Positions 1-47,245 of a DNA stretch of 47,245 nucleotides are shown piece by piece. The position numbers and the translations under genes are program-made. The notes beneath the pieces were generated by a model that worked only from the letters and a program-made list of their open reading frames with translations, was not told the DNA's origin and did not search any database. Positions within the stretch are counted from its first letter, which is position 1. Each line of letters opens with the position of its first letter. Location of the stretch: the IMG/VR virus record IMGVR_UViG_3300033571_006754, positions 1 through 47,245 of that record; one strand, written 5' to 3'. This DNA comes from a virus.

Positions 1-226
1 GACTACTGCCCCAGTATTCTTTCCAGTCAGTTTCTATAGTTTCCCTGCGCTTGTTTTTCTTGCCTTTTAGAGGTGGTCTCTTTTTGACGGTAGTGAAGTA
101 TTTCCTGCCAACGTAATCATGTCCGTTAACAGTATTAGTTATCCTATAAATGAAGCCATAATAGTTGTTGATATCCTCGGACTCAAATGGTTTGCCAAGA
201 TAAGTCCAAGGATGATCATATGCCAT
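1..226 (-). CDS. GIY-YIG-like nuclease family protein, partial (runs off the left edge)
   Basis: The first 75 residues of a minus-strand gene are visible. The start ATG (226-224) lies 3 bases after the stop of the upstream small gene, so the two are probably co-translated. Residues 24-27 (GFIY) and 38-40 (YVG) have the spacing of the two signature strands of the GIY-YIG fold. They are followed by a basic stretch and a W-x3-YWGSS motif at about 68-75. From memory, proteins with this pattern are common in T4-like marine phages and are annotated as putative GIY-YIG endonucleases. The active-site Glu would lie beyond the window, so activity cannot be judged. It could be a homing nuclease relative or a domesticated phage nuclease. 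Confidence 0.7.
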   Translation of the reverse strand, partial: MAYDHPWTYLGKPFESEDINNYYGFIYRITNTVNGHDYVGRKYFTTVKKRPPLKGKKNKRRETIETDWKEYWGSS

Positions 227-229
227 ACG

Positions 230-421
230 TTATTTCGCAGCCTTGGCAGCGTTTTTCTTCTCTTGGATTTCTGCACGACGAGCTTTTGACAGCTTACCTA
301 AATCACCTAATGCACCACGAGCACGTGTACCTGCTGCGCCCACGCCCTTGCCTTCAAATTTTTCATTTTCTGCGATATATGCTTCATATGCCGCTACGAT
401 CTGTTCATGTGTTGTTGCCAT
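230..421 (-). CDS. Small basic Ala/Lys-rich protein, conserved in T4-like marine phages (histone H1-like composition)
   Basis: A 63-residue protein, rich in Ala, Lys and Glu. A helical N-terminal half is followed by a basic segment with AAGTRARGALGDLGKL (about residues 29-44) and a lysine/alanine tail ending KKNAAKAAK. The start is well placed: AAAGGA lies about 10 bases before the ATG. I recall similar short proteins with the AGTRAR motif in many T4-like phages, sometimes labelled histone-like because of composition. A DNA- or RNA-binding role is only inferred from charge. It sits last but one in the visible minus-strand gene run, between another small basic protein and the GIY-YIG gene. Confidence 0.75.
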   Translation of the reverse strand: MATTHEQIVAAYEAYIAENEKFEGKGVGAAGTRARGALGDLGKLSKARRAEIQEKKNAAKAAK

Positions 422-440
422 TTTAGTTTCCTTTTAAAAA

Positions 441-635
441 TTACACTGCTAATAAGGCTTGACGTCTAGCGATTTCTCTAGCGATCTTTGCCTTGTTTTT
501 CTTTTGTTGCGTTTTTTCTTTAAGTTCTTCTAATTGTTTGATATTCAATGGACCTAATCTAGGTTTACCATTTCGTGTTAACATTGGATTTGCTTTGCGT
601 CTACCTGGGTGTACTCTTGTTGATGGTCCTGCCAT
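441..635 (-). CDS. Small basic conserved phage protein, function unknown
   Basis: A 64-residue, strongly basic protein. The centre carries NPMLTRNGKPRLGPLNIKQL (residues 16-35), followed by a Lys/Gln-rich helix and an Arg-rich end. The ribosome site is near perfect (AAGGAG, 5 bases before ATG) and overlaps the end of the radical SAM gene upstream, so it is probably translated from the same message. I recall this short 'NPMLTRxGKxRLGPLNIKQLEE' family from T4-like marine phages as a hypothetical protein; no function is known to me. Nucleic-acid binding is a guess from charge. Confidence 0.75.
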   Translation of the reverse strand: MAGPSTRVHPGRRKANPMLTRNGKPRLGPLNIKQLEELKEKTQQKKNKAKIAREIARRQALLAV

Positions 636-644
636 ATCGTCTCC

Positions 645-1658
645 TTACCATTCGGTTGCGTATTGTTGATTTACCACTGATATATTACATTTAGTCCGAC
701 ATTCAGTCCAGGAAAAATTTTCAAATTTCTTGTCCCAGAATGCATCCTTTAACACAACATCTAGTGGTTTTATATTTAAATCAAATGTCTTTGCTAGCTC
801 TAACCATTCATTATTATGATTATATCTGTTTGCTACCCAACAGCAGGGAAATAATTGCCCTTGGCTATTGATGAATAATCCTTTAGCACCAGTGCTGCAT
901 AATGGTAGCACATTATTATAAGTTTTAGCACTTTGATATAATTTTAAACTAGTATCAACACCTACAGTACTTTCTCTACGATCAGTGAAATGTGTAAACT
1001 CGCGTTGGAATCTATAATTACTACTGATTAATTCATCTCTGGGCTGTAAAATATCATTTGCAGGATAAGCGGGATATATTTTATTAAATTTAGTACTGCG
1101 AGTCAATTGAAATTGATCAAAACGTAGAGCTTTGGCTATAGCTCGCATTTCATCTAAGTGATCTTGATTAAAATTAAAGGCAATAGCGTCCCAGGTCATA
1201 TAGGCTTTGCTGACAAAACGAAAAGCAGTAATACCAGCTATGATGCTATTCCAATCACTGTTAATTCTATATTTCTCATTGCTGATTTGATCCCACCCAT
1301 CTAAGCTAAAATGTATATGATCGTTGGCATCTAACGTGATGCCTAGTTGTTGCCACCATTCAGTAGATTTATAACTACCATTGGTGACTATTACAAACTT
1401 AATAGATTTTATACTTTTAAAATATTTAATTACTTCTATAAGATCGTGTGAATAGATAGGATCACCGTCGTCACCACAGAATGTAATCTTTTCTACGTGG
1501 TCTCTAATAAATTCTGGAGTAAAATTACGCTTAAAGAAATCCAATCGTAGTTCTGTGTTGACTAAAGTATCAGGAACTTCGGTACGAGCACAGCGAGGAC
1601 ATTTTAGTGTACACTTACTAGATATTTCTATGTGCCAATGCCAGGTTGCTAATTTCAT
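645..1658 (-). CDS. Radical SAM protein with C-terminal SPASM/twitch-like cysteines
   Basis: A 337-residue protein. C16-x3-C20-x2-C23 (CTLKCPRC) is the canonical radical SAM cluster motif, expected to bind a [4Fe-4S] cluster and cleave S-adenosylmethionine. GDDGDP (62-67) takes the place of the usual GGEP motif that contacts SAM. The C-terminal region has C254, C272, C273, C320 and C324, as expected for an auxiliary Fe-S cluster of the SPASM/twitch kind. The substrate is unknown; such enzymes modify peptides, proteins or small molecules. Its ATG overlaps the gp46 stop as ATGA, so it is translationally coupled to gp46. Its architecture differs from the other four radical SAM proteins here, whose extra cysteines are N-terminal. 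Sampled lines are poor in G+C compared with gp46. Confidence 0.88.
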   Translation of the reverse strand: MKLATWHWHIEISSKCTLKCPRCARTEVPDTLVNTELRLDFFKRNFTPEFIRDHVEKITFCGDDGDPIYSHDLIEVIKYFKSIKSIKFVIVTNGSYKSTEWWQQLGITLDANDHIHFSLDGWDQISNEKYRINSDWNSIIAGITAFRFVSKAYMTWDAIAFNFNQDHLDEMRAIAKALRFDQFQLTRSTKFNKIYPAYPANDILQPRDELISSNYRFQREFTHFTDRRESTVGVDTSLKLYQSAKTYNNVLPLCSTGAKGLFINSQGQLFPCCWVANRYNHNNEWLELAKTFDLNIKPLDVVLKDAFWDKKFENFSWTECRTKCNISVVNQQYATEW

Positions 1659-3427
1659 TTTATTTCTATATCATTGTTATATGTGGTAAATCCATTTTCC
1701 TTAACGACTGTTAGGATATTATTAACACGCCCACCTAGCTCATCTCTGTGTGATACTAGCCAAATTGATTTGTGCGCATCTCTGCTCATCTTTTTAAGTA
1801 TAGCCATAGCGTTTTCTACACCACTAGCATCCATGCCACTGTCGATCAATTCGTCGATGAATAATAAGTTAATGGGTTGATACAGACTTTCCCACACATC
1901 ACGGAACGCCCATGATAGAGAAAGTATAAGTCTGTTACGCTCACCTCTTGACAAGTTGTCAAAGTCTAGTTCACGTCCTAATTCAGTGATGTTGACGCTT
2001 AGGTCATTCATAAACACCACGGTATGGGGTAAGCCAATACGGTCAAGATATTGGCTTAGTCGAGCGTTCAAGTAGCTCAAGTTTTGATCGATGATACGTT
2101 TACGTATGTAACTGTCTTTGTTGGTTAATAATTTGTATAAGAATTCCTGATGTTCTTTAACACGTGCTAAATCATTCATCACTGAATAGTCGAATTCAGC
2201 TAGAGCAGTTGCCTTCATTTCTGCGATCTGTTCACTATAAGGATCTTCTTCTACGGATTTAGTTTCGATCTGTGTTTGTAAGTTAGCCAAAGAACTGCGA
2301 TGATGGATAGCATCTTCTTCTTTGTCATAATAGACTTTGGGTTGAACACCAAGCTCACCAATTTCTTTCAGTGCACCTGTTAATTCTATCCATTGTCCAT
2401 TAGTGGTTAGATATTGTTGTGCAGCTTCTTGTAGAGCGGTTTCTTTACCAGCTAGGACTTCTTCATGTTTTTCATCATGTAGTTCTTGACCACAGGCATA
2501 ACATTTGTGTGCTTTGAGATCTTCTATCTCTTTCTTTAATTTCTCAATAGTTTTTTCTTCTCTGGCTTGATCTTGGTCTGCACGTGCTATAGCCTTGTTT
2601 AGTTCTGCGATGTCTCTGCGCTTTTGATCATATGCTGATAATTCTTTATGTGCAGCAATCTCAGCGTCAATATCTAATTTAAGCAATTCGTCTAGGGCTG
2701 ACTGTAATTTTGCTACATCATCTCGATGTTTAGTTTGCCAAAGCATCTGTCGACGTTGTAGACTTTCGATCTGTTCTTCAATTTTCTTATTAGCATCTTG
2801 CACAGCTTTGATCTTAAACTCTTCCTGTTGGATAGCGTCCTTTGTAGCCTTACTTTGCTCTTTAAGTGCTTCTGCTTTCTCACTTAATAAAGTAATACCT
2901 AGCAGTTGTTCAATGATAGTTTTCTGTTCGTTAGGCTTAGATGCTAAGAATGGTTCAGTGTAGGTATTCAGAGCCACCACGTGCTTGAACATCTCATGAC
3001 TCATGCCCAATAACCGTTCAATCTCCTGCTGTGTTTCACGACTGTCACCTTGGCTGTTATCGTCCTTGGCTTCTTGTTCTTGATCACCTATATAGAATTT
3101 TAGTACATTGGGTTTACGACCACGCTCGATCTTATAGTCAACACCATTAACTTCAAAGTCAATAGTGACCAGCATAGCTTTAGTGTTAGTTTTGTTTACA
3201 AGATTGTCTTTGCGGATGTTAGTTAACGCAGTACCATACAAGGCATACGACAATGCATTGATGATAGTAGTCTTACCAGTACCATTACGTGCACCAGTGT
3301 CATCACCACCTAGGTCGATGTTTTCACCTAAGACTAGTGTTAAGTCCTTGCGGTCAAAATTAACAGCCTGGGTGCTATTGCCCACGCTCATAAAGTTTTT
3401 AACTGTGAGGTATTTTATACGAAACAT
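1655..3427 (-). CDS. 46: Recombination endonuclease subunit gp46 (Rad50/SbcC-like ATPase)
   Basis: A 590-residue SMC-type ATPase that, with gp47, forms the Mre11-Rad50-like nuclease that resects DNA ends for recombination and recombination-dependent replication in T4. Walker A is GARNGTGKT (45-53). A long coiled coil runs from about 190 to 440 with a zinc-hook CYAC (C309, C312) at its apex. The ABC signature is LSRGERN (492-498), Walker B is LLFIDE (521-526), and the H-loop histidine follows in VSHRDE. T4 gp46 is 560 residues, so this is full length. The gene starts inside the last 13 bases of the upstream radical SAM gene and overlaps the next one by 4, so the group forms one tight operon. 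G+C is visibly higher than in the flanking radical SAM genes. Confidence 0.96.
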   Translation of the reverse strand: MFRIKYLTVKNFMSVGNSTQAVNFDRKDLTLVLGENIDLGGDDTGARNGTGKTTIINALSYALYGTALTNIRKDNLVNKTNTKAMLVTIDFEVNGVDYKIERGRKPNVLKFYIGDQEQEAKDDNSQGDSRETQQEIERLLGMSHEMFKHVVALNTYTEPFLASKPNEQKTIIEQLLGITLLSEKAEALKEQSKATKDAIQQEEFKIKAVQDANKKIEEQIESLQRRQMLWQTKHRDDVAKLQSALDELLKLDIDAEIAAHKELSAYDQKRRDIAELNKAIARADQDQAREEKTIEKLKKEIEDLKAHKCYACGQELHDEKHEEVLAGKETALQEAAQQYLTTNGQWIELTGALKEIGELGVQPKVYYDKEEDAIHHRSSLANLQTQIETKSVEEDPYSEQIAEMKATALAEFDYSVMNDLARVKEHQEFLYKLLTNKDSYIRKRIIDQNLSYLNARLSQYLDRIGLPHTVVFMNDLSVNITELGRELDFDNLSRGERNRLILSLSWAFRDVWESLYQPINLLFIDELIDSGMDASGVENAMAILKKMSRDAHKSIWLVSHRDELGGRVNNILTVVKENGFTTYNNDIEIK

Positions 3428-4572
3428 TTATATAAGTCTGGAAATATTTTAGCACTGTCTAATTTTCTTCTCTGATCAATTTTTTGTAATTCAACAAATG
3501 TTTGAGATAAATCTTTCTTAAACTTCTTATCTATAAAGTTTAACATAAGAACCAGTGAGTTGTTAAGACAATAACTCGGATTAGTTTGCTCAATTTTTAA
3601 TTTAATTTTATTTGCTAAATCATCTAGTAGATGGTCTGGTAAGTTGTTCACATTTAACCAAAGAGGCATTTCAAGTGGATTTACAATGATAGTGTTTTCA
3701 TGGTAGCCTAGATCATTTATAAGAAAATCCATACAATCTAAAATTGAAAAAGGATTTAGTATACACCAGACAAAATTAAAATTAATAGTATCAAAGTCTT
3801 TGTTTAGTATGTCTAAATTTTTAAGGAATACATTCCAATCACTACCATATCGTAAATATTCAAATTCTGCACCAGTGTTATCAATACTAACCGTCCAATG
3901 TACATTTTTAAATTTTTTTAATATTAAATAAATCTCATTATTGATTATGCTTAGATTAGTATTAATTCGGATTTCAACATCGGGATTGATCACTAATAAT
4001 TTTTCTAGTAATACTAGATTTTCTTTAATTAGCAAAGGTTCGCCGCCTGCGAGATAAACATGTTTATAATTGTGTAGATTATTATATATAAAATCTAAAG
4101 ATTTTTTTAATGCCTCCGATTCTATTTTTTGTGGTAATCCTAATTCTGTAGCCCAGCGACTACTTAAATATTCATCACAATAAACACAGGCAAAATTACA
4201 GGTATTTTTCCATCTAAGATCTAATATTCTAAGATTAAAATTTTGATGGCTATCATAAATGTCACGATCAGAATTTTTTAATTTTTTAATATACCATACT
4301 CTGTTACTAACTTGATCAAAATGATTTTTTTGATTTTTTTCTAATCTATGACATTGCCCACAGCGTTCATGCATAACATCATTCAACATATCTTGTTTGA
4401 TATTTTGATTTTCTTGGCCGTATAATATAGATTTAAGATCAGTATCGTTGATATTACCTAGTGTATCTTTGGTAATAGCACAATTACGTACTTGTCCATC
4501 CGGCTGTATGTACACACCAGTCCAAGGTAATACACAAAAGGATTTTTTAGTTAGATAAGTTTTAGCATCCAT
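3415..4572 (-). CDS. Radical SAM protein with N-terminal four-cysteine (twitch-like) module
   Basis: A 385-residue protein. The radical SAM motif is C125-x3-C129-x2-C132 (CNFACVYC), followed by AGGEPLL, the SAM-binding GGE motif. N-terminal to this are C13, C31, C71 and C74 (C-x17-C-x39-C-x2-C), which probably hold an auxiliary Fe-S cluster. VLPWTGVYIQPDGQVRNC (14-31) is the type of sequence seen in SPASM/twitch domains. I recall a family named 'twitch domain-containing radical SAM protein' with this order. It lies between gp47 and gp46, which are adjacent or nearly so in T4, and overlaps gp46 by 13 bases. Sampled lines are far poorer in G+C (roughly 15-35%) than gp47 (over 40%), suggesting later insertion. 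The substrate is unknown. Confidence 0.88.
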   Translation of the reverse strand: MDAKTYLTKKSFCVLPWTGVYIQPDGQVRNCAITKDTLGNINDTDLKSILYGQENQNIKQDMLNDVMHERCGQCHRLEKNQKNHFDQVSNRVWYIKKLKNSDRDIYDSHQNFNLRILDLRWKNTCNFACVYCDEYLSSRWATELGLPQKIESEALKKSLDFIYNNLHNYKHVYLAGGEPLLIKENLVLLEKLLVINPDVEIRINTNLSIINNEIYLILKKFKNVHWTVSIDNTGAEFEYLRYGSDWNVFLKNLDILNKDFDTINFNFVWCILNPFSILDCMDFLINDLGYHENTIIVNPLEMPLWLNVNNLPDHLLDDLANKIKLKIEQTNPSYCLNNSLVLMLNFIDKKFKKDLSQTFVELQKIDQRRKLDSAKIFPDLYKCFV

Positions 4573-4608
4573 TAAAAAGTGATTTCCCTGATATAAAAAT
4601 TATTTTCC

Positions 4609-5625
4609 TTATAAATTTCTATATATATCTAATAATAGATTTGGATCATAGTGATCGCTAGCAATATTAGTTAATTGATTAGTTACTATGGTGTCGATAC
4701 TTTCAAATTGGATATTGCCTAGGACGATATCCTGTCCAATGTCCATGTTCTTAACAGGTAATAAGGTCAGTTCTCTTAAACTGTAAGTGCCAACGAATGT
4801 TTCTTTGATAAACGTAGCTTCTTCGTAGGTGATATCAATGTCTAGATTAACACGACAATGCATATTTGGTAACAGTAATTCTTCTGGAGTTCTGAGCACA
4901 TCACTTAAATTATACACACGATATCTAGGCTGCCCTGGCCAACTATGGAACACAGGCTCTTGTCCCCACTCGATGATCATCATACCACGATCGTCGTCAC
5001 CAGCATCAGCATAGTTATGTGGGAAACAGTTGCCCATATAGGTAATGTTACCACGTGTCTGGCGTTTATGGAAGTGTCCAGTGAACACACGCTCTACACC
5101 ATTGAACGCACCTTCTTTGATTTCACCGGTGTCTGGCATAGCAACCATGGCATTCATATAGAAGTGCGGTAGCTCTAGATGCCCAAACATATATTTGGCT
5201 TCGATCTTGCCTAGCTTCTTATGGTCATCACCAACTAGCCAAGGAACGATACTAACATCACCTTCTTTGTAGAAATCGTTGATGATCTCAATGTTGGGAA
5301 TATGTCGTGCCCACTCAGCTGATTGGATATCACGCTTGTCACGATAGTATAGATCGTGATTACCTGGAATAAAGAACACACGATCAAAGGCCTTGCCCAA
5401 TAACTCTAGAGCAGTAAGACTATAGTTCAGTGTGACTATGTTGATCGCTGCACGATTGTTGTGCCAGTCGCCTGTCATGAAACAGGTATCGCAGCCCTCT
5501 GCTCGGGCGGTTTCTATAAACCATTTGACAAAGTTAAGACAATCGTCGTTGTGCGTTTGGCTGTTAGACTTTAATCCAAAATGAATGTCAGTCAGAACAG
5601 CCGCTTTCTTGAATAGATTAGCCAT
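4609..5625 (-). CDS. 47: Recombination endonuclease subunit gp47 (Mre11/SbcD-like phosphoesterase)
   Basis: A 338-residue calcineurin-type metallophosphoesterase; T4 gp47 is 339 residues. All metal-binding motifs are present: DIHFG (D13, H15), GDWHN (D53, H55), GNHDLY (N89, H90), GHLE (H149) and GHFHKR (H184, H186). With gp46 it should act as a dimeric nuclease-ATPase at DNA ends. The start ATG has no Shine-Dalgarno sequence. It lies 7 bases after a perfect TATAAT box, so the message from that promoter would begin at or next to the ATG. 36 bases separate its stop from the next gene, the inserted radical SAM enzyme. Confidence 0.96.
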   Translation of the reverse strand: MANLFKKAAVLTDIHFGLKSNSQTHNDDCLNFVKWFIETARAEGCDTCFMTGDWHNNRAAINIVTLNYSLTALELLGKAFDRVFFIPGNHDLYYRDKRDIQSAEWARHIPNIEIINDFYKEGDVSIVPWLVGDDHKKLGKIEAKYMFGHLELPHFYMNAMVAMPDTGEIKEGAFNGVERVFTGHFHKRQTRGNITYMGNCFPHNYADAGDDDRGMMIIEWGQEPVFHSWPGQPRYRVYNLSDVLRTPEELLLPNMHCRVNLDIDITYEEATFIKETFVGTYSLRELTLLPVKNMDIGQDIVLGNIQFESIDTIVTNQLTNIASDHYDPNLLLDIYRNL

Positions 5626-5632
5626 AACAGTT

Positions 5633-5661
5633 ATTATACCTTATTAAATCCTATTTGTCTA
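5633..5661 (-). promoter_or_regulatory. Sigma70-type promoter for gp47 and the downstream operon
   Basis: Read on the minus strand: TAGACA (5661-5656) as -35 (5 of 6 to consensus), a 17-base spacer, then TATAAT (5638-5633, perfect -10). The -35 box begins with the TAG stop codon of the upstream radical SAM gene. The predicted transcript start is about 5626, next to the gp47 ATG at 5625, which implies a leaderless or nearly leaderless message. Host RNA polymerase could use it early in infection. Prediction from sequence only. Confidence 0.7.
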
Positions 5662-7182
5662 CTCATATCCCATGGCTTTGGCGATATCAGTGTGTGTAAT
5701 AGCAAAATTTTGATTTCTTACACGATCGAACCTTTTCATCTGTTGTATAAATTCCTTACCATCTGATCCAATGGAAGTTTTTATAATATTAACAACTGCA
5801 TCAATCTCTATTTTTTCTTTGGCAGTTAACTCAACCGAAGTTAATCGATCAATAACTAGATCCTGTGCCTGTGTTGTTAAGCTAGTGATGGACAAATATT
5901 CAGGGTATAATACATAATTTATATAGAAACTATCAACATCAACAGTTCTTATCCATTGGAATATTTCTGGCAAATATAAAACATTTTGTATATTCACGGT
6001 AACACACAGGTCTATAGATAAGTTTTTTGTTTTTTCTCTCTGTGCAATCATGCGTTGAAGATTAGATTCAACCTCATACCATTTAGCATTGCATCTTTCT
6101 AATTCAAAACGTTCACCGATATTGTCTATACTAAAGACTATTTCTAATCTTTTGAAATGTTCTGAATAATCTAATATATTAGGATATTGAGTTCCATTGG
6201 TGCTAAAGTAAAATATAGTTTCTTTGCTGAATCCGCTATCAACTAAAAACTTTAAGAATTCTAAATTTTGTTTTAACATAAACGGCTCACCACCCAAAAA
6301 TTCATAATTTTTAATTTTTTTAGCATTGATCCTTAATTCTGCCCAAAATTTATCATCAAACACCCATTCTGAATTTTTTAAATTTCGATAATGTGTTGAA
6401 TCTTTCTTATCAGTAAAAGATACTTCTGACAAATATTCATTGGCAATAGACGAACTAAAAGTACTACTACAAATACGGCATTTAAGATTGCACAATGATC
6501 CTAAATGTCCACCAAGGTATGTCAATTGACCTTCTTGTTCCCAATTGATCTGTCCGTAGATATTTTCAAGTTTGTATGGCACAATGGTTCTTCTACTTTC
6601 CTGACCCTGACTTTCTCGTTGCCAACAAGCACTGCAACTTTTTGGTTTTTTATTATCTCTAAACTCTTGTCGTAAATCCTGCATACACTTACTGTTTACT
6701 ATATCAGAGATACTATCTTGTTTGATATTATAAGGGGTGCCATCAGGTTTAGATATAGTTAAACTAGAATTACAACAAGGTTTAGCTGTGCCGTCTGGAT
6801 ATAAGTGTGCCCCGATCCAAGCGTGGGCACACATAGAATTATCATTATTAAATATGGGAATAATTTTGTCTACGGTAGGCGAATCTGCGTGAGATACTAA
6901 TTTACAGTTGATTTCCGGTAACCGCTCCACTGTGGACTTTTGATTTGTTATTACTAAAATAAAAAATTCCGGAATGTCTAGATAATTTAAAGTTTTTTGT
7001 AGATGCAGTAAAAACTCATCATTTATTTTAGCAAAATTGTAGAATACTATTCTTTCATTTTCTGCAAATGAATCTTTCTTCAGAGGTAATAAGAATTGAT
7101 ACAACGCACTAGAAGGTTTAGAATAAAAGTCTTCTAGTGTGCAATCTCCGACAATCTTATATTGATTTAAAAAGTCGAACAT
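5659..7182 (-). CDS. Radical SAM protein with N-terminal four-cysteine (twitch-like) module and an extra N-terminal domain
   Basis: A 507-residue protein if started at the ATG at 7182-7180, which overlaps the gp55 stop as TAATG; a start 11 codons upstream would give a less likely 33-base overlap. The radical SAM motif is C231-x3-C235-x2-C238 (CNLKCRIC), followed by LGGEPFM. Before it is a cysteine set like the neighbours': C118, C136/C137, C183, C186, with LYPDGTAKPCC resembling twitch domains. The first ~110 residues match nothing I recognise. The target is unknown. It lies between gp55 and gp47, so it is expressed with phage regulators and recombination genes. Sampled lines are about 20-40% G+C, below gp55 and gp47. 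Confidence 0.88.
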   Translation of the reverse strand: MFDFLNQYKIVGDCTLEDFYSKPSSALYQFLLPLKKDSFAENERIVFYNFAKINDEFLLHLQKTLNYLDIPEFFILVITNQKSTVERLPEINCKLVSHADSPTVDKIIPIFNNDNSMCAHAWIGAHLYPDGTAKPCCNSSLTISKPDGTPYNIKQDSISDIVNSKCMQDLRQEFRDNKKPKSCSACWQRESQGQESRRTIVPYKLENIYGQINWEQEGQLTYLGGHLGSLCNLKCRICSSTFSSSIANEYLSEVSFTDKKDSTHYRNLKNSEWVFDDKFWAELRINAKKIKNYEFLGGEPFMLKQNLEFLKFLVDSGFSKETIFYFSTNGTQYPNILDYSEHFKRLEIVFSIDNIGERFELERCNAKWYEVESNLQRMIAQREKTKNLSIDLCVTVNIQNVLYLPEIFQWIRTVDVDSFYINYVLYPEYLSITSLTTQAQDLVIDRLTSVELTAKEKIEIDAVVNIIKTSIGSDGKEFIQQMKRFDRVRNQNFAITHTDIAKAMGYE

Positions 7183-8063
7183 TACTCTTCGTAGTGTCCA
7201 CCACCAGCACCCCATTCACCTTGGCGTGTGTAACTAGGATTATAGTTGTTCATCTCTAAGATATCATCACGGATATTTTGATTACGCTTTTCAATGTTTA
7301 GTACACGGGTAAAACTATTTGTAATAGCCGCCGTATAATAAGCGAAAGGATTTTGGCTTTTACTTTCGTCAAACTGTAGACCAATTTGGCTTAACTGTAA
7401 TAGAGCTTGGCTACGCATTTCATCGTTGTAGGTATAACCACGCCAGTTACTACGTGTAGCGTACCTTTCACATAATTTAATAAACATATGAGCCAATTTG
7501 TTTGTCATCTGGCCGTGATCTTTGCTAAACTTGCCTTTTTCTAATCCGCCCTTCCAGTGACTGCGTCCTACTAGATAAGGAGCATTGTTTTCGTCTACTC
7601 GGTAATGTTGAAATGGTGGAAAATTTACTTTAGTATATTTTGCTGGCGCTTTGGGTATTAGACTAGGATCATCGTATTCTGTTTCAAAATCTTCGTCTTC
7701 TTCCATCTCTTCGCGTAGTTTAGCGTCTGCTTTCTTTTGCTTGGCTTCGTCGATAGGTATGTGTTCCCATGTCATAACACGGAATACTACGTCAGTTGCG
7801 GGGATGTCCTTGAGAGGTGTAGTGTAGCTATCTAGTTTCTTTTTAACGCCGTTTAGGAGGTCTTGTTCTTGCTGTTCTTTTGCTAGTCGTTCAATGCGTG
7901 CCTTGCGTGCTTCTTCGATGTGTTTTTTAGTGATTTTATCGACACTGGTTACGATCATGTCGTAATCTTTGTCGCTGGGTGCTGCAAAACTACAGTATGT
8001 TGACTTACTTTTATGGATTTCTTTAAGTATGTCTTTATTGTTTAAGTAATTCACCTTTCTCAT
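7182..8063 (-). CDS. 55: Late-transcription sigma factor gp55
   Basis: 293 residues from the ATG at 8063, chosen because AAAGGA precedes it; the reading frame is open 27 codons further up but has no ribosome site there. Residues about 190-265 match the T4 gp55 / sigma70 region 2-like core: RYATRSNWRGYTYNDEMRSQ, then FDESKSQNPFAYYTAAITNSF. This core recognises the late -10 sequence TATAAATA. T4 gp55 is 185 residues; here an extra charged N-terminal part (coiled-coil-like at about 45-80, acidic EEMEEDEDFETEYDDP at about 118-133) is added. The C-terminus is Gly-rich and acidic rather than an obvious clamp-binding tail. The gene lies directly across from the strongest late promoter in the window. 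Confidence 0.9.
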   Translation of the reverse strand: MRKVNYLNNKDILKEIHKSKSTYCSFAAPSDKDYDMIVTSVDKITKKHIEEARKARIERLAKEQQEQDLLNGVKKKLDSYTTPLKDIPATDVVFRVMTWEHIPIDEAKQKKADAKLREEMEEDEDFETEYDDPSLIPKAPAKYTKVNFPPFQHYRVDENNAPYLVGRSHWKGGLEKGKFSKDHGQMTNKLAHMFIKLCERYATRSNWRGYTYNDEMRSQALLQLSQIGLQFDESKSQNPFAYYTAAITNSFTRVLNIEKRNQNIRDDILEMNNYNPSYTRQGEWGAGGGHYEE

Positions 8064-8093
8064 GGTTAATAAGATTCCTTTTAATATACTACT

Positions 8094-8123
8094 ATTATAT
8101 AACCTATAAATACAGTAAAGCAA
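8094..8123 (-). promoter_or_regulatory. Sigma70-like promoter for gp55
   Basis: On the minus strand, a perfect TATAAT (8099-8094) with TTGCTT (8123-8118) 18 bases upstream; the -35 match is only 3 of 6. The predicted start near 8087 gives a leader of about 24 bases containing AAAGGA before the gp55 ATG. It overlaps the late promoter on the other strand, so early and late transcription diverge from the same ~30 bases. Confidence 0.5.
8105..8112 (+). promoter_or_regulatory. T4-type late promoter (perfect TATAAATA)
   Basis: Exact T4 late -10 consensus. Counting -13 to -6 for the octamer puts the transcript start at about 8118. This leaves a 20-base leader with a ribosome site (AGAGG) before the gp48-like ATG at 8138. 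It is the first late promoter of the structural block and the only exact TATAAATA found by eye between genes. Confidence 0.85.
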
Positions 8124-8137
8124 GAGGTATTTTACAT

Positions 8138-9145
8138 ATGGCATTAAATTTTGGCGGAATATTACAACAATCTGGCGGCGGAGTAGTTAGAAATGTACTA
8201 GGACAAGGTTCTAATACTGTTTTTGATCTACTGGATCCAAAAAACGCCCGTAATGCAATATCAGGTCTGTTACCTGGTGGAATGAGTAGTGCCACTAAAG
8301 CTGCTCCAAACATAGGGTTCCAAGGTATAGCTGCTGCGGGCGGTGCTAGTGCGGCAAACGAAGATGACTGGCGTGTTAGGATTAGCCTTAATCCTGGTGC
8401 CAAGGTGTTCTATCAGGATCCAATGTTGTTACCTAATAGCCTACTACATCCTTTGACTAATACCAACGGGGTAATTTTTCCTTATACTCCAACAGTGCTA
8501 ATGACACACACTGCACAGTACAGCACACAACAACTTACACATAGTAATTATCCCGCGCAATTCTATAACTATTCAGAAGTGAGTGACATAACTGTCAGCG
8601 GTGATTTTACTGTACAAAACGCCAGCGATGGTCAGTACTTAATGGCTGTAATTTACTTTTTACGCAGTGTAACTAAGATGTTTTTTGGTACAGGCGACAA
8701 TGTAGGTATGCCACCGCCTGTGGTATATTTGGATGGATATGGAAGTCACTACTTGCCACACGTGCCTTGTGTATTGACCAGCTTTACGCATACCATGCCT
8801 GCAGATGTTGATTACATCCAAGTGCCTGTGACTCGCAGCGAGTTAGATAGTAGCCCTGCAGAACCTAGTCGTTCAGTACAACTAAGCGAAGAAGAACAAA
8901 AATTTGTTCCTGGTCTACTACGTTCTGAAACACAGGCTACAACACCTAGCACACAGGCTACTATGCTAAACAGCCGCAGAAAAGACATCACCACAACCAC
9001 ACGTTTGCCCACTTCTAGTACTATTAATATTGCTTTACGTCCTGTATATAGTCGTAAGAGCCTACATGACAGATTTAATCTCAATCAATTTGCACAAGGT
9101 CAGCTATTAGCCGACGGAGATACAGGTGCAGGAGGATTTATCTAA
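8138..9145 (+). CDS. 48: Baseplate tail-tube cap/initiator protein (gp48-like)
   Basis: 335 residues; T4 gp48 is 364 and the related gp54 is 320. The core about 75-230 has the pattern I recall from cyanophage gp48 proteins: DDWRVRISL, FPYTPTVLMTHTAQYS, then YFLRSVTKMFFGTGDNVG, PPPVVYLDGYG and MPADVDYIQVP. The end LRPVYSRKSLHDRFNLNQF...GGFI is also typical. The protein sits on the baseplate hub and starts tail-tube polymerisation. gp48 and gp54 are related, so the exact T4 equivalent is less certain than the role. The N-terminal ~70 residues are Gly/Ala-rich. Its stop overlaps the gp53 start (TAATG). Confidence 0.85.
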   Translation: MALNFGGILQQSGGGVVRNVLGQGSNTVFDLLDPKNARNAISGLLPGGMSSATKAAPNIGFQGIAAAGGASAANEDDWRVRISLNPGAKVFYQDPMLLPNSLLHPLTNTNGVIFPYTPTVLMTHTAQYSTQQLTHSNYPAQFYNYSEVSDITVSGDFTVQNASDGQYLMAVIYFLRSVTKMFFGTGDNVGMPPPVVYLDGYGSHYLPHVPCVLTSFTHTMPADVDYIQVPVTRSELDSSPAEPSRSVQLSEEEQKFVPGLLRSETQATTPSTQATMLNSRRKDITTTTRLPTSSTINIALRPVYSRKSLHDRFNLNQFAQGQLLADGDTGAGGFI

Positions 9146-9447
9146 TGGCTGCCAACTACGGAAAAACCAGTCCTTATACTAACACAGATTTTTATGGTTT
9201 CTTTTTAGATGTAGCTAACATACCACAGGTTCCTATCGTGGCCAGTGATGTGGCTTATGAAATAGACACTATCTATAAACACCGCCCTGACCTACTAGCA
9301 TACGACTTGTATGGTGATCAAAATCTATGGTGGGTATTTGCTATACGTAATCCAAACGTTATCCAGGATCCGGTATATGATTTTGAACCCGGCGTAACTA
9401 TCTATATTCCACAAAAACAAAATCTGGTAGCAGCTCTAGGATTATAA
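9145..9447 (+). CDS. 53: Baseplate wedge subunit gp53
   Basis: 100 residues. The block HRPDLLAYDLYGDQNLWWVF (about 47-66) followed by RNPNVIQDPVYDF and an IYIP strand is the gp53 core, a LysM-like fold in T4. T4 gp53 is 196 residues, so this is a short version with only the core; I recall short forms in cyanophages too. In T4 it clamps neighbouring wedges together around the hub. The start overlaps the stop of the gp48-like gene by one base. Confidence 0.88.
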   Translation: MAANYGKTSPYTNTDFYGFFLDVANIPQVPIVASDVAYEIDTIYKHRPDLLAYDLYGDQNLWWVFAIRNPNVIQDPVYDFEPGVTIYIPQKQNLVAALGL

Positions 9448-9450
9448 TCA

Positions 9451-12400
9451 ATGGCTACATCAGTTACCAGGAATGCACAGTTTGCGGTAAATTATCTTAA
9501 GTCTAAAGGATGGTCCGATGCACAGGCTGCAGGCATAGTTGGTAATTTACAAGCAGAGTCTGGTGTAGATCTCAACGCAAAAGCATTTAACGCAGCCGGT
9601 GGAGGTAAAGGTGCTGCAGGTATTGCCCAATGGCGAGGTGCTAGGCAAACAGCATTTGAACAACGTTATGGTGTACCAGTAACCCAGGGCACTTTAGAAC
9701 AACAATTGGATTATGTCAATTGGGAATTAACACAAGGTCCTGAAAAAGCCGCAGGTGCAAGATTAAAATCACAGACCACAGCTGCCGGAGCTGCCGAAGT
9801 AATAGATACTTATTATGAAAGATCGGGCGGGGAGACTTTAAAAAAACGTGTGAACTATGCTCAAACTTTATCTGGCGGAGTGCCGGAAGGAGTCATAGGT
9901 GGTACGCCGGGTGAGCAAGCTCCAGAAGATGCAAGACAATCAGCTCAAATTTATGTAGCAAATGTTCCGCCTATACCCAACAGACTGCATGGCTACCCAT
10001 CATACATCTATGCTTTAAGTTTACACATCATGACTGGTGAGGAGTATAATGATGTAGTAGTAACACAGAAATATACTCCTAAAAATGTGTTAATAGCCAG
10101 TGCCGGTAGATACAGCGATAATTTCCCCAGAAATAAAAACTTTAACGAAGACTTTTATTTCAATGACTTTACTGTGACTACGATGATTGCCCCCAACGAT
10201 CAAAGTAGAAATACCAATGCTATCGATACTAAATTTACAATTATCGAACCCTACGGTTTTACCTTGGTAGAACGCATATTAAAAGTAACAGAAGAACTGG
10301 GAGGCAAAAACTATCTTGACATGCCCTATTTGGTGCAGATTGATTTTTTTGTTATAGATGAAGCAGGTAACCTAATAGGCGCTGTTGATGATCTACAGAA
10401 ACGATTCCCAGTAAAATTTACTAAGATGGACGTTAAGATCACTGAGCGTGGTGCAGAGTACTCAATTGCTGCTACCCCGTTTGGACATACCGCATTTGAT
10501 AGTTCCGTAGTCACTGTGCCTGCCAATATGGAAGTTACATCAAGAACAGTAGCAGACTTTTTCCAAAGCGTAGAAGGCACAGCCAACGATACTCTTGCAC
10601 AGGATATACTGGCTAGATCAACTCTGCAACAACGTCAAGAACAGGATGCACAGACAGCGCAGGCACAGAATGCTCCAAGCCTACTGTTTAATTCACTTAA
10701 TCAAGGTGCAGCCAAATCTACTATCAATGTAGACAGTTTTGGTTCTGCAATTAATGCCTATTATAAAGGGCTTAAGGACGCTGAAAAAATCGGCATAGCG
10801 GACGTATTTCGTTTTGAATTCCTACCAGATCCCGATACTGGTCAAGATGTCATAGGCAGTGCTACTTTTGTAGAAGAAAAAAGTAACACACCTAAAGAAA
10901 CTCCTATGCAGAAAAATGATACTAACAGTGCGGTAAGAATGCGTAGAGCAGACATAGGTAATAGTCAAAATATTTATGACCCCACTCGTGCAATTTTCAG
11001 CGTTAACTATGGTACTACCATTGACAAGTTAATAGAATATGTAGTTAGAAACAGTAGTTACGTGCAGGATCAATTGATAATACCAGACGGCGTCAGCCAA
11101 GAAGAATATCAAGCTCGTAAAGAGGAGATGAAGGATAAACCTCTCAAATGGTTTAGAATCATACCTAAGGTTAGAATACTAGGATTTGATGATGTGCGCA
11201 AGGTCTGGGCTAAGGAAATAACCTACACAATCAAACCCTACAAGATGTATAACGTTCGCAATGATCTAGCACCGCAGGGTATCGTAGTTAGCCCAGTAAA
11301 AAATTACAACTATATATTCACAGGCAAAAATGATGATGTCATTGATCTAGATATAAAATTTAATGTTTTATACTACAGTCAACAGACAGCCTATAGAAAT
11401 AATCTCACAGCCACAGCACCAACAGGCGATAGCATTAATACCAAATATGAAATTCAAAACGCACCTAACTACACAGGCGGAGATCCTCCTAAGGGTATAG
11501 ACTATAATGCAGTGATGCCGCTGATTATGAAACCGGTAGTGCAGAATTCTAAAGCAGTGGCTACAGGTAATCCAACTACTCCAAAAGAAGTTGCAGCATC
11601 AGACGTTGCTGACAGCCTTATGACCAGTAGTCAAGCTGATATGTTGGGTGTAAAATTAAGAATTATTGGCGATCCCGATTATATAAAACAAGATGATGTT
11701 TTTTATCAAAGTAAAACTACAACTTCAGCGGCTATGGCCACTTCAATTGATCCTAGATTACTACCTAATGGTGGTAGCCTGGTCATGGATGACGGAGGTG
11801 TGTACGTACAAATCTTATTTAAAGTACCTCGAGACATAGATGATCAGACAGGATTTATGAAATATGATGCAGGGCAGCGAAACAGTGTGTTCAGCGGGTT
11901 GTATCATGTAATTTCAGTGACCAGTAGCTTTAGCCAAGGAAAGTTTATTCAAGATTTAGATCTAATTAGATTACCAAGACAAGTGGCCTTTGACTATGTT
12001 GGCAGCAATAATAATAAATCAAATGCACGTCCTGCTACCAGCACAGTTCCAGGAATCTTGGGTATTACACCAGATGCTCCTGTACCTAGCCTATTAGTAT
12101 CCGGCAATGGAACAGCACCTAGCACAGCTGATGCAGCTGACACTGATTTGGATCAAACTGCTGGCCAAGATCAAAAGGTAGCAGAAATTAATAATGCTGA
12201 ACAACCTACAGAAGAACCACAACAACAGGAGTTAAAAGCGATTAGGGACAGTGCGCCAACTACAAATATCAGTGAACAAAATCAAACTCCGCCGATACCG
12301 GTTCCGCAGGCACCCGATGTACCAATCCCAACATCATTTGGTGGAGAATCTCAGATAAGTGGTCTTCAGCGAGAAGTTTATTATACAGATCAATTGATCA

Positions 12401-12594
12401 AAAGCAACGAACGACAATTAAATAGTGCTCAACAACGATACGATGCTTATATAGCTGCGGACCCATCTCAATCAGAAGTTAGAACAAGATTGGCTCTGAC
12501 AACGCTAACAAGATTAAATAATCAAAATTCTACACTGCTAGATGAAAAAGCAATACTAGAAGAACAGATAAGACAAGCAAGATCAACGAATTAG
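9451..12594 (+). CDS. Large baseplate hub-type virion protein with N-terminal tail-lysozyme domain
   Basis: 1047 residues. Residues 1-147 look like a phage tail lysozyme domain (Phage_lysozyme2 type): NLQAESG with E36 as likely catalytic acid, then GIAQWRGAR (57-65) and repeated LEQQLDYVNWEL. Residues about 170-860 are a structural region with strands such as YPSYIYALSLHIMTGEEY and FSVNYGTTIDKLIEYVVRNS, reminiscent of hub proteins in marine T4-like phages. A Pro/Gln/Thr-rich linker (about 870-975) leads to a C-terminal coiled coil (about 980-1047). The likely role is hub assembly and local peptidoglycan cleavage at infection. It lies between gp53 and the gp5-like spike. No one-to-one T4 match is claimed. 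Confidence 0.75.
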   Translation: MATSVTRNAQFAVNYLKSKGWSDAQAAGIVGNLQAESGVDLNAKAFNAAGGGKGAAGIAQWRGARQTAFEQRYGVPVTQGTLEQQLDYVNWELTQGPEKAAGARLKSQTTAAGAAEVIDTYYERSGGETLKKRVNYAQTLSGGVPEGVIGGTPGEQAPEDARQSAQIYVANVPPIPNRLHGYPSYIYALSLHIMTGEEYNDVVVTQKYTPKNVLIASAGRYSDNFPRNKNFNEDFYFNDFTVTTMIAPNDQSRNTNAIDTKFTIIEPYGFTLVERILKVTEELGGKNYLDMPYLVQIDFFVIDEAGNLIGAVDDLQKRFPVKFTKMDVKITERGAEYSIAATPFGHTAFDSSVVTVPANMEVTSRTVADFFQSVEGTANDTLAQDILARSTLQQRQEQDAQTAQAQNAPSLLFNSLNQGAAKSTINVDSFGSAINAYYKGLKDAEKIGIADVFRFEFLPDPDTGQDVIGSATFVEEKSNTPKETPMQKNDTNSAVRMRRADIGNSQNIYDPTRAIFSVNYGTTIDKLIEYVVRNSSYVQDQLIIPDGVSQEEYQARKEEMKDKPLKWFRIIPKVRILGFDDVRKVWAKEITYTIKPYKMYNVRNDLAPQGIVVSPVKNYNYIFTGKNDDVIDLDIKFNVLYYSQQTAYRNNLTATAPTGDSINTKYEIQNAPNYTGGDPPKGIDYNAVMPLIMKPVVQNSKAVATGNPTTPKEVAASDVADSLMTSSQADMLGVKLRIIGDPDYIKQDDVFYQSKTTTSAAMATSIDPRLLPNGGSLVMDDGGVYVQILFKVPRDIDDQTGFMKYDAGQRNSVFSGLYHVISVTSSFSQGKFIQDLDLIRLPRQVAFDYVGSNNNKSNARPATSTVPGILGITPDAPVPSLLVSGNGTAPSTADAADTDLDQTAGQDQKVAEINNAEQPTEEPQQQELKAIRDSAPTTNISEQNQTPPIPVPQAPDVPIPTSFGGESQISGLQREVYYTDQLIKSNERQLNSAQQRYDAYIAADPSQSEVRTRLALTTLTRLNNQNSTLLDEKAILEEQIRQARSTN

Positions 12595-12603
12595 GAATAA
12601 CAC

Positions 12604-14649
12604 ATGGCAATCGATAATAGAATAGGTAACAAGGTAATTAAAAATGCACGTCGCGAAGATGCGACAGGCACTCGTGTTGACCCATATCCGTATATAGGAT
12701 TAGTTAAAAACAATCTAGATCCCACACGCAGTGGACGACTACAGGTTTATATTCCTGATCTAGGTGGTCCAGAGGATGATAGCAAAAACTGGCGCACAGT
12801 TAGCTATGCTAGTCCGTTCATGGGCTATACCAGTCAGACACAGACCTCTACTGAACGTCCTAGTTTAGAAAATAAATTTAGTACTGTACAACATACCTAT
12901 GGTATGTGGTTTGTGCCTCCAGATATTAACGTGCAGGTTATAGTTTTATTCATTGGGGGCGATCCTCTTAGAGGATATTGGGTAGCCTGTGTAAACCCAC
13001 ATCTTAGCCATTATATGGTACCCGGATTAGCAGGTACACAAAACGTTGACAAAACCAGCTTGCCTGGCGGTGGTGCAGGACTTAAGGACGGTGATATTCT
13101 GCCGGTAGTAGAATTCAATGAATATACCAAAGATTTTACTAACACAGCGTTCTATAACAATAATAAACCAGTACACATTTACCAATGGGATATTTACAAA
13201 TCACAAGGGTTAGATAAAGACTATATTCGAGGTCCTCTAAGCAGCAGTAGTCAGCGAGAAAGTCCTAGTTTTGTGTTTGGTATCAGTACTCCCGGTCGTC
13301 CAGTTAACGATCCTGCAGACGATAAAAACTATCTTAATAATCTTAAGGCTGGCAAAGTAGATGCCAAATATCTAACCACAAAGTCACGCAAAGGTGGACA
13401 TGTGTTTGTCATGGATGATGGTGCGACTATGGGCGAAGATCAATTGATTCGCCTGCGCACTGCTAAAGGCCACCAACTGTTGATGCACGATACTAACGAA
13501 ACTCTTTATCTAGCACACAGCACAGGTAAAAGCTGGATTGAAATGGCCAAAGATGGAAGTATACTAGTCTACGCAGAGAGCGGATTCGCTCTACGTACCG
13601 AAGGTAGTATCAATATGAAAGCTGACAGGGACTTTAATCTAGACGTTGGCGGCAAAATTAAAGTCAGATCAGGTGAAGGTTTTAATTTAGAAACAACTAA
13701 AATAGAATTCCTAGCAGATGACAAGTTTCGCGTTACTGCTAACGCAGGTACAGAACTTAAAACTAATTCATTTAATGTTGACGCGGGCGGAAAAATCAGT
13801 ATCAAGAGCGATGGTACGTTAGTTTTACAGGCCGCAAGTATTTTACAAAACAGTGGTGGAGGAGAACAGCTACAAGAAGTTAAAAAACTACAGACTAATC
13901 AACTGTTTGATACTGCACTCAGCGGTACCAGCTGGGTACCTAAACCTAACGCACAACAGACTATTGTCACAGTAGCACCCACACATGAACCTTATATAAG
14001 AGGTACTTCCGGAGTTATTTTTGTGCCCGAAAGTCCTGGTATCCAGCCTCGACCTTACTCAGGTACTGTAGATGCAACCAAGTCCCCTACTACTACATCA
14101 GCTGGGGTAACGAATACAGCTAGTGTCAAAGATCTACGAAATCAACCAGCAGCCAAAGCGCCAGCTGGATCTCTATCCTTAGATCAGACTACAGCACTAT
14201 TCTCGCAACTATCTAAAGGGCAAACATATTCTTCAGTTGGTACAGATGGTGCTGTGGGCAAATATCAATTTGATTACAAAGCTCTACAACAAGCAGGATA
14301 TGTAAAAAATACCGTGGCCAGCAACAGCGATCTATCTAATCCTAACAGTTGGATAGGTAAAAACGGTATAGCAAACGTAGAAACTTTTTTATCTAGCTCT
14401 AGCGAGCAAGAAAGCGTTATAAGTGCCGTAACTTCTCAAAACTATACAGCTCTACTAGCCAATGGAGCAATTAGCAGCGAACAGAGTGCAGAAGATGTAG
14501 CCGGAATCATGGCAGTGGCACAAAAACTAGGAGTTAACGCGGCTAAAGATTTTCGAGAAGGCAAACTCAATGCAGTAGAAACTTTCAATCAAGGAAAATA
14601 TGCGGTATCGATACTAGCACCACAGTTACCTGCGATTAACGCCGGATAA
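12604..14649 (+). CDS. 5: Baseplate spike protein, gp5-like (OB fold plus beta-helix) with C-terminal lysozyme-like domain
   Basis: 681 residues. Residues about 28-140 form an OB-type gp5 N-terminal domain (YIGLVKNNLDPTRSGRLQVY, then PDINVQVIVLFIGGDPLRGYW). Residues about 265-425 resemble the gp5/VgrG trimeric beta-helix: GHQLLMHDTNETLYLAHSTG, then short repeats such as GSINMKADRDFNLDVGGKI. The last ~165 residues contain GAVGKYQFDYKALQQAGY, the 'GxYQF' signature of lysozyme/transglycosylase-like folds. The expected upstream catalytic 'ES' is absent, so activity is doubtful. In T4 gp5 the lysozyme lies between the OB fold and the helix; here the domain is at the distal end. SD TTAGGA before ATG. 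Confidence 0.87.
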   Translation: MAIDNRIGNKVIKNARREDATGTRVDPYPYIGLVKNNLDPTRSGRLQVYIPDLGGPEDDSKNWRTVSYASPFMGYTSQTQTSTERPSLENKFSTVQHTYGMWFVPPDINVQVIVLFIGGDPLRGYWVACVNPHLSHYMVPGLAGTQNVDKTSLPGGGAGLKDGDILPVVEFNEYTKDFTNTAFYNNNKPVHIYQWDIYKSQGLDKDYIRGPLSSSSQRESPSFVFGISTPGRPVNDPADDKNYLNNLKAGKVDAKYLTTKSRKGGHVFVMDDGATMGEDQLIRLRTAKGHQLLMHDTNETLYLAHSTGKSWIEMAKDGSILVYAESGFALRTEGSINMKADRDFNLDVGGKIKVRSGEGFNLETTKIEFLADDKFRVTANAGTELKTNSFNVDAGGKISIKSDGTLVLQAASILQNSGGGEQLQEVKKLQTNQLFDTALSGTSWVPKPNAQQTIVTVAPTHEPYIRGTSGVIFVPESPGIQPRPYSGTVDATKSPTTTSAGVTNTASVKDLRNQPAAKAPAGSLSLDQTTALFSQLSKGQTYSSVGTDGAVGKYQFDYKALQQAGYVKNTVASNSDLSNPNSWIGKNGIANVETFLSSSSEQESVISAVTSQNYTALLANGAISSEQSAEDVAGIMAVAQKLGVNAAKDFREGKLNAVETFNQGKYAVSILAPQLPAINAG

Positions 14650-14652
14650 ATA
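14645..14652 (+). promoter_or_regulatory. Late promoter GATAAATA, exactly 5 bases before the gp25 ATG
   Basis: GATAAATA overlaps the stop codon of the spike gene. By T4 spacing the transcript start falls on the A of the gp25 ATG at 14658. No ribosome site is seen between. One mismatch from TATAAATA. Confidence 0.55.
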
Positions 14653-14657
14653 TTATT

Positions 14658-15035
14658 ATGGCCAGCACATATAAAGGTTTTAGTACCACAGGCAGAACAA
14701 GTAATTTTCGCCTTACAGATTTTGATTTGATTAAACAAGATATTTTTAATCATTTTAACATACGTAAAGGTGAAAAACTTATGCGTCCTAATTTTGGCAC
14801 TATTATCTGGAATACACTGTATGAACCATTTACAGAAGATCTAAAAAGTGTAATAGTTAACGATGTACAGTCTATTGCCGCCTACGACCCTCGCGTGAGT
14901 TTTGATAATATTATAATTACAGAATACGATCAAGGAATACTTATCGAACTGCAACTACGCTACGTTCTTACTAATCAAACCAACATCATGTTACTTCGTT
15001 TTAACGGAGATACACAAACCCTCACCGCACAGTAA
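14658..15035 (+). CDS. 25: Baseplate wedge subunit gp25
   Basis: 125 residues; T4 gp25 is 132. It shows the gp25/GPW (lysozyme-like fold, sheath-initiator) pattern: FDLIKQDIFNHFNIRKGEKL, then MRPNFGTIIWNTLYEPFTED, then DPRVSFDNIIITEYDQG and a final beta strand pair. The protein joins inner wedges and starts sheath contraction. The ATG has no Shine-Dalgarno site but lies 5 bases after GATAAATA. It may be translated from a leaderless late mRNA, or by coupling from the spike gene whose stop is 8 bases upstream. Confidence 0.92.
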   Translation: MASTYKGFSTTGRTSNFRLTDFDLIKQDIFNHFNIRKGEKLMRPNFGTIIWNTLYEPFTEDLKSVIVNDVQSIAAYDPRVSFDNIIITEYDQGILIELQLRYVLTNQTNIMLLRFNGDTQTLTAQ

Positions 15036-15053
15036 TAAACTACGCTGTTTATT
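15034..15053 (+). repeat. Small inverted repeat after gp25
   Basis: AATAAAC (15034-15040) pairs with GTTTATT (15047-15053) across a 6-base loop. The stem is mostly A:T and no T-run follows, so it is at best a weak terminator or RNA-processing site. It sits in the 51-base gap between gp25 and gp6, just upstream of a late promoter. Confidence 0.3.
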
Positions 15054-15058
15054 CTTAA

Positions 15059-15066
15059 GATAAATA
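15059..15066 (+). promoter_or_regulatory. Late promoter GATAAATA before gp6
   Basis: GATAAATA in the gp25-gp6 gap. The predicted start at about 15072 gives a leader of about 15 bases containing TTAGGA before the gp6 ATG at 15087, a normal late-message layout. Confidence 0.7.
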
Positions 15067-15086
15067 CATTATATTAGGAATAAAGT

Positions 15087-18000
15087 ATGGCAACAACTAC
15101 AAGACAGACTAGTTTATTGATTGCAGAAGATTGGACTAAACTATATCAAAGTTTTCGTAACGCAGATTTTCAAAGCTATGATTTTGAAACTCTTCGTGCG
15201 TCGATGATCAACTATCTTCAACTGTACTATCCAGAAGATTTCAATGACTATATCGAATCCAGTGAGTTTATCGCACTGATCGATATGATCGCATTTCTGG
15301 GTCAAAGCCTGGCTTTCCGCGGTGATTTAAATGCTCGTGAAAACTTTATCGACACCGCACAACGCCGTGACAGTATTCTTAAACTTGCACGTTTAATATC
15401 CTACAATCCTAAACGTAATATTAACAGCAAAGGTTTCTTAAAGTTTGACAGTGTCAGCACTACTGAACCTGTATTTGACAGCAACGGTATTAATCTAAGC
15501 GGTCTAGTGATTAACTGGGCAGACGCAGGCAATAACAATTGGTTAGAACAGTTTACACTAGTACTAAATGCTGCATTACAAAGTAACCAAGTGATTGGTA
15601 AGCCTGCCAGCAGTCAAATTATAGCCGGTGTAACCACAGATGAATATCAAATTAATTATATTCCTAATACTATTCCTGTGTATCCAATAACTGCCACAGT
15701 GGCAGGCACTAGTATGAATTTTGAAGTAGTAAGTCCTACTACCACTGGAGAGACTTATGTTTATGAATCTGCACCAGCACTTAATGTACCTTTTAACTTT
15801 ATCTATAAAAATGATGGTCTAGGCAATAACAGTAATAATACTGGATTCTTCCTGTATTTTGTTCAAGGATCTTTACAAAGTACAGATTTTACATTTGAAG
15901 AAAGCGTACCCAATCGTGTTTACAGTATCAACGCAAACAATATAAACAACAGCGACATTTGGCTGTACAGCGTAGATGCTAATGGTAATTTAGACCAACT
16001 TTGGTCACAGGTTCCGGCTGTGGCTAATACTAATGTTATCTATAATAATTTTACCGATCGAAACATTTATCAGGTCAATACCCGGGCAGGAGATCAAATT
16101 GATCTAATATTTGGTGATGGTGCATTCGCTAATATTCCTAGCGGACGTTATCGATTGTATTATAGAATATCAAATGGACTACAGTACAAGATTACACCTG
16201 ATGAAATGCAAGGCATCACAGTTGCATTAAGTTATGTGAGTCAAACCGGTCGTGTTGAAGTTTTAAACGTTACAGCCAGCTTACAGTACACTGTGGCTAA
16301 TGCAACCACACGAGAAAGCCTAGACGACATTAAACAAAAAGCACCGCAACAATTCTACACACAGAATCGCATGGTCACGGGCGAAGACTATAACATCTTG
16401 CCTTATACCCTGTTCAGTGATATTTTAAAAGTCAAAGCAGTTAACCGCACCAGCTCAGGTGTTAGCCGTTACTTAGATGTTATTGATGTAACTGGTAAGT
16501 ATTCAAGCACAAACATTTTTGCTCAAGACGGTATTCTCTATAGAGATAGTTTTGTTGATAGTTTTAGTTTTGATTACAATACCACTAACGATATTTTCCG
16601 TGTAATCTACGGACAAGTAGCACCCATTGCCCAAGCTACAGAAACCAAACAGTTATTTTATGCAGACTATCCGCTAATTAGTTTATCCAATGTTTATTGG
16701 CACACTTCGACACTGATAGCAAATGGTTGCACAGGTTACTTTGTAGATGTTGACGGTAATATTCTGCAGATTGGCGATATTGTAGCTAACAGTAATAGAT
16801 ATATCCAGCAGGGTGCTATTGTACGATTTAGTGCAGGTTCCGGAAATTATTTTGACAGCCAAAATTATGTAAAAGTAGGAACTCCTAGCCAACCTGGTGA
16901 CAAATACTACGTCTATGCAGCAGTTGAATTAGTAGTAGGTGATGGTACTAACAACGGTCAGGGAAACTTAGACAGCGGCGCAGGCCCAGTAACTCTAAAC
17001 CAAAGGATTCCATTGGCTCTTAACGGATCTCAACAAACTGTCTTAGGTGATCAGGTATTTGCAGTATTTAATGTTGATTTTTCAAACTCATTGGTACAAA
17101 CAATGGTTAGTTACGTACAGGCATTTGCTAACTTTGGATTACGCTACGATACTGATGTTAATGATTGGTTAATTATAGCTCCAGAAAATCTAAACACTGC
17201 GGGCGGATTTGATCTTACGTATGCAGGAGATAATAGCGGGCAAGGATTAGATAGTAGTTGGATTATATCTTTTGAAACTGTAGGGCAAACTTATACAGTT
17301 AGTTATCGCGGACTTCGTTATGTATTTGAAAGTGTGATAGAAACTAATTTTTACTATGATGGCACGACCAAGATATTTGATGCTAAGACAGGACAGACAG
17401 TTCAGGATCAAATTAAAATTTTAAAAGTTAACAGTAATCCCGACAACAGTATGCCGCTAAATCTAGACTATATTTGGTACATTGATAAAAGTATAGTAGA
17501 AGTCGATGGATATACAAATATTAATCGAGTACAGATAACATTTAGTGATAGTGATAATGACGGTATTCCGGATAATCCCGAGCTGTTTGATCTGATTGTA
17601 GACCCCTCAATCAATACCAATGACAAATATGTATATTTTGAATCTACAATAGGATATGATAATTTTGTTGTCCAGACACCAGTCGACAAAAATTTAGTCA
17701 ACAGTGAATACGAAACTCTCAGAGCTGCTGAACAGGCAAAAACTCTATATCAAAATAATCAGCTATTTTATATCGCCCCAATAAATGAATTTTATAAACT
17801 AGAAGTGTCTGGAGCAGTGTATACTCTTGTTATACAAGATGGACAAAACGGTTCAGGAACCTACACAGCTAAATTAGGCCGCCAAGATTTGTATTTCCAA
17901 TATAGACACAATAGTCCTAATAATAAACGTATTGACCCAAGTCCAAACAATATTATTGATTTGTATGTTCTTACTCAGCAATATACAACAGACTATCTAG

Positions 18001-18521
18001 CATGGGTGCAGGATAGCACTGGACTAGTAATTGAGCCAACACCACCTACCAGTGAAGACTTACAGACCAATTACAGTATCTTAGACAATTATAAAACTAT
18101 AAGTGACACAATTATCTATAATCCAGCATCGTTTAAACCCTTATTCGGTAACAAAGCAGAACCAACATTACGAGCAACTTTTAAGATCGTGAAAAATCCA
18201 AATGTTGTTGTAAGCGACAATGAAATTAAAACCAGTGTGATTGCCGCAATTAATCAATACTTTGACATAGCCAACTGGGATTTTGGCGAAACGTTTTATT
18301 TCAGTGAATTGGCCAGTTATCTACATGTTCAACTGAGCCCTAATATTTCAAGTATTATAATTGTACCAGCTAACGAAGCAGAAGCTTTTGGTAGTTTGTT
18401 ACAGGTAAATGCAAATATCAACGAAATAATAACCAGCGCGGCAACGGTTGACAATGTGCAGATTATCACTGCAATCACTGCCGCTCAATTGAATCAAACA
18501 GGATTAGTAATAGTAGCTTAA
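15087..18521 (+). CDS. 6: Baseplate wedge subunit gp6
   Basis: 1144 residues, against 660 in T4. The N-terminal ~110 residues are diagnostic: FQSYDFETLRASMINYLQLY, then DFNDYIESSEFIALIDMIAF, then FRGDLNARENFIDTAQRRDS. IDLIFGDGAFANIPSGRYRL and RESLDDIKQKAPQQFYTQNR, followed by VTGEDYN, match the baseplate J-like core of gp6. The extra length is mostly beta-rich insertions in the middle. Residues 821-829 (DSDNDGIPD) form a thrombospondin-3-like calcium-binding loop. The C-terminal FNIANWDFGE-type segment is also typical. gp6 dimers form the inner ring of the baseplate that links wedges and controls its change of shape. Confidence 0.92.
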   Translation: MATTTRQTSLLIAEDWTKLYQSFRNADFQSYDFETLRASMINYLQLYYPEDFNDYIESSEFIALIDMIAFLGQSLAFRGDLNARENFIDTAQRRDSILKLARLISYNPKRNINSKGFLKFDSVSTTEPVFDSNGINLSGLVINWADAGNNNWLEQFTLVLNAALQSNQVIGKPASSQIIAGVTTDEYQINYIPNTIPVYPITATVAGTSMNFEVVSPTTTGETYVYESAPALNVPFNFIYKNDGLGNNSNNTGFFLYFVQGSLQSTDFTFEESVPNRVYSINANNINNSDIWLYSVDANGNLDQLWSQVPAVANTNVIYNNFTDRNIYQVNTRAGDQIDLIFGDGAFANIPSGRYRLYYRISNGLQYKITPDEMQGITVALSYVSQTGRVEVLNVTASLQYTVANATTRESLDDIKQKAPQQFYTQNRMVTGEDYNILPYTLFSDILKVKAVNRTSSGVSRYLDVIDVTGKYSSTNIFAQDGILYRDSFVDSFSFDYNTTNDIFRVIYGQVAPIAQATETKQLFYADYPLISLSNVYWHTSTLIANGCTGYFVDVDGNILQIGDIVANSNRYIQQGAIVRFSAGSGNYFDSQNYVKVGTPSQPGDKYYVYAAVELVVGDGTNNGQGNLDSGAGPVTLNQRIPLALNGSQQTVLGDQVFAVFNVDFSNSLVQTMVSYVQAFANFGLRYDTDVNDWLIIAPENLNTAGGFDLTYAGDNSGQGLDSSWIISFETVGQTYTVSYRGLRYVFESVIETNFYYDGTTKIFDAKTGQTVQDQIKILKVNSNPDNSMPLNLDYIWYIDKSIVEVDGYTNINRVQITFSDSDNDGIPDNPELFDLIVDPSINTNDKYVYFESTIGYDNFVVQTPVDKNLVNSEYETLRAAEQAKTLYQNNQLFYIAPINEFYKLEVSGAVYTLVIQDGQNGSGTYTAKLGRQDLYFQYRHNSPNNKRIDPSPNNIIDLYVLTQQYTTDYLAWVQDSTGLVIEPTPPTSEDLQTNYSILDNYKTISDTIIYNPASFKPLFGNKAEPTLRATFKIVKNPNVVVSDNEIKTSVIAAINQYFDIANWDFGETFYFSELASYLHVQLSPNISSIIIVPANEAEAFGSLLQVNANINEIITSAATVDNVQIITAITAAQLNQTGLVIVA

Positions 18522-18539
18522 AGTAAAAACGGAATAATA

Positions 18540-21500
18540 ATGGCGACAAGAAAAACCAATACATTTTTACCTACAATATTTCAGACAGATACCAACAAAA
18601 AGTTTCTGACTGCAACAATGGATCAGTTAGTAACTGAACCTAACTTAGAAACGTTGTACGGATATATAGGACGTAAGTTTGCGCCAACGTATCAATTTGG
18701 CGATAGCTATGTTTTAGAGTCTACTAAAGAACGCCAAGACTATCAACTTGAACCTTCAGTTGTTACTCGAAACGATCAAAATGAGGTTGTGTTTTTTGCA
18801 GACTATGTGGACCTGTTAAATAAAATTGAGTATTATGGTGGACTAACCAATGACCACAGTAGACTTTTTAGCCAAGACTACTATAGCTTTGACCCAAAAA
18901 TTAGTTTTGATAAACTGATTAATTTTAGCCAATACTATTGGTTACCGAACGGTCCTATTCCTGTTGAAGTTACCACTGAAGGTCTCGATTTACAGATTAC
19001 CTATGAAGTTGTCAGAGATCCATCAAATGGTAGATATATCTTTAAAAATAATGGAGTTGTAGATAATACCATAACACTAGCTCGCGGCGGCGTTTATGAA
19101 TTCATAGTAAATCAACCAGGTTTTGCATTTTGGATCCAGTCTGAGATAGGTACCAGTGGCACACTAAGAGCTACTCCAACTATCAGTAGCAGAGATGTTC
19201 TGGGTGTAGAAAACAACGGAACAGACCAAGGTACGATAACTTTCCGTGTACCTCCAGCGAATGCTCAAGACAGATTTACTAATATGCCTACTGTCTACAA
19301 TGCAGATTATGCTACACCTATTCCTTATAGTGCATTAGCGAATAGAACACTTAGCCAATTTCTATCTGTTTATCCACAATATGCTGGTATTACTGGACAG
19401 TTAAACGGCAAAACTACAATTTTTATAATTACCAGTGCATGGAACAATCTAGGCGAAGATGCTTGGACGAATCCCGTGGTGCGCGACAATGATGGTAATA
19501 TAGTACCAGGATATGATGCAGGTTTCGTGGTTCCTGTAGAAGAGAGATTTGGTGTATGGCGTGTGGTATTCGTTGATGCAGGTATCACTAATTCTGACGG
19601 TAGCAATGATCCGTTATTAAAACTTATATATGTCCAAGATATTGGTATTAATGAACAAGTATATATTAAGTATGGTGTTGCTAATGCCAACAAAGAATTT
19701 TATAAAGATTATGATGAATTCTTTAAACAAACGCCTCTGATAACCGCCACTGCGAATCAATTGTGGATTCAAGATGGATCACGAGGAGATATTTTTAATT
19801 CTATAAAAGTAGTAGAATATACTGGATGGTCAATAAACATTGAGACTGATATCTTAGGTCAACAAAACTACACAAGTCCTAATGGGGTTGAATTTACTTC
19901 CGGTTTAAAAATTCAATTTGGTGATGATGTAATCCCTATAGAATATCAAAATCAACAATTTTATGTTGAGCACGTGGGCGACGAAAACGGAATAAGGCTT
20001 GTACCTGTTGAAGAGTTAGTAACACCAGAAGCGTATAACGAAGAAATAACTACAAATTATCCTGATGAATATTTTCCTGACTACATTACTATTAATCGTG
20101 CAAGTTTAGATCGTAATGCTTGGTCAAGAAATAATCGTTGGTTCCACATTGATGTAATCATCGCGGCTGCATCTTATAATGGAATACAACCTAATTTTAC
20201 GGAAGGTATACGAGGTCAGCGTCCAATAGTTCAATTTGAATCTGATCTACAATTAGTAAATAGCGGTAGGATAGCGAAAAAACCTGTTGATATTTTAGAT
20301 ACTGGTATACAAAATGCATTTACTGATCTCCAGGGAAAAACCTATACCACAGTGTTTGGGATAGAAGTAATTGACAGTCAAGGTAATGTAATTTATCCGG
20401 ATGGTCTTAGAGTAATTTTTGCCGCAGACAACGATCCTTTGGTCAGAAATAAAATTTTTAACCTAATTTTTGTTCAATATAGTGTTGACAATCAAGGCAA
20501 TCCTACAGGTCCTTATTACATAGAATTAGAACTGGCCAATGACGGCGAAGTCTCAAACTATGCTACTACCGTGATTAAACTAGGACAATATAAAGGTGGT
20601 CAATGGTGGTACGACGGAGTTAATTGGAATTCTGCACAACAAAAAATTTATCTACAACAACCGCCTTTGTTTGATGTCTTTGATAGTACGGAAACAAGTT
20701 TAAGCAGTTATTCAAGAAGTTCATTCTCAGGAACCCAACTGTTTGGCTATGACCGTGCAAGTACCGGAGTGCCTGACGAAGTACTTAGCAGAGGTCCTGT
20801 AGCACCCCTTATAGATGCAAATGGTAATGAAGTACAAAGTTTTTATCTAAGTTATAAAAATTTCCAAACTCAAGGTGATATTAAGTTTTCTAATTTTTTT
20901 AACACAGATGATTTTTCTTACATCGATGAAAACAAAAACATCATTACAAAAAATATTAACATTGGGTATCTACAAAAAATTATAGATGCCAATAATCTAA
21001 TTCCAAAAAATACTTGGCTAACAGTGCCCGAACAAAGTAAACAATATCAATTATTCAGTTTTGTTTTTGATGGAGCAAATAATCCGTTTACCATTAACAT
21101 CTTGCCGGCCTCAGGTGAAAGTTCTATTCCTTATCTAAAGATATTCCAAAATTCAAAATATCTTAGTAATACTAGTTGGACTATAAACGGTTTTGAAATC
21201 ACAATTACCGTACCATTGACGGTAAACGATACTATAGATATTTTAGTATATAGTAACACTGTAAGTGACACAGCCTTTTACGAAATTCCTGAAAATTTAG
21301 ATCTTAATGCACAAAATATTGACATAGACACACTAACGTTGGGCCAAATTCGTAATCACTTGATAAGCCTTGCAGAAAACAGTACTATCGTTGAGGGCGA
21401 TATTTTAGCACAAAGCAATTTACGAGATATTGATATAAAACAACAAGGGGGTACTATCTTACAACATAGTGCACCAGTGCCTTATGCTAGCGTATTTTTG

Positions 21501-24500
21501 ATAGATCAACAGGCTAATTTTATTAACTCTATAAGATATGCGCAATTAGAGTACACTAAGTTTAAAAATAAATTTTTAGACCTTAGCTTAAGTCTATCAG
21601 GCATCGATCCAAACGATCCAGTATCCAGTGTTGATACTATTCTAACAAAAATTAATTTTGTCAAAAATCAATCATTCCCTTGGTACTACAGCGACATGGT
21701 TCCATATGGTCCATTGAAAAATATCGTTGGACAAATCGGCAGTATTGATGGTTTCCAAGTTTTTGATCCTTTAAAAACAAACTATGAAATTACTGAAATT
21801 TTTAACGATCGAATTTTAAGCAACAAGGCTATATTAATATACTTAAATGACCAGCAGCTAATTAACGAATTAGATTATAGATTCAGTCGCGAAACCCCTA
21901 GTGTAGATTTTCTAATACCTTTATCGGTAGGCGATATCATTAAGATAGTTGAATACAGTAACACTGACGGTAACTACATACCAGAGACTCCAAGCAAGTT
22001 AGGTTTATGGCCTGCGTTTGTGCCAGAACGTTTTTACGACGATACGTACAGAGATCCAATCTATGTGATCAGAGGACATGATGGTAGTATTACTCCTAGT
22101 TTTAATGATTATAGAGATGAATTTTTACTAGAATTAGAAAAACGTATCTATAACAATATTAAACTACCTAACAAAAATTCGTTCAATGAAATTTATTCTG
22201 TTGTACCAGGCAAATTTAGACAAGGACAATACAATCTTACAGAATTTAATCAAGTACTAAGTCAATCTTTTCTAAGCTGGATTGGCAACAATAAGCTGGA
22301 TTACAGTACCAATGACACTTTCCAATCCAACGATCCGTTTACATGGAACTATGGCGCAAGTCGTGATAGGGTAGATGAAGAATTGTTGCCGGGAAGTTGG
22401 CGTGCTTGTTATCAATATTTTTATGACACTTATCGTCCTCACATAACCCCTTGGGAAATGTTAGGATTTTCATCAGAGCCAAGTTGGTGGGAGGCCTATT
22501 ACGGTACTGCACCGTACACTGGCGCTAACCAAGTTTTATGGGATGACCTAGAACTAGGGCGCATTAGATTCGGGGATCGTCAAGGCATTGATCAAAATTA
22601 CAGTCGCCCAGGATTGAGCAACTATATACCTGTAGATGCAAACGGTAACTTAATTGCTCCTGCCTCTATACTAGCTAAAACATTTAACAGTAAACGTTCA
22701 GCATCAGCCTGGGCTATTGGACAGCAAGGACCAGTAGAATTTGCGTGGCGTGCTAGCAGCGATTTTCCATTTGCTGTTCAGCAGGCACTAGCACTAGTAA
22801 AACCTGCATTTTACTTTGGTACACTGATTAATGTCAATGCCTATACTCCTCTTAATAGTTTGTATAGTAAGTCGGTAAATGTAGAAGGTATTGCAATAAT
22901 TAATCAGCAATATCTATTTGATTCAACCAATGGGCACATAACCCAAGAAGCTATAACCTTTAACGGAGAAAGTTATTTAACCTCAGTGTATCGTACTGCG
23001 GGATATATTAACTGGATCGCTGATTATCTAATTAATCTTGGAATTAATCCACAGAATTATCTGTCAAATCTGATAGAAAAGTTCCAAGTAAATTTAGCAT
23101 ATAAAGTTAGCGGGTTTACAGATCAAAAATATTTAAAAGTTCTAGCAGAGCAAGTTAGTCCTGCGAGTTCAAATGACAGTGTATTGATCCCAAATGAAAA
23201 CTACAAAATATTTTTAAACACTAAGCCAGTACCCATAGATAAAATAATCTATAGTGCGGTTATTGTTGAAAAAACAACTAACGGTTACACTGTACGAGGA
23301 TATGATTTATTCAATAGTTTCTTTACTATAATACCAAGTATTGTTAATAACAATGCCACAAGAATAACGGTTTTAGGAAGCTCTGCCACTATATACAAAG
23401 ATTTTCAGAATCTTAATATGAATGTCCCGTACGGCTATGAATTTAATAGTCAACAGCAATTAGTAGATTTTTTAATTAGTTACGAACGTTACTTAATCGC
23501 ACAGGGTTTTACATTTAGTTCAGTTGATCCACAGCTAGAACAGATTAAAGATTGGACATTAAGCGCAAAAGAATTTTTATATTGGGCGCAACAAGGTTGG
23601 AAACCAGGTAGTATTTTGGTTTTAAGTCCTGTGTCTGATACTTTAAATGCTGTTTCTTCAGGGTCAATAATTGAGGGGATTGAAGATTCACAGTACGGTA
23701 CTAAGGTAGTTGACCAAAACTTCAATTTGATTAAAAATAACAAATATAACGTTTATAGAACACCAACAGAATTTAAGTTGACATTGGACGATGCGGCTAG
23801 TGTGTTAGGTTTTGTAGATTTGAATTTAGTTCAGTACGAACACACGTTAATCTTTGATAATACAACGGTGTTCAATGATGTCATTTATCAACCTGAAAGT
23901 GGTAACAGACAATACAGATTAAAACTTATTGGACAACGTACAGCACAATGGGATGGTAGTTTAAGCCCTGAAGGATTTATTTATAATTCAGGAGTAGTTG
24001 CAATTTGGAATCAAGGACGTGACTATCTGCAAGGAGACCTTGTACAGTATAAAGGTAGATTCTATGTAGCGATTCAGGATATTCCCGCTAGTGATGTATT
24101 TCAATTTCAAAACTGGGAACTACTATTAGCTGAAGAACTTAAGAAAGGTTTGCTACCTAATTTCGCTACTATAGCAGTCGAAAGCCAATCATACTATGAT
24201 AGTTACGGTAAAATTAGGAACAAAGACCAGTTAGAGTACAGCCATGCACTAATCGGCTATAAAGAACGTCAATATCTAGCAGATTTGGGCCTTACTGAAA
24301 CCACACAGATAGAATTTTATAAAGGCTATATTGCACAAAAAGGTACAAAAAATGCGGTTGACGCATTTACTAGTGCTAATATTAATTATTTGACCAGCAG
24401 TATAAACATGTACGAAGAATGGGCTATGCGTGTAGGAGACTACGGAGCATTAACAAGTAATCCATTTATTGAAATAGTCTTAGATGAAAAAACATTTGGT

Positions 24501-27500
24501 GTTAATCCTGGTGTGGCTAGATTTGTCGACGATGCTAACAATAATATCAGCAACGGATTAGATATTTTTGATCGCTCTCAGGTGTACAGATCGTACGGTG
24601 ACTATAGTGCTAATGTAGCATTAAATAGAACTCCGTCTAGTAACTACGACAATGATATTCCTACTGCGGGATACGTAAACATTGACGACATAGATTTGCA
24701 AATTTTTGATTTAGATAGTTATGTAGATCTAAATAATAACATCTCAGAAATGGGTAGCGGGTACCTAATTTGGGTAGCTAGAGATTTTACCAATGATTGG
24801 AATGTATACCGAGTTACAGAGACTAACAATCAAGTAACCTTGGTCACAAATAATCTTAATAATCAAATTGCTTTCACTACTAAACTTCCGCATGGATTTA
24901 CCAAAGGCAGTATATTCTTAGTTAAAGATTTTGCTAGCGAATTTGATGGATTCTACAGAGTTATCTCAGTGTTAAGCAGTACACAAGTGTTAGTGCGATA
25001 CAACGGAATTTTAGAAAATCTAACTTCACAAGAAGGTAATGGTATTTTACTAAGACTTGACAGTGTCAGATTCCAGTACATGGAAGATGCACGTATCTAT
25101 GGTTTAGAAAATCCTCCAAACGGTTGGAAAGTTGGTGACAAGATTTGGATTGATGATGATGCAGAAACCACAGCAGTGCAAGGACAACCGTTTGGCACAC
25201 AACCCAATGGTACCTGGAAAGTCTACGAAAAAACAGCACCGTGGTCGCTGTATCAGGAAATAGAAAAAAGTGTAGCCGAATACAGTACGTCTGACGCATT
25301 TGGTACTTCAGTAAAAATGTCCAGCGACAACTTGGTTGTAGTCGTAGGGGCACCCGACTCAGGTAATGTAGGACAAGTCAATACATTCCTAAGAAATTAT
25401 CTTGGAAACTATGAGCAAGGTTTCAATATAATACCTACGGCCGATAACACTAGAAAATTTGGACATAGCGTTGATCTCGCTATTAGTCCTATAGGAGATA
25501 ATAAACTTGCAGTAGGAGCATATAATAGTGGATCAACAGTAGGTAACGGATATGTATATGTTTATGATAAAGCACTAAGTTCTCAATTTTTTGAAATTAG
25601 TCAAGTGTTAATAGGTAATGTTGCAGGCGATCAATTTGGTTATAGTATAGCATTTAATCAAAATGGTGAATGGTTATATGTAGGAGCTCCAGGCAATAAC
25701 ACTGTGTATGTCTACGGTTTAGATAGATTTGTACCTGTACAACAAGATATTATATCTATCAACAATCTAAATACTCTTTACCTAAGTCAAAATGGTCACA
25801 GTGGACAAATAGTTGCTGGAGATACATTAGTTCAAGTTTCTACAGGTGCAGAAGCTACAGTAAAAGCGGTAATCAGTAACACTGAAATTCAAGTCGATAC
25901 ACTAACAGACTTTGTAGTGGCCACCTATGGCAGCAGCGGTAATGTAAGTCTTGGTAATCTTACAGTAACGGCCAATCTTAATATTATAAGAGGAGCTGAT
26001 CTAACAGTTTCAAACGTATTTCCATTTAACACAGCCAGCAACGCTAGTGTATCTAGTGTTAATTTATCCTTTAATCCAGTGAGCAGTGATCCCAACGGTT
26101 TGGTCATTACCGATTCGTCTAAAACTTGGTTACCAAACGTAGAATACACTGTCTCTGGAAATACTGTTACATTTAATGCTAACATAAATGCAACCACACT
26201 TAATGTTCGACAACAGCCATACTACAAATTATTAACTAAACTACCTATTCCTACAGGTAATAGTTGGGCACAGTATGGATTTGCGGTTTCTTCAAGTTTT
26301 GATGGTGCTCAGCTAGCAGTAGGGGCCCCTGGCGATACTGTAGCTGATAATGATGGCACCCTGCGAGCAGGTGCAGGTTCTGTGTATGTATGGGATCGTG
26401 TGATCGAGGCATTTAATTCAGTAACTGATGCAGTACCAGGCACAGGTGGTCAAGATTATCAGACTGACAATACTATTGCCGCAGTTTACAAAGTAACAAT
26501 TGACGGTATTGAAACTACAGATTATACTGTAGTAGGCACTAATACCATTAGATTTATTAATCCACCTGCTATAGGTCAGATTATCTTTGTTGAAGTTAAT
26601 CAGTTTAATATACTAGAACGACTAATTGGTGTTGATAGTTTAGAGGGCGGTCTTGAGGCCATCCAAGCTAATGCAGCTTTTGGTACTAGTTTAACAATCT
26701 GTTCAAACAACTGTGCGATTTATATTGGCGCACCTAACTACGATAATGGTAGAGAATACAATTCAGGTGCGGTATGGAAGTTCCATAACAAAGGACGTTT
26801 GTATGGTACTAATCGAGGATTCTTAAAGAATCCAACATTTAAACCAGTCGACACAATCCGACTAAACAACTTTGAAGTTCGTGTAAGTTTAGGTTTAACT
26901 AGTAATGTCACTGTAGCCGTAGGAGATTATATTACTCAACCTGTTACAGGAGCCAATGTAAGAGTAGTACGAGCGACCACAGGGAATATTGTTGCTGTGA
27001 GCAAATATCAAAACACCAATGTGTTTACCATAGGTGCTAATATCGCAATTAATAACACTTGGGTAGTGGGTAATGTTGCTGTGCGCTTGACTACCTTAGA
27101 TGAATTTGTTGAAGATATTAATACTTCTAACATTTTAGGTATTAGTGCTACAAATGAAAATGGTAATTTACGCATTAACTCTGACGTTACCGTATCTAAA
27201 GACCAATTGCGTATTTTATCTGGAATTACTAACACAGATAGTACAGGGGTCTTAACAGAGTCAAACTTAATTGTATTTGCATTCATGCAGATTATTATAA
27301 ATCCGTTTGGTTTGCCTGGTGAATATTTTGGTAATAAAGTTAAACTTGCAGCAAATGCTTACATGTTGGTCATTGGCAGTGCTCGCGGTACTACCTTTAG
27401 AGATACAACATTTGATATCAATACCACAAAGAACGGTACTAGTTTAGATAACAGCACTACAAGATTCCGCGACAGTATATTAAGTAGTGGTAGTGTTTAC

Positions 27501-30500
27501 ATTTACGAACTTTACGATGATCCTCGCAATGAAGTAGAGAATCCTGGGCGTTATGCTTATGCACAACAACTAGATCCAGGACCTCTAGTTCCTGGAGGAG
27601 AATTTGGCTATGCTTTAGATATCGAGGGATCATACATTACGATATCTGCCCCAAACATGACGTCCAATGGCGCACCAACAGGCAGCGGTTCTGTTTATGT
27701 GTTTAATAATCCAGCTATGACAAGAGGTTGGCAATTGATTCGTTATCAACAACCTAAAGTGGATCTGGACAGTATAACTCGTGCATATCTGTATGACGCA
27801 CAAACTAATTTAATTAAAGAAAATCTACAGTTTATAGATCCTGCAAAAGGACGCATATTAGGACAAGCTGAACAAGAAATCAGTTTCAAAACAGAGTATG
27901 ATCCAGCTGTTTATAACAGAGGATTTAATCCTAATGCAAATATTAATTCTAAATTGTATTGGGGCGATTTGCAAGTAGGTCGTGTATGGTGGAATCTAAA
28001 TAAAGTTCGCTACATTGATTATGAACAAGATACTCTTGTATATCGTAGTTTGAATTGGGGAAGATTGTTTGACGGTAGTACTATTGAAATCAGTGAATGG
28101 GTAAAAAGTTCTTACTTGCCTAGCCAGTACGTAGACAATGTAGGTGATGGGGTACCTTTATATCCTGATGACAGTGCTTATGTACAACAAACTTATGTTG
28201 ATCCTTCAACAAATATTATAACTGTACGTTATTATTATTGGGTGACTGGTAGATCTACTGTTGATCCTAATAATGAAACAAGAAATTTACCAACAAGTGC
28301 CATTGCAGATTTAATTGCTAATCCAAAAAATCAAAATGTGCCGTATGCGGCAATGATTAAAAGCGATGCGATTGCATTTTATAATATTGCAAATTATCTA
28401 AGTGCAGACAACACTGTTATGCATTTGGATCATCAATTGGTAATTAACTCTGATATTATCCACAGTGAATATGAGTTGGTACAAAAAGGTAATCCTAGTA
28501 GCATAATACCTCCTTCGTTGGTTAACAAAATGATTGACAGCTTGGCAGGTATAGATCGAAATGGATCATTGGTACCAGATCCTTCGTTGAGTCAAGCAGA
28601 CAGATATGGTGTTTTAATTCGACCAAGACAAAGCATGTTTGTTGATAGATTAGCTGCCTTAAACGAACTAATTTCATACATTAATGACATTTTTGTTAAA
28701 GCTCCAATAGCGGAAGAGTCTGACCTTTCTGGAATGTACGCGGCAGAACCTGAACCTAACTTTAAGCTAGGCGAGTACGATCAACTAGTTAACACTGAAC
28801 TTGAACTAGATTATATCGATACCTCTGAACTACCAGTTGGTTATCGAGTACTGGTCAAATTTGATACCTCGCAAGACGGTTTATGGGTACTGTATTCTCT
28901 GCAGGCTGACAAGACTTGGAATATAGTAAGAATACAAGGGTTTAAATCTGACCTATACTGGAATTTCATTGACTGGTATGCAGAAGGATACAGTGCTACA
29001 ACTAAGCCTGACTTTAGTGTAGCTACCACTATCGACGCTGTAAAATTAAATGCAGTAGAAGGAATCTTGATATTCATCCAAAATGCTACCGGTAATAACA
29101 CTTGGCAATTAGTAGAAGTACAGGCTGATGGCAGTCTACGTGTAGTCGGAATACAGAACGGCACTATAAGAATCAATCCATCATTGGCCGATTATCAAGC
29201 CAGCGAAATTGGATTTGGTAATCAAGATTATGACAGTAATAGATTTGATCAAAATTCAAATTTTGAAATCCGTTCTATAGTCAGCGCCTTATACAACGAT
29301 ATACTTGTAGGAACTCTACAAGGAGAATTCAATAATTTATTCTTTATTTTAATAAATTATTTGCTGACAGAGCAAAAATATGTTGACTGGTTATTTAAAT
29401 CTAGTTTTATTACAATAACACATCAATTAAGAACACTAAGTCAGTTTCCGAGCTATGTGAGAGATAATCAATCCTACTACGAAGATTACATTAACGAAGT
29501 TAAACCTTATCGCACTAAGATACGCGAATACTTGTTGAACTATACTGGTAATGATCAATTTGCTGGAGACATAACTGACTTTGATCTACCTGCATATTTT
29601 GATACTACTTACGGTCAGGGAATTTTCCGTAGTCCTAGTGGTGAAAATCCTTATGTAGAACAGGACGAAGCGACCTGGCAGTTATGGCCTTGGAATCAGT
29701 GGTATAATAATCGAAATCTTGAAGTATTCCGTGTGCAAATTCAATCAGGAGGTGCTAATTATACACTAACTCCTACAGTTACTATTACCAGCGCAGATGG
29801 TAACGGGTTAGGGGCAACTGCTGTGGCAGTGCTTGATGGTAATACATTCACGATCAGTAATATTCGTGTTACCAACAGTGGTGTAGGTTACACTAGCACA
29901 CCTATAGTAACTATTAATGGTAATGGCACCGAACAAGCAAGAGCCTATGCTGTAATGTATAGTCCGGTGGTGCGTACATTTGACAGCAAACTTAAATTTG
30001 ACCGTGTGAAATATAACAGTAATGTCAAAGTATGGACATCAAATACTACCTATATAAAAACACAATTTGACAGCAACGGACGAGTAACTAGTGGTGACAT
30101 CGTGACACGAGCAGTGTTAGATGGTAATGTAGTGGTGCGTAAATCATACTTCATTAACGCCAACATTACTACTGGAAACACATTTATACCTAGTGACTAC
30201 TCACTTTGCCCATCAAGTTATTTTGACAATGCCAACGATCGTATAGTTGGGTATTACGAGCCAACAGCGGTTATGCCTGCTGTTGATACAATCTATACAG
30301 CTATTACTTTAGCGAATTCGGCATCTAATACCAATACCATTTATGTGTACAATTCTGAAGGCATAGCTAAAAACATGTACATAAACGGTCATAGCGTTGA
30401 GGCAGGATACATAACAGAAATCATTGGTAATGTTACGTTAATGGTTAACAGTCGAGGATACTTTTTAGGCAACATTACACAAGGCATATCTTCGATTGAA

Positions 30501-31796
30501 AATATAAACAATATGAATGGGTTAACTGTAGGTGCTTATGTAACTGGGCCAGGAATTCCATTTGAGGCAACTATCCAAAGTATTAATTATACCACAAACA
30601 GTGTTAATCTCAGTGACAGTATAGGTGCAAACGTAACCTTGGCCAACATAAGTTTTGGCGGTACTCCGATCAAAGTTGCGCAGGTATCATTAAGCACGAA
30701 TGTAACATTATCTGCAGATTCAACAATTTATGGTAGATTTGACAGTTTAGAACAACTAGTGCCAGGTGTTACTTATCCATCGGCTGTGACACAGAGTCCT
30801 AATTTTAAGGTAACCCCTCTGTTTGGTCGAAGCTACGACATAGCTCCTTTTGATCCTGTACAGTTCAGTCAAGACGGGTTGGCATTATTATCGACTAGCG
30901 TATATGATCAAGCATTGTACAGTTTATTTGCTAATCTAGCACTAGGATCAGCGCCTGAAGATGTGATCACACAGGGTGGTGCATTTGTTGACACATATCA
31001 TAGTCGTGCACCTGAGGAACTGATTCCGGGTATTATGTTTGACACACTAGACATGCGTATCTATACAAAAATACAAGATGGTGCGAATATTGTAGCCTAT
31101 CGCTATTTTGATAACATGCTAGATGATCCAGACTATCTACGCATCAGTGGCGCAAATATAGCTAAATTAACTATTCCGTTGTCTATAACTGACAGTAACA
31201 TTTATGTCAACGATGCTAGTGTGCTCTATACACCTGATCCTGTTTATGCAAGACCGGGTGTGGTTTTCATAAACGGCGAACGCATAACTTACTACAAGAA
31301 AACAATATATACACCAGTTGCATGGGCAGCTAATACAGGATACGCACAAGGCACCGCGATTAGTAACAACGGTATAAATTACATTGTTACAGGAAATGTC
31401 AACGCTAATAGCTGGAACTATGTAAACACTGCTAATATTTCTGTTTTACCTGGAACTAACGTACTTGGTCAGATCAGACGAGGAACACAAGGTACCGGAG
31501 CACCTATAACACAACCTTATAATGCAGACGTAGTAGATGCAAGCCAGCAGCAGAGAATTCCTGGTACTAGTTATGGTAATCTACAGTTATATGCTAATGT
31601 ATTTTATAACAGCGGGTCTGGCACAGCCACTGATGGTACCGGTCTTAATGGATCAGTGACAGCAGGAGCATTATTCTTAAAAGCATTACCGTTAGGATCT
31701 AATGTTATACCGGGCATAAGTAATCCAATCATAACTGAAGATACGATAAATACGATAACCACTGAAAATGACAATGGCCTTTATACTGAGGATTAA
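18540..31796 (+). CDS. Giant multidomain virion protein at the gp7 position, with seven-blade FG-GAP propeller
   Basis: 4418 residues, filling over a quarter of the window. It directly follows gp6, where T4 has gp7 (1032 residues), so a baseplate-wedge role is likely. The N-terminus (KTNTFLPTIFQTDTNKKFLT) and the C-terminal block at about 3610-3690 (FKSSFITITHQLRTL, NEVKPYRTKIREYL, GDITDFDLPAYFD) are of a type I recall from large cyanophage virion proteins. Residues about 2252-3058 hold seven FG-GAP blades. WNQGRDYLQGDLVQYKGRFY (1823-1842) and a weaker copy near 4262 resemble carbohydrate-binding module 5/12. Residues about 3738-3805 have GxGYTxxPxVTI repeats. The whole reading frame is open without breaks. 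SD CGGA before ATG. Receptor or glycan contact is inferred, not shown. Confidence 0.82.
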   Translation: MATRKTNTFLPTIFQTDTNKKFLTATMDQLVTEPNLETLYGYIGRKFAPTYQFGDSYVLESTKERQDYQLEPSVVTRNDQNEVVFFADYVDLLNKIEYYGGLTNDHSRLFSQDYYSFDPKISFDKLINFSQYYWLPNGPIPVEVTTEGLDLQITYEVVRDPSNGRYIFKNNGVVDNTITLARGGVYEFIVNQPGFAFWIQSEIGTSGTLRATPTISSRDVLGVENNGTDQGTITFRVPPANAQDRFTNMPTVYNADYATPIPYSALANRTLSQFLSVYPQYAGITGQLNGKTTIFIITSAWNNLGEDAWTNPVVRDNDGNIVPGYDAGFVVPVEERFGVWRVVFVDAGITNSDGSNDPLLKLIYVQDIGINEQVYIKYGVANANKEFYKDYDEFFKQTPLITATANQLWIQDGSRGDIFNSIKVVEYTGWSINIETDILGQQNYTSPNGVEFTSGLKIQFGDDVIPIEYQNQQFYVEHVGDENGIRLVPVEELVTPEAYNEEITTNYPDEYFPDYITINRASLDRNAWSRNNRWFHIDVIIAAASYNGIQPNFTEGIRGQRPIVQFESDLQLVNSGRIAKKPVDILDTGIQNAFTDLQGKTYTTVFGIEVIDSQGNVIYPDGLRVIFAADNDPLVRNKIFNLIFVQYSVDNQGNPTGPYYIELELANDGEVSNYATTVIKLGQYKGGQWWYDGVNWNSAQQKIYLQQPPLFDVFDSTETSLSSYSRSSFSGTQLFGYDRASTGVPDEVLSRGPVAPLIDANGNEVQSFYLSYKNFQTQGDIKFSNFFNTDDFSYIDENKNIITKNINIGYLQKIIDANNLIPKNTWLTVPEQSKQYQLFSFVFDGANNPFTINILPASGESSIPYLKIFQNSKYLSNTSWTINGFEITITVPLTVNDTIDILVYSNTVSDTAFYEIPENLDLNAQNIDIDTLTLGQIRNHLISLAENSTIVEGDILAQSNLRDIDIKQQGGTILQHSAPVPYASVFLIDQQANFINSIRYAQLEYTKFKNKFLDLSLSLSGIDPNDPVSSVDTILTKINFVKNQSFPWYYSDMVPYGPLKNIVGQIGSIDGFQVFDPLKTNYEITEIFNDRILSNKAILIYLNDQQLINELDYRFSRETPSVDFLIPLSVGDIIKIVEYSNTDGNYIPETPSKLGLWPAFVPERFYDDTYRDPIYVIRGHDGSITPSFNDYRDEFLLELEKRIYNNIKLPNKNSFNEIYSVVPGKFRQGQYNLTEFNQVLSQSFLSWIGNNKLDYSTNDTFQSNDPFTWNYGASRDRVDEELLPGSWRACYQYFYDTYRPHITPWEMLGFSSEPSWWEAYYGTAPYTGANQVLWDDLELGRIRFGDRQGIDQNYSRPGLSNYIPVDANGNLIAPASILAKTFNSKRSASAWAIGQQGPVEFAWRASSDFPFAVQQALALVKPAFYFGTLINVNAYTPLNSLYSKSVNVEGIAIINQQYLFDSTNGHITQEAITFNGESYLTSVYRTAGYINWIADYLINLGINPQNYLSNLIEKFQVNLAYKVSGFTDQKYLKVLAEQVSPASSNDSVLIPNENYKIFLNTKPVPIDKIIYSAVIVEKTTNGYTVRGYDLFNSFFTIIPSIVNNNATRITVLGSSATIYKDFQNLNMNVPYGYEFNSQQQLVDFLISYERYLIAQGFTFSSVDPQLEQIKDWTLSAKEFLYWAQQGWKPGSILVLSPVSDTLNAVSSGSIIEGIEDSQYGTKVVDQNFNLIKNNKYNVYRTPTEFKLTLDDAASVLGFVDLNLVQYEHTLIFDNTTVFNDVIYQPESGNRQYRLKLIGQRTAQWDGSLSPEGFIYNSGVVAIWNQGRDYLQGDLVQYKGRFYVAIQDIPASDVFQFQNWELLLAEELKKGLLPNFATIAVESQSYYDSYGKIRNKDQLEYSHALIGYKERQYLADLGLTETTQIEFYKGYIAQKGTKNAVDAFTSANINYLTSSINMYEEWAMRVGDYGALTSNPFIEIVLDEKTFGVNPGVARFVDDANNNISNGLDIFDRSQVYRSYGDYSANVALNRTPSSNYDNDIPTAGYVNIDDIDLQIFDLDSYVDLNNNISEMGSGYLIWVARDFTNDWNVYRVTETNNQVTLVTNNLNNQIAFTTKLPHGFTKGSIFLVKDFASEFDGFYRVISVLSSTQVLVRYNGILENLTSQEGNGILLRLDSVRFQYMEDARIYGLENPPNGWKVGDKIWIDDDAETTAVQGQPFGTQPNGTWKVYEKTAPWSLYQEIEKSVAEYSTSDAFGTSVKMSSDNLVVVVGAPDSGNVGQVNTFLRNYLGNYEQGFNIIPTADNTRKFGHSVDLAISPIGDNKLAVGAYNSGSTVGNGYVYVYDKALSSQFFEISQVLIGNVAGDQFGYSIAFNQNGEWLYVGAPGNNTVYVYGLDRFVPVQQDIISINNLNTLYLSQNGHSGQIVAGDTLVQVSTGAEATVKAVISNTEIQVDTLTDFVVATYGSSGNVSLGNLTVTANLNIIRGADLTVSNVFPFNTASNASVSSVNLSFNPVSSDPNGLVITDSSKTWLPNVEYTVSGNTVTFNANINATTLNVRQQPYYKLLTKLPIPTGNSWAQYGFAVSSSFDGAQLAVGAPGDTVADNDGTLRAGAGSVYVWDRVIEAFNSVTDAVPGTGGQDYQTDNTIAAVYKVTIDGIETTDYTVVGTNTIRFINPPAIGQIIFVEVNQFNILERLIGVDSLEGGLEAIQANAAFGTSLTICSNNCAIYIGAPNYDNGREYNSGAVWKFHNKGRLYGTNRGFLKNPTFKPVDTIRLNNFEVRVSLGLTSNVTVAVGDYITQPVTGANVRVVRATTGNIVAVSKYQNTNVFTIGANIAINNTWVVGNVAVRLTTLDEFVEDINTSNILGISATNENGNLRINSDVTVSKDQLRILSGITNTDSTGVLTESNLIVFAFMQIIINPFGLPGEYFGNKVKLAANAYMLVIGSARGTTFRDTTFDINTTKNGTSLDNSTTRFRDSILSSGSVYIYELYDDPRNEVENPGRYAYAQQLDPGPLVPGGEFGYALDIEGSYITISAPNMTSNGAPTGSGSVYVFNNPAMTRGWQLIRYQQPKVDLDSITRAYLYDAQTNLIKENLQFIDPAKGRILGQAEQEISFKTEYDPAVYNRGFNPNANINSKLYWGDLQVGRVWWNLNKVRYIDYEQDTLVYRSLNWGRLFDGSTIEISEWVKSSYLPSQYVDNVGDGVPLYPDDSAYVQQTYVDPSTNIITVRYYYWVTGRSTVDPNNETRNLPTSAIADLIANPKNQNVPYAAMIKSDAIAFYNIANYLSADNTVMHLDHQLVINSDIIHSEYELVQKGNPSSIIPPSLVNKMIDSLAGIDRNGSLVPDPSLSQADRYGVLIRPRQSMFVDRLAALNELISYINDIFVKAPIAEESDLSGMYAAEPEPNFKLGEYDQLVNTELELDYIDTSELPVGYRVLVKFDTSQDGLWVLYSLQADKTWNIVRIQGFKSDLYWNFIDWYAEGYSATTKPDFSVATTIDAVKLNAVEGILIFIQNATGNNTWQLVEVQADGSLRVVGIQNGTIRINPSLADYQASEIGFGNQDYDSNRFDQNSNFEIRSIVSALYNDILVGTLQGEFNNLFFILINYLLTEQKYVDWLFKSSFITITHQLRTLSQFPSYVRDNQSYYEDYINEVKPYRTKIREYLLNYTGNDQFAGDITDFDLPAYFDTTYGQGIFRSPSGENPYVEQDEATWQLWPWNQWYNNRNLEVFRVQIQSGGANYTLTPTVTITSADGNGLGATAVAVLDGNTFTISNIRVTNSGVGYTSTPIVTINGNGTEQARAYAVMYSPVVRTFDSKLKFDRVKYNSNVKVWTSNTTYIKTQFDSNGRVTSGDIVTRAVLDGNVVVRKSYFINANITTGNTFIPSDYSLCPSSYFDNANDRIVGYYEPTAVMPAVDTIYTAITLANSASNTNTIYVYNSEGIAKNMYINGHSVEAGYITEIIGNVTLMVNSRGYFLGNITQGISSIENINNMNGLTVGAYVTGPGIPFEATIQSINYTTNSVNLSDSIGANVTLANISFGGTPIKVAQVSLSTNVTLSADSTIYGRFDSLEQLVPGVTYPSAVTQSPNFKVTPLFGRSYDIAPFDPVQFSQDGLALLSTSVYDQALYSLFANLALGSAPEDVITQGGAFVDTYHSRAPEELIPGIMFDTLDMRIYTKIQDGANIVAYRYFDNMLDDPDYLRISGANIAKLTIPLSITDSNIYVNDASVLYTPDPVYARPGVVFINGERITYYKKTIYTPVAWAANTGYAQGTAISNNGINYIVTGNVNANSWNYVNTANISVLPGTNVLGQIRRGTQGTGAPITQPYNADVVDASQQQRIPGTSYGNLQLYANVFYNSGSGTATDGTGLNGSVTAGALFLKALPLGSNVIPGISNPIITEDTINTITTENDNGLYTED
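25293..27710 (+). repeat. Seven FG-GAP (integrin-alpha-like) repeats inside the giant virion protein
   Basis: Seven degenerate copies of F/YG-x-S/A-V ... VGAP ... GxVYVY occur at about residues 2252, 2305, 2363, 2576, 2712, 2928 and 3019. Examples are DAFGTSVKMSSDNLVVVVGA, KFGHSVDLA, DQFGYSIAF, QYGFAVSSS, AFGTSLTI, YFGNKVKL and EFGYALDI. Seven is the number needed for one closed beta-propeller. Large insertions after the third, fourth and fifth blades stretch it to about 800 residues. The usual calcium loop (DxDxDG) is not obvious in any blade. Confidence 0.8.
31745..31752 (+). promoter_or_regulatory. Possible late promoter GATAAATA at the end of the giant gene
   Basis: GATAAATA lies within the last codons of the giant gene. 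The predicted start at about 31758 would give a 41-base leader to the next ATG at 31799. Because it lies in coding sequence, chance cannot be excluded. Confidence 0.4.
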
Positions 31797-31798
31797 GA

Positions 31799-32395
31799 AT
31801 GACAATTAAAATTAGCGAACTTGCCAATTTAACAGCCGTATACGGAAACGTTATTGTACCGGTAGTGGCCAATGTTGCAGGCACATTAATCACAGTAAAA
31901 GGTAATTTAGATTACATAGGATCTTACATTGTATCTGGTACCGAAGCTAATTTATTATTAGCTAACACTATACAGAGTCAACAAATTACAGCGGCTAATA
32001 TTGGTATAATTGGCTATGTGAATAATAGTAACTCTATACAAACTGCTTACGTTAACGGACAAATAACAGCAGCCAATGCAGGAGTAACTGCAGCAAATAT
32101 TGGAATGATAGGGTATGTTAATCAAACTAACATTGCCATGCGAGGTTATGTTGACAGTACTGTACAGGCAAATGTTTATTCTAATATTAACGTAAACACA
32201 TACCTGACAAATTCATGGTCTGGGAATATAAGTGGTAATGTAAAGGTAAACGGAACTTTTGCAGTCGCAAACGTTTATGTACCAACAGCTGCTAACAGCT
32301 TGGGTATAGCAGGGCAAATGGTATGGGATAATAATTACCTATATATATGTGTAAGTGCCGATACATGGAAACGTGCTAATATTGCAACTTGGTAA
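31799..32395 (+). CDS. Short fibre-like virion protein
   Basis: 198 residues, starting 2 bases after the giant gene's stop with GAGGA upstream. KISELANLTAVYGNVIVPVV near the N-terminus resembles attachment segments of marine phage fibre proteins. The middle carries two copies of TAANIGxIGYVN separated by related AAYVNGQITAAN units, suggesting a trimeric beta or coiled fibre. The C-terminus GQMVWDNNYLYICVSADTWK, followed by RANIATW, is a small tip motif I recall at the ends of other marine phage structural proteins. The likely role is a short tail fibre or baseplate attachment piece; the precise role is unknown. Confidence 0.65.
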   Translation: MTIKISELANLTAVYGNVIVPVVANVAGTLITVKGNLDYIGSYIVSGTEANLLLANTIQSQQITAANIGIIGYVNNSNSIQTAYVNGQITAANAGVTAANIGMIGYVNQTNIAMRGYVDSTVQANVYSNINVNTYLTNSWSGNISGNVKVNGTFAVANVYVPTAANSLGIAGQMVWDNNYLYICVSADTWKRANIATW

Positions 32396-32404
32396 GAAAA
32401 TACC

Positions 32405-32563
32405 ATGGATAATAAAGCGATAAATAAGAATATGGAAGAACAACAGCAACCTACAGTAAAGTCTGAAAAGAAACCTGATGAACAAGGTGGCATTTACATA
32501 GAAAGCAGCATAAAGATTTTTGATCCCGAAACAAACGAAGTTTACGTAAATGGACGAGCATAA
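32405..32563 (+). CDS. Small acidic protein, related by a short motif to the next gene
   Basis: 52 residues from ATG 32405, or 43 from an in-frame ATG at 32432 (M10). It is rich in Glu, Gln and Lys (NMEEQQQPTVKSEKKPDEQG), then ends IKIFDPETNEVYVNGRA. That last motif repeats in the next protein as VKIFDPITKEVFVDKNNA, and the DNA is also similar, so a local duplication is likely. A late promoter (GATAAATA, 32419-32426) inside the gene puts a transcript start exactly on the second ATG, so both starts may be used. Function is unknown. It could be a remnant or a small assembly factor. Confidence 0.6.
   Translation: MDNKAINKNMEEQQQPTVKSEKKPDEQGGIYIESSIKIFDPETNEVYVNGRA
32419..32426 (+). promoter_or_regulatory. 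Internal late promoter GATAAATA, 5 bases before an in-frame ATG
   Basis: GATAAATA then AGAAT then ATG (32432). T4 spacing puts the transcript start on this A. It could make a leaderless message for the 43-residue form and also serve the next gene. Confidence 0.5.
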
Positions 32564-32567
32564 CAAT

Positions 32568-33182
32568 ATGGATTCAACGGCAAAATTAAATATTATCGGT
32601 ATGGTAAAGATCTTTGATCCTATTACCAAAGAAGTTTTTGTAGATAAAAATAATGCCATTCACTATGAAAATTTTAGTGTTGCCTTAGCACAAAATGTTG
32701 CCAATAAAGGTATCGATTTTATTACAGAAATGCACTTTGGCAATGGCGGTACCACTGTTGACCCTACCGGTGTTATTACTTACTTGCCCGCTAACACTAA
32801 TGTGGCTAATGCAGATCTATACAATCCAACTTATTGGAAAATTGTAGATGATACGAATGCTGCCAATACAGACCCTTTAAATAACAAGATGGTTATTAGT
32901 CATGTGCCAGGTAACAAATATACAGATATCATAGTAAGTTGTTTGTTGGACTACGGTGAACCTAGTGGACAGGCTGTGTTTGATAACAGTCAAGACTTGT
33001 CAGGTGATTTTGTCTTTGACGAGCTAGGATTATTTGGCAGTATACCAGGAGAAAGCGGTCTAGGAGCAGGACTGCCACTGTTAACTCACGTGATTTTTAG
33101 CCCTGTGCAAAAATCCTTAAACAGATTGATTCAAATTGAATACACTGTTCGAGTACAAACATTAACGAACTTGACAGCATAA
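32568..33182 (+). CDS. Conserved virion-associated protein of T4-like marine phages
   Basis: 204 residues from ATG 32568, 4 bases after the small gene's stop; an ATG at 32550 would overlap that gene by 14 bases and add 6 residues. VKIFDPITKEVFVDKNNAIH, then ISHVPGNKYTDIIVSCLLDY with GEPSGQAVFDNSQDLSGDFV, FDELGLFG and VIFSPVQKSLNRLIQIEYTV, form a family I recall from cyanophage and pelagiphage structural regions, with no firm T4 equivalent. The beta-rich pattern and position among fibre genes suggest a baseplate or tail-fibre connector. The exact role is unknown. Confidence 0.75.
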   Translation: MDSTAKLNIIGMVKIFDPITKEVFVDKNNAIHYENFSVALAQNVANKGIDFITEMHFGNGGTTVDPTGVITYLPANTNVANADLYNPTYWKIVDDTNAANTDPLNNKMVISHVPGNKYTDIIVSCLLDYGEPSGQAVFDNSQDLSGDFVFDELGLFGSIPGESGLGAGLPLLTHVIFSPVQKSLNRLIQIEYTVRVQTLTNLTA

Positions 33183-33195
33183 TTAGGAAGATAAA

Positions 33196-34545
33196 ATGTC
33201 ATACATTGTAAATTTACCAGACGGAACGCTACTAACAACAATACTAGATGGTACTATTAATAATACATCATCTAGTTTAACTTTAGTAGGACGAAATTAC
33301 GCAGGCTACGGAGAAATCATAGCAGAAGATCTTGTGGCTCTGTTAGTAAATTTTTCTAGAAATTCAGCACCAAATAATCCATTAACTGGTCAAATTTGGT
33401 ATGACAGCAGCGCAACAATAGCTAAAGTGTACACAGGAACTGCATGGAAGCCGATTGGTAGTGCTACGTTTTCAGCCACAGCACCCGCAAGCACAGTTGG
33501 CGGAGATTTTTGGTGGGACAGTGTTAACAAACAGCTTTACTGCTATGACGGAACTACCCCGTATAACATAGCAGGATGGATCCTAGTAGGTCCTGGCTAC
33601 AGTGCTGTACTAGGTAAAAGCGGTGCACTTTTCGAGCAAATTTCAGATGGTGTTGCACTACACGATGTAGTTTCATTGTATCTAGATGGTACACGAACTG
33701 CTATCATCAGCCAAGACGCGGCATTTGTTCCTAGCCCAAGTATCGCAGGATTTGCAGTAGTACAACGTGGCTATAACATGACCACCGTTGATACACTGGG
33801 TACTATCTGGGGAACTGCTAATAATTCAAGTTACCTAGGTCTACAACCAGCCTCTAACTATTTCCGTAACAATATTAACAACAGCGGCACAGGTACATTA
33901 AGTATCGTTAACAATAGCGGATTAACAGTCGGCACATTTGGTCAGTTTGTTGCAAATATTTCAAGTAACAACGTAAGCCTACATAACACAGTAAGCGGCG
34001 GTCTACGTTTGGTAAACCAAGGCAACGTAGCACTGACAGTAACAGCCGCAGGTCAAGTAGTTGTAAACACCGATCCTTCTCAAGCGTTAGGCGTAGCAAC
34101 TAAGCAATATGTAGATAACAGTTTTATTAATGCCAATCTTTGGGGGGTTTCAACGGCGATTACAGCACCAAACGGTACTGCTAACACTATGATTGCTACT
34201 ACTGAATTCGTTGTAAACAATTCAGGATTCTTTAGATACAAAATTTATCAAGGCAGTAGCCACGTATGGGTTGACAATGCCAGTGCAAACGTAGTAGTCA
34301 ACGGTGCAACCGTAATGTCGGCTACCTCCGGCGGTGTAGTGTTAAATAATGGAGCCACTGCTACTACACAAGGACAAACCTACAATACTACTGGTAATAG
34401 TTTAGTAGCTACGACACAGTTCGCAAAAACTGCTACAACTTGGTGGGGTGGTAGTGCTAAGTTTGTAAGTAATGCTGCACCTATAGCAGGTGTAAATGAT
34501 ATTGGATCCAATGACGGAGATTTTTGGTTCCAATACGCAAATTAA
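33196..34545 (+). CDS. Tail fibre protein, paralogue 1
   Basis: 449 residues. It shares an N-terminal module of about 200 residues with the genes at 34559 and 36419: LVGRNYAGYGEIIAEDLVAL, GQIWYDSS, GDFWWDS, WILVGPGYS and a FVPSPSIAGFAVVQRGYNM block. This module probably attaches the fibre to the baseplate. The rest is Asn/Ser/Thr/Gly-rich beta sequence, with ALGVATKQYVDNSF as in many fibre proteins, and the end reads NDGDFWFQ. The second paralogue ends similarly (SNGDIWYQI). SD TAGGA is 11 bases before ATG. The host-contact tip is expected in the variable C-terminal half. Confidence 0.78.
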   Translation: MSYIVNLPDGTLLTTILDGTINNTSSSLTLVGRNYAGYGEIIAEDLVALLVNFSRNSAPNNPLTGQIWYDSSATIAKVYTGTAWKPIGSATFSATAPASTVGGDFWWDSVNKQLYCYDGTTPYNIAGWILVGPGYSAVLGKSGALFEQISDGVALHDVVSLYLDGTRTAIISQDAAFVPSPSIAGFAVVQRGYNMTTVDTLGTIWGTANNSSYLGLQPASNYFRNNINNSGTGTLSIVNNSGLTVGTFGQFVANISSNNVSLHNTVSGGLRLVNQGNVALTVTAAGQVVVNTDPSQALGVATKQYVDNSFINANLWGVSTAITAPNGTANTMIATTEFVVNNSGFFRYKIYQGSSHVWVDNASANVVVNGATVMSATSGGVVLNNGATATTQGQTYNTTGNSLVATTQFAKTATTWWGGSAKFVSNAAPIAGVNDIGSNDGDFWFQYAN

Positions 34546-34558
34546 CTAAGGTACATCA

Positions 34559-35842
34559 ATGCCATATTCAATAACTACATATTCTGGAAATCCCGTAGCC
34601 ACAGTACAAGACGCTACTATTAACACAACATCAACTGCTTTGACTTTGATAGGCAGAGATTATGCAGGCTACGGACAGTTTCTAAATGAAAACTTCGTAT
34701 ATCTATTAGAAAACTTTGCAGGCAATACTGCCCCATCAGAAAAACTATCTGGTCAAATATGGTATGATACTAGCGTAAACACTCTAAAAGTTTGGAATTT
34801 CTCTGCAAATATTTGGAAACCAATCAGCAGTTCTATAGCACAAAATACTGCACCGGTCGGTGCTACATCTAGTTTAGGAGATTTATGGGTAGATACTAAC
34901 TCTAATCAACTTTATGTATACAACAACGGGTGGAAATTAATTGGCCCAGGAACAGTTTCAAGTGTCGGGGGTACTTCGGGTGCTGTGGTTGAAGTTATCA
35001 CTGACGCAAGTGATGTAGATCATACTGTATTAAAATTCTATATTGAAAATCAAGTCATTGGTATTGTAAGTTATGACCCTACATTTACTCCTAAAAACTC
35101 TATTAACGGTTTCGCCACTGTTAATCCGGGGTTAAATGTTGTTAGTTCAGACGCTGTGGCTGGATCTCAGATCACAGGTGACGCTACCACTGCACAGACA
35201 TTAGGCGGTGTATCATCTACGCAATTCTTGCGTAGTGACCAAGATTCTAATACACCTTATCAACTTACAATGGGTAATTTAGTAGTAGGAAGTTCTTTTT
35301 CATTGAATGAACGTCCCGGAAATAACGAAGTTAGGGCTACTAGTTTATTAAATGGTTATAATTTTAACTTTTATGCAAATATAGGTGGTTCAGTTAACTC
35401 TAGAATTTATGGAGTCAATGGTACTACAGGTGCAGTTACAATTGATCGTGCAGTATCAATAGGTTCTACATTAAGTGTAAGTGGTGCATTTACTGCCAGT
35501 GGCACAACAACCTTAGTAGATATCACTACTCTACAAAATAGAATACGACCAAATACAGACGGCACGATTGATATAGGTGAATCAGCAAGAAAGTTTGCTA
35601 ATGTACACGCTAGTACTTTTAGAGGAAACTTAGTTGGTAATGTAGTAGCTAGTTCAATGACTGTGGGTAATATTTCTATATCTGGCAACGCAATAACTTT
35701 ATCGGGCAATCCATTTGCTACACAGGCATGGACCACGTCAACAATAAATACCGCAGGAAGAAATAGCCAAGGAACAAAAGTTATAAGCACTAGTCCACCA
35801 AGCGGTGTTGGGTCAAATGGAGACATTTGGTATCAAATTTAA
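34559..35842 (+). CDS. Tail fibre protein, paralogue 2
   Basis: 427 residues. Its N-terminal module matches the other two fibres (LIGRDYAGYGQFLNENFVYL, GQIWYDTS, GDLWVDT, WKLIGPG). The central part has TLGGVSSTQFLRSDQ, also found nearly intact in paralogue 3 (TLGGLTASQFLRSDI). The C-terminal third contains NRIRPNTDGTIDIGESARKF, an element common in marine phage fibres. It ends in SNGDIWYQI like paralogue 1. It is followed after 2 bases by the adhesin-like gene, a layout like fibre plus adhesin in T-even phages, though no sequence match to gp37/gp38 is claimed. Confidence 0.78.
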   Translation: MPYSITTYSGNPVATVQDATINTTSTALTLIGRDYAGYGQFLNENFVYLLENFAGNTAPSEKLSGQIWYDTSVNTLKVWNFSANIWKPISSSIAQNTAPVGATSSLGDLWVDTNSNQLYVYNNGWKLIGPGTVSSVGGTSGAVVEVITDASDVDHTVLKFYIENQVIGIVSYDPTFTPKNSINGFATVNPGLNVVSSDAVAGSQITGDATTAQTLGGVSSTQFLRSDQDSNTPYQLTMGNLVVGSSFSLNERPGNNEVRATSLLNGYNFNFYANIGGSVNSRIYGVNGTTGAVTIDRAVSIGSTLSVSGAFTASGTTTLVDITTLQNRIRPNTDGTIDIGESARKFANVHASTFRGNLVGNVVASSMTVGNISISGNAITLSGNPFATQAWTTSTINTAGRNSQGTKVISTSPPSGVGSNGDIWYQI

Positions 35843-35844
35843 TC

Positions 35845-36381
35845 ATGACTATTAGTGTTTATGACAATGTTCAATGGAAGATCCCAAAAGCTATCTATGT
35901 ATACAACGCTAATGCTAATGCATGGACGGAAACAACTAGTGTATCTATCTATGCTAATTCAGCCTGGCAACAAGTTCATAATACCGCAGTAATCACTTCA
36001 AATGTGACTAATGCTAATCTTTTTACTATTATGGGAAGTCCTACAGTTCCGTTGAACGTTAAGGTAACTGTAAATGTAGGAGTTACAATTAGTTCTGTAA
36101 ATGCCAATGTAGCTAGTTTTAGAGTTGATAGTTTTCCGGCCGGAAGTAGAATATATTTAATTAATAATGGTACTATCCAAGGTGCCACAGGAAATGCTGG
36201 TTGGCCAGGCGGCAATGCTTTAACTGTTTCGACTCCTATCATTATTGACAATAATGGTACTATAGCAGGTGGGTCAGCTAATGCAATAGTATCGGCGGGA
36301 ACAGGATATTATCTAGTCAGTCAAGCTAATGTTTCTACAACATTTGAAGACAGTGGAACTTTACTAGGATTACTTAAATAA
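35845..36381 (+). CDS. Adhesin-like protein downstream of a tail fibre gene
   Basis: 178 residues from ATG 35845, 2 bases after the fibre stop; a TTG 18 bases upstream would overlap the fibre gene and is less likely. The N-terminal part has short Trp-containing units (VQWKIPKAIYVYNANANAWT, NSAWQQV) like small fibre-tip repeats. The middle has IYLINNGTIQGATGNAGWPG and IIIDNNGTIAGG, Gly/Asn-rich loops resembling receptor-binding adhesins of phages with gp38-like tips. The position after a fibre gene fits a tip protein that recognises the host. Function is inferred from context and composition. Confidence 0.6.
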   Translation: MTISVYDNVQWKIPKAIYVYNANANAWTETTSVSIYANSAWQQVHNTAVITSNVTNANLFTIMGSPTVPLNVKVTVNVGVTISSVNANVASFRVDSFPAGSRIYLINNGTIQGATGNAGWPGGNALTVSTPIIIDNNGTIAGGSANAIVSAGTGYYLVSQANVSTTFEDSGTLLGLLK

Positions 36382-36385
36382 TCAA

Positions 36386-36393
36386 GATAAATA
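36386..36393 (+). promoter_or_regulatory. Late promoter GATAAATA before fibre paralogue 3
   Basis: GATAAATA in the 37-base gap. The predicted start near 36399 gives a 20-base leader before the ATG at 36419, the same geometry as the 8105 promoter. The leader is very AT-rich, with ATAGG as a weak ribosome site. Confidence 0.7.
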
Positions 36394-36418
36394 ATATAAT
36401 ATTAAATAGGTTATAAAA

Positions 36419-37885
36419 ATGGCATATACAGTCACCACAACAGCAGGAACGGTAATCACCACAGTAGCAGATGGTACCGTAAATACCACGAGCACTAGTC
36501 TTGCCTTAATAGGTAAAAACTATGCAGGTTACGGTATTTTCTTAAATGAAAACTATGTACAGTTGCTAGAAAATTTCAGCGATTCTACACCTCCTACAGC
36601 ACCCCTAACCGGACAACTATGGTACGATAATGTAAACGATATATTAAAAGTTTACAATGGCGACACTAATGTTTGGAAACCTATTTCAAGTAGTATTGCA
36701 CAAGGTACTGCGCCAAGCGGCAGTATCAGCGTTACTGGTGATATTTGGTGGGACACAACAAACGCTCAGCTCAAAGTTTGGTCAGGAAGTGCGTGGATTG
36801 TTATTGGTCCAGCATATTCGAGCACAGCAGGATCATCAGGTCCACTCACTGAAACCATTTTAGATACAGGTGGTAATCCGCATGTAGTTACAAAATTTAA
36901 TATTTCGGGTAGTACTATTGCTATTTTAAGCAAGGATGCAACTTTTACTCCACAGACAGCTATCCCTGGCTTTGCTACTATTATTCCAGGAATGAACTTA
37001 ATCAGTGCTAGTACCTTAACAGGTGCCCAATTTACAGGTGCTACCACAGGTGCTAGTACCTTAGGTGGGCTCACAGCTAGTCAGTTTTTACGTAGCGATA
37101 TCAGCCAAACAACTAATTTTGCCTTTGGTGCAGCAGGCGGGTTAACAGTAGGCAGCGACTTAACATTCAATTCAACATCACCCACAGTTGCAGTTGTAGG
37201 TCAAACCACCCTAAACAAAAATTTACGTTTTGACCTTAATCGCAGTGGTGTTACAACCACAGCTTTAACTCTTACAGCGTCTACAAATACAGTAACAGTC
37301 GGTAACGCATTAATAGTTTCTGGTCCTGCATCAGTTTCTAGCACACTGGCTGTTACTGGAGTAACAACGGTGTCAGCTAATATTGTGCCAAATGCATCCG
37401 GTACTGTAAGTATCGGGACTTCAGCCACAAGATTTGCTAATGTTTGGGCAACCACATTTACTGGAAATTTAATAGGTACTGCGGTTCAAGCACAATACGC
37501 TGACTTGGCAGAACGTTTTGCTTCAGACAGTACATATCCAGCTGGTACAGTGGTATCGTTAGGCGGTATTAAAGAAATTACAGCCGCGGCAGAAGAATTA
37601 ACAGAAGATGTATTTGGAGTGATAAGTAAAGCAGCAGGATTTTTAATGAATAGCACAGCAGGAACTGATGCAACACATCCGGCAGTTGCGGTAAATGGTC
37701 GAGTACCAGTCCGGGTCGTTGGTATTGTTCGCAAGGGCGATCGCTTGGTATCAGCTGGCATGGGTTTAGCTAGGGCAGCTAAACGTACAGAAATCACAGC
37801 ATTTAACGTCATTGGACGAGCATTAGAAAATAAAACAACAGATGGCGAAGGTACGATCGAAGCCATTGTTAAACTAAATAGTTAA
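36419..37885 (+). CDS. Tail fibre protein, paralogue 3, with a conserved C-terminal fibre domain
   Basis: 488 residues, the longest of the three paralogues. Shared module: LIGKNYAGYGIFLNENYVQL, GQLWYDN, GDIWWDT and AFGTATIIPG-type block (actual sequence PGFATIIPGMN). IVPNASGTVSIGTSATRFAN parallels paralogue 2. The last ~130 residues (from YADLAERFASDSTYPAGTVV) include FGVISKAAGFLMNS and GRVPVRVVGIVRKGDRLV. I recall this domain at the ends of many cyanophage fibres; it may be a trimerising or self-processing tip domain, but no catalytic residues can be assigned here. It has its own late promoter. Confidence 0.78.
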   Translation: MAYTVTTTAGTVITTVADGTVNTTSTSLALIGKNYAGYGIFLNENYVQLLENFSDSTPPTAPLTGQLWYDNVNDILKVYNGDTNVWKPISSSIAQGTAPSGSISVTGDIWWDTTNAQLKVWSGSAWIVIGPAYSSTAGSSGPLTETILDTGGNPHVVTKFNISGSTIAILSKDATFTPQTAIPGFATIIPGMNLISASTLTGAQFTGATTGASTLGGLTASQFLRSDISQTTNFAFGAAGGLTVGSDLTFNSTSPTVAVVGQTTLNKNLRFDLNRSGVTTTALTLTASTNTVTVGNALIVSGPASVSSTLAVTGVTTVSANIVPNASGTVSIGTSATRFANVWATTFTGNLIGTAVQAQYADLAERFASDSTYPAGTVVSLGGIKEITAAAEELTEDVFGVISKAAGFLMNSTAGTDATHPAVAVNGRVPVRVVGIVRKGDRLVSAGMGLARAAKRTEITAFNVIGRALENKTTDGEGTIEAIVKLNS

Positions 37886-37902
37886 AAAAGGAATAAAGTA
37901 AA

Positions 37903-38859
37903 ATGGCATACGCTACGGGCTCAATAATTGATGCATGGGACTATAATCTCTTAACATGGGGTGGTAATACCACAGGTACTTATACCAGTACGCCTAGCAA
38001 TCTAGCTTGGGTATGGGGTGTAGGTAACGCTGCTGTTGGGTACGGCCAAGATGCTACAGCTATGACCACAGTTAGTGTTGGTGGAACTGTCACAGCTACT
38101 CAATGGAGCACATTTGTACAGAGGTTGAATCTTACTTTAGGTCATCAAAGTGGCGCGGGTGCGCGGCTAGCAACAGGAAGTAATATCGGCATCGTCGCAG
38201 GTGCAACAATTCAAGCATTCGCCAACGTAGCCACAGCAGTTGGCACAGTTAATACCAACGCCGCATTATTCGCAGCACAAGGTGGTACCACAACAGGTAG
38301 TAACTTTGATGACTCTGTGTCAAGATCAGATGCTCTTACTAATCAAGTTTACGGTCAAAGAACAGTGACATTTTCTAGTGCAAATGCGGCACGCTACTTC
38401 TTCAATGCAGGCGGTCGATTAAATTATGTTGTTAGCACGCCAACTGCAGCAGGTTCAGGTCGTAACGCCAACTTTGTTGGTCTGATTAATGGCTTAGGTG
38501 GGTGGGGTCAACTTAATACCACATCATCGGGACGTACAGGTACAGGGCAAACACTAAACACAAACAGTACAACATTTGGTTATCGTAACAATGCCCTTAA
38601 TAGTTGGACAACAGTGGTGCAAGTAACCAGTACAGCAGCCACCTACACTAGTGATACTGCGGCCATCCAAGTACAAACAAACAGCAGTGATACTACCAAC
38701 GGCTCTAACGGATTAACCGTTCAATTCCGTTGTCTCTACAACCTTGTTGACAAGACATGGGATGATACAATTAACGTTACGCATAGAACACGTGTAGATA
38801 TTGTTTTTCCATCAACAACATATTTGGCAAACGCTTGGGGTACTCCGACAGTATCATAA
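37903..38859 (+). CDS. Tail/virion structural protein, Gly/Thr/Asn-rich
   Basis: 318 residues with strong SD (AAAAGGAATAAAGTAAA then ATG). The N-terminus IDAWDYNLLTWGGNTTG and the central SSANAARYFFNAGGRLNYVV are motifs I recall from T4-like marine phage tail proteins of unknown role. VRFRCLYNLVDKTWDDTINV-like sequence near the end (actual TVQFRCLYNLVDKTWDDTIN) is typical too. Low charge and many Thr/Ser/Asn suggest a beta-structured virion component, perhaps a fibre or decoration protein. It is the last gene of the fibre block and is followed by a terminator. Confidence 0.65.
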   Translation: MAYATGSIIDAWDYNLLTWGGNTTGTYTSTPSNLAWVWGVGNAAVGYGQDATAMTTVSVGGTVTATQWSTFVQRLNLTLGHQSGAGARLATGSNIGIVAGATIQAFANVATAVGTVNTNAALFAAQGGTTTGSNFDDSVSRSDALTNQVYGQRTVTFSSANAARYFFNAGGRLNYVVSTPTAAGSGRNANFVGLINGLGGWGQLNTTSSGRTGTGQTLNTNSTTFGYRNNALNSWTTVVQVTSTAATYTSDTAAIQVQTNSSDTTNGSNGLTVQFRCLYNLVDKTWDDTINVTHRTRVDIVFPSTTYLANAWGTPTVS

Positions 38860-38873
38860 TTGATGACAAATAC

Positions 38874-38904
38874 AAAAGCACTCCCAAGGGAGTGCTTTTT
38901 TTTT
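38874..38904 (+). terminator. Rho-independent terminator at the end of the fibre block
   Basis: AAAAGCACTCCC (38874-38885) pairs with GGGAGTGCTTTT (38888-38899). The T-run continues for 9 bases (38896-38904). The tight AA centre may open to a 4-base CAAG loop. This is the strongest terminator seen in the window. Confidence 0.92.
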
Positions 38905-38922
38905 GAGCAGAATTTACGGCCT

Positions 38923-38930
38923 GATAAATA
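38923..38930 (+). promoter_or_regulatory. Late promoter GATAAATA, exactly 5 bases before ATG
   Basis: GATAAATA then GCTGC then ATG (38936), between the terminator and the next gene. T4 spacing puts the transcript start on the A of the ATG; no ribosome site lies between. It restarts transcription for the right-arm operon. Confidence 0.65.
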
Positions 38931-38935
38931 GCTGC

Positions 38936-39250
38936 ATGAGCGATATCAATGAACTAGTAGAAGAAATCCGGCAAGCCACTGACTACCAAATTAATCGACG
39001 TATTCTACGTGAAAAGATCACTACAGATCTACACATAGCATATAACAATGGATTATTTTTGATTAAGCCAGAATTAATTGCTTTTCTTGCCACTTGGCCA
39101 AGCGATGAATTATATCTAGAAGATACATACCAAAATCCAATTAAAATCAATCGACAAGAATTCTTAACCCTGTGTCAGCAACACTATCAAATGGTTATGA
39201 ATGAGTGGCATATACAACATGACGAACTTAAACGCATCCGTAAAGTCTAG
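38936..39250 (+). CDS. Conserved small phage protein, function unknown
   Basis: 104 residues from ATG 38936; a TTG 33 bases upstream sits before the promoter and is rejected. It is charged and mostly helical: MSDINELVEEIRQATDYQIN, then REKITTDLHIAYNNGLFLI and SDELYLEDTYQNPIKINRQE, ending HDELKRIRKV. I recall this family (LEDxYxNPIxxNRQE core) in T4-like marine phages as a hypothetical protein. It is the first gene after the terminator and may be expressed from a leaderless late mRNA. The next gene starts within its last 32 bases. Confidence 0.75.
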   Translation: MSDINELVEEIRQATDYQINRRILREKITTDLHIAYNNGLFLIKPELIAFLATWPSDELYLEDTYQNPIKINRQEFLTLCQQHYQMVMNEWHIQHDELKRIRKV

Positions 39251-39989
39251 AGGTGTAGTCTTATTTGCGTTTAACACTGACACGGTTGATTATGAGTTAA
39301 TAGCTGAACGTGCCAGTCGATTAATCACGCACTCTCTTAATTTACCTGTAACTGTCATTACAGAAATGTCAGGCACGCAAACTAATACACGCTCAGGGTA
39401 TGCACACGGTACACAATGGTTTAATGGCGATCGTTATCGCGCTTACGAACTTAGTCCTTATGATGAAACCTTGTTATTAGACAGTGACTATCTTGTATTA
39501 GATGATGCACTATTAAAGATATTAGACACCATCGTTGATTATAATATAATGACTGATAATCAAAATTTTGTTCAGACCATGACAAGCAACATGGGTGATA
39601 TGAGTTTAAATTTTGTTTGGGCCACCGCGGTTGCATTTAAGAAAACACCAAAATCAAAAATGTTATTTGATCTGGTAGGTCGTGTACAAAATAATTATGG
39701 ATATTACTGTAAATTATACAATATAAGAAGTAGTAACTTCCGTAATGATTATGCGTTTGCTATCGCTGATAATATTATCAATGGATATACGGCTAGCACG
39801 GGCATACCGTGGACAATGTTGACTGTAGATAAAACAGTTAACGCATTAGAAATTAAAAATAATAAGATAATTATTAGAGAAGAAGAAGTTGCACACGTAA
39901 TATCAAAACAAAATATACACATCATGGATAAGGCATATCTGCAAAGTGATGCGTATGGAAGATTTATAGATACAGTATGTCAAAACTAG
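39219..39989 (+). CDS. Putative glycosyltransferase (GT-A type, DSD motif)
   Basis: 256 residues from ATG 39219; an in-frame ATG at 39201 is equally open and neither has a clear ribosome site. The N-terminal GVVLFAFNTDTVDYELIAER, a helical part, then ELSPYDETLLLDSDYLVLDD gives a DxD motif (residues 88-90) as in nucleotide-sugar-dependent transferases. It overlaps the next gene by 13 bases, and that gene is a distant relative (FDLTPFKETIKIESDILFTR). Donor and acceptor are unknown; context suggests work on a glycan or on a modified virion or host surface. Confidence 0.65.
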   Translation: MTNLNASVKSRGVVLFAFNTDTVDYELIAERASRLITHSLNLPVTVITEMSGTQTNTRSGYAHGTQWFNGDRYRAYELSPYDETLLLDSDYLVLDDALLKILDTIVDYNIMTDNQNFVQTMTSNMGDMSLNFVWATAVAFKKTPKSKMLFDLVGRVQNNYGYYCKLYNIRSSNFRNDYAFAIADNIINGYTASTGIPWTMLTVDKTVNALEIKNNKIIIREEEVAHVISKQNIHIMDKAYLQSDAYGRFIDTVCQN

Positions 39990-40822
39990 CTCAACAGGGA
40001 TTTCTGACATTTGCACAGAACAGTGACATAGACTATCTACGACTGTCTTATGTACAGGCCATGAGTATTAAATTAACCATGCCCGATGCCAAGTATGCTG
40101 TTATAGTTGATGAAGCAACATTAGCACAGGTTACAGATAAGCACCGCAAGATATTTGATTATATTATACCCGTGCCTGTTGACTATGCTCGAGATGAGGT
40201 GTGGAAATTGGCCAACGAATGGCAAGCATTTGATCTTACCCCATTTAAAGAAACAATTAAAATAGAGTCGGATATCTTGTTTACACGCAGTATTGATCAT
40301 TGGTGGACTGCTTTTCGTTTACGCGATCTAGTATTGAGTCTAGGCTGTCGAGATTATCAAGGTAATTTGGCAATTAGCAGACGCTATCGACGAATATTTG
40401 ATGACAATAATTTACCTGATACTTATAACGGATTGATGTATTTCCGTTATAGTCAACTAGCACATGATTTCTTTAGTAAAGCAAGACAAGTTTGGCAAAA
40501 TTGGGAATTGGTTACTAGTCAATTAAAAAATTATAGAGATGAACAGCCTAGTACAGATTTAGTTTATGCTATCACAGCAAATATTGTGGGCGTAGAAAGC
40601 TGTACATTGCCTGAATGTGATTTTATTAATTTCGCACACATGAAGAATAATATCAATGGGTGGTCAGAATCAACTCCATGGTCAGAAATGGTTTTGAGTG
40701 AATTCGATACACCTATGATAAGAATAAACAATGTTAATCAATATCATCCTGTACATTATCAAGACAAATCTTGGATAACCGATGACGTTGTGGAGAAATT
40801 TGAATATGAATACCACAGATGA
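39977..40822 (+). CDS. Putative glycosyltransferase, paralogue with ESD in place of DxD
   Basis: 281 residues. Similar in plan to the preceding gene: QGFLTFAQNSDIDYLRLSYV at the start and DLTPFKETIKIESDILFTRS at about 86-105. There ESD (97-99) stands where the neighbour has DSD; the first acidic residue is kept as Glu, so metal binding may persist or be altered. Two tandem relatives may add successive sugars or form a pair. The start has no strong Shine-Dalgarno and overlaps the previous stop by 13 bases, suggesting coupling. Confidence 0.6.
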   Translation: MSKLAQQGFLTFAQNSDIDYLRLSYVQAMSIKLTMPDAKYAVIVDEATLAQVTDKHRKIFDYIIPVPVDYARDEVWKLANEWQAFDLTPFKETIKIESDILFTRSIDHWWTAFRLRDLVLSLGCRDYQGNLAISRRYRRIFDDNNLPDTYNGLMYFRYSQLAHDFFSKARQVWQNWELVTSQLKNYRDEQPSTDLVYAITANIVGVESCTLPECDFINFAHMKNNINGWSESTPWSEMVLSEFDTPMIRINNVNQYHPVHYQDKSWITDDVVEKFEYEYHR

Positions 40823-41156
40823 ATTTATTAAGGCTATACAGGCAATTGAACTCATGCCAGAGCCTGAGATTGAGTACAGATTCTATTATGACGACTCTGG
40901 TAGAATTACTACTTGTAGCCAATCCAATCATCAGGAAAATGGTGAATATTTGGTTGTGTCTGAATACGAGTATCGACATTATTATCAGTACTATATAGAG
41001 AATGGCAAGCTAAAAATGATTGACATCAACCCAGGATATCGTGTACAATTAACTCGTAGTAATCAAGGTTATCGCGTGGTAAAAAATCACGCAGGTATCG
41101 TTTTGGCCGACGATGAAGAATACAAAAACGTAGAATATTATGACACAAATAATTGA
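40806..41156 (+). CDS. Conserved small phage protein, function unknown
   Basis: 116 residues from ATG 40806, preceded by GGAG at a good distance; an ATG at 40782 would overlap the previous gene by 41 bases. It is Tyr- and acid-rich: EIEYRFYYDDSGRITTCSQS, GEYLVVSEYEYRHYYQYYIE, then NQGYRVVKNHAGIVLADDEE. I recall similar proteins in T4-like marine phages without known function. The beta-hairpin pattern suggests a small folded binding protein. The next gene starts 17 bases before its end. Confidence 0.7.
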   Translation: MNTTDEFIKAIQAIELMPEPEIEYRFYYDDSGRITTCSQSNHQENGEYLVVSEYEYRHYYQYYIENGKLKMIDINPGYRVQLTRSNQGYRVVKNHAGIVLADDEEYKNVEYYDTNN

Positions 41157-42033
41157 TATAGCAGATTTGGACTGCATCTATCTTAGTTACGACGAACCTC
41201 GTAAAGAAGAAACTTGGATCAAGATACAGAACATGGTACCATGGGCCAAGCGTGTGGATGGAGTCAAAGGCAGTGATGCCGCGCATAAAGCAGCCGCAGA
41301 TGCCAGTGATACTGACAGATTTGTATTAATCGACGGTGATAATATTCCTGATACAGAATTTTTTAATCTACAACTAACACTGGATGACACGAGCAAAAAT
41401 GCTGTATTTCGTTGGAAGGCACGTAATCACATTAATGGACTGATGTATGGTAATGGTGGACTAAGTTGCTGGACTAAAGAATTTGTCTATGCTATGAAGA
41501 CACACGAAAACACAGATGGTACAGAAGCTAACGACGTAGAGTTTTGTTTTTATCCCAATTATTGGGCCATGCACGACTGTTATTCAACTACATATCCCAA
41601 CGCTACACCATTTCAAGCGTGGCGTGCAGGATTCCGTGAAGGTGTTAAAATGTGTTTAGATCGTGGACGCAAGCCAGGCTTAGTTGACTTCGAAGTTCGT
41701 GTACACAATCGCAACTACGATCATTTGTGTATTTGGCAAACTGTTGGCGCAGATGTAGATAACGGATTTTGGAGTATATACGGTGCAAGACTAGGTACAT
41801 GGATGACCATGCTGAATAATTGGGACTATCGTGATGTACAAGACTTTGACAAATTGGCAATATTGTGGGAAGAATTCAAAGATCATGGTGCTGATAACTG
41901 TACCGGTATTGGAAATATCCTAAGACAAAAATTAAGCCTACCTATAGTAGACATGGATCCAGAAGAAAGTCGATTCTTTAAACACCACTACAAGAGTGTG
42001 TTTAGAAATCAAGGAGTGATGGAAAGAGAATGA
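41140..42033 (+). CDS. Putative glycosyltransferase (DGD motif), conserved in marine T4-like phages
   Basis: 297 residues. CIYLSYDEPRKEETWIKIQN, WAKRVDGVKGSDAAHKAAAD, then DTDRFVLIDGDNIPD form the N-terminal half, with DGD (65-67) as the probable metal/nucleotide-sugar motif. The later NGLMYGNGGLSCWTKEFV and DVEFCFYPNYWAMHD may form the acceptor side. I recall this family from cyanophages as glycosyltransferase-like. Its stop overlaps the next start as ATGA, tying it to the sugar-nucleotide genes downstream. Confidence 0.68.
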   Translation: MTQIIDIADLDCIYLSYDEPRKEETWIKIQNMVPWAKRVDGVKGSDAAHKAAADASDTDRFVLIDGDNIPDTEFFNLQLTLDDTSKNAVFRWKARNHINGLMYGNGGLSCWTKEFVYAMKTHENTDGTEANDVEFCFYPNYWAMHDCYSTTYPNATPFQAWRAGFREGVKMCLDRGRKPGLVDFEVRVHNRNYDHLCIWQTVGADVDNGFWSIYGARLGTWMTMLNNWDYRDVQDFDKLAILWEEFKDHGADNCTGIGNILRQKLSLPIVDMDPEESRFFKHHYKSVFRNQGVMERE

Positions 42034-42797
42034 AGATCGGAATAATTGGATTGGGCGTAGTTGGTAGTGCAATAATGCAGGGTCTGCAGCAAATAGGCCA
42101 GCAGGTTAGTTTTTATGATACTAAATTTAAAGATACATCGATCGTTGATGTTTTAGATTCTGAAATAGTGTTTATTTGTGTGCCTACTCCCACAGTCAAC
42201 GGGTACTGCGACACTAGTATTATAGAACTTGTTATAAAAACATTAATGGATAATAATTACACCGGCATAATTGCTATAAAATCTACAGTTGCACCTAATT
42301 TTACCCAAGAATTGATAGAGAAATATAATAATCATAAAATCTGTTTTGTTCCTGAATTTCTGAGACAACGCTGTGCATTTGATGATTTTTATGCAAAGCA
42401 TGATGTATTGGTAATTGGAACCAACAATAGTAAAGTGTTTAACACAGTTAAAGAAGCCCACGGGTCTATTCCTGTACAAGTTATACAAGTATCACCAGTA
42501 GAAGCAGAAGTTGTAAAGTATTTTAACAATGTGCATAATGCTATGGAAATTGTTTTTGCAAACGCTGTACACGAAATGTCTGTAAAGTTAGGAGCAAAAT
42601 ATCAAAATGTTTATGATGCAATGACTAAGAGACATAATATTAATCCATCATACTTAAAATGTTCGGATGAATTTAAAGGTTATAGTGGTGCATGTTTGCC
42701 TAAAGATACAGAAGCATGGGCAAATTTAGCACAAGATTTGGGTGTTGATGTTAAATTGTTTGATGCGATTGTTAACGATAACAAAAGGTATCTATGA
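42030..42797 (+). CDS. Short UDP-glucose/GDP-mannose dehydrogenase family protein
   Basis: 255 residues against about 390-450 for usual members. The NAD-binding and catalytic parts are present: GLGVVGSA (7-14), VPTP (51-54), KSTV (84-87), PEF (108-110), VSPVEAEVVKYFNN with K163 and N166/N167, and YSGACLPKD with the catalytic Cys at 222. The C-terminal domain that binds the UDP moiety is missing, and the gene ends cleanly with an ATGA overlap to the next, so this is not a recent frameshift. It may make a uronic acid, work with a partner, or act on a different substrate. Confidence 0.82.
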   Translation: MKIGIIGLGVVGSAIMQGLQQIGQQVSFYDTKFKDTSIVDVLDSEIVFICVPTPTVNGYCDTSIIELVIKTLMDNNYTGIIAIKSTVAPNFTQELIEKYNNHKICFVPEFLRQRCAFDDFYAKHDVLVIGTNNSKVFNTVKEAHGSIPVQVIQVSPVEAEVVKYFNNVHNAMEIVFANAVHEMSVKLGAKYQNVYDAMTKRHNINPSYLKCSDEFKGYSGACLPKDTEAWANLAQDLGVDVKLFDAIVNDNKRYL

Positions 42798-43756
42798 GAA
42801 TTTTAGTCACAGGCAGCGAAGGCAGCTTAATGCAAGCATTGATACCAAAATTATTAGTGTTAGGGCATACTGTAATTGGTGTAGACAATTTATACAAGTA
42901 TGGCATTCCTAGTTCAAAAGCCGGTATAGATTATCAATTCTATCAACAAGACCTATTGAATTCTGATGAAATTTTAAAATTAACTAAAAATATTGATTTA
43001 GTAATTCATGCGGCAGCTAAAATATACGGAGTGCTTGGCTTACGAAACTATCGAGCTGATATACTGGGCGATGAAGTAACAGTGGCAAGGAATATTTTAA
43101 ATGCTTGTGTATTAAATAATATTAGTCATGTAGTCTATATGAGTTCAAGTATGGTTTACGACGCATGTGTTCAAGATATAACAGTTTCGTTAACAGAAGA
43201 TATGCCATTTTACTCTCCATATCCGAATACTGATTACGGCTTGGGGAAGTTAGTAACTGAAAGATTATGTAAAGCATACCACCAACAGTACGGTATTAAT
43301 TATACTGTGTGGAGACCATTTAATATTGTTAACCCGCAAGAAATTTCAATGACTGAACAAGGCATTAGTCATGTTATTCCCGACTTTATTAATAATATTG
43401 TTAAGAAAAAATTAAATCCACTGCCAATAATTGGCAACGGAGATCAGGTTAGATGCTTTACGTGGATAGAAGATGTAGCAGACATTCTTGCTCAATGCAC
43501 ATTTGACGATCGCACAAAAAACGAAATATTTAATATTGGTAATACTACCCCTGTCACTATGAAAGAGTTAGCAAATTTGATTAATCTTTTTGCTTTTGGA
43601 GAGAACAGAGAACTTAACTTTGTCACAGCAACAGACTATGAATACGATGTAAAGGTGCGAGTACCTTCAATAACAAAATTAAAAGGTATTATAAGCGACC
43701 CAAAATTTATGCCAATTGAAAGTATTATTCGGCAGTGTCTGGATGTTAGTAAATGA
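42794..43756 (+). CDS. NAD-dependent nucleotide-sugar epimerase/dehydratase (extended SDR)
   Basis: 320 residues. Rossmann motif VTGSEGSLMQA (5-15); the usual third Gly of TGxxGxxG is replaced, giving GxxGSLM. The catalytic set is S118/S119 (YMSSSMVY), Y148 and K152 (YGLGK). WRPFNIVNP and GDQVRCFTWIEDVADIL are standard for UDP-glucose 4-epimerase-like enzymes. The exact sugar change is not determined. The ATGA overlaps at both ends link it to the dehydrogenase and to the next transferase, so they probably act in one pathway. Confidence 0.85.
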   Translation: MRILVTGSEGSLMQALIPKLLVLGHTVIGVDNLYKYGIPSSKAGIDYQFYQQDLLNSDEILKLTKNIDLVIHAAAKIYGVLGLRNYRADILGDEVTVARNILNACVLNNISHVVYMSSSMVYDACVQDITVSLTEDMPFYSPYPNTDYGLGKLVTERLCKAYHQQYGINYTVWRPFNIVNPQEISMTEQGISHVIPDFINNIVKKKLNPLPIIGNGDQVRCFTWIEDVADILAQCTFDDRTKNEIFNIGNTTPVTMKELANLINLFAFGENRELNFVTATDYEYDVKVRVPSITKLKGIISDPKFMPIESIIRQCLDVSK

Positions 43757-44721
43757 TTCGCTTAGTTAACCACGATAAAAATATACATGATCTAGAGTAT
43801 AGAGTAGCAGATATGTTACACGAATACCAGTTGACTGGAATGATACATATAAGTACGAATGCCGAAGGTATTAGTTTAGAAGAAGTTAATTTTTTTAAAT
43901 TATTAGATTACATATGTGAAAAATTTAGTATCGACAAAAGTAAAGTACATATACACACCCATAATGTATTAGAAACCCATTCTGAATATAAAATTAACAC
44001 TTTTCTTAGTCATTGGTGGTATTCTGTACGGCCACATATAGATAAATTTTACGAGTATAAAGAAAAACAAACAGAACTTAAAACCTTATGCAGTTTTATA
44101 GGGAGAGCAAATTGGTGTAGATTAATTTTTGCGTCTTGGTTTTATAATAATTACAATGACAAATGTCTCATGAGTTTTAACTATAATCATACAGACGTTG
44201 ATAAATTGAATAGCAATCTTACAGAACTTAATTTTTATGATTCAACTTGTTTAGAAGAATCGGTATTGTTTCTAAAACATTGCCCTATACTTATAGATAA
44301 TTTATACTATAATAAAGAAGTACCGTATGACGAACAATGGCTTAATTTTTTAAATCCGTTAAATTACTATCATAAAGTATTCATTGATTTTGTAATTGAA
44401 ACCTATTTGTTTGGCGACACATTTTTCACCACAGAAAAAACACTGCGACCTATAATAGCAAAAACTCCATTTATTATATTTGGACCAAAGAATTATTTAA
44501 AAAATTTAAAAGGCATGGGATTTCAGACATTTAACCATTGGTGGGACGAGAGTTACGATTATTGCGAAGGCGCACACAGAGTTAACGAAACAAAAAAAGT
44601 ATTAGCAGAAATTTTTTCTTGGTCGCAAGAAAAAATGCAACAGGTATTAAAAGAAATGGAACCTGTGCTTGATCACAACAGAAACCTTTATTTAGGAATG
44701 AAACGCAATGACCAAAAGTAA
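43753..44721 (+). CDS. Putative fucosyltransferase-like glycosyltransferase
   Basis: 322 residues. The C-terminal block FTTEKTLRPIIAKTPFIIFG (about 225-244), then YLKNLKGMGFQTFNHWWDES, resembles the donor-binding part of GT10-type fucosyltransferases (FxxEK...P...G) and a family I recall in T4-like marine phages. The N-terminal half is Asn/Lys-rich and not recognisable. Sampled lines are AT-rich (about 27% G+C). It starts by ATGA overlap with the epimerase and overlaps the radical SAM gene downstream by 14 bases, whose SD is inside it. Confidence 0.65.
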   Translation: MIRLVNHDKNIHDLEYRVADMLHEYQLTGMIHISTNAEGISLEEVNFFKLLDYICEKFSIDKSKVHIHTHNVLETHSEYKINTFLSHWWYSVRPHIDKFYEYKEKQTELKTLCSFIGRANWCRLIFASWFYNNYNDKCLMSFNYNHTDVDKLNSNLTELNFYDSTCLEESVLFLKHCPILIDNLYYNKEVPYDEQWLNFLNPLNYYHKVFIDFVIETYLFGDTFFTTEKTLRPIIAKTPFIIFGPKNYLKNLKGMGFQTFNHWWDESYDYCEGAHRVNETKKVLAEIFSWSQEKMQQVLKEMEPVLDHNRNLYLGMKRNDQK

Positions 44722-46099
44722 ATTTATGACAGCAGCAGAAGAAATGAAGGACAAACTAGGTCCTAGTCTATGCCTGGCCAAATGGCAACAGGTAAGCCTA
44801 CACTTGCCAACAGGACTTAATAATAGTTGTTATCATCCACCCCTGCATGAGATTGATTCGCAACCATTAGAGTTTCATCCAAGCGCCTTGCATAATACAC
44901 AGTATAAAAAAGAACAACGTCGTAAAATGCTTGAGGGTGAACGTCCTAAAGAGTGTAATTATTGCTGGACAATGGAAGATGCAGGACATCTAAGTGATCG
45001 CCATTACCGATCAGGTGAACCCTGGGCCGTTAGTCATTATGATGAGATAAAACAGTTACCATGGGACGCTGACGTAACACCTAGCTATGTAGAAGTAAAC
45101 TTCAGTCACGGTTGTAATCTAGCTTGCAGTTATTGTAGTCCACAGTTTTCGACTGAATGGGGTAAAGACATTGAACGTTGGGGTGCGTATCCTACAAAGA
45201 ATCCACATAACGACCCTATGCATTTTAAAGGACGTCGCCAACCTATCCCTGTTAGAGAAAACAATCCCTATGTTGAAGCGTTCTGGCGTTGGTGGCCTGA
45301 ACTATACGGTAGTCTTAAACATTTCCGCATGACAGGCGGCGAACCTCTGATGGACAAGAATACACATCGCGTGTTTGATTATATTCTAGCTATTCCTAAG
45401 AGTGATCTTCATGTTGATGTAACTAGTAATTTTAGTGTACCTGAGGAGTTATTTACAAAATATCTAACTAAAGTAAAAGAACTCTGCACAGGAACAAAAA
45501 TAGAACACTTCATGCAGTATGTGAGTCTAGACACAGGCATTGCCGAACATGCTGAATATATCCGTGATGGACTAGAGTTCCAACGTAATCAAGCCTATGT
45601 ACATCGTTATCTGACAGAAGTTCCTAATCGTAACAGTCTAACCTATATCATCACGATGAACAACCTTAGTATCTTAGGCTTACAACGTCTATTAGAACAC
45701 ATCTTAGAGTTGCGTAAGCTATATAGTACAACCTATCAACGTGTTTGGTTTGATACTCCTGTGTTGAGAACACCGCATTGGCAAAGCCTACAGATACTTC
45801 CTGAGAGCTATGTCGGCATCTTAGAGAATGTGGTTAAATGGATGAAACTACACAAGTTGGAAGAAGGTAGTGGACGCTTTGACGGATTTAAAGATTATGA
45901 AATACAACGACTAGAGCGTGATATTGATTGGATGAAGAAAGGCAAGAAATTGCATGAAAAATATCTACACGATACACGTGCTGATTTTTATCGTTTCTTC
46001 CATGAATATGATCAACGCCGTGGATTAAGTTTTGAGCAGACATTTCCACAGATGAAAGATTTTTGGCAGGAGTGTAAATGGCATGCTGAGAACCTCTGA
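44708..46099 (+). CDS. Radical SAM protein with N-terminal four-cysteine (twitch-like) module
   Basis: 463 residues, SD AGGA 10 bases before ATG. The radical SAM motif is C136-x3-C140-x2-C143 (CNLACSYC), with MTGGEPLM further on as the SAM-contact motif. N-terminal C22, C41, C83 and C86 have the same spacing as in the partial gene at 46648 (C25, C44, C86, C89), so the two are paralogues. HNTQYKKEQRRKMLEGERPK and ECNYCWTMED link the cysteines. Unlike the left-arm radical SAM genes, its base composition is like that of the core genes. The substrate is unknown; neighbours suggest a sugar- or sulfur-containing product. Confidence 0.9.
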   Translation: MTKSKFMTAAEEMKDKLGPSLCLAKWQQVSLHLPTGLNNSCYHPPLHEIDSQPLEFHPSALHNTQYKKEQRRKMLEGERPKECNYCWTMEDAGHLSDRHYRSGEPWAVSHYDEIKQLPWDADVTPSYVEVNFSHGCNLACSYCSPQFSTEWGKDIERWGAYPTKNPHNDPMHFKGRRQPIPVRENNPYVEAFWRWWPELYGSLKHFRMTGGEPLMDKNTHRVFDYILAIPKSDLHVDVTSNFSVPEELFTKYLTKVKELCTGTKIEHFMQYVSLDTGIAEHAEYIRDGLEFQRNQAYVHRYLTEVPNRNSLTYIITMNNLSILGLQRLLEHILELRKLYSTTYQRVWFDTPVLRTPHWQSLQILPESYVGILENVVKWMKLHKLEEGSGRFDGFKDYEIQRLERDIDWMKKGKKLHEKYLHDTRADFYRFFHEYDQRRGLSFEQTFPQMKDFWQECKWHAENL

Positions 46100-46664
46100 T
46101 ATTCCAAAAGACAAACATATCGTAGTGTACGCTAATTATCGGACTGGATCTACAGCATTTTGTGATTTTCTATCTAAAGAAACAGGGCTTGTTAATTATG
46201 ATGAGATATTTCATTCTAATATACCCTTTAAAAAACAATATCTAACTCAATCACCATCTATATTCAAAATTATGCCTGATCACATGGTTACAGCTGAATT
46301 CACTGATTTAGTTAGCAATGGTTTCAAAATAGGAATTAAACGTAGGTCTTTAGTAAATCAAATTGCAAGTTATTATATTTGTCATATGACTAAAATTTGG
46401 CATTATAAACAAGATGATATTTTTAATAATGACCTGTATGATATAGAAATCATTGACAATGAGTTAGTGAATGTAATCAGATACATACTAGAGTTAAATG
46501 ATACATACAATACCAGCAGTATACAAAAAGATATAGAATTTTACTACGAAGATATATTAGATATATTTTCTAAATCAAAATATTTTAGGTATAAAAAACC
46601 TAGTAATTATCAAGTATTATTAGAACGCATAGCAGGACTATTAGATAGTGCCAAAACAACCTAA
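46083..46664 (+). CDS. Sulfotransferase-like protein
   Basis: 193 residues, with AGGAG 10 bases before ATG and a 17-base overlap with the upstream gene. VYANYRTGSTAFCDFLSK (15-32) resembles the 5'-phosphosulfate loop of PAPS-dependent sulfotransferases, and IKRRSLVNQIASYY (85-98) resembles the 3'-phosphate site (R88, S96). It is shorter than most such enzymes (250-300 residues), so it may be minimal or have lost activity. Sampled lines are AT-rich. Lying between two radical SAM paralogues and after sugar genes, it could sulfate a glycan or a modified peptide; this is inference. Confidence 0.7.
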   Translation: MLRTSDIPKDKHIVVYANYRTGSTAFCDFLSKETGLVNYDEIFHSNIPFKKQYLTQSPSIFKIMPDHMVTAEFTDLVSNGFKIGIKRRSLVNQIASYYICHMTKIWHYKQDDIFNNDLYDIEIIDNELVNVIRYILELNDTYNTSSIQKDIEFYYEDILDIFSKSKYFRYKKPSNYQVLLERIAGLLDSAKTT

Positions 46665-47245
46665 CGAAACAGATTTAGAATACAAACGCAGAGTGATTGA
46701 TATTAAATCTGCGAGCTTCTGTGCGGCTAAATGGTACAACGCTACTATATGGTTAGGCAGTGGACAGACTACCAGTTGTCATCACCCGTTGCCACATGCT
46801 ATAGATGCGGAAGCGATTAAAACTAATCCTAGAGCAATACATAACACATTCCGCAAGAAAGAGGAACGTGCTATGATGCAACGTGGAGAACGTCCAAGTG
46901 GTTGCGAATACTGCTGGAAGATAGAAGACATGGGTAAAGATGCGATTAGTGATCGTGTTTATAAAACAGTTATATATAATGATGGAGATTTAGATGAAGC
47001 TTTCAATACTAATGCAGAACAAGACATTAACCTACAGACCTTGGAGATTGCTTTCGATCGGACTTGTCAGTTCGCTTGTAGCTATTGTAATCCAGCTTTT
47101 AGTAGCACTTGGGTTAAAGACATCCGGCGTAATGGAGGATATACCAATTTGGTTTCGGATGGCAGGAATCATTTCACTCATGAGCACGATAGTAGTCAGC
47201 TGTATACTATCACTGATGTTAATCCCTACGTTGAAGCCTTCTTCA
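46648..47245 (+). CDS. Radical SAM protein with N-terminal four-cysteine module, partial (runs off the right edge)
   Basis: The first 199 residues are visible. The best start is GTG 46648, with AGGA upstream and a 17-base overlap with the sulfotransferase gene; no ATG fits. C25, C44, C86 and C89 (C-x18-C-x41-C-x2-C) precede the radical SAM motif C140-x3-C144-x2-C147 (CQFACSYC). SFCAAKWYN, HNTFRKKEERAMMQRGERPS and GCEYCWKIED align with the gene at 44708, so this is a tandem paralogue. The GGE region lies beyond the window. Confidence 0.88.
   Translation, partial: MPKQPNETDLEYKRRVIDIKSASFCAAKWYNATIWLGSGQTTSCHHPLPHAIDAEAIKTNPRAIHNTFRKKEERAMMQRGERPSGCEYCWKIEDMGKDAISDRVYKTVIYNDGDLDEAFNTNAEQDINLQTLEIAFDRTCQFACSYCNPAFSSTWVKDIRRNGGYTNLVSDGRNHFTHEHDSSQLYTITDVNPYVEAFF

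Follow-up and report, generated by a model that had tools for sequence, protein, structure and literature searches.

A predicted integrin-alpha-type FG-GAP propeller within a gp6-adjacent giant phage protein

Introduction

Adhesion is the role usually attributed to FG-GAP propellers. The window analyzed here, a single virus record of 47,245 bases, carries repeats of this kind inside a giant protein encoded next to a baseplate gene (Table 1). This raises the question whether the repeats form a closed propeller, how they came to lie there, and whether they serve host binding or the bracing of the baseplate wedge, the two functions between which the initial annotation had left the choice. Understanding this protein, henceforth referred to as the giant, would help explain the construction of very large baseplates.

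The giant gene, its family and its neighbours

The family of the giant includes PA5oct gp355, RaK2 gp465, PBECO4 gp538, CBB_236 and phAPEC6 gp245, and its kin are found in the cultured jumbo phages PA5oct, RaK2, PBECO4/121Q, GAP32, CBB, Munch, Atu_ph07, Phosso, SCTP-2, Vibrio 2.275, BF and XaC1. Across long stretches, the giant is about 25-45% identical to the proteins of RaK2, PA5oct, Phosso and SCTP-2. A search for relatives in bacterial genomes found none. Apart from FG-GAP, the only Pfam match in the giant is a CBM_5_12-like stretch below the cut-off.

Table 1. Positions of genes, domains and slot flanks in the window, with residue numbers of the giant.
Feature	Position	Strand	Remarks
gp25 gene	14658-15035		upstream of the gp6-type wedge gene
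gp6-type baseplate wedge protein gene	15087..18521	+	directly 5' of the giant; phrog_10646 1032.6 bits, phrog_219 93.3 bits
Giant virion protein ORF	18540..31796	+	4,418 aa; phrog_10938 match 1130 bits
Conserved left slot flank	23217..24719	+	residues 1560-2060; common to propeller-free cultured jumbo phages
CBM_5_12-like stretch	24006..24080	+	residues 1823-1847; 23.7 bits vs Pfam cut-off of 26.2
Seven-blade FG-GAP beta-propeller (predicted)	25236..27737	+	residues 2233-3066, N-terminal closing strand included
Blade 1	25293..25439	+	residues 2252-2300; repeat scan, family alignment, blade HMM
Blade 2	25452..25613	+	residues 2305-2358; repeat scan, family alignment, blade HMM
Blade 3	25629..25748	+	residues 2364-2403; repeat scan, family alignment, blade HMM
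Insert after blade 3	25749..26267	+	beta-rich; length varies; missing from compact relatives
Blade 4	26268..26417	+	residues 2577-2626; repeat scan, family alignment, blade HMM
Insert after blade 4	26418..26672	+	beta module
Blade 5	26673..26810	+	residues 2712-2757; CSNNC motif; most conserved blade
Insert after blade 5	26811..27320	+	beta module; length varies
Blade 6	27321..27539	+	residues 2928-3000; conserved; long hairpin with TTFD...TTRF
Blade 7	27597..27737	+	residues 3020-3066; family alignment, blade HMM
Conserved right slot flank	27747..28574	+	residues 3070-3345
Short tail-protein gene	31799..32395	+	directly 3' of the giant; phrog_17312 tail protein

The gene order of the window bears out the initial annotation, which had placed the giant directly after gp6, and the same order recurs among its relatives: a gp6 homologue lies at most 400 nt from the N-terminus of the giant in 160 of the 163 loci with upstream sequence, a count that includes near-duplicate contigs. 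Together with the detection of homologues in virions by mass spectrometry, this synteny supports well the association with the baseplate that had been proposed. The marine setting implied in that annotation, by contrast, finds no support in the results. CBB_236, equated with the family giant via its coordinates, was found in virions with 21 peptides and 7.72% coverage (PMC5259590, Table 4). Likewise, phAPEC6 gp245, assigned to the family by position and size, was identified in virions as a protein of 381.9 kDa with 17 peptides (PMC7247149, Table 1), and is listed directly after the 131-kDa wedge protein gp244 (PMC7247149). For PA5oct gp355, the virion evidence is an ESI-MS/MS note in GenBank. 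No experimental structure was found for any member of the family, so the location of the giant in the wedge is read from gene position and mass spectrometry only. An AlphaFold2 model of the N-terminus of a 121Q-type relative gave no significant match in the PDB; the best Z was 4.2, to the JBD30 baseplate, and confidence in the model is low for the first 120 residues.

Seven FG-GAP repeats with long insertions

The FG-GAP repeats of the giant start at residues 2252, 2305, 2364, 2577, 2712, 2928 and 3020, and the repeat block spans residues 2252-3066 (window 25293-27737), its end being approximate. The Pfam family FG-GAP_2 (PF14312) was matched with an E-value of 1.3e-11 when the whole giant was searched and of 7.2e-17 in the sub-region, where it matched in six stretches and scored 61.7 bits (cut-off 23). 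A search of the window record with FG-GAP_3 (PF13517) returned nothing; the repeats are of the FG-GAP_2 type.

A blade HMM, trained only on loci of an independent scan from which the close clade of the window was left out, found exactly seven domains in the giant (E-values of 1e-9, 2e-5, 5e-13, 1e-9, 9e-13, 7e-3 and 8e-10, respectively). In 200 shuffles, the best match had an E-value of 1.7e-4. Blade 6 (E 0.0073) thus falls inside the shuffle range and is by itself non-significant; weak when taken alone, it was accepted on its position, on family alignment and conservation, and on the structure model. A regular expression for the FD...TxF loop of this blade matched 39 of the 89 propeller-bearing members only, and the loop is therefore not claimed to be universal. 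The blade cores are separated by 173, 85 and 170 residues after blades 3, 4 and 5, respectively.

Predicted fold of the repeat region

An AlphaFold2 model of the propeller, built with 21 related sequences, is of moderate confidence (mean pLDDT 71.9, pTM 0.69). Aligned with VIA-align, the model (range 49-882, that is giant residues 2233-3066) best matched integrin alphaM, with a Z of 39.5 and, over 351 residues, an rmsd of 2.5 A; the 50 entries listed were integrin alpha chains without exception. On the integrin side the alignment begins at chain residue 1, consistent with a shared N-terminal closing strand. Foldseek against the PDB likewise placed an integrin, alphaIIb, on top (E 3.3e-9); the TM-scores were low, which probably reflects the disruption of a global fit by the inserts. 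A sequence search of the PDB with the propeller gave no match. Moreover, the DxDxDG calcium motif, strict or relaxed, is absent from residues 2185-3100, and the propeller of the window contains no RGD.

These modelling results support a closed seven-blade propeller of the integrin alpha type at residues 2233-3066. The initial annotation had read seven FG-GAP repeats in this 4,418-residue protein, interrupted by long insertions that follow blades 3, 4 and 5, as such a propeller. Pfam, with a score above the gathering threshold, and the blade HMM confirm the count, and the insertions are found as described; the block extends slightly further than had been given, to about residue 3066 instead of 3058 (27737 instead of 27710). 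The structure prediction, on which that reading had been staked, gave seven blades and no contrary fold.

A slot with variable contents and a propeller of apparently single origin

The propeller occupies a slot between two conserved flanks. This slot measures 871 residues in the window, about 100 residues in RaK2, PBECO4, BF and XaC1, 159 in Vibrio 2.275, 233 in PA5oct, 371 in SCTP-2 and about 1,150 in Phosso and Atu_ph07 (1156 in the latter). None of these cultured relatives has blades in its slot at the threshold of the blade profile, nor did any cultured phage of the collection searched carry a propeller inside its gp6-adjacent giant. By eye, the alternative slot contents are unlike one another, and most of them are without any Pfam family match. 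The SCTP-2 slot looks LamG-like, by eye only.

Among 137 distinct slot-bearing loci, seven repeats were counted in 41, six in 40, two to five in 8 and none in 48. A scan seeded from propeller-free flanks found the propeller in 31 of 69 distinct loci, and one seeded from the clade of the window found it in all 38. In a tree of 136 members based on the flanks only, in which the propeller is present in 89 and absent in 47 (the very divergent member L187 being scored as propeller-bearing via a wider profile match), the state of the propeller requires one single change, with an SH-aLRT support of 99. Shuffled states require 39.1 changes on average, and none of 500 shuffles was as low as one. Not a single loss is found among the 89 sampled members of the clade. 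The diversity of slot contents had suggested a frequently exchanged adhesin slot; as far as the propeller is concerned, the single change on the tree argues against that idea. Since the tree is unrooted, one gain is likely, with one loss as the other possibility, and the propeller seems, on these sequence comparisons, to have entered the giant once in evolution. In compact members, for example L156, all seven blades are present and the gaps between them do not exceed 30 residues; in L135, only blades 4 and 5 are followed by long inserts. The bare and the partly inserted propeller together suggest that the inserts were added stepwise.

Rates of change and the role of the propeller

In 30 close pairs, mean identity amounts to 0.91 in the flanks, 0.87 in the blades and 0.82 between the blades. 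In 19 full-length proteins, mean pair identity is 0.80 for blade 5 and 0.72 for blade 6, against 0.65-0.71 for the scaffold; blades 1-2 are the least conserved (0.47-0.50). The wide differences in slot content among clades, down to about 100 residues, would suit a passive filler, that is a tolerated insertion with no specific role. This we consider very improbable, as the propeller is retained in all 89 sampled members of its clade and blades 5 and 6 are at or above scaffold conservation.

Change is much faster in the first ORF 3' of the giant. In a small sample of pairs with 86-99% identity in the flanks, this ORF retains 59-84%. In L019 and L007, this ORF is 59% identical over 272 of 749 residues, compared with 95.5% for the flanks and 91% for the blades; the values are 84% versus 99% for the flanks in L122 and L133, and 61% versus 86% in L111 and L133. 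The short tail-protein gene directly downstream in the window, in relatives the neighbour that changes fastest, is a candidate for the specificity part.

We favour, while giving it an even chance of being correct, the reading that the propeller is a built-in rigid docking platform of a baseplate-wedge giant, with specificity located elsewhere. The giant would belong to the baseplate wedge, and the propeller would be a rigid interaction platform at the wedge edge or the baseplate periphery. The conserved side of the propeller, blades 5-6, would dock to the wedge itself or to some partner, a fibre adaptor for example, with the beta modules and blades 1-3 facing outward. In this way the propeller would serve as a brace or spacer of the wedge and supply an attachment surface, and primary host specificity would sit in faster-changing proteins, for instance that encoded directly downstream. 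The single change on the tree, the absence of loss, the scaffold-like rate of the blades and the faster neighbouring gene favour structural docking over a host-specificity tip. Consequently, of the two functions offered by the initial annotation, wedge-bracing fits better than host-binding.

Several observations count against docking. Slow evolution also fits a broad, invariant receptor, the pLDDT of the model is moderate, and the sequence by itself gives only a weak blade 6. Between L008 and both L023 and L034, moreover, the flanks are 0.85 identical but the blades only 0.59-0.62, a pattern that resembles a swapped ligand-binding head and could reflect an exchange of the propeller. The lack of homology to T4 gp7 and the unmatched N-terminal model count against the wedge reading itself.

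The possible exchange in L008 also bears on a role as host-surface adhesin, in which the top face and the inserted loops would bind a broad, conserved ligand on the bacterial surface, either a glycan or a surface-layer protein, and so position the baseplate. By analogy, the adhesion commonly ascribed to FG-GAP propellers, and argued for an algal virus as well (PMC11467894), speaks for such a role, as do the variable length and sequence of the inserts and the CBM_5_12-like stretches, all below the Pfam cut-off, in the giant itself and in some other slots. We nevertheless hold this reading to be doubtful: the tree requires a single change and shows no loss across 89 members, the blades change at nearly the rate of the scaffold with a far faster gene adjacent, and DxDxDG and RGD are missing, although glycan binding would still be compatible with this.

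One conserved and one variable side is also what a coupler would have, and the gene adjoins gp6. The propeller might accordingly be a moving trigger part between wedge and fibres, coupling the binding of the fibres to the rearrangement of the baseplate and the contraction of the sheath. RaK2-type phages, however, have working contractile tails without a propeller, and we regard a trigger as unlikely.

Returning to the docking platform, a more general proposal can be put forward tentatively: jumbo myophages may use an integrin-alpha-type propeller as a permanent docking hub of the baseplate that holds a fast-changing specificity protein, variation in host binding having shifted to the neighbouring gene and the inserted loops. 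Presence and absence separate cleanly on the tree, which makes it possible to approach the question by comparing baseplates with and without a propeller.

Comparison with known systems

The giant occupies the same gene position, after gp6, as the wedge protein gp7 of T4, which has 1,032 aa and no FG-GAP repeat, compared with the 4,418 aa of the giant. No homology between the two was detected by hhalign, in windows and with deeper alignments (probability 1.5% or less), and the Pfam domains Gp7_helical, Gp7_5th and Gp7_6th are not found in the giant. Nearly all sampled giants adjoin gp6 at the T4 gene-7 position with no detectable gp7 homology. That the propeller is not present in T4, as initially annotated, agrees with the search results: neither gp7 nor 20 kb covering T4 tail genes gave any FG-GAP match. 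The phrog_10938 giant of RaK2-like jumbo phages belongs to the same family as the giant of the window, lies at the same gene position and has the conserved N-terminus and the slot flanks in common with it, but has about 100 residues where the giant of the window has its 871-residue propeller region.

The predicted propeller resembles the head of integrin alpha chains (alphaM, alphaX, alphaV) in its seven blades (Z 36-39.5, rmsd of about 2.5-3 A over about 350-370 residues) and in having large domains between blades, the alphaI domain in integrins and beta modules in the giant. Identity is 16-20%, and the giant is without DxDxDG calcium loops. Unlike in integrin alpha, its inserts follow blades 3, 4 and 5, and its propeller is located mid-way in a large phage protein.

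In the literature searched, we found no paper linking FG-GAP to the phage baseplate. Among the entries listed by the structure search are proteins of uncultured phages and of giant viruses that are annotated as FG-GAP. Cyanophage S-TIM5 gp054, a virion protein of 407 aa, matches FG-GAP_2 with an E-value of 1.3e-79 and has seven blade-profile matches, but is a short stand-alone protein outside a gp6-adjacent giant. In Sinorhizobium phage Phosso, gp108 contains many FG-GAP_2 repeats (E-value of 7e-126) and has 19 blade-profile matches in its first 1,518 residues; it is, however, the product of a distinct gene at another place in the genome, and the gp6-adjacent giant of Phosso is without propeller. 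Phage FG-GAP propellers are thus already known as separate proteins. The novelty is that an integrin-type propeller forms a fixed module, apparently of single origin, in a gp6-adjacent giant. An integrin-head-like domain is thereby placed within the tail apparatus of big phages that make up a large, uncultured clade.

Genes surrounding the giant virion protein

Some genes of the window around the 4,418-residue giant protein and its predicted seven-blade FG-GAP propeller are listed below. Counterparts in relatives of the gene directly downstream range from ~200 to 770 aa and show the fastest divergence among the neighbourhood genes; it is likely a specificity gene. The three ORFs sharing an N-terminal module differ in their C-termini, that of the third being of the tail-fibre type, and by analogy they would resemble fibres sharing one adaptor. 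The gene for the Phage_lysozyme2-domain protein adjoins the gp5-like spike gene. Three of the four radical-SAM genes alternate with SbcC/SbcD-like genes.

Features of the window around the giant gene
Feature	Position	Remarks
Radical-SAM genes (n = 4)	648-7215 and 44708-46096	Either side of tail operon
Phage_lysozyme2 protein, 1,047 aa	9451-12594	N-terminal Phage_lysozyme2 domain, E 1.5e-29
Gene directly after giant	31799-32395	
ORFs with common N-terminal module	33196-34545, 34559-35842, 36419-37885	phrog_14394/15511
UDP-glucose dehydrogenase-like and nucleotide-sugar epimerase-like genes	42030-43756	

Giant and FG-GAP proteins in other phages

Among relatives of the giant, the blades of locus L008 are only 59-62% identical to those of L023 and L034, whereas the conserved flanks are 85% identical, a contrast in the sequences that may reflect recombination inside the propeller. 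On contig L022 (3423-17099), four ORFs together make up the giant, perhaps through a sequencing or assembly error. In Salicola phage SCTP-2 (L040:2633-11923), the gene immediately upstream of the giant measures 9,291 nt, far exceeding gp6 length elsewhere, and is possibly a fusion.

The gp6-adjacent giant of Sinorhizobium phage Phosso is without FG-GAP blades. A distinct Phosso giant of ~3,692 aa, gp108 (L217:3860-8414), has 19 matches to the blade profile within its first 1,518 residues, which would be enough for at least two propellers. Cyanophage S-TIM5 gp054 (L048:14281-15504), annotated as a virion structural protein, is a stand-alone protein of 407 aa with seven FG-GAP repeats. T4-like cyanophages too have giant gp6-adjacent proteins, as the post-gp6 gene of S-SSM4 (L049:8362-24459, locus cut) spans 20,799 nt (~6,932 aa); its product matches the window giant over one stretch of 152 residues.
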